Shown here: in pieces, positions 1 through 43,733 of the stretch
How positions within the stretch are numbered: the first letter of the stretch is position 1
How the letters are laid out: every line of letters begins with the position of its first letter
Assembly (NCBI GenBank): GCA_947600335.1
Contig: CANQGB010000007.1
Coordinates: 1 to 43,733 of the forward strand
DNA: 43,733 bases
Direction: 5' to 3'
Source: an uncultured Bacilli bacterium
Lineage (GTDB): Bacteria; Bacillota_I; Bacilli_A; RF39; UBA660
Notes under the pieces: generated by a model
Told to the model about the DNA's origin: nothing
Seen by the model: only the letters and a program-made list of their open reading frames with translations
Database searches by the model: none
Translations under genes and position numbers: made by a program

Positions 1-1
1 C

Positions 2-1105
2 TGGGGGGGGGGTATATTGTTAAATAAGAGTTATGCCTTATATGAAACAAAAAAAGATTACAATGTAATCAAAGGAGAGGTCCCTGATTTTGGATATGAT
101 GTCAAGTTGGCCATCATGGTCGATGGGACTAAGAAGACAGATATGCCAACAAGTCCGTTAGCGAGCAATGGCAAATATTACAAAGTAGATGTAAGTTGTA
201 CAAGTAGTAAGACACAAGGCTTATGGGATTATAATGCCTGGAGGTTGAACTTAGATTACATAGAGAGTAATAGTAAATGTACCTTAACATTCACCTCAAG
301 TATGAGTAAAGAACAATACGATGAATATATTAAATCAGGAGTAGCCTTAAGAAGAAATACCTATCGTGGCAAAGATATAACATCTTTATGGCAAAGTGGC
401 GACTTATATACGCAAATAAGCAATGGAACATTCGCGGATATTTATGTTGGCGATTATATAATAAGCAATACAAATGATGCTTTTGGTAAAAAGATAGTAT
501 GGTTAATAGCGGATTTAGATAATTATTTAGGAACTGGTGATCAAGGGGATGGGTTGACGCAACATCATGCTACAATTATTCCGGCATACAAGTTACAAAA
601 TAGTCGAATGAATTCAACTACTACAAGTGTTAATGGATATTATGGAAGCGAAATGTATAAAACCACCTTGCCAAAAGTATTAAGTACCTATATTGAGCCA
701 GACTTTACAAAAAATAATGTAAGTCATGTCATTTCATATCGAAATTTAGTGTCATATCAAATGGATGCAGAACTGCCAAATCAATTTAAAACAGAATTAG
801 GAGCTAGTAAAGATTGGAGATGGGATGATCGTAAATTAGATTTAATGAGTGAAATGAATGTATATGGTGCACCTATTTGGAGTAGTAGTGGTTATGATAT
901 CGGAATAGATAGCAAACAATATGCGATATTTCAATTAAGACCAGAGTTAGCTCATCAAGATTTAGAGGGCAATAACTATGATTATTGGTTAAAAGCAGTT
1001 GCCACTTATAAACGCTTCGTTTATGCTGCTGCTACTGGCGGTGCATTTCCTCAAAACGCTAACTATGAAGATGCTAGTATTCGTCCTCGCTTCCTAATCG
1101 ATTAA
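2..1105 (+). CDS. 5'-incomplete surface or prophage-type protein
   Basis: The reading frame is open to the window edge, so the start lies outside; an internal TTG at 17 is possible but has no ribosome binding site. The C-terminal ~230 residues (from about IYVGDYIISN) resemble a domain I know from gut Firmicutes surface and prophage proteins: a GKKIVWLIADLD-type strand, HHATIIP, a conserved NVYGAPIW stretch and a closing YWLKAV...SIRPRFLID that parallels the WWLRSP...GVRPA ending of DUF6273-like proteins. No membrane segment or sorting signal is visible. Function is unknown; it is probably the C-terminal end of a larger exported or phage-structural protein. It has no obvious link to tyrS downstream. 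Confidence 0.6.
   Translation, partial: WGGGILLNKSYALYETKKDYNVIKGEVPDFGYDVKLAIMVDGTKKTDMPTSPLASNGKYYKVDVSCTSSKTQGLWDYNAWRLNLDYIESNSKCTLTFTSSMSKEQYDEYIKSGVALRRNTYRGKDITSLWQSGDLYTQISNGTFADIYVGDYIISNTNDAFGKKIVWLIADLDNYLGTGDQGDGLTQHHATIIPAYKLQNSRMNSTTTSVNGYYGSEMYKTTLPKVLSTYIEPDFTKNNVSHVISYRNLVSYQMDAELPNQFKTELGASKDWRWDDRKLDLMSEMNVYGAPIWSSSGYDIGIDSKQYAIFQLRPELAHQDLEGNNYDYWLKAVATYKRFVYAAATGGAFPQNANYEDASIRPRFLID
3..12 (+). repeat. Run of ten G at the window edge
   Basis: Ten consecutive G residues in strongly AT-rich DNA, inside the open frame of the first gene. It may be a slippage-prone tract or an assembly or sequencing artefact at a contig end. Confidence 0.6.
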
Positions 1106-1148
1106 CAAAAATTCTTGCATGATAAGAATAGTTGTGCTAAATTAATAG

Positions 1149-1154
1149 TATAAT
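1149..1154 (+). promoter_or_regulatory. Candidate -10 of the tyrS leader
   Basis: A perfect TATAAT lies just ahead of the T-box leader and would start transcription near 1161. The region 17 bases upstream has no good -35 match, so the assignment rests on the -10 and position. Confidence 0.45.
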
Positions 1155-1160
1155 TTATTT

Positions 1161-1361
1161 AGTGAAGAAAAATAAAAAGTAGTTGCTAGAATTAATTACA
1201 AAGAGAATTCATGGTAGGTGCAAATGAATAATTATCTAGTAATGAATTACATATTTGGAGCTAAATCGGTAACGCGTTATAGTAAAAGAGCATGGTTATA
1301 AATCATGAATTAAGGTGGTACCGCGATTAAATCGTCCTTTAGGATATTTAGTCGCGTTTTT
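1161..1361 (+). promoter_or_regulatory. T-box leader (tyrosine) of tyrS
   Basis: The diagnostic T-box sequence AAGGTGGTACCGCG lies at 1312-1325. It overlaps a terminator stem CGCGATTAAAT/ATTTAGTCGCG (1323-1333 with 1347-1357) followed by a T run. Stem I elements are visible upstream (ATGGTAGGTGCAA around 1211-1223), and the candidate specifier loop GAATTAC holds a TAC tyrosine codon at 1248-1250, agreeing with the gene downstream. In this family, uncharged tRNA pairs with the specifier and the T-box bulge, favouring the antiterminator, so tyrS is induced when tyrosyl-tRNA is low. The exact 5' end is inferred from the -10. Confidence 0.92.
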
Positions 1362-1363
1362 AA
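1323..1363 (+). terminator. Regulated terminator of the T-box leader
   Basis: An 11-bp stem with one G-T pair followed by TTTTTAATT. Its 5' arm shares bases with the T-box, so terminator and antiterminator are mutually exclusive. Confidence 0.85.
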
Positions 1364-1381
1364 TTAAGAGGAGGAAAAAAC

Positions 1382-2614
1382 ATGAAATTATCAGAAGATT
1401 TAATCTGGCGAGGATTAATTAAAGACATATCTAGTCCTGAATTAATCGATAAATTAGATAATGAAAAAATAACTTTTTACTGGGGAACAGACCCAACCGC
1501 AGATAGTTTACACTTAGGCCATTATAGTTCCTTAGTTACGGCGAAAAGACTTTTTAAATATGGGCATCATCCTATTTTGTTAGTTGGTGGAGCTACTGGT
1601 TTAATCGGGGACCCACGACCAACGGCGGAAAGAGAAATTATAGCGAAAGAAACTTTGAATAAAAATCTTTTAGGAATTCAAAAGCAAGTTGAAAAAATCT
1701 TTGAAGGTCAAGCTGAAGTTGTCAATAATTTTGATTGGACGAAAGATTTTAGTTTTTTAGATTTTTTACGCGATGTTGGTAAATATATTAATGTCAATTA
1801 TATGTTAGACAAAGATATTATTCGACGTAGATTAGAAACCGGTATTACTTTTGCAGAGTTTTCTTATACATTAATTCAAGGTAACGATTTTTTACATTTA
1901 TTTGAAAACAAAAATTGTATCTTACAAGTTGAAGGTTCCGACCAATGGGGAAATATTACAACAGGTATCGATTTAATCAAAAAGAAATTAGGCAAAACTG
2001 CTTATGGTTTTACAATGCCCCTTATTTTAGATGCTAATGGTAACAAGTTTGGTAAAAGTGAAGGTAATGCTTTATGGTTAGATATTAATAAGACATCTGC
2101 TTATGATTTATATCAATACTTAATTAATACCGATGATAATAAAGTTATTGAATATTTAAAAGTCTTTACATTCTTAACTAAAGAGAAAATTGAGGACTTA
2201 GAAAAAATAAATCAAGAGCATCCGGAAAGAAGAGAAGCCCAAATTGCTTTAGCACGGGAGATAATTACTGATTTGCATGGTTCTGGTGAATACGAAAAAG
2301 CGAAAATGATGAGTCAAGCTTTATTTAGTGAAGATATTACCAAGTTAAGTGCGCAAGACATTTTAAACTCTTTAAAAGATATGCCCAAATTTAATTTTCA
2401 ACTTAATATTAACATCGTTGATTTATTAGTAACCAATAACATTTGTACAAGTAAACGCGAGGCTAGAGAAATGATAACGAGTGGTGCTATTGCCCTTAAT
2501 AACCAAAAGATTCAAGATTTAGACAAAACTATTAACGCTGAAGATACTATCGATAATCAATTAATCATTATCAGAAAAGGCAAGAAAAAATATTATTTAG
2601 GTCTTCTAGGCTAA
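1382..2614 (+). CDS. tyrS: Tyrosyl-tRNA synthetase
   Basis: Class I aminoacyl-tRNA synthetase that charges tRNA-Tyr in the cytoplasm. At 410 residues it has the usual bacterial length. The HIGH motif appears as HLGH (44-47) and the KMSKS loop as KFGKS (222-226); the tyrosine/ATP pocket includes YWGTDPTADSLH and VEGSDQWGN. The C-terminal part (about 345-410) is an S4-type RNA-binding domain beginning NIVDLLVTNNICTSKREAREMI. The ATG follows a strong AAGAGGAGG site, and the gene sits directly behind a tyrosine T-box, which supports both identity and control by tRNA charging. Confidence 0.97.
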   Translation: MKLSEDLIWRGLIKDISSPELIDKLDNEKITFYWGTDPTADSLHLGHYSSLVTAKRLFKYGHHPILLVGGATGLIGDPRPTAEREIIAKETLNKNLLGIQKQVEKIFEGQAEVVNNFDWTKDFSFLDFLRDVGKYINVNYMLDKDIIRRRLETGITFAEFSYTLIQGNDFLHLFENKNCILQVEGSDQWGNITTGIDLIKKKLGKTAYGFTMPLILDANGNKFGKSEGNALWLDINKTSAYDLYQYLINTDDNKVIEYLKVFTFLTKEKIEDLEKINQEHPERREAQIALAREIITDLHGSGEYEKAKMMSQALFSEDITKLSAQDILNSLKDMPKFNFQLNINIVDLLVTNNICTSKREAREMITSGAIALNNQKIQDLDKTINAEDTIDNQLIIIRKGKKKYYLGLLG

Positions 2615-2640
2615 ATAACTTTAAAAGGGATTTCTTTTCA

Positions 2641-2648
2641 CATACATT
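2641..2648 (+). promoter_or_regulatory. Possible sigma-E-like -10 element
   Basis: CATACATT matches the Bacillus sigma-E -10 consensus (CATACAnT) and lies 24 bases before the small gene at 2672. No convincing -35 is present, and such short matches occur by chance in AT-rich DNA. Confidence 0.25.
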
Positions 2649-2671
2649 ATGGGTAGAAGGAGGAACTTTCT

Positions 2672-2896
2672 ATGTATAATAATTATCAATATGGTTATCC
2701 CTACAATGGTGAACGGCAATTTGTCTTTCCTTTCTTAGTAGGAGCTTTAGCTGGTGGAGCAGCTGTCGGTTTAACGCGACCACGTCCAATTTATAATGTG
2801 GCTCCCAATTATGGGGGAGGATATTACCCTCGATCAAATCCGGTAGGACCTTATGGCTATCAATCATACTCTTATTATTTTCCTTATGGTAGATAA
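2672..2896 (+). CDS. Small Gly/Tyr-rich protein with one hydrophobic segment
   Basis: A 74-residue protein with a good ribosome binding site (GAAGGAGG, 9 bases before ATG). The N-terminus and C-terminal half are rich in Tyr, Gly, Asn and Pro; a hydrophobic Gly/Ala stretch (about 18-34, FPFLVGALAGGAAVGL) could cross or dip into a membrane. Composition and size recall small coat or morphogenetic proteins of spore formers, and a CotY/Z-like gene lies 2 kb away, but I recognise no family. It is a single-gene unit ending in a strong hairpin terminator. Confidence 0.75.
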   Translation: MYNNYQYGYPYNGERQFVFPFLVGALAGGAAVGLTRPRPIYNVAPNYGGGYYPRSNPVGPYGYQSYSYYFPYGR

Positions 2897-2897
2897 G

Positions 2898-2920
2898 AAT
2901 CCTAATCCAGGATTTTTTTA
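2898..2920 (+). terminator. Rho-independent terminator
   Basis: Stem AATCCT/AGGATT with a 5-base loop followed by a T run. It ends the plus-strand gene at 2896, and its T tract overlaps the stop codon of the convergent gene at 2918. Confidence 0.85.
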
Positions 2921-3997
2921 AATGCTTAAAATAATACCCATCAGAATAAAATAAATAATCATATTTGAACCACCATAAGACAAAAAAGGTAAAGGAATTC
3001 CCATGATAGGTAGTAGTCCTAAATTCATGCCAATATTTTGAATTTGTTGAAAGATAAACATGATTAAAAAGCCATTGATTAAAGATTGATATGGGCTTTT
3101 TTTCAAATTAAACAACTTTTTTATAAAATAAATATCGAGTAATAAATAACAAAGCAAAATGACTAGGGAACCTCCAAAGCCCCAGATAGAAGTACCTAAA
3201 GTAAAAGCAAAATCTGTTGGAAATTCAGGAACATATAAAATATCTTTTTTAATGCCATGTCCCCATAAATAAGCATTTCCTAAACTAATTAAAGCATTGT
3301 TTAATTGCATACCACTACCATTTTTAAAATTAATTAATCTATCCATACGATAAAAGAAACTAGTTCCAATCAAATCGATTAATAAATCTTGCTTGTTAAA
3401 ATATAAATAACCAAACGAACCTAGTAAAATGATAATGAGCATTCCTAAAAGAATAAACCATCTTTTTTTAATATTAGAAAATAATAAAACACCTAGTAAA
3501 ATTCCTAAATATATTATAATTGCTCCCGTATCTGGTTCTAAAAAGACTAACAAAGAGGGAAGGAGCACAATTAATAAACTTTTTAACAAAAACAATCCTT
3601 CCTTCGTTTTAGTCCTTTTAAAATCTGTTGCGACTTTCGTTAAATATAATAGAATACTTACTTTAGCAAATTCACTAGGTTGAAAGTTAAAAAAATAAAA
3701 ATTAAACCAGGCTTTCGCTCCATTGATTTCTTCACCGACAAATAAAACTAAAATTAACAGAACTAGAGAAAATAAGTAAAAATAAAAACTGTAATTCAAT
3801 AAAAACCGAATTTTACTTTTTTGAATAATTACCATTAAAATATAACCTAATCCAAACCATAAAATTTGTTTAAATAAATGATAACTATAAATACTACTTA
3901 CAAACTTAGCTTGATACATGATAAAAAAACTACCAATCATTATAATTGTTAGGGGAATAAATAATAACAGATTTTCATTCTTTAAAATGTTCTTCAT
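2918..3997 (-). CDS. RodA/FtsW-type SEDS peptidoglycan polymerase
   Basis: A polytopic membrane protein of 359 residues from the preferred start MKNILKNEN; an upstream extension is possible but adds an unlikely N-terminus. About ten hydrophobic segments are visible. SEDS hallmarks are FQPSEFAK, LVFLEPDTGA, EFPTDFAF and the C-terminal NLGLLPIMGIPLPFLSYGGS. SEDS proteins polymerise glycan strands from lipid II with a partner class B PBP: RodA in elongation, FtsW in division, SpoVE in sporulation. The GLLPIMGIPLPF stretch looks closest to RodA, but the subtype cannot be fixed here because no partner PBP is adjacent. No clear ribosome binding site precedes the chosen start. Confidence 0.85.
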   Translation of the reverse strand: MKNILKNENLLLFIPLTIIMIGSFFIMYQAKFVSSIYSYHLFKQILWFGLGYILMVIIQKSKIRFLLNYSFYFYLFSLVLLILVLFVGEEINGAKAWFNFYFFNFQPSEFAKVSILLYLTKVATDFKRTKTKEGLFLLKSLLIVLLPSLLVFLEPDTGAIIIYLGILLGVLLFSNIKKRWFILLGMLIIILLGSFGYLYFNKQDLLIDLIGTSFFYRMDRLINFKNGSGMQLNNALISLGNAYLWGHGIKKDILYVPEFPTDFAFTLGTSIWGFGGSLVILLCYLLLDIYFIKKLFNLKKSPYQSLINGFLIMFIFQQIQNIGMNLGLLPIMGIPLPFLSYGGSNMIIYFILMGIILSI

Positions 3998-4054
3998 ATT
4001 CTTATTATGCAACAAAAATAAATAATAATCATAAAATATAACGAGGTGAACTAT

Positions 4055-4357
4055 ATGCACAAAGACCTACCCAAAGTTTATGCTGTACCTATTAATAAAA
4101 AGCTAAATAATAATGAAGAAACTTATTCTAGTTTAGAAAGAAAAACTATGCCCAAAGAAGAACATGTTATTTCCACTCGAGAAATAAATCAAATTTTTAA
4201 TGCCAAAGACCATGTCTATAAAAGTAAATTAGAAATAACTACTAAAACCGAAACTAAAATCTATGAAGTAGTGGGGTTGTCTCATGAATCTCTTCTTACT
4301 TTAGATGGTAAGTTAATTAAACTAGCTGATATTATAGAAATAAAAAAAGTGTCCTAA
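4055..4357 (+). CDS. Hypothetical protein, 100 residues
   Basis: An unrecognised soluble protein. I chose the ATG at 4055 (MHKDLPKVY) over an in-frame GTG at 4046 because AACGAGGTG sits at the right distance upstream. The C-terminal half (KLEITTKTETKIYEVVGLSHESLLTLDGKLIKLADIIEIKK) looks like a small beta-barrel, with spacing reminiscent of SH3-like folds. It is divergent from the SEDS gene, with under 60 bases between the starts, so the two promoters must overlap or lie very close. Confidence 0.7.
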   Translation: MHKDLPKVYAVPINKKLNNNEETYSSLERKTMPKEEHVISTREINQIFNAKDHVYKSKLEITTKTETKIYEVVGLSHESLLTLDGKLIKLADIIEIKKVS

Positions 4358-4363
4358 GACACT
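4342..4363 (-). terminator. Terminator of the minus-strand EIIB-like gene
   Basis: Read on the minus strand, AGTGTC/GACACT with a 4-base loop is followed by TTTTTT. It lies inside the last codons of the convergent plus-strand gene, whose stop codon is in the loop. Confidence 0.8.
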
Positions 4364-4679
4364 AAATTATTTCATCGATGTATTTTTTTAATTGGCGGGC
4401 ATCTTTCCCAAAGATAATTTTTAATTGATTATCAATCTCGACAATTCCTTTGGCTCCTAGTTTTTGAATGGCATCTTTATCAACTTTAGATACATCCTTT
4501 AAAGTAACTTTAAACCGCGACATATTGCATTCAGCATTGATAATATTATCTTTTCCCCCTAAGTAGCCAATTAATTTATTAGCTTCAACACTGAAATCTC
4601 TTTTCATTAATTTTAAGACAATTAAGGAAATAATTATTAAAACAATCAGTATAATTCCATATTGTAATATTGTATTCAT
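4362..4679 (-). CDS. Orphan membrane-anchored PTS EIIB-like domain protein
   Basis: A 105-residue protein with one N-terminal membrane segment (about 5-23) and a C-terminal domain matching the glucose-family EIIB fold: LIGYLGGKDNIINAECNMSRFKVTLKDVSKVDKDAIQKLGAKGIVEIDNQLKIIFG. In working EIIB domains a Cys two residues before the TRLRV-like motif carries the phosphate (…C-x-TRLRV). Here the matching motif is SRFKV and the Cys lies one position further upstream (C-N-M-SRFKV), so phosphotransfer is doubtful. No EIIC or EIIA gene is near. It may be a regulatory or vestigial EIIB. The identity of the fold is fairly sure; the activity is not. Confidence 0.75.
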   Translation of the reverse strand: MNTILQYGIILIVLIIISLIVLKLMKRDFSVEANKLIGYLGGKDNIINAECNMSRFKVTLKDVSKVDKDAIQKLGAKGIVEIDNQLKIIFGKDARQLKKYIDEII

Positions 4680-4740
4680 TTATCTCACCTATAAAGATTA
4701 TACAACAAATATTAATATTTTAAAACCTTTTATAAAGTAG

Positions 4741-4768
4741 AACTATTTTTCATAAATATCATAAATTA
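4741..4768 (+). promoter_or_regulatory. Candidate sigma-K-like promoter of the coat gene
   Basis: AAC at 4741-4743, a 16-base gap, then CATAAATTA at 4760-4768 fits the Bacillus sigma-K pattern (mACm, ~16, CATAnnnTA). Transcription would start shortly before the ATG at 4799. The match gains weight because the gene resembles a late coat protein, but short AT-rich matches can be accidental. Confidence 0.4.
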
Positions 4769-4798
4769 TTAATGAGAATACATGAAAGGGTGAATAAT

Positions 4799-5239
4799 AT
4801 GTGTAATGAAAATCAAAACCAAAATGAAACAAGTTGTATCGCAGAAATATTAAATGTAATATTAGTTCTTCAACAAAACGCTTGCCCAGAAAATTGTTTA
4901 GATTCTTGCGATAGACCAATGCTTGGCGGCGGACCTAATTGCTTAATATGTAATACTAGACCTATAATGCTTTATACTTGTTGTGGAAATGGAACTCCAT
5001 GGAGTATGCCAACAACTAAGGATTCAACAGCTACTTGTACAGAAGCAACAGCTACTTGCTCAAATGTATTTAGAGTTGAAAAAGTTGATGGTAATTGCTG
5101 TACTTGTCGAGTTTTAGCTGATAATCCAGACCCAACAAGCTTAAATCCATATATTGCAACGAATTCTTTCTTTACTATTAGTTTAAATTGTATATGTTGC
5201 ATTAGATGTTTAACTGATACTTTTGTCGAATGTGTTTAA
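4799..5239 (+). CDS. CotY/CotZ-like spore coat protein
   Basis: A 146-residue Cys-rich protein (17 Cys). Start chosen at 4799 (MCNENQNQ) because GAAAGGGTG precedes it; an upstream in-frame ATG at 4772 lacks a site. The N-terminal CIAEILNVILVLQQNACPENCLDSCDRP and the C-terminal FRVEKVDGNCCTCRVL...SFFTISLNCICCIRCLTDTFVE follow the order of the Bacillus CotY/CotZ/ExsY family, which builds cross-linked, Cys-rich outer coat or exosporium lattices. It is a single-gene unit with its own terminator and a possible mother-cell promoter. It suggests that the host forms spores or descends from spore formers. Confidence 0.8.
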   Translation: MCNENQNQNETSCIAEILNVILVLQQNACPENCLDSCDRPMLGGGPNCLICNTRPIMLYTCCGNGTPWSMPTTKDSTATCTEATATCSNVFRVEKVDGNCCTCRVLADNPDPTSLNPYIATNSFFTISLNCICCIRCLTDTFVECV

Positions 5240-5260
5240 AGGCCTTTAGGTCTTTTTTTT
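5240..5260 (+). terminator. Terminator of the coat gene
   Basis: AGGCC/GGTCT stem with TTTA loop followed by eight T. Confidence 0.85.
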
Positions 5261-5264
5261 ATAA

Positions 5265-5286
5265 CAAAAAAACTATCCGTAGATAG
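5265..5286 (-). terminator. Terminator of the minus-strand trio
   Basis: Minus strand: CTATC TACG GATAG followed by a run of T. It lies downstream of the metallophosphoesterase stop. Confidence 0.8.
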
Positions 5287-5308
5287 CTTAATGTATAGAT
5301 ATATTATT

Positions 5309-6187
5309 CTAATTATTATAAAGACGATAAAAATTAATAGTGGGTAAATTTCCTAATCGGACATTATATTTATAAGTTCCTAAGCCGGGACTAACATAAA
5401 GATTTGTTCCATTATCTAAAATATAGTGTCCTTTATAAAACTTATCAACTTCTTCTTGCCTTAAAAGACTAAAACTACCTAACTTAATTAAACCACCTAA
5501 ACTGTGACCACTTAAAATAACATTTATATCATAATCTTCAGCTTCATAACTAATGGTTGGTTCATGAGCTAAAAGAATTTTAAAATAATCATTAGGTTTT
5601 TCTTCTATATCCAAAGCAGTAGTTAAATCATCTTGATTTTCACTTATTGAAGATACTCCGACAAACATTAAAGGCTCTTTACCCTTAATATATAATAAAT
5701 CATTGCTATTATCTAAAACGGTAAATCCAGCATCGTTCATAATTTCTAACACTAAATTTCTATCAATATAATCGCTATCACCCAAAATGGCATATTTACG
5801 ATATTTAGCTTGAATATTTCCTAAATTATTTTTTATTCCTTGAATATCTTCTGAATTTATCTTAATAAAATCATCTAATAAATCACCCGTAAAGACAACA
5901 ACATCGCAATTTAAATTATTAATTTTTTTCGTGATTTTTTCTAAATCTTGATTGAATATTGTTCTGCCAAAATGGATATCCGAAAATTGGGCAATCTTTA
6001 AACCATTAAAATTTTCTGGTAATTCTTCATCAATGATAGCTTGTTCTTTAATCGTTACTAGATTAACTTCCACTTGAAAAATATATAAGCAAAATAAACC
6101 GATAATTAAAACTATCGTAATAAATATTTTTAAACCTAATCTTTTTTTAGGCTGTGTTTCTATTTCAATTTCATTTTCATTAGTCAT
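5309..6187 (-). CDS. Membrane-anchored metallophosphoesterase-like protein
   Basis: 292 residues with a cytoplasmic Glu-rich tail, one N-terminal membrane segment (about 19-39) and an outward calcineurin-like phosphoesterase domain of YkuE type. Visible motifs: FSDIH (68-72), FTGDLLD (99-105) and AHEP (207-210). Two metal-binding motifs deviate: GNHD is GDSD (136-139) and GHTH is GHSL (227-230), losing the Asn/His and the final His ligands. The protein may therefore use fewer metals or have lost catalysis. It ends a three-gene minus-strand run and starts 13 bases after the CPBP gene. The family includes lipid and phospholipid phosphoesterases; the substrate here is unknown. Confidence 0.82.
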   Translation of the reverse strand: MTNENEIEIETQPKKRLGLKIFITIVLIIGLFCLYIFQVEVNLVTIKEQAIIDEELPENFNGLKIAQFSDIHFGRTIFNQDLEKITKKINNLNCDVVVFTGDLLDDFIKINSEDIQGIKNNLGNIQAKYRKYAILGDSDYIDRNLVLEIMNDAGFTVLDNSNDLLYIKGKEPLMFVGVSSISENQDDLTTALDIEEKPNDYFKILLAHEPTISYEAEDYDINVILSGHSLGGLIKLGSFSLLRQEEVDKFYKGHYILDNGTNLYVSPGLGTYKYNVRLGNLPTINFYRLYNN

Positions 6188-6200
6188 AAATCTAACCCCT

Positions 6201-6914
6201 TTATAACAAACTTGATAAAATAATTAAAATAACTGACCAACTATTGTGGAGCATATGTGGAATAATGGTTGCAAAAATGTTATCAGTTTCATAATAAGCT
6301 TTAGCAAAAAAGAAACCTAAAGCTCCATAAGGAATAATAAATATCCAATCTTTTAAATGTAAGATAAAATTACTTACAGTGTACTCATCTAAACCACTAA
6401 TAATATGTAAAGCCCCAAAAATTAAAGCCGAACTAATCACATAAGGCCATTTTTTACTAAAACTTTTTCTCAAGGCATATCGAAAAATAATTTCTTCTAA
6501 AACTGGTCCAAAAATTATAATAGTTGGAATCATATAAATAGGTGTTTCAAAGATACTTTGGCGAGTAAGTTCCTCATTCGTGGCAATTCCACCCACAATC
6601 GAAGTTGCAATTATATTACTAATAGCCATTACAACTATTCCATAAAACCAATAATTAAGTCCAATATTTAAAATTTTACGGTGATTATTTTTAAACTCTT
6701 TAAATTGCTTCCATAAATCTTTGTGAACAATTAATATAATTATTAAGAAAGTAAATAAATAAACTGCTAAACGCGCTAGATTACTAATCCAATAATTTTC
6801 GCTTAAAATAAAATTCTTAAATAAACTAGCAAAAAAAAGAGGACAAATAAAATAATATAAAAAAAATAATAGACAACTTAATAATAAGCCGTAAGCTATT
6901 TTTTTTACTTTCAT
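6201..6914 (-). CDS. CPBP-family intramembrane metalloprotease (Abi type)
   Basis: A 237-residue polytopic membrane protein with the three CPBP/Rce1 motifs in order: EEIIFR (140-145), IFGALH (165-170) and HMLHN (220-224). The Glu and His residues are the expected metal and catalytic positions. Bacterial members act in immunity to peptides, protein maturation or stress signalling; the substrate cannot be told here. Its ATG overlaps the stop of the upstream thioredoxin-like gene (TAATG), which implies translational coupling. Confidence 0.9.
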   Translation of the reverse strand: MKVKKIAYGLLLSCLLFFLYYFICPLFFASLFKNFILSENYWISNLARLAVYLFTFLIIILIVHKDLWKQFKEFKNNHRKILNIGLNYWFYGIVVMAISNIIATSIVGGIATNEELTRQSIFETPIYMIPTIIIFGPVLEEIIFRYALRKSFSKKWPYVISSALIFGALHIISGLDEYTVSNFILHLKDWIFIIPYGALGFFFAKAYYETDNIFATIIPHMLHNSWSVILIILSSLL

Positions 6915-7357
6915 TATTCAATATACCCCAAAGACTTTAATCTTTCAACTAAATTAGATTTTGAAACTGAACCATTAATTCTATTTAAAGAAGTAGTTTC
7001 TTCCCCATTTTTATAAAAGATAGAGGTAGGGGTTCCTGTAACTTTTACCATATTGGAAAAAGTTTTAGCATCCTCACTATTTAAATTAGTTAAGTTAATA
7101 ACAAATGCTGGAAAATTGTATTCCTTTAAAGCACTTTCTAACTCTGGTAAATATTGTTCACAATGCGGACAACCAGTTTGACTAACAACTAACATAAAAC
7201 TTTCTTTATTATTAATCTTTTCTTGTAACTCTGATACCGAAATATAATTAAGTTTTGAATCATCTTTATTAACAAAAATAATAACTAACGAAATACCTAA
7301 AATAACTATTAAAAATGTAATTAAAAACAATTTCCAATTTCTAAAAAAACTTTTCAT
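6914..7357 (-). CDS. Membrane-anchored thioredoxin-like protein
   Basis: 147 residues: an N-terminal membrane anchor (about 10-29), then a thioredoxin fold facing outward. The redox motif is C-P-H-C (63-66, after VVSQTG), and the cis-Pro loop is VTGTPTSIF (about 107-115). It is probably an extracytoplasmic thiol-disulfide oxidoreductase or a bacteriocin/transport accessory-type thioredoxin. It is the first gene of the minus-strand trio; GGTG before the ATG is the likely ribosome binding site. Confidence 0.88.
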   Translation of the reverse strand: MKSFFRNWKLFLITFLIVILGISLVIIFVNKDDSKLNYISVSELQEKINNKESFMLVVSQTGCPHCEQYLPELESALKEYNFPAFVINLTNLNSEDAKTFSNMVKVTGTPTSIFYKNGEETTSLNRINGSVSKSNLVERLKSLGYIE

Positions 7358-7533
7358 AACTTTTCACCATCTTAATCTTATCATAATTAAACCAAACTAG
7401 CCATAAAAATATTGTTAATTTTAAGAAAAAATACACTAAATATTTGTCTCATGGAAGGTTATATAAAGAACTAAAAATTGAAGCTTTTTTCATCATATCA
7501 ATAAAGAATAAAACAAAAACAATTATATTGCTA

Positions 7534-7613
7534 ACCATTTTGGCGGCGCCGCCAAAATGGTATAAAAGCGTAAATAATATTGTTGATCGTTTTGTTAGCA
7601 TCGACAAAACGAT
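7534..7613. repeat. Two-hairpin element, copy 1
   Basis: Hairpin A (7534-7561) is a perfect 28-bp palindrome with half ACCATTTTGGCGGC. A 24-base spacer follows, then hairpin B (7586-7613) with 10-bp arms (ATCGTTTTGT/ACAAAACGAT). Read in frame, both encode relics of the DinD motif HFxxxxK (NHFGGAAKM and DRFVSIDK). The stretch 7358-7695 holds no other convincing gene; a further symmetry, ACTTTTTT/AAAAAAGT (7640-7661), lies just before dinD. Confidence 0.85.
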
Positions 7614-7695
7614 AGATTTTAAAATAATAATATTTTCTGACTTTTTTCGCGTTAAAAAAGTAGCATAATGAGAATGAAAAGTCAGGAGGTTAAAA

Positions 7696-8529
7696 ATGAA
7701 TCAAATTAAAGAATACAATGAAACTATTTTTGAAAGTATAAAACACATTAATGAGTATGGTAATGAATATTGGTACGCTCGAGAGTTAATGATGGTACTA
7801 GACTACAAAGAATGGCGAAAATTTGAAGGAGTAATAAATAAAGCTAAAGAAGCATGTTTAAATAGCAATATTACTATTGCTGATCATTTTGTCGGCGCCG
7901 ACAAAATGATAGAATTAGGAAAAACAGCAAGAAGAAAAGTTGCTGAATATAAACTTTCTAGGTATGCCTGTTATCTTATTGCTCAAAATGGAGATCCTAG
8001 AAAAGAAAGTATAGCTCTAGCTCAAACATACTTTGCGGTTCAAACAAGAAAACAGGAAATTTCTGAATTGGAATATAATAATTTATCCGAAGATGAAAAG
8101 AGATTTTATCAAAGAAAATTAACTAAAAAAGGAAATTATTCATTAAATCAAGCTGCCAAAAATGCAGGTGTTAAGAATTTTGATAGATTTCATAATTTTG
8201 GTTATCAAGGTTTATATAGTGGTGAAACAGCAGACGATATTGCTAAAAGGAAAGAACTAAGATATCGAGAAGACATTTTAGATAATATGGGTAGTGAAGA
8301 ACTAGCAGCAAATTTATTTCGTATTACCCAAACAGAATCGAAATTAAAAAAAGATAATATTAAAACCGAAAGTGATGCAAATTATGCCCATTATACTATT
8401 GGAAAGAATATTAGAGAAGTTATTGCCAAAAACGGTGGCACAATGCCGGAAAAATTGCCTACACCTGAAAAGAGTTTAAAAGAACTAGAAAAAGAAAGAA
8501 GAAAGCAAGAAAAGATTGAAATGAAATAA
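7696..8529 (+). CDS. dinD: DNA-damage-inducible protein D homologue
   Basis: 277 residues, matching E. coli DinD (274) along its length. The N-terminal BRO-like part begins HINEYGNEYWYARELMMVLDYKEWRKFEGVINKAKEAC; the core LSRYACYLIAQNGDP (84-98) and AQTYFAVQTRKQE are hallmark stretches; the C-terminal part carries DNMGSEELAANLFRITQTE and GGTMPEKLPTPEKS. E. coli DinD is SOS-induced and inhibits RecA strand exchange after DNA binding; Firmicute members often lie in defence or restriction islands. Codons for D63-I72 form a perfect 28-bp palindrome (7883-7910). A good AGGAGG site precedes the ATG. No Gram-positive LexA box was seen. Confidence 0.93.
   Translation: MNQIKEYNETIFESIKHINEYGNEYWYARELMMVLDYKEWRKFEGVINKAKEACLNSNITIADHFVGADKMIELGKTARRKVAEYKLSRYACYLIAQNGDPRKESIALAQTYFAVQTRKQEISELEYNNLSEDEKRFYQRKLTKKGNYSLNQAAKNAGVKNFDRFHNFGYQGLYSGETADDIAKRKELRYREDILDNMGSEELAANLFRITQTESKLKKDNIKTESDANYAHYTIGKNIREVIAKNGGTMPEKLPTPEKSLKELEKERRKQEKIEMK
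7883..7910. repeat. Perfect 28-bp palindrome inside dinD
   Basis: Half-site ATCATTTTGTCGGC is followed at once by its exact reverse complement. It encodes DHFVGADKMI and is the same hairpin type as in the flanking elements. Confidence 0.95.
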
Positions 8530-8610
8530 ATTAGAATTTTCTTATTTCAACACATTGAAAAAGTAATAGATAAAGATAAAAATCTTGCAAGAGTAATGAG
8601 TTTATTTATA

Positions 8611-8690
8611 ACCATTTTGCCAACGTCAGGAAAATGGTATAAAAGTGTGAATAATATTGCTGATCATTTTACCAATGTCGGTAAAATGAT
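8611..8690. repeat. Two-hairpin element, copy 2
   Basis: Hairpin A (8611-8638) has outer arms ACCATTTT/AAAATGGT; hairpin B (8663-8690) has 11-bp arms ATCATTTTACC/GGTAAAATGAT. The spacer of 24 bases and the A-to-B distance (52) equal those of copy 1. In frame they read NHFANVRKM and DHFTNVGKM. Flanks also match copy 1 on the right (ATTTTAA...AATAATAATATTTTCT). Confidence 0.85.
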
Positions 8691-8724
8691 AGATTTTAAG
8701 AAATAATAATATTTTCTAGCTTTT

Positions 8725-8913
8725 TTGGAAAGTATAAAACACATTAATGAGTATAGTAATGAATATTGGTATGCCAGGAAACTTTCAGAGGCATTAGATT
8801 ATAGCGATTGGCGCAACTTTTTAAAAGTTTTAAATAAAGCAAAAGTAGTTTGTAAAAAATCAGGATTAAATGTAGATGAACAACTCGTTGAAATTAACAA
8901 GTTGTCGAAGAGA
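8725..8913 (+). pseudogene. dinD N-terminal fragment
   Basis: Encodes ESIKHINEYSNEYWYARKLSEALDYSDWRNFLKVLNKAKVVCKKSGLNVDEQLVEINKL, which parallels DinD residues 13-71 of the intact copy at 7696. The start codon and ribosome binding site are missing, and after about 8913 the frame runs into unrelated AT-rich sequence. The first 40 bases are nearly identical to the intact gene while the rest is diverged, which fits recombination or gene conversion between a lost second dinD and the first. Confidence 0.8.
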
Positions 8914-9037
8914 AACAATTATGCTACTTTCCATTTTCAAACTTTTAAAATCATGATTTTATTAATATTTACCATTCATACGTTTATCCCATTTGATTTC
9001 AATTTGTTCATTTAATGTGAAAAAATCGTAAAAAATA

Positions 9038-9065
9038 TTGTTTTTTGAAAAAAATAATGTATAAT
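9038..9065 (+). promoter_or_regulatory. Promoter of the ATPase/RloB pair
   Basis: TTGTTT (9038-9043), 16-base spacer, TATAAT (9060-9065). It lies 60 bases before the ATG of the ATPase gene. Confidence 0.6.
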
Positions 9066-9069
9066 ATCA

Positions 9070-9083
9070 TTCACAAATGTGAA
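9070..9083. promoter_or_regulatory. Candidate operator over the start site
   Basis: Inverted repeat TTCACA-AA-TGTGAA lies right behind the -10, where a repressor would block initiation. AATGTGAAAAA recurs upstream of the -35 (about 9014-9024), so sites may flank the promoter. Confidence 0.4.
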
Positions 9084-9124
9084 AAATTGTAATATAATAA
9101 TATCACAATAGAGGAGGATATATA

Positions 9125-10465
9125 ATGCTAATTGGATTTAAAGTTAAGAATTTTAGGTCATTTAATGACATGCAACATTTTTCAATGGTTGCTGGTAAAA
9201 CGAGAAATTTCTTAGATCATATAGCAAATATTAATAATTTGAAAATATTAAAATTTAGTTCGATATATGGTGCTAATGCCTCTGGAAAATCAAACCTAGT
9301 TTTAGCTATTGATTTAGGCAAAAAAATGCTACTTAATAATATTCAAGGTTTGTTTTCAAATCAATATTTTAGGATAAATGAAAAAAATAAAGAAATACCT
9401 TCTTATTTTGAATATGAAATTGCCAAAAATAATAAATTATATTCATATGGATTTGAAGTAAATATTAATAAGAAAGAAATAGTTTCAGAGTGGCTTATTG
9501 ATATGACCAAAAATAATCAATTTGTGATATTTGAAAGAGATGTTATTAAAAAAACTATTAAAACAGATTTAAAAATAAAAGATAAAACTGATTCAAATAG
9601 ATTCGACGTTTGTAAGAGTGATATATTAAATAATAACAAAATCTTTTTTCTTACAGAAATGACAAGAAGAATCCAAATGAATGATGTAAAAACTTCTTCT
9701 TTTATTGACTTTGAGAATGTTTTTGACTTTTTTCTAAATGATATGCAATTAGTATTGCCTAATCAAAATAGAGAAATTAAATTTAATTATTTTTCCCAAT
9801 TTAAAAGTGATATTAAACCTTTATTAAAAATGCTGGGGTTAGATATTGATGATTTATTAGAATGTGAATCTAATATGTCAGAAATTAAAGATAGACTTTC
9901 TCCATCTGAATATAATAGACTTACATCTGATATCAATCAATTAAGCAATAATGTGTCTAAATTTGATATAACTTTAAGAATTGAAAATTGTATATATACA
10001 ATAAGTAGCAATAATAAAGATGAAAATCTTAATGTAAAAGTTATAAAAATATTACATACTAATTCTAATACATATTTTGATACTTATGAAGAATCTGATG
10101 GAACACTTAGAATTTTAGAATTAATTGATATATTATTATCCAATAATAAAGTTTTTATTATTGATGAGATAGATAGAAGTTTGCATCCATCTCTCACAGT
10201 TAGATTTGTTAATTGCTTTTTAAACTTATTAAAAAATAGAAATATTCAATTAATAATTACAACACATGAATCTAGGTTATTGAGTTATAATGTTTTAAGA
10301 AGAGATGAAGTGTGGTTTTCGGAAAAGAGAAAAGATGGATCAACAAAATTATATTCATTAGAGCAATTTAAAGATGACGCTAGATTTGATCGAAAAATAG
10401 ATAAAGCATATTTAGATGGAAGATATGGTGCAGTTCCCATTTTTATAGATTTTCCAAATGCCTAA
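9125..10465 (+). CDS. AbiLi/RloA-like AAA ATPase (COG1106 type)
   Basis: 446 residues of the SMC/OLD-like ATPase type found in abortive-infection and RloAB pairs. The N-terminus LIGFKVKNFRSFNDMQHFSMVAG is typical. Walker A is GANASGKSN (49-57); the ABC-like signature is ESDGT (323-327); Walker B is FIIDEID (344-350), followed by LHPSLTVRF and an ITTHES switch. A central helical insertion lies between. It overlaps the RloB-like gene by 8 bases, the usual partner order. By family knowledge this suggests an anti-phage role: the ATPase senses or gates and the partner is the effector. AGAGGAGG precedes the ATG. Confidence 0.9.
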   Translation: MLIGFKVKNFRSFNDMQHFSMVAGKTRNFLDHIANINNLKILKFSSIYGANASGKSNLVLAIDLGKKMLLNNIQGLFSNQYFRINEKNKEIPSYFEYEIAKNNKLYSYGFEVNINKKEIVSEWLIDMTKNNQFVIFERDVIKKTIKTDLKIKDKTDSNRFDVCKSDILNNNKIFFLTEMTRRIQMNDVKTSSFIDFENVFDFFLNDMQLVLPNQNREIKFNYFSQFKSDIKPLLKMLGLDIDDLLECESNMSEIKDRLSPSEYNRLTSDINQLSNNVSKFDITLRIENCIYTISSNNKDENLNVKVIKILHTNSNTYFDTYEESDGTLRILELIDILLSNNKVFIIDEIDRSLHPSLTVRFVNCFLNLLKNRNIQLIITTHESRLLSYNVLRRDEVWFSEKRKDGSTKLYSLEQFKDDARFDRKIDKAYLDGRYGAVPIFIDFPNA

Positions 10466-10862
10466 GTATTTTTTAATATATGAAAGTGAAATAACTGAAC
10501 CAATGTATTTTAATGGTATTATAGTTAATAGAAAAAACAATAAATGCAGTGAAAACAATATTAAATTATATGTAAGTAATCCATGCTTTGAAGCATGGTT
10601 ATTAATGCATTTTGAAGAATTTGATAATTTAGATTTTGATAAGTTGTTAGAAAATAAACGAGTGAATTCAAACAAGAAATCAAGAAAATATTCCGATAAA
10701 ATGCTTTCTGAAATAATAGGCTATGATAAATCTAATTTGAATTTTGATATGTTTGTCAACAAGATTGATGATGCTATAAAACGCGAGAAAAATTATTGCG
10801 AAAATGTAGAAGAGCTTAAAGATAAAATTGGTTCCAATATTGGTAAAAATATGAGAAATTAG
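10458..10862 (+). CDS. Shortened RloB-like protein (AbiLii-type partner)
   Basis: 134 residues against roughly 200 or more in RloB proteins. The start (YFLIYESEITEPMYFNGII) matches the Toprim-like opening (EGExTEPxYF), and the middle (YVSNPCFEAWLLMHFEEFDN) is the RloB core. The section normally between them, which carries the acidic D-x-D strand, is absent in frame, joining VNRKNN to KCSENN. The C-terminal helical part (KIDDAIKREKN) is present. It is translationally coupled to the ATPase. The deletion removes expected catalytic acids, so this is either a remnant or a divergent form. Confidence 0.72.
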   Translation: MPKYFLIYESEITEPMYFNGIIVNRKNNKCSENNIKLYVSNPCFEAWLLMHFEEFDNLDFDKLLENKRVNSNKKSRKYSDKMLSEIIGYDKSNLNFDMFVNKIDDAIKREKNYCENVEELKDKIGSNIGKNMRN

Positions 10863-10913
10863 ATGTAGTAATGCATCTTTTTTAATGAGAAAACAAAACC
10901 AATTATATTTATA

Positions 10914-10993
10914 ACCATTTTTCCCAAGTGGGAAAAATGGTATAAGAGCGTGAATAATATTATCTATCATTTTGTCGGCATCGACAAAATGAT
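10914..10993. repeat. Two-hairpin element, copy 3
   Basis: Hairpin A (10914-10941, 12-bp arms) and hairpin B (10966-10993, arms ATCATTTTGTCG/CGACAAAATGAT) with the same 24-base spacer. In frame they read NHFSQVGKM and HFVGIDKMIELGKTARRK followed by a stop. The 28 bases after hairpin B match dinD 7911-7938, so this copy ends in a true dinD fragment. The left flank (AAAACAAAA.CAATTATATT) matches copy 1. Confidence 0.85.
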
Positions 10994-11025
10994 AGAATTA
11001 GGAAAAACAGCAAGAAGAAAATAGT

Positions 11026-11460
11026 AATTGGGAAAATAAATTTATTGATAACGTTGCAATAGAGTTAAAAATATCTTTTCCTAATTTAAAAGGATTTTCG
11101 GTTCGTAATTTAAAATATTTTTTTATAATGAATATAAAGATGATAACGATGAATTTGTGCAACTGGTTGCACAATTACCTTGGAAACATAATATTACTTT
11201 AATGCAAAAAGTTAAAGATAAGGAAATACGTAAATGGTATATGCATAAATGTCTTGAAGAAGGATAGTCAGATAGTATTTTAATTTATCAAATAGATACG
11301 AATTTATATAATAGGCAAGAAAAAGCAATTAAGCATAATAACTTTAGTATGACCTTAAAAAAGAATAGTGATCTTGCAAGCATTATAATGAAAGAACCTT
11401 ATGTTTTTGATTTGATTGAATTAACAGAAGACTATAATGAAAAGCAAATAAAAAAGGAAG
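11026..11460 (+). pseudogene. YhcG/DUF1016 nuclease pseudogene
   Basis: Conceptual translation gives NWENKFIDNVAIELK, FPNLKGFSVRNLKYF, then after a frameshift near 11119 YNEYKDDNDEFVQLVAQLPWKHN, KDKEIRKWYMHKCLEEG, a TAG stop where the family has Trp, then SDSILIYQIDTNLYNRQ and SDLASIIMKEPYVFDLIELTEDYNEKQI. This is the N-terminal DUF1016 domain of YhcG-type PDDEXK nucleases. The extreme N-terminus and the whole C-terminal catalytic domain are missing. YhcG proteins commonly accompany type I restriction loci. Confidence 0.85.
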
Positions 11461-11492
11461 CATTTTTAATTAATTTATTGCTTCCTTTTTTT
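11451..11492. terminator. Strong, near-symmetrical terminator
   Basis: 12-bp arms AAAAAGGAAGCA and TGCTTCCTTTTT with a 16-base loop and A/T tracts on both sides, able to work in both directions. It closes the defence-type island and insulates the pilus locus. No gene is visible in 11493-11699. Confidence 0.75.
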
Positions 11493-11641
11493 GTTAACAA
11501 TTACTTAGTGCTTAGGTCACTCCTCAGTGTTGCCTTATCCTTTAAGTAATGGTTTTTATCCTAACAAAATTATAGCATAATTTTCAATAAGACATTTTTA
11601 CTTAAAAGTCACATTAATACTTGCTTGATTCCAATTAATTC

Positions 11642-11670
11642 TTGCAATTAAGGCAACTATGTGTTAAACT
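11642..11670 (+). promoter_or_regulatory. Promoter of the Tad/T4SS locus
   Basis: TTGCAA (11642-11647), 17-base spacer, TAAACT (11665-11670), 30 bases before the ATG at 11700. It is the best candidate for the start of the long plus-strand run. Confidence 0.55.
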
Positions 11671-11699
11671 CATCTTAGATATTTAGGTTGGTGGATTAG

Positions 11700-12437
11700 A
11701 TGAAAAAGATTAGCATTTTGATATTAGGGCTGATTACTATTTTAACTCCTCAAAAATTTGTCTATGCTGAAAGTAGTTGTAGTTACAGTGAACAAGTTGA
11801 ATTTAATAATTTAGCGGCTAATGTTCAAGGAACCTATGAAGCAGTTGATATTTATAATGGCAAATCCATTAATGTTGATAGTGAAGATGAAGAGGAAGTT
11901 GATAGCTATGTTCGAGGCCTGCGTATCAGTATATTAAACATTACTGATGACATATACATAAAATTAATAGACAGCAATTCAAAAAATGAAAGAACGTACT
12001 ATTATAAAGATACTAATGATGGTGTTTTAACATTTGATGTAAGTGATGTTTTTGCAGTAACCGAATATACTGTAGAAGTATATGCTAACAAACACAGTTG
12101 TGCTGGTGAATTGTATCGAACATTTACGTTTACAACACCTAGATATAATTATTACAGTGCTATGGACATTTGCAAAGATAACCCTGGATTCTATTATTGC
12201 CAAGAATTTGTTCAAAGTACTGAAATAGGAATTGATAATTTTTATAATATGTTAGAAAATTATGCAAAAGAAGAAGAACAAAAGCAAGAAGAAGAAAATA
12301 AAAACTTATGGGATAAAATAAAAGATTTTTATAAAGAACATACTGTTGCGGTTAATATCGGAGCCAGTGTTCTAGTAATTGTGGGGGTTACATCTACTGT
12401 GATACTCGTTAAAAAGAGAAGGAGTAGAGTGTTATAA
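11700..12437 (+). CDS. Exported protein with C-terminal membrane anchor
   Basis: 245 residues: a signal peptide (1-24, ending VYAES), an extracytoplasmic beta-rich region with four Cys, a charged helix (EEEQKQEEENKNLWDKIKDFYKEH), and a C-terminal membrane segment (about 218-237) closed by KKRRSRVL. The topology is type I. There is no LPxTG motif. It is the first gene of the Tad/T4SS run, and its TAA overlaps the ATG of the giant secreted protein (TAATG), so the two are co-translated and may form a surface pair. I recognise no family. Confidence 0.85.
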   Translation: MKKISILILGLITILTPQKFVYAESSCSYSEQVEFNNLAANVQGTYEAVDIYNGKSINVDSEDEEEVDSYVRGLRISILNITDDIYIKLIDSNSKNERTYYYKDTNDGVLTFDVSDVFAVTEYTVEVYANKHSCAGELYRTFTFTTPRYNYYSAMDICKDNPGFYYCQEFVQSTEIGIDNFYNMLENYAKEEEQKQEEENKNLWDKIKDFYKEHTVAVNIGASVLVIVGVTSTVILVKKRRSRVL

Positions 12438-15400
12438 TGAAAAAAAATAAAATAATATTAAGCATAATAACAATTTTAACTTTAATACTAAGTAACGATG
12501 TTAAGGCTTATAATGCTACAGGTGTTATGGGTTCTAAAAACGATAGTAGAGGAATTTATTTTCCAAATAATAGAGGAAAATCATATTCTGATAGGGATTT
12601 TGCTATTCAATTTGGTGGGAAAACCTATACAGCCTATTGCTTAGACCCTGGATATAACTTTAATTCAGGAAGCGTTCCAATGAACTGTGAACCAGTTGAT
12701 GGAAACAATCGTAAAACTGCTGGTATGGTATGGTTAATTAATAATTTATCAGGTGACCATGTAGTTGATATGTTGGCGATCCGGATGGCTGCTGTTTATT
12801 TCGATTTTCATCAAACATCAAGAGATGCTGGATACCAAATTTTAATTTTTATGGAAGAAATGGATAGAGCTCTTGCTGAAGAAAAAGCTGAAAGAGAATG
12901 GCGTGCAGAAGGAGATTCATTACTATCTAGTGGCGATAGTAATGGAGCTCAATATCTTTATGATAGGGCTGATGAAGCTAGAAGAAACGCTGAAGATGCT
13001 CGTGAAAATGCTAGGTCATCATTAAATGCTACTACTAGTGCTGGAGAAGAAACAATTACACGAGCATACAATATGGCAAGACAAGCTATTGATCATATTA
13101 ATGATACTTATGACAATAGTGCAAACAGTCAAATACATGCGACAATAACAAAAGAAAGCTCTACACCAACAGATACTTATTATACTGCTGTTTTAAATGT
13201 TCGAGTATCTGCTAGCAATGCTTCTATTGATGAAAGTGCAATAAAATATGAATGTGAAAATTGTGAGGTTGTAAACGTTTCAAGATTTGGAGAAATGTCT
13301 GCTTATAATCCATTTGAAAATTATCAAAATGCCGTTGTTACCCAAACAGTAACTGTTCGTGTTACAAGCCCGAATTGTTCATATAAGCTAAAAGTGAAAT
13401 ATGACGATATGCTTGAATCTAATAAAAATATCGCTTATGTTTGTTATAATAATGATCCACAATTACAACATTTACTTGCGGTTATGCCTGACAGTTTAGC
13501 TAGTCAAACACCTGGCGCTGATATTGGTGAATTTGCAGAAACAATAACATCAAATTTTGGTGGAAATTATTTTCAAAATTTTTGTACTAATCCTGAAGAA
13601 CTAGAATGTACTCAACATACAGCTTATAATAAGGACCCATTCTGTGATGATGCAAGCGACCAAAATATGAATATTGCTGCTCCAACTGATATTAAAGCTT
13701 GTATTTTAAAAGAAGAAGATGAAGCTAATAACTCATATGCAATGGCAGGTTTTGAAACAAATAAATATTGTTCAGTTTATTGTAAAGAAGACTATGAAAT
13801 GACTATGCCAGGTGCTAAATATACAACTAGTGGAAGATATTTTGAAACAAAAAATGTTTTAGTTAAAGGTACCAAGACATGCTACACTAGTAGTCCAAAT
13901 AGTATAACCAACGATAAGATAACAAATATAGATATCGATCAGTTTATTGATGATATAATATCTCAACAAAAAGACTTGGTTAATAAATTTAATAATTATT
14001 TATTACAAAAAGCTAAAAGAGATAATAAAGATAATGTAGACGTTTCATCATCGGCAGATTGTAGTGGACATTCAGATAATTGGTACAAATTAAAATCATT
14101 CCATTATACTGTTAAAAATATATCATGCGATGAAAAATCTGGTAAATGTACAGTAACTGATGCCGATGCTGTATATGCTGGAGGCGATGGATGGGGAACA
14201 TCTCATAGTTTAAGCTATCCATGTACAGAATATGGCGGATATAAAGCTGATGGCAGTAGAGAATGTTTAAATAATACATGTTCAGATAGTCCAACTACTG
14301 TATCAGAGCCAGATTGGGATCAACTTGTAGAGAATGCTAAGTCAGCAGTTGTATCAGCTAATGATGTAATTAAAGCAACTATCACAACATTTAGTAAGTG
14401 CTATAATTGGGAAACAGATTATTGCTTTAATCCAGAAGTAGATTTTGATTATCAAGAACAATACAATACAAGCATTAATTACCAAAAAGTCGGTGGAAGT
14501 GTAACTCAAAATGCTAAAGTCGAAGGTAACCAAAATAAAACAATTGATAATAACTATACAACATCAACTATGGAGGCAAATGAAAGTTATGATTACTTGT
14601 CATCTAATGGTGAAAGTATACAATCAAATAATAAAGCTACTGATATTTCTACTTTATATACACATATATATCATTTAAAGAAAACCGCAGATGGTGAAGC
14701 CGAATTTAATAACAAACAAAATTTTCAAACTAATTATCCACATGGAACAATTGATACTATAGCCGAAGGTGCAACTCCTCGAGAAAATTATTCATATTTA
14801 GGTGCGAAATTCCCTGTAGCATTAAAAACTGAATTTGGTGTTTACAACTGGGTATTAAGTTTCAAAAATATTGGTCAATATATGGATAGATGTAGTTATG
14901 GCAGATTGAATGATGTAGTAAAAAAACTAGATAATAGTCTAGATACTGATATTGGTTATGTATGTTTCTATGTAATTGATTGTCCTGATTGTGATAGTAC
15001 TTGTTCTTGTCCTGATAATCCAAAAGATGGTTATACTTGCTATGAAGAAGTAATCAATGGTGAAAAACTTTGTAAAATAACAAATGTAGACTGTGAAGGC
15101 GATGAATGTTATCCTACAGATGATGAATGTGTTGGACCAAATTGTGATCCTGGTGATAACGATGATGAGTGTGTTGGACCAGATTGTGATCCTGGTGATA
15201 ACGATGATGAGTGTGTCGGTCCAGACTGTAATCCTCCAGATACTCCATGCGAGGGACCTGATTGTGATGAGGGTTGTGAAGGACCAAACTGCCATTATGA
15301 TCCTTGTGAAGGCCCAGAGTGTGAGGATGAATGTGTCGGTGTTGGATGTAATTTCTGTACTGATGGCGAATACCCATGTATTGTTACAACTGATGAAAAA

Positions 15401-15793
15401 TATACTTACCGTGCTATTTCTTTAACTGATGTATTCCCTAATAATCGAACAATCGGTGCTAACTGGCGAAATGAAAAAGGTTCTAAAGCTACAACTGAAA
15501 TTGAAAAAGATGGCGAAAATGCTTATATTAATGCTAGTTATTCATTTAAATTAACAGCTGAAAATATGCGTAATATTCGTATGAGTAATGCCGAAATCGG
15601 TGGCTTTGTCGATTATAACAATATTAAATACGAAGATTTTAACGGCTATCAAAATTTCTTAGCTAAATCCAAATTCATTAGAGAAGGTAAAAATTCTAGA
15701 AATAATTTCTTCTCAGAATTAAAATATAGCGATTCATGGACCGTTTATTCAGGTACTATAAATACAAGTGGTAGTGGACCAGCTTGGAAATAA
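12437..15793 (+). CDS. Giant secreted Cys-rich surface protein
   Basis: 1118 residues with a signal peptide (1-24, ending VKA). The region around 55-115 has a TAYCLDPGYNF segment and a hydrophobic helix pair, reminiscent of the thioester adhesin domain start, but the partner TQxAIW Gln motif is not convincing. A charged helix (about 138-200) may form a coiled coil. The long middle part carries many paired Cys. Near the C-terminus (about 895-965) EC-VGP-x-C-like units recur six times with acidic spacers, followed by a last beta-rich domain. There is no C-terminal anchor or LPxTG. Its place ahead of the pilus genes suggests a tip adhesin or displayed substrate; that is inference. Confidence 0.88.
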   Translation: MKKNKIILSIITILTLILSNDVKAYNATGVMGSKNDSRGIYFPNNRGKSYSDRDFAIQFGGKTYTAYCLDPGYNFNSGSVPMNCEPVDGNNRKTAGMVWLINNLSGDHVVDMLAIRMAAVYFDFHQTSRDAGYQILIFMEEMDRALAEEKAEREWRAEGDSLLSSGDSNGAQYLYDRADEARRNAEDARENARSSLNATTSAGEETITRAYNMARQAIDHINDTYDNSANSQIHATITKESSTPTDTYYTAVLNVRVSASNASIDESAIKYECENCEVVNVSRFGEMSAYNPFENYQNAVVTQTVTVRVTSPNCSYKLKVKYDDMLESNKNIAYVCYNNDPQLQHLLAVMPDSLASQTPGADIGEFAETITSNFGGNYFQNFCTNPEELECTQHTAYNKDPFCDDASDQNMNIAAPTDIKACILKEEDEANNSYAMAGFETNKYCSVYCKEDYEMTMPGAKYTTSGRYFETKNVLVKGTKTCYTSSPNSITNDKITNIDIDQFIDDIISQQKDLVNKFNNYLLQKAKRDNKDNVDVSSSADCSGHSDNWYKLKSFHYTVKNISCDEKSGKCTVTDADAVYAGGDGWGTSHSLSYPCTEYGGYKADGSRECLNNTCSDSPTTVSEPDWDQLVENAKSAVVSANDVIKATITTFSKCYNWETDYCFNPEVDFDYQEQYNTSINYQKVGGSVTQNAKVEGNQNKTIDNNYTTSTMEANESYDYLSSNGESIQSNNKATDISTLYTHIYHLKKTADGEAEFNNKQNFQTNYPHGTIDTIAEGATPRENYSYLGAKFPVALKTEFGVYNWVLSFKNIGQYMDRCSYGRLNDVVKKLDNSLDTDIGYVCFYVIDCPDCDSTCSCPDNPKDGYTCYEEVINGEKLCKITNVDCEGDECYPTDDECVGPNCDPGDNDDECVGPDCDPGDNDDECVGPDCNPPDTPCEGPDCDEGCEGPNCHYDPCEGPECEDECVGVGCNFCTDGEYPCIVTTDEKYTYRAISLTDVFPNNRTIGANWRNEKGSKATTEIEKDGENAYINASYSFKLTAENMRNIRMSNAEIGGFVDYNNIKYEDFNGYQNFLAKSKFIREGKNSRNNFFSELKYSDSWTVYSGTINTSGSGPAWK
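15120..15345 (+). repeat. Coding repeat array of ECVGPxC units
   Basis: Near-identical units of about 48 bases encode DDECVGPxCDPGDN, then shorter CEGPxC variants. The codon-level similarity points to recent tandem duplication. Confidence 0.85.
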
Positions 15794-15812
15794 GAGGAGG
15801 TAAGTTGACTAA

Positions 15813-16565
15813 ATGAAAGAAACATATTGGGGTTATTGGTTGATAATGTTAGGGGTATTTATCATAATTATCTTGATGTTAGTTTCTAACGTTACAACTA
15901 AAAATACACAAGATTATTATTTAATCAAAGAAGTTACTCAAGCAGCTATGGTAGATGCCATAAATTATGGTTATTATCGTGAATATGGTGAACTTAAAAT
16001 TGACCGTGAAGTATTCATTGAAGCTTTTATTAGAAGATTCTCTGAAAATGTCAATCTTAATACATATTACATAGATTTTTACGATTTATATGAAGCACCT
16101 CCAAAAGTAAGTGTTAGAGTAACATCAAGTTCTAATACCTTTAATATAATGGGAGACCAAGCCTCTTTTGATATTGTCAATAAAGTCGATGCAATATTAG
16201 AATTATTACCTCAAAATGGTCAATTGCCAACATCATCAAGTGCTTCAAATTCTAGCTCTAGTAGCAACTCTTCAAGTGCTACTACGAATAATAATAGTCA
16301 ACAAAATACTAATACTCCTGCTATTTGTAGAAGTTTAAATAATACATCATTATCTAGTTATATACTCCAAAAAGCTAATACTAATTTTTATAGTGGATAT
16401 TATACTAGTGATAGTGATCGGGAAAAAACTTCACTCGGAAATATGCAACATTATGTATGTGATTATGATTATGCTGATGATTGTGGAGCTACTGCCGAGC
16501 AAATTCAAAAATGTAAAGATATTCTAAAGAATATTTACGATAGTTTGCCTAATACACTTAAATGA
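15813..16565 (+). CDS. TadE-like pilin-type membrane protein
   Basis: 250 residues. It opens METYW-like (MKETYWGYWLIML) with a membrane helix at about 8-27 and no longer signal peptide, then an exposed helical region (YYLIKEVTQAAMVDAINYGYYREYG) typical of TadE/TadF-like pseudopilins, a Ser/Asn-rich linker (about 138-168) and a small Cys-containing end. The short charged leader before the helix recalls the four pilin-like proteins at 20346-21846. AGAGGAGG lies upstream. Likely role: minor pilin or assembly pseudopilin of the Tad apparatus. Confidence 0.72.
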   Translation: MKETYWGYWLIMLGVFIIIILMLVSNVTTKNTQDYYLIKEVTQAAMVDAINYGYYREYGELKIDREVFIEAFIRRFSENVNLNTYYIDFYDLYEAPPKVSVRVTSSSNTFNIMGDQASFDIVNKVDAILELLPQNGQLPTSSSASNSSSSSNSSSATTNNNSQQNTNTPAICRSLNNTSLSSYILQKANTNFYSGYYTSDSDREKTSLGNMQHYVCDYDYADDCGATAEQIQKCKDILKNIYDSLPNTLK

Positions 16566-16584
16566 TTTATAGGAGGAAATAAAA

Positions 16585-17424
16585 ATGGGAAATTTTTTAA
16601 CAACAATAAAAAGATTTTTAGGAAATAAAAATACTGTTACAATTATAGGTGTAATACTAGGAGTCATAGTTTTATACATCGGATACAATTACCGTGTTAA
16701 ACAAGCTACTACTCCAATTAGAGTGCCATATGCTAAAGAAAGTTTATCATCAAGAACATTAATAACTACTGATATGATTGGCTACATGGAAATATCTAGT
16801 AGTGTCGTTCAAAATAGTCCAAACTTAATTACTGATGTTGGTAAAATAGTTAATAATTATGTATCTTTTGGTACAACTATTCCAGCTAATAGTATGTTCT
16901 ATGATGGTATGATCTTAGCTAGTGATGAAATGCCAGATTCAGCTTTTGCTGATATCCCTGATGGTTATACAGTATACTCACTAGATGTAAACTTACATAC
17001 TACATATGGTAACTCAATGTATCCTGGTAACTATATTGATTTATACTTACATGGTACTGATGATACTGGTAAATTAATTTATGCTAAATTTATTGAAAGT
17101 ATTGAAATTGCCGCGGTTAAAGATGGACAAGGTCAACACGTATTCGAAACAACTATCGAAACAAGAACGCCATCTGAAATGCAATTTGCTGTACCAACTG
17201 ATATGTATGAATTATTAATGAAAGCTGAATACTTAGGATTAGAAATTGTTCCAGTTCCAAGAAATGCTTCATATAGTGCTAATCCAGGTGAAACATGGAT
17301 AACTAGTGATACATTACGTGACTTTATCTTATCTAAGAGTGCTACAATTCCACAAAATCAAATAAATCCAAATGCTAATAATAACAATAATACTAATACC
17401 AATACGAATAATGCCACAGAATAA
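16585..17424 (+). CDS. cpaB: Flp pilus assembly protein CpaB/RcpC-like (SAF domain)
   Basis: 279 residues with one N-terminal membrane segment (about 17-35) and a periplasm-side SAF/CpaB region: RVPYAKESLSSRTLITTDMIGYMEI followed by VSFGTTIPANSMFYDGMI, then an RcpC-like domain with YPGNYIDLYL. The C-terminal tail is Asn/Thr-rich. CpaB proteins assist Flp-type pilus assembly; in a monoderm cell the protein would lie on the outer face of the membrane. It is the first clearly Tad gene, directly before the ATPase. Confidence 0.88.
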   Translation: MGNFLTTIKRFLGNKNTVTIIGVILGVIVLYIGYNYRVKQATTPIRVPYAKESLSSRTLITTDMIGYMEISSSVVQNSPNLITDVGKIVNNYVSFGTTIPANSMFYDGMILASDEMPDSAFADIPDGYTVYSLDVNLHTTYGNSMYPGNYIDLYLHGTDDTGKLIYAKFIESIEIAAVKDGQGQHVFETTIETRTPSEMQFAVPTDMYELLMKAEYLGLEIVPVPRNASYSANPGETWITSDTLRDFILSKSATIPQNQINPNANNNNNTNTNTNNATE

Positions 17425-17447
17425 AAATTAAGAAAGGGGCTATTTAA

Positions 17448-18584
17448 ATGCAAGAAAAAGATGCTATCTTTTCCCAAATCGACTGGGGACCATTAGAAGA
17501 GTTTTTAAGATTAGATGATATAACCGATATTTCATATAGTAATGGTGGCCAAATATGGTTAAAGACTTTATCTAAAGGTGTGCAAAAAGTCGAACGGCCA
17601 GCGATTAACAATGCGCTGATGGAAAAAATTGCTTTCCAATGTGCCAATACTATGGGTAAAACATTTAACATGGCCCATCCATTCCTCGATGCTGAAAGCG
17701 TTGAATTACGTTTAAACTTTGTTCATGATTCTATTGCAACCAATGGTATTGCCGTTTTAATTCGGAAAACACCTGCTAAAATTCGTTTAAATCGAGAAAA
17801 GTTAATTAATGAAAAATACGTTTCCGAAGATTTACTAGATTTCTTAATTGAATGTGTCCATGGCCATGCCAACATAATCGTTGCTGGTGAAACTGGTTCA
17901 GGTAAAACCGAACTTGTTAAATACTTAGCTAGTAACACTAAAGAAGATGAAAAAATAATTACTATCGAAGATACCCTCGAACTTCATTTAGACCGTATCT
18001 TCCCTGGTCGAGATATCGTGGCCATGAAAACTAACAATATCGCATCTTATACTGAAGTACTAGTTACCTGCATGCGGCAAAACCCAATTTGGATATTATT
18101 ATCCGAAGTTCGTAGTGCTGAAGCTGTTTTAGCTGTTCGTAACTCAATATCTTCAGGTCACCATATCTTATCAACCATCCATGCTGATAAAGCTTCATCC
18201 ATTCCTATGCGGATGTACAGTTTGCTCGAATCGAATTTGGAAGTTGAACAATTTTTATCGACAATCCATCGGTATGTTCAAATTGGTATATATGTTAAAG
18301 GTTATTTAAGTCAAGAACTTGGTCGTTTCCAAAGAGAAATCATGGAAATATGCGAGTTTTACGTTGATGATGATAATAAACCTAAATCTAATATCATCTT
18401 TAAAAAGAGTATGGATGGTAAATTTACCTTACAAAATCCTACCAATCATTTACGGGATTACCTAGCTATTCAAGGAGTTATTCTAAAAGATAATATCTTT
18501 CGAACTGATGAAGCTCCAAAAGCCGTAAATCCAACTAATTCAATGCCATCAATGGCAATTCCTAAAAAAATAGAAACTATTTAA
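17448..18584 (+). CDS. cpaF: CpaF/TadA secretion ATPase
   Basis: 378 residues, a hexameric VirB11/GspE-superfamily ATPase that powers Tad pilus assembly at the inner face of the membrane. Walker A GETGSGKT is at 147-154; the Asp box IITIEDTLELHL at 170-181; the Walker B-like strand IWILLSEVR at 214-222; and the His box STIHAD at 242-247. The N-terminal domain starts LEEFLRLDDITDISYSNGGQIWL as in CpaF. AAAGGGG precedes ATG. Its presence beside VirB4 and VirD4 supplies the VirB11-type motor that Gram-positive T4SS normally lack. Confidence 0.95.
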   Translation: MQEKDAIFSQIDWGPLEEFLRLDDITDISYSNGGQIWLKTLSKGVQKVERPAINNALMEKIAFQCANTMGKTFNMAHPFLDAESVELRLNFVHDSIATNGIAVLIRKTPAKIRLNREKLINEKYVSEDLLDFLIECVHGHANIIVAGETGSGKTELVKYLASNTKEDEKIITIEDTLELHLDRIFPGRDIVAMKTNNIASYTEVLVTCMRQNPIWILLSEVRSAEAVLAVRNSISSGHHILSTIHADKASSIPMRMYSLLESNLEVEQFLSTIHRYVQIGIYVKGYLSQELGRFQREIMEICEFYVDDDNKPKSNIIFKKSMDGKFTLQNPTNHLRDYLAIQGVILKDNIFRTDEAPKAVNPTNSMPSMAIPKKIETI

Positions 18585-18603
18585 ATAAAGAAAGAGGTGG
18601 ACT

Positions 18604-19497
18604 ATGGAATTAATTCTTTTATTAATAATTGCTATTTATGTCATATCATATCGACAAAATAATGGTAAAAATGTGTACCGTTTCTTTATTACCCAAGTTA
18701 AAGATGTTTATGATAAATATGCACCTTATAGTTACAAAGAAGTAAGAGAAAAGGTCAAAGCTCTAAACCAAGAATTTACTCCCCGTGAATATTTAACTCA
18801 AGCTGTAATTTATGCTGGGGTCGCTGGTGGTATCGCTTACTTATATTTTTATAATATCGTTATCGCGTTAGTCTATGCTGGAATAGTCGTATTATTTATT
18901 CCTTATTTAACCTATTTACGATATCAAAAAATATATAGTGAATTTATCTTTGAACAAGTTCAAATATATACAACCAATGTCATAATGGAATTTACCACTA
19001 CTCAAAGTTTTGTTAAATCTCTAGAAGGTGTTCGGGATTCTGGTATCTTAGAAGATCCCGTCTTAGAAGATGTTAAAACTATGATTGATATGTCTTATCA
19101 AAATGGTACCATTGATGAATCTATTGAATTCTTTAATGCTAAATATCCTTTCTATATGGTAAAAAATATGAATCAATTATTCTTACAAATCACTAAAGAA
19201 GGTGCTAAAGACTCTGGTGAGTCTTTAGAAAACATGTCGCAAGATATCGATGCTCTAGTAGAAGGTGTTTATCGTGACCAAGCTGATCGTAAAATATTTC
19301 ATAAAAAGTTTATAACTTTTGGTTTATCTTTATATCTCCTAGTTATGGCTATGCAATTTTTACTTGGAACAGATAGTTATATTGAATTACTAGATATTTG
19401 GTATGTTAAATTAATTCTTCATGCCATTTTGATCATCAATAGTCTTTTCCTAATAAGTGGTGAGAAATTCTATAATGAAGATGTGGGGGCTGAATAA
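18604..19497 (+). CDS. tadB: TadB-like pilus platform protein
   Basis: 297 residues with membrane segments near the start, at about 78-110 and twice at the C-terminus (about 235-285). The cytoplasmic segment between them has the T2SS-F type helical bundle (IYTTNVIMEFTTTQSFVKSLEGVRDSGILEDPVLEDVK). Together with TadC it should form the inner-membrane platform on which the ATPase works. It lies 20 bases after cpaF with AAAGAGGTGG before the ATG and 3 bases before tadC. Confidence 0.87.
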   Translation: MELILLLIIAIYVISYRQNNGKNVYRFFITQVKDVYDKYAPYSYKEVREKVKALNQEFTPREYLTQAVIYAGVAGGIAYLYFYNIVIALVYAGIVVLFIPYLTYLRYQKIYSEFIFEQVQIYTTNVIMEFTTTQSFVKSLEGVRDSGILEDPVLEDVKTMIDMSYQNGTIDESIEFFNAKYPFYMVKNMNQLFLQITKEGAKDSGESLENMSQDIDALVEGVYRDQADRKIFHKKFITFGLSLYLLVMAMQFLLGTDSYIELLDIWYVKLILHAILIINSLFLISGEKFYNEDVGAE

Positions 19498-19499
19498 TT

Positions 19500-20288
19500 A
19501 TGGCAATAGAAATATTAATTATTGGTGTAATAGCCCTATTTGTAATGATTTATACTGGTCGTATTAATACCAACAAATTTATCCAAGATAATGAAGTACT
19601 ATTTCGAAAATTAAAGGAAGATGACTGGGACTTCTTTGTTAAAGCCAAATATGGTGATGGTGTTAATCCTGACATTTTATTTAACAAAAGAATTCGTAAT
19701 GGTTTAATCATTATCGTGGTCTTAATCTTTTGCTTTATTTCTAAACTAAATTACGTAACAATTCTATTCTCCTTTATTGGTGGTTTCTTAGTATTTAAAT
19801 TAGATTATTTGAATATCAAAAAATACTATCGTGCCCATTTAAATGAAATCGATGCGATGTTACCTCATTATTTGAAAAGTTTAGAAATCTTAATTCAACA
19901 CTATACAGTACCAGTAGCTCTCGGTAAATCAATTAGTGATGCTCCACCAATCTTTAAAGAAGGATTACAAGAGCTTATTAATGAAATAAATGCTGGTAAT
20001 GATAAAATTGATCCTTATGTCAATTTTGCTAAACAATATCCGGTTAGAGATTCTATGCGGATGATGCGTTTATTATATCGGTTAAATTTAGGACGCCAAG
20101 AAAATAAACAAGAACGTTTGTTAGCCTTTTCGAAAACAATATCTAATTTGCAATTAAAAGCTAGGGAAACAAAATACAAAAATCGTTTAGACAAAATGGA
20201 ATCTAAAACAATGAGTATGTTAATTACCACTGGTTTAGGTGTTATGATTCTGTTAATATTTGCAGTCTTAATGATGATGAACTCATAA
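19500..20288 (+). CDS. tadC: TadC-like pilus platform protein
   Basis: 262 residues: an N-terminal membrane segment, a hydrophobic pair at about 70-100, and a C-terminal one (about 239-260). The T2SS-F type core is IDAMLPHYLKSLEILIQHYTVPVALGKSISDAPPIFKEGLQELINEI. It has the size and order expected for TadC after TadB; the two genes are separated by 2 bases, so co-translation is likely. The platform and ATPase set is therefore complete. Confidence 0.87.
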   Translation: MAIEILIIGVIALFVMIYTGRINTNKFIQDNEVLFRKLKEDDWDFFVKAKYGDGVNPDILFNKRIRNGLIIIVVLIFCFISKLNYVTILFSFIGGFLVFKLDYLNIKKYYRAHLNEIDAMLPHYLKSLEILIQHYTVPVALGKSISDAPPIFKEGLQELINEINAGNDKIDPYVNFAKQYPVRDSMRMMRLLYRLNLGRQENKQERLLAFSKTISNLQLKARETKYKNRLDKMESKTMSMLITTGLGVMILLIFAVLMMMNS

Positions 20289-20293
20289 TTTTA

Positions 20294-20322
20294 TTGATAA
20301 AAAAACAAAGTCGAGATAAAAT
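20294..20322 (+). promoter_or_regulatory. Internal promoter before the small pilin genes
   Basis: TTGATA (20294-20299), 17-base spacer, TAAAAT (20317-20322), 23 bases before ATG at 20346. It would let the small pilins be made in excess over the assembly proteins. Confidence 0.6.
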
Positions 20323-20345
20323 ATATATAGTAAGGAGGAGAACAA

Positions 20346-20621
20346 ATGAAAGAAGCAACAGGAGAATTAAATATGACAGTTATAACAGTAGTTGCTATTG
20401 CTGCTATTGCTGCGTTCTTTTATGCATTTATATGGCCTGCGATCCAAAATTCACTAATATCATCACAAGCTTGTGCTAATGCTATCCCAGGTACTGAACA
20501 AGGTGCCAGAGGTGAAGATGGATATATCAATTGTGGCAAAGAAACAAATGGAAAATTTTCTTGCACATATCATTCTAATGGCAAAGATAGAAATATCACT
20601 TGTACATTAAAAAATAAATAA
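20346..20621 (+). CDS. Small pilin-like protein 1
   Basis: 91 residues. The short leader MKEATG is followed by ELNMTVITVVAIAAIAAFFYAFIWP, a membrane helix (about 11-29) in the style of type IV/Flp pilins, where cleavage after Gly6 would leave Glu1 (inference). The exposed part is small with four Cys. AAGGAGG precedes the ATG, and a dedicated promoter lies upstream. With the next gene it is the best candidate for the major pilin. Confidence 0.75.
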   Translation: MKEATGELNMTVITVVAIAAIAAFFYAFIWPAIQNSLISSQACANAIPGTEQGARGEDGYINCGKETNGKFSCTYHSNGKDRNITCTLKNK

Positions 20622-20635
20622 GAAGGAGATAAGAT

Positions 20636-20875
20636 ATGAAAGAGGCTACAGGAGAACTAAATATGACTATTGTAATTATCGTGTCAATAGGTATTCTATC
20701 GGCCTTTTTCTTTACTGTCCTTTGGCCAATGATAGAAAATTCTTTCATAGCTAATAGTAAATGCCGAAATGCTGTATGTGATGCTAAAAGTGTCAGTGAT
20801 GGCTTAGCAACATGCAGATATTATAAAGATGGAGCCCAAGTTGGTTCTACCTTTAAATGCGTTTGGAAAGGTTAA
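20636..20875 (+). CDS. Small pilin-like protein 2
   Basis: 79 residues, a paralogue of the preceding gene: the first ten residues MKEATGELNM are identical, then a similar helix (TIVIIVSIGILSAFFFTVLWP) and a different Cys-containing surface part. The intergenic gap is 14 bases with AAGGAG. Identical leader with divergent exposed parts fits a pilin pair processed by one peptidase. Confidence 0.75.
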   Translation: MKEATGELNMTIVIIVSIGILSAFFFTVLWPMIENSFIANSKCRNAVCDAKSVSDGLATCRYYKDGAQVGSTFKCVWKG

Positions 20876-20894
20876 ATGATTAGTAGGTGATAAA

Positions 20895-21344
20895 ATGAGA
20901 GAAGCGATAGGAGGAACGTGGCTATTTCAAATAGTCATTACAATAATCTTAATTTTCACAGGTTATCTTTGCTTATCAATCAACCATTCCAAAGCATTTA
21001 ATGTTAAAAACAGTATCATTAATGCCATTGAAGTCGAAGAAAGAGTTGATTTAAGAAATCCGGAAAATGATCCCGCTATTAAAAAAATAGTTGATACAAT
21101 TAGAAAGATTTCATATCGAACAACTGGTACATGTCCTAGTGGGTATCAAGGCATTAATCGTGATGGTAGAATAGATAGTCGAGCCAGTGCTTTTTGCATC
21201 AAAGCCGAAAAATCCTTCAGTTCACCTGAATTTCCTGATATGTATTATTATCGAATTGTTGTATTTTATCAGTTAGATCTACCAGTATTTAATAATTTAT
21301 TTAAATTTCAAATTAAAGGTGATACAAAATCAATGGTTGCATAA
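20895..21344 (+). CDS. Pilin-like protein 3 (minor pilin type)
   Basis: 149 residues. Leader MREAIGG, then TWLFQIVITIILIFTGYLCLSINHSKAF, a membrane helix running into a charged amphipathic helix as in TadE/TadF-like pseudopilins. The C-terminal region has two Cys (CPSGYQ and AFCIKA). TAGGTG is the ribosome binding site. It is a paralogue of the next gene. Confidence 0.72.
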   Translation: MREAIGGTWLFQIVITIILIFTGYLCLSINHSKAFNVKNSIINAIEVEERVDLRNPENDPAIKKIVDTIRKISYRTTGTCPSGYQGINRDGRIDSRASAFCIKAEKSFSSPEFPDMYYYRIVVFYQLDLPVFNNLFKFQIKGDTKSMVA

Positions 21345-21360
21345 TTGGAGGTGAAACATA

Positions 21361-21846
21361 ATGAGAGAAGCAATAGGTGGAACTTGGATAACGGGATTAG
21401 TTATAACTTTTATGCTAATATTCGTAGCCTTTTTAGCCATAGCTATAAATTATACCAAGGCTTTTCAAATGAAAAACGATGTAATAACAGTCATTGAAGA
21501 ACGCGAAGGTTTAACGCATGAAGCTATTTCGTTAATAAATAATTTTTTAAAAAAGAATCACTATAATGCTCAAAGAAGCTGTACAATAGGTGAAGGTTCA
21601 TATGGTTCTACTAATTTAGATTCAAATACTGTCGAAAGTGTTACTAGTGGTAAAAAATATTATTACTGTGTAGAAAAAATAAACACCTCAACAGGCAAAG
21701 AAAAGGAACGGAAAATTACCTATAATGTTACTTTGTTTCTATCATTTACACTTCCAGTTTTAGGTGACTTTTCTGGTTTTTACATAAATGGTCAAACTAT
21801 CCAAATACCATTTTCTAGTGATGGCTTAATTGCCAAAAGAATTTAG
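21361..21846 (+). CDS. Pilin-like protein 4 (minor pilin type)
   Basis: 161 residues. Leader MREAIGGTW is identical to the preceding gene; membrane helix at about 11-30 (LVITFMLIFVAFLAIAINYTKAF), then a helical and beta-rich exposed part with two Cys. It lies 16 bases downstream of its paralogue with TGGAGGTG before the ATG. The pair probably arose by duplication and may form pilus tip or initiation subunits. Confidence 0.72.
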   Translation: MREAIGGTWITGLVITFMLIFVAFLAIAINYTKAFQMKNDVITVIEEREGLTHEAISLINNFLKKNHYNAQRSCTIGEGSYGSTNLDSNTVESVTSGKKYYYCVEKINTSTGKEKERKITYNVTLFLSFTLPVLGDFSGFYINGQTIQIPFSSDGLIAKRI

Positions 21847-21860
21847 AAGGGAATAATAAA

Positions 21861-22862
21861 ATGAATGTAATTGTTTCAAATAAATATCAAGGTGAATTAA
21901 TTAATTTAGATATAGATATTATTAAATCTATTAAAGGTGAATTTTCAGTTGAAGACTTAATTAGCCAATTTACTAATTTTTATTTCAATAAAATGATTTT
22001 AGATATCACTGCTTTAAAAGATTATCAAAATATAGAAACGATCCAAAGCTTATCAATGAATATGGATGTTTCTAACTTAATATTATTATTAGATGATTCA
22101 GAAGCTGTAAATTCTCCTAGATATCTATCTTCATTGGTTTCTATGGGAATCTATAACTTTACGCGAAATATTGACTCAATTAAGTTTTTAATTGATAATC
22201 CTAATAGTTATAAAGATGTAGCTCAATATCATTTATTAAATAGTACCTTTGAAGAAATGGCCCCGATAAATTATGACACTAGCTATACTAAAAACATTGC
22301 TTTGCGGGTAATTGGTATCAAAAACTTAACTCCTCATGCTGGTTCTACCACTTTAACGGTTATGTTAAAGAAAATTTTAGAAAAATATTATGATACTTTA
22401 GCTGTGGAAGTTGATGAACATGATTTCATGTATTTAAATGATAAGACTTTAAAAAGCTGTAGTAGTCTAGACTTACCAGCTTTTATCGCCACTAATCAAA
22501 CTAAAGAAGTTATCTTAGTAGATTTAAATGAACGGGGAAGCATTAGTTCTTGTACTGAGGTATTATATCTAGTTGAACCTGGTTTAGTTAAATTAAATAA
22601 ACTAATTCGTCGAGATAAAAGAGCTTTTGAAAAAATCGCCGGCAAAAAAATAATTTTAAATCGTAGTATTTTAAATGAACGGGATATTAGAGATTTTGAA
22701 TATGAATCTCATAGTAAAGTTTATTACAATATTCCTAATCTTGATGATAAAGTTACTAATCATAAAGAATTAGAAGAATTACTAATTAGACTGGGATTTG
22801 TCAGAATTAGTGATACCTCTGAAGGTAATAAAAACAACAAAATATTCAATATTTTTAAATAA
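21861..22862 (+). CDS. TadZ/CpaE-like protein with degenerate P-loop
   Basis: 333 residues. The N-terminal part (1-115) resembles an atypical receiver fold (KMILDITAL, NLILLLDDSE). The second half looks like a MinD/ParA-type domain: RVIGIKNLTPHAGSTTLTVML (149-169) takes the place of the deviant Walker A, but the Lys residues are missing; VILVDLNE and KIILNR follow as later strands. TadZ/CpaE proteins localise Tad pili at the membrane. This member probably binds nucleotide weakly or not at all. It closes the Tad block, ahead of a new promoter. Confidence 0.68.
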   Translation: MNVIVSNKYQGELINLDIDIIKSIKGEFSVEDLISQFTNFYFNKMILDITALKDYQNIETIQSLSMNMDVSNLILLLDDSEAVNSPRYLSSLVSMGIYNFTRNIDSIKFLIDNPNSYKDVAQYHLLNSTFEEMAPINYDTSYTKNIALRVIGIKNLTPHAGSTTLTVMLKKILEKYYDTLAVEVDEHDFMYLNDKTLKSCSSLDLPAFIATNQTKEVILVDLNERGSISSCTEVLYLVEPGLVKLNKLIRRDKRAFEKIAGKKIILNRSILNERDIRDFEYESHSKVYYNIPNLDDKVTNHKELEELLIRLGFVRISDTSEGNKNNKIFNIFK

Positions 22863-22898
22863 AAAAGTAAGTTATTTTACACATTTACATGGTAAAAC

Positions 22899-22928
22899 TT
22901 GACATATATCATAAAAATGCTTTAAAAT
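22899..22928 (+). promoter_or_regulatory. Promoter at the Tad/T4SS junction
   Basis: TTGACA (22899-22904), 18-base spacer, TAAAAT (22923-22928). This near-consensus promoter opens the secretion half with the VirB2-like gene at 22955. Confidence 0.7.
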
Positions 22929-22954
22929 AGAGCTATAGAAATGAGGTTTATAAA

Positions 22955-23344
22955 ATGGACAATTTATTATTAGTTGCAGCTATTGCTGGTGGTTCTGATG
23001 GATTTTGTGCTAAAACTGCAAATATTTGGCAATTAGTTGGTTATGCTTTATTAATTTTTAAAATCGTTGTTCCAATTATTTTAATTGGTTTAGGCGCTTT
23101 AGATTTAGGAAAGGCTGTAGTCGGTTCTAAAGATGATGATGTTAAAAAAGCAGTAGGAACATTAGTAAGACGTGCTATTGCTGCAATCATTATTTTCTTA
23201 TTACCAACTATTATTGGTTTAATAATGCAATTCGTTGGTAACTGGAAAAATTCTGATATGGAAAAAGATTACAATTATTGTAAAGAATGTATTACTAGTC
23301 CTAGTAAAGGTACTTGTGCTACTGCTGCTAATAAATTATGGTAA
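22955..23344 (+). CDS. VirB2-like two-TM protein 1
   Basis: 129 residues. Two membrane helices (about 27-50 and 70-93) flank a short charged loop, LDLGKAVVGSKDDDVKKAVGTLVRRA, a layout typical of VirB2/TrbC-type pilins; four Cys are in the tail after residue 100. No classical signal peptide is clear. It has its own near-consensus promoter and its own terminator, implying high expression, as expected for a structural subunit. Related two-TM modules occur at 24548 and at the end of the 25114 gene. The VirB2 role is inferred from topology and context. Confidence 0.7.
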   Translation: MDNLLLVAAIAGGSDGFCAKTANIWQLVGYALLIFKIVVPIILIGLGALDLGKAVVGSKDDDVKKAVGTLVRRAIAAIIIFLLPTIIGLIMQFVGNWKNSDMEKDYNYCKECITSPSKGTCATAANKLW

Positions 23345-23369
23345 AAAAGCAAAAAAATTGCTTTTTTTT
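23343..23369 (+). terminator. Terminator after the first VirB2-like gene
   Basis: AAAAAAGCAA/TTGCTTTTTT arms with a 5-base loop and T tract. It starts within the stop codon and may allow partial read-through to the genes downstream. Confidence 0.8.
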
Positions 23370-23405
23370 TGCTATTATGTTATATTTTTAAATAGGTGAA
23401 TAACT

Positions 23406-24536
23406 ATGGAAAATTTTAAAAAGTTTATCGAAAAAAATCGGGAAAAGATCCAAAAAGGGGCTTTTATTTTAGGTGGTATTATTCTTTGTATAATTGTAAT
23501 CTTTGTAATCGTTATGCTCATAGTTGGTCGCAAAATAAGTTATCCTAAACTAGAAGAAAAATTAATAAATGCGACTGAACAATATTTAATGGATAATTTA
23601 GATTATCGTCCAAGTGCTTCAAAGCCTGAAATCACAGTTGATGCTAATACTTTAATTACTGCTAAATATATAAAAGAACTAAGAAAGTATGTTAAAGATA
23701 CTTGTAGTGCCACTATTAAAGTTAAATATGCTACGGAAGGGTTAGAATATCAAGCTTTCCTTGATTGTGATAATTTCCAAACTAAAACCTTTAATTCCAT
23801 ATTAAAAGAAGACAATAAAAAAACCTCTCAAACTGGAGAAGGTGTATATAATTTAAATGATTATAGTGTTTTTAGAGGTCAAGATCCTCATAATTATGTT
23901 TCTTTTGCTAATATGATGTGGCGAATAGTTAAATATAACGATAAAGAGATTCGTTTAATACTTGATAATAAAAATACCGAAATGTATGAAGCCTTCCCAG
24001 ATATTGAATATGAAGGTGTTTGGGATGATCGTTATAATTCTGAAACAGAATCCCGCAATGGTGTAAACAACTTTTCTTTAAGTATTGTTTTTGATCGTTT
24101 AAGACAAATGTATAATGGAACATTAGTTGATTATCAAGATTATTTAACTCCATACAATTTATGCGTTGGTAAAAGAGATGAGGCTGATGGTAATAAAGCA
24201 GGAAATCAAGAATGCACTGAGTTAATCTCCAACCAATATTATGGCCTTTTACCAGTTTATGATTACCTAAATGCTAGTTTATCTAATTTATGTACTACAA
24301 CTTCTAATCCTGAATGTCAAAATTATAATTACTTAAATAATGAAGAAGATTCATGGTGGACAATGACTCCAAATAGTAAAGATACTTATTCTGTATATTA
24401 TGTTAATCCAATGGGTCAAATTGATACAGGCTATGGTGATGATTTCGGTGCGTATCGTATAGTTATTGCTTTAAAAGGTAATGTTTTATACGACAGTGGT
24501 AAAGGTACTTTAGAAGAACCTTATGTTATACGTTAG
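23406..24536 (+). CDS. Membrane-anchored protein with DUF6273-like domain
   Basis: 376 residues: a charged N-terminus, one membrane segment (about 20-42), a helical stalk with a Cys pair (CSATIKVKY...FLDCDN), and a C-terminal domain starting YVSFANMMWRIVKYNDKEIRLILD and containing DSWWTMTPNS...VYYVNPMGQID, which matches the DUF6273-type fold seen in Firmicutes surface proteins. No enzymatic residues are recognised. It lies between two VirB2-like genes and is therefore likely an outward-facing accessory or minor pilin-like subunit. Confidence 0.75.
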   Translation: MENFKKFIEKNREKIQKGAFILGGIILCIIVIFVIVMLIVGRKISYPKLEEKLINATEQYLMDNLDYRPSASKPEITVDANTLITAKYIKELRKYVKDTCSATIKVKYATEGLEYQAFLDCDNFQTKTFNSILKEDNKKTSQTGEGVYNLNDYSVFRGQDPHNYVSFANMMWRIVKYNDKEIRLILDNKNTEMYEAFPDIEYEGVWDDRYNSETESRNGVNNFSLSIVFDRLRQMYNGTLVDYQDYLTPYNLCVGKRDEADGNKAGNQECTELISNQYYGLLPVYDYLNASLSNLCTTTSNPECQNYNYLNNEEDSWWTMTPNSKDTYSVYYVNPMGQIDTGYGDDFGAYRIVIALKGNVLYDSGKGTLEEPYVIR

Positions 24537-24547
24537 TGAGGCTTAAC

Positions 24548-24934
24548 ATGAAAAAAAAGTTAATATTTTTAATAACTATGATGCTTGTTCCTTTAACTAA
24601 TGTCTACGCAGTATCTGAAAACTTTTGTGCTAACAGTGGTATTTTAAAAGCCATGCGTATCGTTGGTTATCTTATCTTCATTGCTAAAATTTTAGTTCCG
24701 GTAATTTTAATAATCACTGGTTCCATAGATTTTGGTAAGGCGGTCATCGAAGGTAAAGATGATTCCATGAAAAAAGCTACTAGTAATTTAACTAGAAGAG
24801 CTATTATTGCAATAATCGTATTTTTAATTCCAACAGTTATCAACTATATTTTTGGTGTTGTTATAAGTCGTAATTTTAGTTATTATAATGACTGTCGGAT
24901 TTGTATTTTTGAACCTAATAATTGTAGTCCTTAG
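24548..24934 (+). CDS. VirB2-like two-TM protein 2
   Basis: 128 residues. Start at 24548 (MKKKLIFL) gives a clean signal peptide ending NVYA; GTGAGG precedes it. The mature part holds two helices separated by SIDFGKAVIEGKDDSMKKATSNLTRRA, closely parallel to the first VirB2-like protein, and a Cys-containing tail. It is the more classical VirB2 form because of the signal peptide. A strong terminator follows. Confidence 0.75.
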   Translation: MKKKLIFLITMMLVPLTNVYAVSENFCANSGILKAMRIVGYLIFIAKILVPVILIITGSIDFGKAVIEGKDDSMKKATSNLTRRAIIAIIVFLIPTVINYIFGVVISRNFSYYNDCRICIFEPNNCSP

Positions 24935-24956
24935 AACTTTAAAAGTTCTTTTTTTA
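24933..24956 (+). terminator. Terminator after the second VirB2-like gene
   Basis: AGAACTTT/AAAAGTTCT arms followed by seven T. The 157 bases to the next gene hold no clear coding sequence and no convincing promoter. Confidence 0.82.
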
Positions 24957-25113
24957 TTTAAATAATTCTTTCATCTTATCACTAAAAAAACGGTAATAAT
25001 TATTTTTGCTTCATTACAGCTTATTCAAAACCGCCTCGCATGCAAAAAATACTAGTCATTTCCACTATTTATTGATATAATTAAAAAAGAAAATATAAAA
25101 AAGCAGGGATTTT

Positions 25114-26253
25114 ATGAAGAAAGTTATATTAGTTATTACAATGCTCTTGTTTTTAATAAATTTTAATAACGTTTATGCTAAAGGATATTGTACTTATGAA
25201 TATGATGGAGCAATTCTAACCGTTAATGAAGAAGGAAATGGTTCTATTAGTCAAAATTTAAATACTGACAATGCCGCTACTGAAACTGAATTATTTATTG
25301 TAATAACAGGTGAAGAAAATTTAAAAAAAGTTCATGGTTATGTAGCTGATATTAAGCCCTCTTCTTTTTATAATAATAATGATTTTATATGTCCCGATTT
25401 ACAAATTTATAAATTAGCAGGAACGACAACTCCTTTTATTATCGAAGAAACAACCGTTTATTTTACTGATGATCTTACAAAACCTACACAAAATGCTAAT
25501 ACTGCTTATTACGATACTGTATCTGGACATTTTGGAAATTCTGATAAATATTGTGATCTTACATATACTGATAATAAAATTAATGTAAAAGTTCGCGTAA
25601 GCGCCAAAAATGGCAAATTACAATTTGAAAATATTATTAAAAATAACATTTCTTTGGGTTCTAGTCTTGGAACAGCCATTCATACAGGACTTTTAGAAGA
25701 ATACTTTTTAGATGCCAATGGGCAACTGGACTGTGGTATAGCTAGTAGTGCAGGCTTAAAGATGCTTATAGGTAAAGATGAAAAATGGTCGTTAGCCAAT
25801 GGTTACGGCGGATATCTTTATGGTCCAAAAATGACTGAAGAAAATGCGAAAAATGGCATGTATTTACAAACTCGTTATCAGTATAAAGACTATTATTCTG
25901 TTGATATTCAAATAAATGCTGATAATTCTGGCAATACTGGCAATACTGATATTGATATAGATATAGACCAAGGGGAAATGGATTGCGATGGACTTTTGTC
26001 TGGCCAAACTGGTCTATTCTTACAAAACACTCTCGATTTTATTAAATTTTTAGTTCCGATTATTATAATCGTATTTACTATAATAGATTTTGTTAAAGCT
26101 GTTGCTTCCCAAGATGATAAAGAGGTTAAAAAAGCCAGTAATAAACTACTAAAAAGAATTATAATAGGCATTGTTATTTTCTTGTTACCATCGCTACTTA
26201 AATATGCATTAAAAATTGCGGATATCCCTTATGGAACATGTACTTTAAAATAA
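25114..26253 (+). CDS. Exported domain fused to a VirB2-like module
   Basis: 379 residues: signal peptide (1-22, ending VYA), an extracytoplasmic region with scattered Cys (about 23-300), an acidic Gly/Asn/Asp linker (NTGNTDIDIDIDQGEMDC), and a C-terminal two-helix module (about 305-372) with IIDFVKAVASQDDKEVKKASNKLLKRI between the helices. That module is homologous to the two separate VirB2-like proteins. A surface domain carried by a pilin-like core could make a specialised subunit. The following VirB6-like gene starts 23 bases downstream. Confidence 0.75.
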   Translation: MKKVILVITMLLFLINFNNVYAKGYCTYEYDGAILTVNEEGNGSISQNLNTDNAATETELFIVITGEENLKKVHGYVADIKPSSFYNNNDFICPDLQIYKLAGTTTPFIIEETTVYFTDDLTKPTQNANTAYYDTVSGHFGNSDKYCDLTYTDNKINVKVRVSAKNGKLQFENIIKNNISLGSSLGTAIHTGLLEEYFLDANGQLDCGIASSAGLKMLIGKDEKWSLANGYGGYLYGPKMTEENAKNGMYLQTRYQYKDYYSVDIQINADNSGNTGNTDIDIDIDQGEMDCDGLLSGQTGLFLQNTLDFIKFLVPIIIIVFTIIDFVKAVASQDDKEVKKASNKLLKRIIIGIVIFLLPSLLKYALKIADIPYGTCTLK

Positions 26254-26276
26254 AAATATAGAAAGGAGTATTAACT

Positions 26277-28505
26277 ATGTTTTCGACAATAGGAAAAGTT
26301 TTTGAAAATGGTGTAACTGGTTTATTTATGCTAATTGATAGTTTAGTTTACTGGTTCTTAAGTCTAGTTTTTGAATTATTTAGTTCACTAGCTGAAGCTA
26401 AAATATTTACCCAAGATGCTTATCGAAAAATAACAGATAGATTCTATGTCGTTATTGGAGTTGTTATGCTATTTTTCCTGGCATATTCCTTACTAAAAGC
26501 TTTAGTTAACCCTGAAGAATTACAAAAAGCAACCAATAAAATAGCAACCAATGCCATAGTCGCTCTTATAATGTTAAGTTTAGCTCCAACTGTCTTTAAT
26601 TACATGTTTGAATTACAATCAGCCATTGTCGGAGATAATATTGTTGGTAAGTTAGTTTTTGGCGATACTTATGCTGAGAATAAATTACCATCTATTGGAC
26701 GAAAAATGGCTGTAACTATGCTTGAAGCCTTTATCCAGATTGATGATAGTGTCGAAGGCAACAATGGCAGCACCTGGCAAGAGACTAAAAGTGATATTAT
26801 AAATGGTGGTAGTTTTAGTTTAATTACAAACTTTGTTGAAGCAGTTAATGAAGGTGAAAGAGGAGCGTCTTATACCCCAATAATTGGTGCCATAATGGGT
26901 GGATTTATAATTTATGTTGCTTTATCTTTTTGCTTAGATTTAGGTATTCGATTATTTAAATTGGCTTTTTATCAAATCATGGCCCCAATACCTATAATGA
27001 TGCAAGTTATCCCTGAAAAAAAATCGGTATTTGGTAACTATGTCAAAAAAACATTGATGACTTTTATGGAAGTATTTGTTCGTTTATTTATTATGTATGC
27101 TATCTCCTTTTTTGTCAGCATAATCACTGATGGAAATTTACAGTTGATGTCTGATGAAAATTTAAACTTAGTAGCTAAAATAGTTATATTCTTAGGCTTA
27201 TTTGCCTTTGCTAAACAAGCTCCTAAACTTATTAGTGATATTACCGGATTAGATTCTGGAAATATCAAACTTGGCATTGGCGGAAAGATTAAAGAAAGCT
27301 TTAATGCGATGGGTAGTATTCCCATTGTTGGTGGTTTAAGTAAAAGAGTAGGTGGCGCGGTAACTGGTGGTTTAGGCGGAGCATATGCTAGTTTAACGAA
27401 TGGTGCGGGTTTATCTGGTATCGGTTATGGTGTCCTAAACGGTTGGAAAGGTAAAGGTAATCAATTTGGTCGCCAACGAAACGATATGTATCATCGAGTT
27501 TATGGTCAAGATGGTGAGCAAGGAATATTTGGCGGACCTTCAATGCGGTATTTAATGGCCAATGAAGCTAAAGCCAAAGCTAAAAAGGCTTATCAAAATA
27601 ATATGGAAAGAAATGTAGAAAATGACCCAAGATGGCAAACAACATATAATGTTCAAGAATCAGCAGCAAGAGATGCTAAAATAGAATCTGTTAACAATAT
27701 TTCTAATCAAATTAATAAAGTTAATGAAGATTTAAAAAAGGCATTTGATGAATTTAAAGAAAATCAAGAAAAAGAACGAGCTACTTTACAAGCTTTATTA
27801 GATAATGAAAAGGCTGAATATGAAAATGATAAAGTTGCTAGATTAAAGCAATTAAAAAATGAAGCTCGGAAATATGAAAAACCACAAAGTAAAGAAGAAA
27901 TAATTGCTGCTAATCGCGTTAATCGCGAAATTGCTGATTTAGAAAATTCAACTTATGAAAATTATAGAAATACTAAATTAAAACAATTAAAAGAAGCGGC
28001 TTTAAAATATGAGAATCCTCAAACCAAAGAAGAGTCAATCGAGGCTATCCGTATTAATCAAGAAATTGCTAATTTAGAGAATTCTATATCTTCACATACT
28101 GCATTAGAAAATAAAATTACTGAAGTAAATAATCGAACATTTGATGATAGTAGCTTTAAAACTGAATTAGAATCCTTAAATAACCAATTAGCCACTGCTC
28201 AAGCTAGTCTTCGTTCAGGCTTTACTGATGAAGAAATTGCTTCTATTCAAGCGGCAACTAGAAAAGCTCTATTAAAAGATAACTCACTTGGTCTAAAATA
28301 TAAAGCAATGGTTAAATATACAGATAATGTTGCTCGTGAAAAAGAAAACAAAAAATATTTGGAATCTGATGAAGGTCGACATATGGCGGCAGCTTATCAA
28401 CAAGCTATGGAAGCTATAAATAAAAACAAACCACCTATGGGTGGAGGAAAACCTCCTTTAGGCGGAGGAGACAAACCACCTTTGGGTGGTAATAAGCCAA
28501 AATAA
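26277..28505 (+). CDS. VirB6/TrbL-like polytopic channel protein
   Basis: 742 residues. The first ~345 hold about six or more membrane segments (around 15-45, 58-80, 88-110, 200-225, 255-285, 300-320) of the VirB6/TrbL type, including KLAFYQIMAPIPIMMQV. A Gly-rich stretch then leads to a long charged helical region (about 445-690), probably coiled coil, and a tail of PPxGGGKPP repeats. In T4SS this protein forms the inner-membrane channel core; large cytoplasmic helical tails are common in Gram-positive forms. AGAAAGGAG precedes the ATG. Confidence 0.82.
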   Translation: MFSTIGKVFENGVTGLFMLIDSLVYWFLSLVFELFSSLAEAKIFTQDAYRKITDRFYVVIGVVMLFFLAYSLLKALVNPEELQKATNKIATNAIVALIMLSLAPTVFNYMFELQSAIVGDNIVGKLVFGDTYAENKLPSIGRKMAVTMLEAFIQIDDSVEGNNGSTWQETKSDIINGGSFSLITNFVEAVNEGERGASYTPIIGAIMGGFIIYVALSFCLDLGIRLFKLAFYQIMAPIPIMMQVIPEKKSVFGNYVKKTLMTFMEVFVRLFIMYAISFFVSIITDGNLQLMSDENLNLVAKIVIFLGLFAFAKQAPKLISDITGLDSGNIKLGIGGKIKESFNAMGSIPIVGGLSKRVGGAVTGGLGGAYASLTNGAGLSGIGYGVLNGWKGKGNQFGRQRNDMYHRVYGQDGEQGIFGGPSMRYLMANEAKAKAKKAYQNNMERNVENDPRWQTTYNVQESAARDAKIESVNNISNQINKVNEDLKKAFDEFKENQEKERATLQALLDNEKAEYENDKVARLKQLKNEARKYEKPQSKEEIIAANRVNREIADLENSTYENYRNTKLKQLKEAALKYENPQTKEESIEAIRINQEIANLENSISSHTALENKITEVNNRTFDDSSFKTELESLNNQLATAQASLRSGFTDEEIASIQAATRKALLKDNSLGLKYKAMVKYTDNVAREKENKKYLESDEGRHMAAAYQQAMEAINKNKPPMGGGKPPLGGGDKPPLGGNKPK

Positions 28506-28523
28506 TAAAAAGGGTGATCAAAA

Positions 28524-28835
28524 ATGAATAATTATTTAATTCCCGCTAATTCAAAAAAATCAATGTTAATCTTAGGCTTTTTTACTCCCATTGATTTAAT
28601 AATATTTGGTTTAGGGTGTACATTTACATTAGTAATGTTATTTATGTTTAATTCCAAAGTCGAACTAAGTGCCATGCTTTTATTTCTGGCTCCGGCTTTA
28701 GTAACAGGTTTCTTAGTCATGCCTGTTCCGTATTATCATAATATCCTGCAATTATTAACGAATGTAGTTACCTTTATCTTTGGACGAAAAAGATTTTATT
28801 GGAGAGGTTGGTGTGTAAATAATGGCGAAGAATAA
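28524..28835 (+). CDS. PrgI/VirB3-like small membrane protein
   Basis: 103 residues with two or three hydrophobic segments (about 17-40, 45-65, 78-88) and a C-terminal FGRKRFYWRGW typical of PrgI-family proteins that lie directly before VirB4 in Gram-positive T4SS. Its last 14 bases overlap the next gene, so the two are co-translated. VirB3-type proteins anchor the VirB4 ATPase at the membrane. Confidence 0.83.
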   Translation: MNNYLIPANSKKSMLILGFFTPIDLIIFGLGCTFTLVMLFMFNSKVELSAMLLFLAPALVTGFLVMPVPYYHNILQLLTNVVTFIFGRKRFYWRGWCVNNGEE

Positions 28836-29376
28836 AATAAGTAAATATACTGAAGATTGGGTTCCAATCAAACAAATCATGAATGGTATGATTCAGTTAG
28901 ATAGTGGCGAATATGTTACGGGCGTCAAAATAGCTCCACGAAATATCTTCATGCTTGAGCAATCAATGCAAGATAATATAATTTATAACTTACGTAATTT
29001 TTACAATACGATAAACTATGAATTTTGGTTAATAGTGGCTGATAGACCGGTAGATATAAACGTATACTTATCGCAATTACAAATTCTTTACAATAATGCT
29101 CCAAGTAATACGATGCGTAAATTAATTCGCCAAGATATCAACAAAGCCAATATGTTTATGTCAGCTGAATACAACGTTGTCGATACCGAATATTATATCT
29201 TATTTAAAGAACGTAAAATGGAAATAATTCAAAAAAAATTGCACAACATTATCAGTAATCTATCAACCTGTGGTCTTAATTCCACCCAAGTATCCAATAA
29301 CGACTTACGAATGATTATTGACAATTTCTTTAATGGCGGAAATGCCACAACATTAGGAACGGTGATGCCATCATGA
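28822..29376 (+). CDS. virB4: VirB4 N-terminal domain as a separate protein
   Basis: 184 residues corresponding to the first part of VirB4/TraE-type proteins: DWVPIKQIMNGMIQLDSGEYVTGVKIAPRNIF followed by YNLRNFYNTINYEFWLIVADRPVDINVYLSQL. It has no ATPase motifs. The gene ends ATGA, overlapping the start of the ATPase part by 4 bases. The clean overlap and separate start suggest an evolved split with coupled translation rather than an accidental frameshift. Confidence 0.82.
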   Translation: MAKNKISKYTEDWVPIKQIMNGMIQLDSGEYVTGVKIAPRNIFMLEQSMQDNIIYNLRNFYNTINYEFWLIVADRPVDINVYLSQLQILYNNAPSNTMRKLIRQDINKANMFMSAEYNVVDTEYYILFKERKMEIIQKKLHNIISNLSTCGLNSTQVSNNDLRMIIDNFFNGGNATTLGTVMPS

Positions 29377-31160
29377 ATAATATAAAAAGTCAATTAGCCC
29401 CTAAAGGGATAGAATTTAAACCCATGGAATTTGTTATCAGTGGTAAATACTGTACTATTTTTACCATTGTATCTTTTCCTAAATACATCTCTCAAGGTTA
29501 CTTAGCTAACTTAACTAATATTAGTGGTGTCAAATTAGCCATTAAACACATTCCTATCGAATTTTCTACTTTACAAAAAATGCTTAATAAAGAAATAGCG
29601 GATTTAAAAGATAGATATCAAAAAGAAAATGATAAAACCTTCCAAGAAAGAATTCGCCAAGACTATGAATCTCTAGAACAATTTATTCAAATGTTAGCGG
29701 CAACCCAAGCGCGAATCTTCGATTTCCAAATGCATTTATTTATCTCGGCTGATAATAAAGAAGAATTAGAACTTAAAAAGATGCAAGTTCGTAATTACTT
29801 AGATAGTTTAGGTATGAGAGGTATCCCTTTAATGTTTGAACAAGAAAAAGTTCTTAAATCTATAATTCCAATTTTCCCTAAACAAGATGTAGAAAATAGA
29901 GTAGGAACTCCGATTCCATCAGTTACCGTGGCGGCTATGTATCCATTTGTCTTTGATAGCATTAAAGACCCTGGAAATAGTACCCTTTTAGGTGTTGATT
30001 TCTCTGGTGGTGTCGTTTTATTTAATCAATTCTTATATAAAATCAAAAAAGAAAATAACCGTAATAATGCCAATATTATTATTTTAGGTACCAGTGGTAG
30101 TGGTAAATCAACAGCGGCCAAATTATTAATTCGAAGTCATCTGCGGAACGGTAGCAAAGTCGTATGTATTGACCCTGAAGGTGAACTTGCTGATATGACC
30201 GCAACAATTGGTGGCGATTTCCTTGACTTAGGTAAAGGTGGCGATTTCGGGATGGTCAACCCCTTAGAAATCGTTGTTGATGCCGATGAAGAAGAAATAG
30301 AACAAGGCCTAGGTTATACAGTTTTAACCAGAACTCTTCAACAATTAAAAGCTTTCATGAAATATTACTCACCATCAATTGAAGAAGATGTTTTAACCAT
30401 GTTTAGTGAAGTAGTTCAAGATACTTATAAACGTTATAAAATAGATTATGATAGTGATTTCACCAAATTTACAGCTGGTGATTACCCAACCTTTGATGAT
30501 GTATATGCAACCATTAAAGGTCGGCTATTATCCATGCCTGATAAAACGCATGAAAAAGATGTTATGGAACGCTTGGAATTAAAGGTTCGACCATTAGTTA
30601 AAGAACTTCGTTACTATTTTACTGGTCATACTACTTTAAGTATCGATAGTGATTTCATTGTCTTTAATATTAAAGAACTGATGAACAGTGATGAAAACAT
30701 CAAAAATGCCTTATTCTTTAATATCTTAAAATATGCTTGGGGCTTATGCTTAGATAAAAACATCGAAACTGTTATGTGTGTCGATGAAGCGCATGTTCTG
30801 ATGTCTAGTAAAAATGAACTTGGCGCCGAATTCTTAGCCCAAATTCAAAGACGAAGTCGGAAGTACAATACCGGTACCATAATTATTACGCAACAACCAA
30901 CTGATTTTGCTGCTCCTAATATAATAGTTCATGGTAAAGCTATTTTTGACAATGCTTCATATTACTTAATCATGGGCTTAAGAAAACAAGCTGTTGAAGA
31001 CTTAGCGCGTTTAATCGACTTAAATGATAATGAAAAAGAAAGCATAAAGTATTATAATCAAGGAGAAGCCTTATTTGTCTGTGGCAATCGCCGAATGCGT
31101 ATTAACGTTATAGTAACGCAAGAAGAACTAGACTCCTTTGGGACTGGCGGAGGTTTATAA
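29373..31160 (+). CDS. virB4: VirB4 ATPase part
   Basis: 595 residues containing the remainder of VirB4. A linker domain (1-200) is followed by the P-loop ATPase: Walker A GTSGSGKST (239-247), VVCIDPEGELADM, Walker B VMCVDEAHVL (467-476), then RRSRKYNTGTIIITQQPTDF. VirB4 energises pilus biogenesis and substrate transfer and is the most conserved T4SS component. It is translated through a 4-base overlap with the N-terminal half. With VirD4 and CpaF, it makes three distinct motor ATPases in one locus. Confidence 0.93.
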   Translation: MNNIKSQLAPKGIEFKPMEFVISGKYCTIFTIVSFPKYISQGYLANLTNISGVKLAIKHIPIEFSTLQKMLNKEIADLKDRYQKENDKTFQERIRQDYESLEQFIQMLAATQARIFDFQMHLFISADNKEELELKKMQVRNYLDSLGMRGIPLMFEQEKVLKSIIPIFPKQDVENRVGTPIPSVTVAAMYPFVFDSIKDPGNSTLLGVDFSGGVVLFNQFLYKIKKENNRNNANIIILGTSGSGKSTAAKLLIRSHLRNGSKVVCIDPEGELADMTATIGGDFLDLGKGGDFGMVNPLEIVVDADEEEIEQGLGYTVLTRTLQQLKAFMKYYSPSIEEDVLTMFSEVVQDTYKRYKIDYDSDFTKFTAGDYPTFDDVYATIKGRLLSMPDKTHEKDVMERLELKVRPLVKELRYYFTGHTTLSIDSDFIVFNIKELMNSDENIKNALFFNILKYAWGLCLDKNIETVMCVDEAHVLMSSKNELGAEFLAQIQRRSRKYNTGTIIITQQPTDFAAPNIIVHGKAIFDNASYYLIMGLRKQAVEDLARLIDLNDNEKESIKYYNQGEALFVCGNRRMRINVIVTQEELDSFGTGGGL

Positions 31161-31178
31161 TAGTAAGTAGGTGGCAAT

Positions 31179-33224
31179 ATGTATAATGAAGAAGAAAATC
31201 CAATTGAAAATGATGACCAAGAATTAACTAATTCTTCTTCTAATCAAACTTTAAATGAAGAACCGGATTCTATGGAACCGGATTTTTCAGATGCTACCGA
31301 AAACCCAAATAGTGGTTCAGAGCTTAAAAAACTTATGGATCACTTTTTCCCATTTACTAAAAATATCAAAATTATTTTCTTTGTTCTAATAGGTTTAGTA
31401 ATTATCATTATGCTCATTGCTTTAGTAATAATGGACTATGATTTAGCGGGAACTAGATTTCATCCTCAATATGTAAAACAATATGATTTTAAATGTAGTT
31501 CTATTTATTTAACAAGAGAAAAAGAATCTTATATCGAAGAAAAGAAAGAAAAAGGGGAGTATACTCCCGTAACTAATCCTGAACAAGTAGACTTATCTGA
31601 TGAAGAGCGTTATGAATATGAAGAAATTGATCTAAATAGTTTTATAGCTGGTATTGCTTGGAAAGAGAATAACGATGCTCAAGATGTTAATAATGAATTA
31701 GTATATCAAGCTTTAGCCATAATTACTCGTTCTAAAATTGTCGTAACGATGAGTAGTAACTGTGTTGTTTTAGAAGACTATAATCCTTATAATTATCATA
31801 AACTTAAAGGTGATGAAGAAAAGTATTATGAAATAATTAATGCTGTTAATAATAGTCAAGGTCTTATTATTACCAAAGATGATAAACCATTTGATCCTAA
31901 ATTTGATAAATTTACTTATGTACGCAAAAGAGAACAATCAGAAGCCGCCGGTCGTTATTTTATCTATTACATGCGTTATATCAATCAAGAAAATTATCAA
32001 CAACAAATTCCTGCCGATTGGGTTAAAGAAAATGTTCCATTGCTATTACGAAATTGGGAACCTTTAACTGCTAAATTAGAATATTTTAGTTTGTATGGAG
32101 CTAAATATCTTGCGGAAAAAGAAGGTATTGATTATACTGTCTATCGTTTACTTGAATACTATTATGGTAAAGATATAGGATATTTAACGATATCGGGATT
32201 ATCAGTCTTAAATCCTAGTCAATTAGGTTTTGTTGGATCAACTAGTGGTTGTATGTGGTGGCCAGTCGGTAGTACCGCCACGACTTCAGAAAATGGTGTT
32301 CAATTTGCTGCAGGCAGTCCTAGTGCCACCCATATTACTAGTACTTTTGGTTGGCGAAATGCTCCAACAGCGGGAGCAAGCGATAATCACCCAGCTATTG
32401 ATATAGGTGGTGGAGGTGTTCGTCACAACATAATCGCGGCTGCCAGTGGAACAGTTATTCAAGTTAACACTGGATGTACTGAAGGTAACGCTACTTGTGG
32501 TGGACGCTTAGGAAATTATGTTAAAATTCAACATGAAGATGGTACTATTACACGTTATGGCCATTTATATAGTGTAAATGTTAGCAATGGTCAAACTGTT
32601 GCTCAAGGCCAAGTTATTGGTATTATGGGAACAACAGGTACTTCAACCGGAATCCATTTAGATTTTCAAATTTTAGTTAATGGTAGTCCCGTAAATCCTC
32701 TAAACTATGTTAGTGCTAGCAATCCGCGAAACAATTGTAGTGCAAGTCTTGGAGGCGGTGGCTCTATCGAAATAGGTGGCAATAATCAACAAACAATCTG
32801 TTTAAGTTTAAAATCGAATGGCTTTACACCTAATATGATTGGTGGAGTAATGGCTAATATTAAATCTGAAAGTAATTTTAATCCAACGGCTATAAATAAA
32901 AGTTCTGGAGCAAGCGGTATATGTCAATGGTTAGGAGGTCGTAAGAAAAATTTACAATCTACTTATGGAGCTAATTGGACTAAACTCGAAAACCAAATAG
33001 AATTCTTATTCTTTGAATTAAATGGTTCTGAAAGTTCTACTCTTAAAGTTTTAAATAACAATTCCAATAATAGTCCCGAAGATTTAACCGATAAATTCTG
33101 CTACTATTTTGAAAGACCGGGAGTAAATGCCGAAGAAAAAAGAAAAGTATGTAATGCTAGGGCTAGCAACTATGGAACAGCCGCTAATCAATTAGCCAAT
33201 TATGCTAAAAATAACTGTAGTTAG
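31179..33224 (+). CDS. SpoIID-like / M23 / lysozyme wall-hydrolase fusion
   Basis: 681 residues: acidic cytoplasmic tail, one membrane segment (63-85), then three outward wall-active regions. Residues ~150-260 resemble SpoIID/LytB (IDLNSFIAGIAWKENND...LVYQALAIITRSKIVV, Glu163 as candidate acid). Residues ~385-510 are an M23 peptidase with H404-x3-D408 and YGH462, but the HLH motif reads H493-L-D495, replacing a zinc ligand. Residues ~535-680 match the phage tail lysozyme type (IKSESNFNPTAINKSSGASGICQWLGGRKKNL, candidate Glu564). T4SS use such enzymes to open peptidoglycan (VirB1/Orf14 role). The gene follows VirB4 in the usual place. Confidence 0.88.
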   Translation: MYNEEENPIENDDQELTNSSSNQTLNEEPDSMEPDFSDATENPNSGSELKKLMDHFFPFTKNIKIIFFVLIGLVIIIMLIALVIMDYDLAGTRFHPQYVKQYDFKCSSIYLTREKESYIEEKKEKGEYTPVTNPEQVDLSDEERYEYEEIDLNSFIAGIAWKENNDAQDVNNELVYQALAIITRSKIVVTMSSNCVVLEDYNPYNYHKLKGDEEKYYEIINAVNNSQGLIITKDDKPFDPKFDKFTYVRKREQSEAAGRYFIYYMRYINQENYQQQIPADWVKENVPLLLRNWEPLTAKLEYFSLYGAKYLAEKEGIDYTVYRLLEYYYGKDIGYLTISGLSVLNPSQLGFVGSTSGCMWWPVGSTATTSENGVQFAAGSPSATHITSTFGWRNAPTAGASDNHPAIDIGGGGVRHNIIAAASGTVIQVNTGCTEGNATCGGRLGNYVKIQHEDGTITRYGHLYSVNVSNGQTVAQGQVIGIMGTTGTSTGIHLDFQILVNGSPVNPLNYVSASNPRNNCSASLGGGGSIEIGGNNQQTICLSLKSNGFTPNMIGGVMANIKSESNFNPTAINKSSGASGICQWLGGRKKNLQSTYGANWTKLENQIEFLFFELNGSESSTLKVLNNNSNNSPEDLTDKFCYYFERPGVNAEEKRKVCNARASNYGTAANQLANYAKNNCS

Positions 33225-33235
33225 GAGGCTCAAAT

Positions 33236-34111
33236 ATGAGTAATGATAATAAAATTAAACTAGGTATTGTTGCAATATTCCTTATTGTAGTTATTCTAAT
33301 ATTCTTTATCTTTATTAATTTTAATAATAAAAAAGTTCCTTCTAATTCAGATCATTATAATATGTCAGAAGTTACCGAATATAGTATGTTTTTTGCCGTT
33401 GTTAATAATATAAATAATTATTTATTCTATAATTATTCTAAAGATGCTGATGCTATTCTTGCCAATTTACATCCTACATATATTTCCCAAAATAATTTAA
33501 ATCGCAATAATATTTTAGCTAATATTCCCAGTTTTAGTGACAGCCCAACTTATCAAGCCAAAAATATGTATTATCAAGAAAATGGAGACATTTATACCTT
33601 TTATGTTATTGGGGATATTTTAATAAATAATTATGAAGACACTACTATTTTTAAAGAAAATCAAAAATATTTATTAATTGTTGATTATAATACTTTTGGC
33701 ATTCAAATATATCCTTTAAATGATTCCGATAATTTAACGACATTGCCATTTGATGTTTCTAATATTTCAATAACTAAAAATAATTACAATGAATTCAAAA
33801 GTTCTAAGTTAATTACTGACAACTATATCTGTAATCTATATTATGCTCAATTTTATAGTTTACTCCTAAACGACTTAGACAAATCTTATAATCTTTTAAA
33901 AGATGAAACTAAAAATAGATATCCCAATCTAACTGAATATCGTCAATACTTTAAAGATAATATCGAAAAAATTAGTCCTCAAATAACTAATTGTGAGTCG
34001 ACAACTAGAAATAGTAAAAGAATTTATACTATCACAGATGCTTTAAATAATAGTTTTACTTTTGAAGAAACAAGTATTATGAATTATCAAGTTAATTTTA
34101 AATTAAAATAA
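33236..34111 (+). CDS. Possible VirB8-like membrane protein
   Basis: 291 residues with one N-terminal membrane segment (about 8-28) and an extracytoplasmic remainder. Two stretches, DADAILANLHPTYISQNNL and YYAQFYSLLLNDLDKSYNLLKDETKNRYPNLTEYRQYFKDN, look like the helical openings of two NTF2-like domains, as in the TcpC/VirB8 type of Gram-positive conjugation proteins. The position after the wall hydrolase fits. The sequence match is weak, so the assignment is inference from topology, fold pattern and context. Confidence 0.55.
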   Translation: MSNDNKIKLGIVAIFLIVVILIFFIFINFNNKKVPSNSDHYNMSEVTEYSMFFAVVNNINNYLFYNYSKDADAILANLHPTYISQNNLNRNNILANIPSFSDSPTYQAKNMYYQENGDIYTFYVIGDILINNYEDTTIFKENQKYLLIVDYNTFGIQIYPLNDSDNLTTLPFDVSNISITKNNYNEFKSSKLITDNYICNLYYAQFYSLLLNDLDKSYNLLKDETKNRYPNLTEYRQYFKDNIEKISPQITNCESTTRNSKRIYTITDALNNSFTFEETSIMNYQVNFKLK

Positions 34112-34118
34112 AAAAAAT

Positions 34119-34153
34119 AGAGTACTTTTGGTGATAAAGAACTCTGTTTTTTT
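34119..34153 (+). terminator. Terminator ending the main T4SS run
   Basis: AGAGT-CTTT and AAAG-ACTCT arms with a 7-base loop, followed by seven T. It also lies downstream of the convergent DUF4143 gene. Confidence 0.75.
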
Positions 34154-34159
34154 GTTTAA

Positions 34160-35437
34160 TTAAGGTTTTAAAGCCGTGATAGGTAAGACATATATATTAG
34201 TATCTTCATATTTCATAACCGCACTAGAATTACCAGTAATTATACACATAAATTTTGGCTTTTTTGTCATGCTATCATAAAACTTTAATAAATTATTTTT
34301 CGCCTCATTTACTGAATTATAACTTAATTTTATTTCAACTGCCGCATATTCTCCATTAGCGAACTCTAAAATAGAGTCAACCTCTAAACCAGTAACACTA
34401 TCTCTAAAATGATATAAATGCCCATCTAAGTATTCGATATAAATCCGCAAATCTCTCTCAACTAAAGCTTCAAAAATAAAACCAAATGTTTTTAAATCAT
34501 CTAATAATTTATCTACAGTCATATTAAGCATTGCACAAGCGAGTGATGGGTCAATCAAATGTCTTTTAGGAGCTTTTCCAATTCTCTTTGGTGAGCGATA
34601 ATTTATACTATATGCTTCTTGATTTTCAATAAGATGTAATCTATTTAAAACATTTAAATAATCTATTAAAGTAGCTCTTCCTTTAATAATTTCCTCTTGG
34701 TAATCATTGTCTTCACCAATATCATTAATCAGAGTTTGATTACTTACAATTGTTGATTCATTTCGAGCCAAAGAATGCAAAAGCATTTTCATTTTATTTT
34801 TATCTCTATTTTTATCATCATTTATATCTTTATCTAAAATAGATTCAATGTAACTTTTCGGAATTAAATTACAATTATTAACATCCACTTTTAAATTACT
34901 TGGCCAGCCACCTCTTAAACAGTAATAGGCTAACTCATGAATATCAGGAATTGTAACATTTACATTTTTTTGGCAATTATTAAACATATCCATTAAAGAA
35001 GCTTCACCAGTAGATTCTCCGGATTCATATAAAGACATCGGATACATTTTTAATTTTCCAATCCGACCAGCACCCGAATGAAATAATTTTTTACTTTTAT
35101 CATCGTTTAAAGATGTCGAGCAAGTTAAAATATATTTGCCTTTACTAGCATCTTCATCACATTTTCTTCGAACTTTATCCCATATTTGGGGAATTAAATG
35201 CCATTCATCAATTAACTCTGGCATCTCTTCATTTAAGATTAACTCTAAATCTAATAAACCTTTTTCTTTTGTTTCTTCATCATCTAAATAAACTGCACTT
35301 TTAGCATGTTTAGAAGAAGTCCAAGTTTTGCCACACCATTTAGGGCCTTCAACAGATATCGCCCCAAAAACTTTTAAATAATCATCAACTTTTTTATCGA
35401 TTAAGCGGGGTAAATAGTCCTTTTCATTAAAATTCAT
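34160..35437 (-). CDS. AAA_14/DUF4143 ATP-binding protein
   Basis: 425 residues, the usual length of this family. Walker A is GPKWCGKTW (about 31-39), followed by KSAVYLDDEE; the Walker B-like strand is ELIDEWHLIP; ILTCSTSLN is the sensor strand. A C-terminal restriction-nuclease-like DUF4143 part has FEALVERDLRIYIEYLDGHLYHFRDSVTGLEVDSIL and AAVEIKLS, a PD-(D/E)xK-like pattern. The cellular role of the family is not settled. It is the only minus-strand gene within the pilus/secretion locus and separates virD4 from the rest, so it looks like an insertion. Confidence 0.9.
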   Translation of the reverse strand: MNFNEKDYLPRLIDKKVDDYLKVFGAISVEGPKWCGKTWTSSKHAKSAVYLDDEETKEKGLLDLELILNEEMPELIDEWHLIPQIWDKVRRKCDEDASKGKYILTCSTSLNDDKSKKLFHSGAGRIGKLKMYPMSLYESGESTGEASLMDMFNNCQKNVNVTIPDIHELAYYCLRGGWPSNLKVDVNNCNLIPKSYIESILDKDINDDKNRDKNKMKMLLHSLARNESTIVSNQTLINDIGEDNDYQEEIIKGRATLIDYLNVLNRLHLIENQEAYSINYRSPKRIGKAPKRHLIDPSLACAMLNMTVDKLLDDLKTFGFIFEALVERDLRIYIEYLDGHLYHFRDSVTGLEVDSILEFANGEYAAVEIKLSYNSVNEAKNNLLKFYDSMTKKPKFMCIITGNSSAVMKYEDTNIYVLPITALKP

Positions 35438-35490
35438 TTTTTGTCACCTAACCAATATATACCATAATTTAAAGGTTTATACAATATCAA

Positions 35491-35559
35491 CTTTACAATT
35501 TTTAAGAATTTTACTGTACATTTTTTAAGACTTTTGCTGTACAATTTTTAAAAATCAAT
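35491..35559. repeat. Three 23-bp direct repeats
   Basis: Units start at 35491, 35514 and 35537, each opening CTKTACAWTTTTTAARA; units 1 and 2 agree at 19 of 23 positions, and unit 3 keeps the first half best. They lie between the divergent DUF4143 and virD4 promoters, where an oligomeric regulator could bind. Confidence 0.75.
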
Positions 35560-35585
35560 TAATTCCAGAACCCTAGTTCAATCAA

Positions 35586-35614
35586 TTGCAAATTGAATAT
35601 TTTTATAGTATAAT
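35586..35614 (+). promoter_or_regulatory. Promoter of virD4
   Basis: TTGCAA (35586-35591), 17-base spacer, TATAAT (35609-35614), 29 bases before the chosen ATG. It would make virD4 independent of the upstream run. Confidence 0.7.
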
Positions 35615-35642
35615 TAATTTGATTTTGAACGGAGGAAATTAT

Positions 35643-37904
35643 ATGAAATTTCGCGTGTCCCCAAAAGATTTTTTAATTTTTATTATATTTTGTATATTTT
35701 TAATTTACCTTTGTGCTATTGCTGTTTTAAATTTTACTTCATTTATGAATGAAGGTGAGTTTTTTGGACTTAATCCTTTTCCCGCTTTTGTAGGCAAAAA
35801 TATTATATTAACTTTAGGCATGTTTTTGGCGATGATGATTATAATTTTTTCTTCTGTTACTTCTTATATTTTTGACCGTGAAAAAGGTAAAGGCATAGGT
35901 CTTACTTTTAATGAAAAAGAAGAAAAAGGTTACTCAAGATGGAGTAAAGATAAAGAAATTAAAGAAGACAAAAATGTTGCCCATGTTTTAGCTACAGATA
36001 AAAAAGTGGAAGCCGCGGGAATTCCTTTAATTAATAATGGCAAAGATATCTGGGTTGATAATGGCGAATACCATACTTTAGTTGTTGGTTCTTCTGGTTC
36101 AGGTAAAACCGAAACAATTGTTAAACCGATGGTTAACTTACTAGCCAAAAAAGGCGAAAGTATGATAATTACTGACCCCAAAGGGGAAATCTACGAATAC
36201 AGTGGCCAATATTTAAAAGAACAAGGTTATAAAATAATTATCCTAAATTTCCGGGACCCTCAAAATGGTAATGCTTGGAACCCCTTAACTTTACCTTATA
36301 AGTATTATAAAAATAAAGATGTCGATAAAGCTACCGAACTTTTAGACGATGTGGCCTTAAATATTATCTATGACCCCAATAACAAAGGTGAACCTTTCTG
36401 GGAAAAAAGTGCGGCCGATTATTTTTCAGGTTTAGCCCTAGGTTTGTTTATCGATGGTAAAGAAGAAGAAGTGAATTTAAATTCCATTAACTACATGAGT
36501 ACTGTCGGTGAAGAACGAATTGGCATGAATACTTATTTAAAAGAATATTTTCTTCTTAAAGGTGAATCTTCAAGTCCTTACATCTTTGCTTCAAATACTA
36601 TCAATGCCCCTAATGATACTAAAGGTGGTATAACCTCAACATTTAGACAAAAAATTCGGCTTTTTTCATCACGCGAAATGTTAAGTGAAATGTTATCTTA
36701 TAGTGATTTTGATATTCGGACCATTGGTAAAGAGAAAACAGCTGTCTTTATGATAATTCATGATGAAAAGACCACTTACCATAGTTTATTAACCATCTTT
36801 GTAAAACAATGCTACGAAACCCTAATCGATGTAGCTAAAGAAAGTGGGGGAAAACTCCCAATTCGAACTAACTTCATTTTAGATGAATTTGCGAACATGC
36901 CTCCTTTAAAAGATGTTGACTCAATGGTTTCAGCGGCCCGTAGTCGGGATATTCGTTTTACCTTTATCATTCAAAACTTTGCTCAATTAAATGATGTATA
37001 CGGTAAAGAAGTTGCCGAAGTAATTAAAGGTAACTGTGGTAATTTAATTTACTTAATCAGTACTGAAATGGCGGCCTTAGAAGAAATTAGTAAAATGTGT
37101 GGGGAAGTCAAATCTAAAGAAAAAGATAAGACCGCATCGACTCCTTTAATAACTGTAACTGATTTACAAAAGTTAAAACTATTTCAAGCCATTATCTTAC
37201 GTTTAAGAAAATATCCGTTTAAGACTAAACTTACCCCGGATTTTGAAATGGACTGGGGCATAAAAAGAGAAAAAGCCACTTTACCAGTTAGAGAAGCTCA
37301 TCCAATTGCTCTTTTCGATATCAAAAAATATGTTTCCGAAGAAAAGAAAAAACAAACTTTAAGCAATCTCGAAAATGGTCAAAATAATCCTTTATCAAAC
37401 CCATTTGGCCCTAATCCTTTTGCTACTCCTTTTGGACCTAATCCAACCAATAATCCGTTTAATAATATGCCACCAGCACCTCCAATGGGTAATCCAATGA
37501 ATCCTTTAGGCAATAATCCATTTGGCAAATCTGGACCGCTTACTAATGAAGAAATCGACCGTATGATAGCGGACATTGACAAAAAATTAAAAGAACTAGA
37601 TGAAGAAGAGGCTAGGGAAAAAGAAAAACAACAAGCCGAGAATTCCAAGAATCCAGCTCCAACCCCAGCACCTAATAAACCATTAGAAAGTATTACTAAA
37701 CCTATTATGCCAGTTAAACCTTCAACTGAGAAACCTAAAATGGAGCCTAAAAAAATTAACAATACCAAAAAAATTGAAAAAGTCGAAAAAATGGATGAAA
37801 TTCCTGATAAACCTAAAATCAATATCGATGTTGACAGTGTTATTGTTAACGATAACATTATTTCTGATGATGAATTCTTTGATGATTTTTTTACAGACGA
37901 TTAG
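35643..37904 (+). CDS. virD4: VirD4/TraG-type coupling ATPase
   Basis: 753 residues from the ATG at 35643, chosen because CGGAGG sits just upstream and an earlier ATG-like start falls within the promoter. Two N-terminal membrane segments (about 9-31, 54-76) are followed by the coupling-protein ATPase: Walker A GSSGSGKT (149-156), ITDPKGE (176-182), Walker B FILDEFANMPP (411-421). The tail has Asn/Pro-rich repeats (NPFGPNP-like), a charged helix and an acidic end. VirD4 proteins recruit substrates to T4SS. The long repetitive tail may be the substrate-recognition part. Confidence 0.94.
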   Translation: MKFRVSPKDFLIFIIFCIFLIYLCAIAVLNFTSFMNEGEFFGLNPFPAFVGKNIILTLGMFLAMMIIIFSSVTSYIFDREKGKGIGLTFNEKEEKGYSRWSKDKEIKEDKNVAHVLATDKKVEAAGIPLINNGKDIWVDNGEYHTLVVGSSGSGKTETIVKPMVNLLAKKGESMIITDPKGEIYEYSGQYLKEQGYKIIILNFRDPQNGNAWNPLTLPYKYYKNKDVDKATELLDDVALNIIYDPNNKGEPFWEKSAADYFSGLALGLFIDGKEEEVNLNSINYMSTVGEERIGMNTYLKEYFLLKGESSSPYIFASNTINAPNDTKGGITSTFRQKIRLFSSREMLSEMLSYSDFDIRTIGKEKTAVFMIIHDEKTTYHSLLTIFVKQCYETLIDVAKESGGKLPIRTNFILDEFANMPPLKDVDSMVSAARSRDIRFTFIIQNFAQLNDVYGKEVAEVIKGNCGNLIYLISTEMAALEEISKMCGEVKSKEKDKTASTPLITVTDLQKLKLFQAIILRLRKYPFKTKLTPDFEMDWGIKREKATLPVREAHPIALFDIKKYVSEEKKKQTLSNLENGQNNPLSNPFGPNPFATPFGPNPTNNPFNNMPPAPPMGNPMNPLGNNPFGKSGPLTNEEIDRMIADIDKKLKELDEEEAREKEKQQAENSKNPAPTPAPNKPLESITKPIMPVKPSTEKPKMEPKKINNTKKIEKVEKMDEIPDKPKINIDVDSVIVNDNIISDDEFFDDFFTDD

Positions 37905-37936
37905 TCATAAGTCGTTTGTTTTTTTATTTTGCTTCA

Positions 37937-37942
37937 TATAAT
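37937..37942 (+). promoter_or_regulatory. -10 of the rhodanese-like gene
   Basis: TATAAT 17 bases before the TTG start; the leader would be only about 10 bases, with GGTGAAG near its 5' end. No clear -35. Confidence 0.4.
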
Positions 37943-37958
37943 AAAATGGTGAAGTTAA

Positions 37959-38216
37959 TTGAAAAGAATCGAAGATAAAACCTACAATAAAAGTATGGGA
38001 ACCTTAATAGATGTATCCGATTCCATTTCTTTCAAAATCAAACATCACCCCGATAGTATTAATATTCCTTATGAAAAACTACTTTTAAACTATAAAGAAT
38101 TATTAAACAAAAATCAAAAATACTTTATAACTTGTGCTAAAGGCATTCATAGTCAAAAAGCCGTTAGCATTCTTGAATTTTATGGATATGATGTAACCCA
38201 AGTTATTAGAACATAA
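37959..38216 (+). CDS. Short rhodanese-like protein
   Basis: 85 residues. The start is a TTG after GGTGAAG; the first in-frame ATG would remove the beginning of the domain. The sequence GTLIDVSDSISFKIKHHPDSINIPYEKL followed by YFITCAKGIHSQKAVSILEFYGYDV is a rhodanese domain, with Cys58 starting the active-site loop CAKGIHS. It is a little short at the N-terminus but has all core strands. Members transfer sulfur or bind persulfides; a specific role cannot be given. Confidence 0.82.
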   Translation: MKRIEDKTYNKSMGTLIDVSDSISFKIKHHPDSINIPYEKLLLNYKELLNKNQKYFITCAKGIHSQKAVSILEFYGYDVTQVIRT

Positions 38217-38229
38217 ATTACTAAAAAAG

Positions 38230-38238
38230 TGCTATAAT
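38230..38238 (+). promoter_or_regulatory. Extended -10 promoter
   Basis: TGCTATAAT, 16 bases before the ATG of the DedA-like gene; the leader is very short. Confidence 0.5.
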
Positions 38239-38254
38239 AATTAATGGGATTATT

Positions 38255-38839
38255 ATGTTTGAATTAATGAAAAATATTGATACATTTATTAATACTTTAT
38301 TAAATAGTCTAGGTATCTATGGTCCAATACTAGGCTGTTTTCTTATTGTCATCGAATCCATCTTGCCCATTTTACCACTTTTTGTTTTTATCACTTTAAA
38401 TTTTATGGCTTTTGGCTATTTTTTTGGTTTTTTAATCTCGTGGTTCTTTACCATCTTAGGTTGTCTTTTATCGTTCATGCTTTGTCGGAAAAAGATTCGT
38501 ACTTGGTTTACAAAAAAAATTGCTTCGAAAAAAAACATTACCAAAATTGTCAGTATTATTAATAAACTAAAATTAGAACAATTAACTATGATAATTGCCA
38601 TTCCTTTTACCCCAGCTTTTTTAGTCAATATCGCCGCGGGCTTAAGTAAAATTCCTTTTAAAAAATACTTCATTGCCTTAATTATTGGCAAAATCTTTTT
38701 AGTTTTCTTCTGGGGCTTTGTTGGGACAAGCTTAGTCCAAAGTTTAACCAATCCATTAGCCCTTATCAAAGTAGTTATTCTCATATTAAGTGCTTATCTA
38801 GTTAGTAAATTAGTCAATAAAAAATTTAATTTAGATTAA
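38255..38839 (+). CDS. DedA/TVP38-type (VTT domain) membrane protein
   Basis: 194 residues with five or six hydrophobic segments. The VTT-domain features are ESILPILPLFVFITLNFMAFGYFFGF, then LGCLLSFMLCRKKIRTW and RIPFTPAF-like IPFTPAFLVNIAAGLSKIPFKKYF. The family includes lipid scramblases or flippases, some acting on undecaprenyl phosphate; whether this one does is unknown, though uppP lies 1.2 kb downstream. A terminator follows. Confidence 0.82.
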   Translation: MFELMKNIDTFINTLLNSLGIYGPILGCFLIVIESILPILPLFVFITLNFMAFGYFFGFLISWFFTILGCLLSFMLCRKKIRTWFTKKIASKKNITKIVSIINKLKLEQLTMIIAIPFTPAFLVNIAAGLSKIPFKKYFIALIIGKIFLVFFWGFVGTSLVQSLTNPLALIKVVILILSAYLVSKLVNKKFNLD

Positions 38840-38851
38840 TTAACATATTTC

Positions 38852-38874
38852 AAAGAATTAAATATTCTTTTTTT
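38852..38874 (+). terminator. Terminator of the DedA-like gene
   Basis: AAAGAAT/ATTCTTT arms with a 5-base loop and T tract. Confidence 0.75.
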
Positions 38875-38880
38875 ATTTTG

Positions 38881-38889
38881 TGCTATAAT
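38881..38889 (+). promoter_or_regulatory. Extended -10 promoter of rmuC
   Basis: TGCTATAAT, 30 bases before the rmuC ATG. The same nine bases precede the DedA-like gene. Confidence 0.5.
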
Positions 38890-38918
38890 GGTATTACATT
38901 TAGAATAGTAGGTGTAAC

Positions 38919-39992
38919 ATGGAATATATTATAATTGGCTTATTAGCCTTAAATATAGTAATTGGTTTAATTCTTCTTTTCAAGAAAAAAGATAATAATG
39001 ATATGACGGAACGTCTTGGTCGTTTTGAAACCAACATCACGAAAGAAATAGGTGAGTTTAAATTAGGTTTTACCAATAATCTCCATAATGACTTTACTAA
39101 TTTAAATGAACAAATCATAAATAGAATCAATTACTTAAACGAAAAGGTTAACGAAAGGCTAGAAGATAATTTTCAAAAATCTAATAAAACTTTTACTAAT
39201 ATTTTAGAAAGATTATCCAAGATTGATGAAGCTCAAAAGAAAATTGATAGTTTATCTACTGAGATAGTTTCCTTACAAAGTGTTTTAACTGACAAAAAAA
39301 CGCGTGGAATTTTTGGCGAAGTCAATTTAAACTATATATTAACCAGTGTCTTTGGGGAAAATCAAAAGGGGATATATGAACTGCAACATAAAATGAGTAA
39401 TGGCTATATCGCCGATGCTATTCTTTATGCCCCAAGTCCTTTAGGTACTATTTGTATTGATTCCAAATTTCCTTTAGAAAATTATCAAAAAATGACAGAT
39501 AAAAATAATTCTTTAGAAGTTCGCGAATTAGCCACTAAACAATTTAAATTGGATGTTAAAAAACACATCGAAGCTATTAGTTCTAAATATATTGTTCCCG
39601 GTGAAACGGCAACGGAAGCCATCATGTTTTTACCAGCTGAAGCCATATTTGCCGAGATAAATGCCTATCACCCTGACTTAATCAAAGAAGCTTACAATAA
39701 AAAAGTCTGGATTACTAGTCCGACTACTTTAATGAGTACCCTAACCACTTTATGTATGATTTTAAAAAATATGGAACGCGATAAATATGCCAAAGTAATT
39801 CAAGAAGAATTAAATAAATTATCCTTTGAATTTGCTCGTTATCGTGAACGGTGGGATAAATTAAATCGGAGTATTGAAACCGTTTCCAAAGATGTTAAAG
39901 AAATAAATATTACCACTGAAAAAATAACTAAAAGATTTGATAGCATCAACAATGTAAATGTTCAGGAACTTACTCATTCCCAAGATAAATAA
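38919..39992 (+). CDS. rmuC: DNA recombination protein RmuC
   Basis: 357 residues: an N-terminal membrane segment (about 2-20), a long coiled coil (about 30-125) and the RmuC domain (about 130-330) with RGIFGEVNLNYIL, ICIDSKFPLENYQ and FLPAEAIFAEI. RmuC is thought to limit inversions at short inverted repeats; the domain is a PD-(D/E)xK-like nuclease fold, and DSKFP includes expected catalytic residues. TAGGTG precedes the ATG. Confidence 0.93.
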   Translation: MEYIIIGLLALNIVIGLILLFKKKDNNDMTERLGRFETNITKEIGEFKLGFTNNLHNDFTNLNEQIINRINYLNEKVNERLEDNFQKSNKTFTNILERLSKIDEAQKKIDSLSTEIVSLQSVLTDKKTRGIFGEVNLNYILTSVFGENQKGIYELQHKMSNGYIADAILYAPSPLGTICIDSKFPLENYQKMTDKNNSLEVRELATKQFKLDVKKHIEAISSKYIVPGETATEAIMFLPAEAIFAEINAYHPDLIKEAYNKKVWITSPTTLMSTLTTLCMILKNMERDKYAKVIQEELNKLSFEFARYRERWDKLNRSIETVSKDVKEINITTEKITKRFDSINNVNVQELTHSQDK

Positions 39993-40014
39993 GCGCTTAA
40001 CCAGCGCTTTTTCT
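39991..40014 (+). terminator. Terminator of rmuC
   Basis: AAGCGCT/AGCGCTT arms with a 5-base loop followed by TTTTC. Confidence 0.8.
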
Positions 40015-40020
40015 TGGCCT

Positions 40021-40043
40021 AAAAAAAATCATCCGTAGATGAT
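40021..40043 (-). terminator. Terminator of uppP
   Basis: Minus strand: ATCATC TACG GATGAT followed by eight T. It uses the same TACG loop as the minus-strand terminator at 5265. Confidence 0.82.
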
Positions 40044-40852
40044 TATCTAAAATATATGAAAATGAATATCGAAAGCAGTAAACAATAAATAGAGAATTTC
40101 CATAATTTACCTTTTCTAACAATATTGCTTAACCATTGATAAGATAAATAAGTAACAACTCCCGCGGCAATCATTCCTAAAATATAAGGCATAATTAAAT
40201 CACTACTCGTACCAGCTTCAATAAAATCTAAAACGCCTAAACCCATGGAAGCAACACTTACCGGAAAATATAACATAAAAGTATATTTTAAGGCTGAATC
40301 TTTCTTTAAATTACAAAGTAAACAACCAACTAAAACTGTCCCACTGCGACTAATTCCTGGACACAACGCTACCATTTGTAAAAGGCCAATTATCAAGGCA
40401 TCTTTATAAGTTATATCTTTATCTGTTTTATTACCATTAGCATTTTTAACTAAAAAGAGAGAAATCGCTGTAATTAAGAAAGCAACCCCTAAAAGTTTAA
40501 TACTTAAAGCACTTTCAATCTTATCCTTAAATAAAGCTCCCACAATACCTACTGGAATACTACCGACAATAATTAACATACAATATTTAAAATCATTATA
40601 GGTTTCTTTTCTTTTCTTCTTATCAAAAATATAACTAAAAAAAGACTTAATTAACTTCACAATATCGGGAAAGAAAATTATTAATATCGCGATAAAAGAA
40701 CCAAAATTTACAAAAATCTCAAAATTTAAATCATCTAACATATTAGTATTAAACAATTCTTTAAATAATCTTAAATGGCCACTAGACGAAATAGGTAAAG
40801 GCTCTGTAAACCCTTGTAAAATGCCTAAAAGAATGTAAATTATATATTTCAT
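40043..40852 (-). CDS. uppP: Undecaprenyl-diphosphatase UppP (BacA)
   Basis: 269 residues from MKYIIYILLG, chosen because CGAGGTG lies at correct spacing upstream; an earlier ATG would add an unneeded hydrophobic leader. The BacA/UppP motifs are QGFTEPLPISSSGHLRL near the N-terminus and ALCPGISRSGTVL in the second half. It has about eight membrane segments. The enzyme dephosphorylates undecaprenyl diphosphate to recycle the lipid carrier for peptidoglycan synthesis and can give bacitracin resistance. It is a monocistronic minus-strand gene. Confidence 0.95.
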   Translation of the reverse strand: MKYIIYILLGILQGFTEPLPISSSGHLRLFKELFNTNMLDDLNFEIFVNFGSFIAILIIFFPDIVKLIKSFFSYIFDKKKRKETYNDFKYCMLIIVGSIPVGIVGALFKDKIESALSIKLLGVAFLITAISLFLVKNANGNKTDKDITYKDALIIGLLQMVALCPGISRSGTVLVGCLLCNLKKDSALKYTFMLYFPVSVASMGLGVLDFIEAGTSSDLIMPYILGMIAAGVVTYLSYQWLSNIVRKGKLWKFSIYCLLLSIFIFIYFR

Positions 40853-40924
40853 TATTTTCACCTCGTATTTAATTATATAATAAAAATCTAAAATAAGAAA
40901 TAAAATTAAACAAGAGGTCAAAAT

Positions 40925-41164
40925 ATGTATCTATTTTTATTAGGACTAGGAATAGTATTAACAAGTTTAGGATTATCATTTATCTTTTTGTACTCAAATC
41001 TTTTGACTATGGGGTATACTTTCTTAAATTTTGTTTATTTTATTAGTAAAAGGATAGAATGTTGGTTTTTGGTAATAGGTTTATTTTTAATTATTTATGC
41101 TTATGAAAGGTGGCTAAAAAATGTATTATTATTACGACATACTTCTAAATTTTGCCGAAAGTGA
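40925..41164 (+). CDS. Small membrane protein, 79 residues
   Basis: Two hydrophobic segments (about 3-35 and 44-62) and a basic C-terminal tail (ERWLKNVLLLRHTSKFCRK). AAGAGG lies 8 bases before ATG. The last 44 bases overlap the next gene in another frame, so translation of the two is probably linked. I recognise no family. Confidence 0.65.
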   Translation: MYLFLLGLGIVLTSLGLSFIFLYSNLLTMGYTFLNFVYFISKRIECWFLVIGLFLIIYAYERWLKNVLLLRHTSKFCRK

Positions 41165-41768
41165 TAATGAGTTATATGAATTTTACGAATGGGAAGAACA
41201 CGATAACATTGAATTTATCAAGAAAATTCCTTTATTTAAAGTCAGTACCTCTAATTTAAAAATATTATTAAAATATCAAGTTAAATTTGCTGAAGAAATA
41301 TTAGAACAAATCAAAAACAAAACTATTTTAAAAAATTTTAATAGTACTTTACCATATTGTTTGTTAGTTTGTGATACTAAAAACTCTTTAGCCTTAGAAT
41401 TAAATGAGCAAGGAGAAGTAATTTCACGGAGTCACTTATTACTATGTGATGAAATAAATTTAAATGAAATAATGTATACGATGAAAGAACAAAAACTTAA
41501 GTTTGAAAAGTTAAATAAGTATCCTCATAATGCTGACATTCGCCAAATTGCTGAAATCAAAAAGATAATTGCTTGTGAAATTAAAACTCTTTATGAACAA
41601 CAAAATATTAGCAAGTTAAAATACCTTTATTTTGAATGGTTTGATAAAACTAGTGATGATTTACAAAATATTTACAAAGAAATGTGCTTTGATTTACAAC
41701 AAAAATTTTCCCCTAAACATCAAAATATCTATGAAATTATTAAATTATCTTATGATAAAGTAAAGTAA
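41121..41768 (+). CDS. DUF3603-like protein
   Basis: 215 residues, soluble. The opening MYYYYDILLNFAESDNELYEFYEWEEHDNIEFIKKIPLFKVS and the later CLLVCDTKNSLALELNEQGEVISRSHLLLCDE and YLYFEWFD stretches follow the order of a Bacillus family I know as DUF3603, which has no assigned function. AAAGGTGG lies 9 bases before the ATG inside the preceding gene. No catalytic motif is evident. Confidence 0.75.
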   Translation: MYYYYDILLNFAESDNELYEFYEWEEHDNIEFIKKIPLFKVSTSNLKILLKYQVKFAEEILEQIKNKTILKNFNSTLPYCLLVCDTKNSLALELNEQGEVISRSHLLLCDEINLNEIMYTMKEQKLKFEKLNKYPHNADIRQIAEIKKIIACEIKTLYEQQNISKLKYLYFEWFDKTSDDLQNIYKEMCFDLQQKFSPKHQNIYEIIKLSYDKVK

Positions 41769-41816
41769 GGTATATTTTCCAAAAATTAAAGAACACTACA
41801 AATAAAGGAGATAAGA

Positions 41817-42359
41817 ATGAAAAAAGTATTTTTAGTATTAATAACCATAATTTTAGTTTGTAGTGGGTGTGCCAAAGACCAAGCCGCGGAGGCAGTTAGA
41901 CATTACTTAGATAAATTTAACAATCATGATACGGAAGTTTTAATCGAATTAAACGAATTAGTTAAAGAAGAACAATTAACTGACCATCAAAGTGAACTAT
42001 ATAAAGAAATTATGAAAAAACAATATACTGATTTGCGGTATGTTATTGTCGATGAAAAATACAATGGAGATGAAGCCACAGTTATAACCAAAGTTTCGGT
42101 ATATGATTTATTTGGGGTTCAAAAAGAGGCTAATGACTATTTACAAACTCATCAACAAGAATTTTTAAATGAAAATAAAGAATATGACGAAAATTTATTT
42201 TTAAACTACAAATTAGAACAAATGAAAAATGTTAAACAAAAAGTCGATTATACGATTGAGTTTAATGTTACTAAAGAAAATGGTAAGTGGGTTTTAAATA
42301 ATCCTAATAAAGAAGCTTTAGAAAAAATACACGGTATATACGATTACACTAATGATTAA
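41817..42359 (+). CDS. Lipoprotein with NTF2-like features
   Basis: 180 residues with a lipoprotein signal peptide: MKKVFLVLITIILVCSGC, lipobox VCSGC with Cys18 as the lipidated residue. The mature part (AVRHYLDKFNNHDTEVLIELNELV...YTDLRYVIVDEKYNGDEATVITKVSVYDLFG) has the helix-then-strands pattern of a small NTF2-like domain and ends ENGKWVLNNPN. It is probably exposed on the outer face of the membrane. The ligand is unknown. AAAGGAG precedes the ATG. Confidence 0.85.
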   Translation: MKKVFLVLITIILVCSGCAKDQAAEAVRHYLDKFNNHDTEVLIELNELVKEEQLTDHQSELYKEIMKKQYTDLRYVIVDEKYNGDEATVITKVSVYDLFGVQKEANDYLQTHQQEFLNENKEYDENLFLNYKLEQMKNVKQKVDYTIEFNVTKENGKWVLNNPNKEALEKIHGIYDYTND

Positions 42360-42366
42360 CTTAATC

Positions 42367-42386
42367 ACTCATGATTGAGTTTTTTA
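42367..42386 (+). terminator. Terminator of the lipoprotein gene
   Basis: ACTCA TGAT TGAGT followed by T tract. A TATAAT at 42390-42395 right after it is the likely -10 of the next gene. Confidence 0.75.
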
Positions 42387-42413
42387 TTTTATAATATTGA
42401 TAGGTGATTCTAA

Positions 42414-43319
42414 ATGAAAGTATTAAGTTTAACGGAACCTTTTGCTACTTTAATTCAAGAAAAAAAGAAAAAAATCGAAACTAGAAGTTGGCAAACTGCT
42501 TATCGCGGAGAATTATATATTCATGCTAGTCAAACAAAGCCGTCTTCCAAAGATTTAGAAAATGCCGAATTAATGGCTCTTCTTGATAATCAAAGTTTAA
42601 ATTTTGGCAATATAATATGCAAATGTAATTTAGTTGACTGTGTTTATATGACTAAAGAATTTGTGGAAAATATGAAAAAGAATAACTATCAAGAATATAT
42701 CTGTGGTGATTATCAAGAGGGGAGATATGCTTGGATATTAAAAGACATTGAGACTATCAAACCTCTTAAGGCCAAAGGCCAACTTAGCATTTGGAATTAT
42801 TATAATGACCATGAAATAATGCATTTAATGCAAGAAATTGCGTATGGTTGGGTAGATAAAAAATTAAGAAAACAAAGTTTGGTTGATGAAACTTTTTCTG
42901 ATAATTATATGTTACAAACTCCCCAAGAAATTATTAAAAATAAAATCGGGGTGTGCTGGGACCAAGTAGAACTTGAAAGATATTATTTCAAAGGTAATAC
43001 TTGGAATATCAAGACTTATTTTATTGTTCATTATGATGATGATAAATGTCCAACTCATACATTTTTAACTTATGAAAAGAATGGTAAATGCTATTGGTTT
43101 GAACATGCTTGGAAAAGATTTACCGGAATACATGAATATGGTAACCAAAAAGATTTATTGTTAGATGTTAGAAATAAATTTATTAAGTTTGAATTAAACA
43201 ATAAATGTAATATGGAAAATCTTATTGTTTATGAATATCAAAAACCAAAGTATCATATAACTACTGAAGAGTTTTACAAACACTGCGAGTCAGGAGTTAA
43301 AATGTGCTTGTTAAAGTAA
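42414..43319 (+). CDS. ASCH domain fused to transglutaminase-like domain
   Basis: 301 residues. The N-terminal ~125 are an ASCH/PUA-like domain: VLSLTEPFATLIQEKKKKIETRSWQTAYRGELYIHASQ and, later, YAWILKDIE, a probable RNA- or modified-base-binding fold. Residues ~135-300 look like a transglutaminase/cysteine-protease-like fold with IGVCWDQ (Cys181), TYFIVHYDDDKCPTHTFLTY (His215) and WFEHAWK as candidate triad region. The fusion suggests recognition of a nucleotide-like or peptide signal coupled to an enzyme. AGGTG precedes the ATG. Confidence 0.78.
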   Translation: MKVLSLTEPFATLIQEKKKKIETRSWQTAYRGELYIHASQTKPSSKDLENAELMALLDNQSLNFGNIICKCNLVDCVYMTKEFVENMKKNNYQEYICGDYQEGRYAWILKDIETIKPLKAKGQLSIWNYYNDHEIMHLMQEIAYGWVDKKLRKQSLVDETFSDNYMLQTPQEIIKNKIGVCWDQVELERYYFKGNTWNIKTYFIVHYDDDKCPTHTFLTYEKNGKCYWFEHAWKRFTGIHEYGNQKDLLLDVRNKFIKFELNNKCNMENLIVYEYQKPKYHITTEEFYKHCESGVKMCLLK

Positions 43320-43336
43320 TAAAGATATGATAGAAT
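43308..43336 (+). promoter_or_regulatory. Candidate plus-strand promoter of an antisense RNA
   Basis: TTGTTA (43308-43313), 17-base spacer, TAGAAT (43331-43336). Transcription from about 43343 would run against the small-peptide mRNA. No plus-strand ORF of note follows. Confidence 0.4.
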
Positions 43337-43362
43337 GAATATAGGTAAAGAAATTTACATAA

Positions 43363-43403
43363 AATAAAAAAGGAAAGCAATTCAGTTTTGGAATGCTGAA
43401 TGC
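43363..43403 (-). terminator. Terminator of the small-peptide transcript
   Basis: Minus strand: GCATTCAG and CTGAATTGC arms around a 10-base loop, then TTTCCTTTTTT. Confidence 0.65.
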
Positions 43404-43445
43404 CTACCTATAAAAGATTCGGCATTTAAACAATAAGTTTAAGTG

Positions 43446-43541
43446 TCATTTTATTTTGGAGATAGCCAATAACAAAGAAAGGCTTAAAATAAAAAATGAA
43501 ATGTATTTTAGAAGATAGAGTATAAACGTCTTGCATTTCAT
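43446..43541 (-). CDS. 31-residue hydrophobic peptide, possible type I toxin
   Basis: MKCKTFILYLLKYISFFI followed by a Leu/Ser-rich helix and ending ISKIK: one membrane-spanning stretch bounded by Lys. AAAGGAG lies 10 bases upstream. An extended -10 (TGTTATAAT) precedes it, and a hairpin terminator follows, so a dedicated transcript of roughly 240 bases is plausible. The coding region is highly self-complementary (TGAAATG near the start pairs with CATTTCA downstream), as in toxin mRNAs that hide their start. I recognise no named family. Confidence 0.45.
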   Translation of the reverse strand: MKCKTFILYLLKYISFFILSLSLLLAISKIK

Positions 43542-43609
43542 ATTTAACCAGCTCCTTTCATTAAAAAGAAGAGGTAGACACCAGCAACTAAATCACTTTC
43601 CTGAATATT

Positions 43610-43618
43610 ATTATAACA
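43610..43618 (-). promoter_or_regulatory. Extended -10 promoter of the small-peptide transcript
   Basis: Minus strand TGTTATAAT, with a 12-bp palindrome AAACATATGTTT just upstream (43618-43629). The leader to the peptide start is about 60 bases. Bases 43630-43733 hold only AT-rich sequence, possibly a plus-strand promoter for a gene beyond the window. Confidence 0.45.
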
Positions 43619-43733
43619 AACATATGTTTAAAACTATTAACATTGCGTCGTTAAAATGACAAATTTCTTTTTTCTTCTATGTTATATTATAAATGTAAAG
43701 AAAATACCATATAGATATTGTAATTAAAAGTAA

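What the first reader, a model, noticed from the sequence alone, without database searches (positions are those of the whole stretch)
31179..33224. Three wall-active domains in one T4SS protein, with an altered M23 site
SpoIID-like, M23 and phage-tail-lysozyme-like regions follow one membrane anchor. Gram-positive T4SS hydrolases usually pair two domains; the SpoIID-like part recalls the sporulation engulfment transglycosylase. In the M23 domain, HLH is HLD (Asp495 for a zinc ligand), so this domain may bind rather than cut stem peptides.
Basis: partly seen in the sequence, partly recalled or inferred. Interest (0 to 1): 0.62.

Follow-up and report, generated by a model that had tools for sequence, protein, structure and literature searches.

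The report
T4SS wall-opening protein with SpoIID domain
A membrane protein next to a chromosomal DNA/protein-transfer machine in uncultured gut bacteria carries a spore-type wall-cutting domain plus two further wall-cutting domains, and in its relatives the outer cutting domains are swapped as a block together with the gene behind them.

Summary
The 681-aa ORF (31179-33224) has one TM helix, a SpoIID-like domain (about residues 105-340), an M23 domain with HLD instead of HLH, and a phi29-gp13-type lysozyme domain. PF08486 misses the window protein. A profile of 18 genus relatives, however, hits only SpoIID structures in the PDB (E 5e-7 to 1e-4), the predicted fold matches only SpoIID and SleC, and same-position genes in other genera pass PF08486's cut-off. 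The catalytic-Glu position is E163, kept here but Asp in 16 of 18 genus members. HLD is real, not a sequencing slip: 6 of 8 genus M23 copies plus one other genus. H404, D408, H462 and H493 are kept in all seven, so 'binds rather than cuts' is not supported; Asp as third zinc ligand is likelier. PrgK of pCF10 already has three domains with a degenerate LytM. New here: a SpoIID domain as the commonest domain of the wall enzyme of a chromosomal T4SS (VirB4 in 99 of 117 genera), and distal M23, C39 or NlpC modules exchanging between close relatives together with the downstream gene (17/17 concordant in the genus), here a VirB8-like tandem NTF2 protein. Enzyme activities and T4SS substrate are untested.

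The parts
31179..33224 (+). 681-aa T4SS-associated wall protein (VirB1-like slot): TM + SpoIID-like + M23 + phage-tail-lysozyme domains
   Evidence: slot between split VirB4 and VirD4 conserved in the family
31362..31433 (+). transmembrane helix (residues about 62-85)
   Evidence: sequence; helix position conserved in relatives
31491..32198 (+). SpoIID-like domain, residues about 105-340
31665..31667 (+). Glu163, aligns with the catalytic Glu of SpoIID (E101 in C. difficile SpoIID)
   Evidence: alignments; role of E101 from PMC6221140
32328..32714 (+). M23 peptidase domain, residues about 384-512, HxxxD + HLD
32655..32663 (+). H493-L494-D495: HLD in place of HLH
32784..33146 (+). Phage_lysozyme2 (phi29 gp13 lysozyme-like) domain, residues 536-656, Glu564 aligned with gp13 Glu45
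33236..34111 (+). partner gene: TM + tandem NTF2-like domains, VirB8/OrfG-like; co-varies with the distal hydrolase module
28822..29376 (+). N-terminal part of a split VirB4
   Evidence: same two-ORF arrangement in all 68 loci examined
29373..31160 (+). VirB4-like ATPase, C-terminal part
35586..37904 (+). VirD4-like coupling protein (CD1115 family)
26277..28505 (+). VirB6-like transmembrane conjugal transfer protein (sub-cut-off match to MMCAP2_0566 family)

Best explanation
This is the membrane-anchored wall-opening protein of a chromosomal T4SS, in the same position and role as VirB1/PrgK/TraG. The TM helix holds it at the membrane. A SpoIID-type glycan-cleaving domain sits next to the membrane, followed by an M23 endopeptidase-type domain that probably uses Asp495 as third zinc ligand, and a gp13-type lysozyme domain. 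Together they locally open peptidoglycan so the T4SS channel or pilus can pass. The VirB8-like protein encoded just downstream probably docks this enzyme to the channel, as PrgL is thought to do for PrgK. Shown: domain identities, conserved locus position, key-residue conservation, exchange of distal modules together with the downstream gene. Inferred: catalytic activities, zinc binding by D495, physical contact with the partner, and what the T4SS transports.
For: Domains. Slot between split VirB4 and VirD4. PF08486 in 34 of 59 slot proteins from other genera, the most frequent domain there, followed by M23, CHAP, C39 and NlpC. Catalytic Glu kept in 35 of 38 SpoIID-bearing slot proteins of other genera and in the window. 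M23 residues H404, D408, H462, H493 kept in all HLD copies. Partner model pLDDT 88.7; best PDB hits are VirB8-like OrfG of ICESt3 (prob 0.90-0.97, E 2e-4 to 7e-4). PrgK binds the VirB8-like PrgL 1:1 (PMC11323569). Host has peptidoglycan synthesis genes: five transpeptidase genes and FtsW/RodA at 2918-4060.
Against: The catalytic Glu of the SpoIID domain is Asp in 16 of 18 genus members, so the domain may be inactive or structural there. C. difficile SpoIID needs SpoIIP to strip stem peptides first (PMC6221140), and no amidase domain is present in this protein. The genome has no PF03432 or PF02486 relaxase and only one Mob_Pre gene outside the locus, so 'conjugation' is not established. Foldseek TM-scores are low for both models. 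About 20 of 59 slot proteins in other genera have no detectable SpoIID domain.
Confidence: 0.72

Rival explanations
1. Only the lysozyme domain cuts. The SpoIID and HLD-M23 domains are inactive and bind or position peptidoglycan or regulate the lysozyme, as LytM and CHAP do in PrgK.
For: PrgK precedent (PMC11323569); E-to-D at the SpoIID catalytic position in 16 of 18 genus members; loss of the canonical third zinc His in 6 of 8.
Against: The window itself keeps E163; all four other M23 active-site residues are invariant in the HLD copies, and HLD arose twice, unlike decaying pseudoenzymes.
Confidence: 0.25
2. The distal hydrolase modules are antibacterial warheads of a contact-dependent killing system, and the downstream gene is an immunity gene.
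For: Module and downstream gene are exchanged together between near-identical backgrounds, the pattern of polymorphic toxin/immunity cassettes.
Against: The protein keeps a TM anchor and sits in the VirB1 slot; the window's partner has a VirB8-like fold, which points to docking.
Confidence: 0.15
3. The region 105-340 is not SpoIID but a TcpC-like domain, as the weak PF21497 hit suggests.
For: PF21497 at 255-317, E 0.0015, below its cut-off.
Against: Profile and fold searches give only SpoIID/SleC; orthologs pass PF08486; a separate VirB8-like protein is encoded next door.
Confidence: 0.03

Closest known systems
PrgK of Enterococcus faecalis pCF10 (VirB1-like, DELTA class)
   Same: One TM helix and three extracellular wall-active domains including M23/LytM with an altered site; VirB8-like partner (PrgL) encoded in the same system.
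   Different: PrgK has LytM-SLT(muramidase)-CHAP and no SpoIID; its LytM lost both zinc motifs. Here the order is SpoIID-M23-lysozyme and only one zinc ligand is changed, His to Asp.
SpoIID (sporulation lytic transglycosylase) and SleC
   Same: Fold, catalytic-Glu region, conserved Arg after it, C-terminal S-x-YGA...YYYG motif.
   Different: In a T4SS operon, fused to M23 and lysozyme domains; most genus relatives have Asp at the Glu position.
phi29 gp13 tail-knob protein
   Same: Lysozyme domain of the same family (3csr) together with an M23-type endopeptidase.
   Different: Order reversed; membrane-anchored bacterial protein, not a virion part.
T4SS wall enzymes of Patescibacteria
   Same: Chromosomal T4SS; VirB1 homologues with extra domains such as M23, and in S. 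epibionticum peptidase and lysozyme genes just downstream of virB4 (PMC12102498).
   Different: SpoIID is not mentioned there; different lineage.

Membership tests
SpoIID family (PF08486 fold) | Passes the curated Pfam cut-off | tested here: not met
   Window protein: no hit. Genus member L010 just below cut-off. Orthologs in other genera above it.
SpoIID family (PF08486 fold) | Homology to solved SpoIID by profile and by fold | tested here: met
SpoIID family (PF08486 fold) | Catalytic glutamate | tested here: met
   E163 in the window; Asp in 16 of 18 genus members
SpoIID family (PF08486 fold) | Lytic transglycosylase activity | not testable with these tools
   needs enzyme assay
M23 peptidase | PF01551 above cut-off | tested here: met
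   83.2 bits, cut-off 28.7
M23 peptidase | HxxxD + HxH zinc site | tested here: not met
   HxxxD and first His of HxH present; last His is Asp495
Phage_lysozyme2 (gp13-type lysozyme) | PF18013 above cut-off and catalytic Glu | tested here: met
   102.5 bits; Glu564 aligned with gp13 Glu45
VirB1/PrgK-type T4SS wall enzyme | Membrane-anchored multidomain wall hydrolase encoded with VirB4 and VirD4 | tested here: met
VirB1/PrgK-type T4SS wall enzyme | SLT or muramidase plus CHAP/NlpC domains | tested here: not met
   Neither CHAP nor NlpC in the window; gp13-type lysozyme instead of SLT
VirB1/PrgK-type T4SS wall enzyme | Needed for T4SS-mediated transfer | not testable with these tools
   uncultured host; needs genetics

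The most novel reading that the evidence does not exclude
A conserved chromosomal T4SS of an uncultured gut lineage carries a cassette-exchange wall drill: a fixed TM-SpoIID base, and distal hydrolase modules (M23+lysozyme, M23+glucosaminidase, C39, NlpC/CHAP) exchanged as one unit with a matching docking or immunity protein, tuning the machine to the walls of different partner or rival cells.
Probability: 0.35. Interest if true: 0.78.

Novelty: new variant of a known kind. Interest (0 to 1): 0.6.

Why it matters
Wall crossing is a poorly understood step of Gram-positive T4SSs. Here a sporulation enzyme fold appears as a common part of the wall enzyme of a T4SS kept by nearly a whole bacterial family. 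The exchange of distal modules with a matching downstream gene gives a natural experiment on which part fits the recipient wall and which part fits the channel. The HLD site asks whether M23 enzymes can work with a His-Asp-Asp zinc site.

Tried and rejected
Close relatives in viral contigs: none for the SpoIID-like domain. Plasmids: only M23-level matches for the whole protein and one weak unrelated hit for the SpoIID domain, so no plasmid/ICE carrier was found. TcpC-like_C match considered and rejected. Sequencing error as cause of HLD rejected: six genus genomes and one other genus carry it. The DNA-pattern census is a lower bound only: it missed the HLD of L160, whose spacing differs. Literature: no paper with SpoIID + conjugative + type IV secretion + peptidoglycan hydrolase in the held library; two holding both SpoIID and VirB4, a Thermus genome and a proteomics paper by title (not read); a mention of SpoIID-like domains in polyvalent proteins of phages and conjugative elements (PMC5512222), which are a different kind of protein. 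One alignment call failed on wrong coordinates and was redone.

Full report
Check of the observation. The ORF at 31179-33224 encodes 681 aa with a short acidic cytoplasmic part, one TM helix and a large outer part. Pfam gives M23 at 404-507 and Phage_lysozyme2 at 536-656, both far above cut-off, and no SpoIID. The lysozyme part matches phi29 gp13 (Morphogenesis protein 1) and Glu564 aligns with gp13 Glu45.

The SpoIID question. It does not. Eighteen relatives of the same genus share the TM and the following 250 residues. Their profile hits exactly three PDB sequences at E below 1e-3, all SpoIID (5i1t, 5txu, 4rwr), and matches host SpoIID by profile-profile comparison (E 3.5e-6). The predicted structure of residues 91-346 finds SpoIID and the SpoIID-like SleC and nothing else credible. 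In other genera the gene at the same place passes the PF08486 cut-off. The domain runs from about 105 to 340. E163 aligns with the catalytic Glu (E101 of C. difficile SpoIID, needed for activity, PMC6221140). It is Glu in 35 of 38 SpoIID-bearing proteins of other genera and in the window and L002, but Asp in the other 16 genus members.

The M23 site. M23 zinc is held by the His and Asp of HxxxD and one His of HxH (PMC8269130); from my knowledge of LytM and lysostaphin it is the second. Here that residue is Asp495. The HLD form is present in six of the eight M23-bearing genus members, forming one group, and once more in another genus (L160), two changes on the tree. Branch supports in that tree are moderate. 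H404, D408, H462 and H493 are kept in all seven. Of 24 M23-bearing slot proteins from other genera, one has HLD. A DNA-pattern census found the HLD form only in the window's genome among 117 genera, and the HLH form in 65 of them. This looks like a ligand replacement under constraint rather than decay; Asp is a common zinc ligand in other metallopeptidases (general knowledge). Activity is untested.

The setting. The gene lies directly after a VirB4 that is split into two ORFs (about 185 and 595 aa) and before VirD4. The same split was seen in all 68 loci inspected. The VirB4 is found in 99 of 117 genera of the family, usually once per genome and mostly 65-84% identical, and RmuC and VTT-domain genes flank the locus in several genera, so the system looks like an inherited chromosomal locus rather than a plasmid or ICE. 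Named relatives are rabbit- and mouse-gut 'uncultured Bacilli/Tenericutes' MAGs, as far as their titles tell; I suspect the RF39 lineage but did not test it. The host makes a wall. No relaxase of two families was found and one Mob_Pre gene lies elsewhere, so the substrate is unknown.

Module exchange. In 59 slot proteins of other genera Pfam finds SpoIID in 34, M23 in 23, CHAP in 9, C39 in 7, NlpC in 7, Phage_lysozyme2 in 4. My own profiles, which are looser, find the SpoIID domain in 38 of the slot proteins of other genera and in all 18 of the genus. Within the genus the distal modules do not follow the SpoIID-domain tree: well-supported sister pairs L003/L017 and L005/L013 differ in module. 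For L005/L013 (fetched also as L028/L025) VirB4 is 99% identical, TM+SpoIID 68%, VirD4 86%, while the distal part and the next gene show no credible similarity. The next gene is of one type with M23 (8/8), another with C39 (7/7) and a third with NlpC (2/2) in the genus. Over 58 module/partner pairs from other genera, the second type occurs with C39 17 of 17 times and the first with M23 10 of 10. The Fisher values there ignore shared ancestry and are not probabilities of independent events; the within-genus pairs are the stronger evidence.

The partner in the window. 33236-34111 is predicted with good confidence (pLDDT 88.7) as a TM helix plus two NTF2-like domains, best matched by VirB8-like OrfG of ICESt3. 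In pCF10 the VirB8-like PrgL binds PrgK 1:1 (PMC11323569). The simplest reading is that hydrolase and docking protein change together. The third partner type resembles LppM-domain proteins weakly; the second type is unassigned, so immunity remains possible for those.

Comparison. Three outer domains with a degenerate LytM is known from PrgK (PMC11323569; PMC12857230). SpoIID-like domains are known in some polyvalent proteins of phages and conjugative elements (PMC5512222). A SpoIID domain in the wall enzyme of a T4SS, and the module/partner exchange, I did not find in the held library, which lacks most subscription journals.

Noticed in passing
window 28822-31160 and loci L057-L064, L112-L171: VirB4 is encoded as two ORFs (about 185 + 595 aa) in all 68 loci inspected; a rarer unsplit VirB4 of about 790 aa, 32-42% identical, occurs in a few of the same genomes.
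   Followed up: partly
window 16585-18584: T2SSE-type ATPase and an RcpC/CpaB-like protein, Tad-pilus-like genes, lie upstream of the T4SS genes on the same strand.
   Followed up: no
window 34160-35437 (-): An AAA_14/DUF4143 ATPase gene on the opposite strand sits between the VirB8-like gene and VirD4; in the genus relatives inspected the two are nearly adjacent.
   Followed up: no
L028 versus L025 and other genus pairs: VirB4 is 92-99% identical between relatives whose VirB6-like protein is only 44-50% identical, suggesting fast change of membrane/outer parts.
   Followed up: partly
L125, L126, L155, L164, L169: Two hydrolase/partner pairs lie in tandem, and the VirB8-like partner is split into two smaller genes there.
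   Followed up: partly
window 9125-10862: AAA_21 (AbiEii-like) ATPase next to an RloB-like gene, a possible defence pair.
   Followed up: no
window 4772-5239; G000:C43: CotZ-like spore coat gene in the window and a true SpoIID elsewhere in the genome: the host may sporulate.
   Followed up: no
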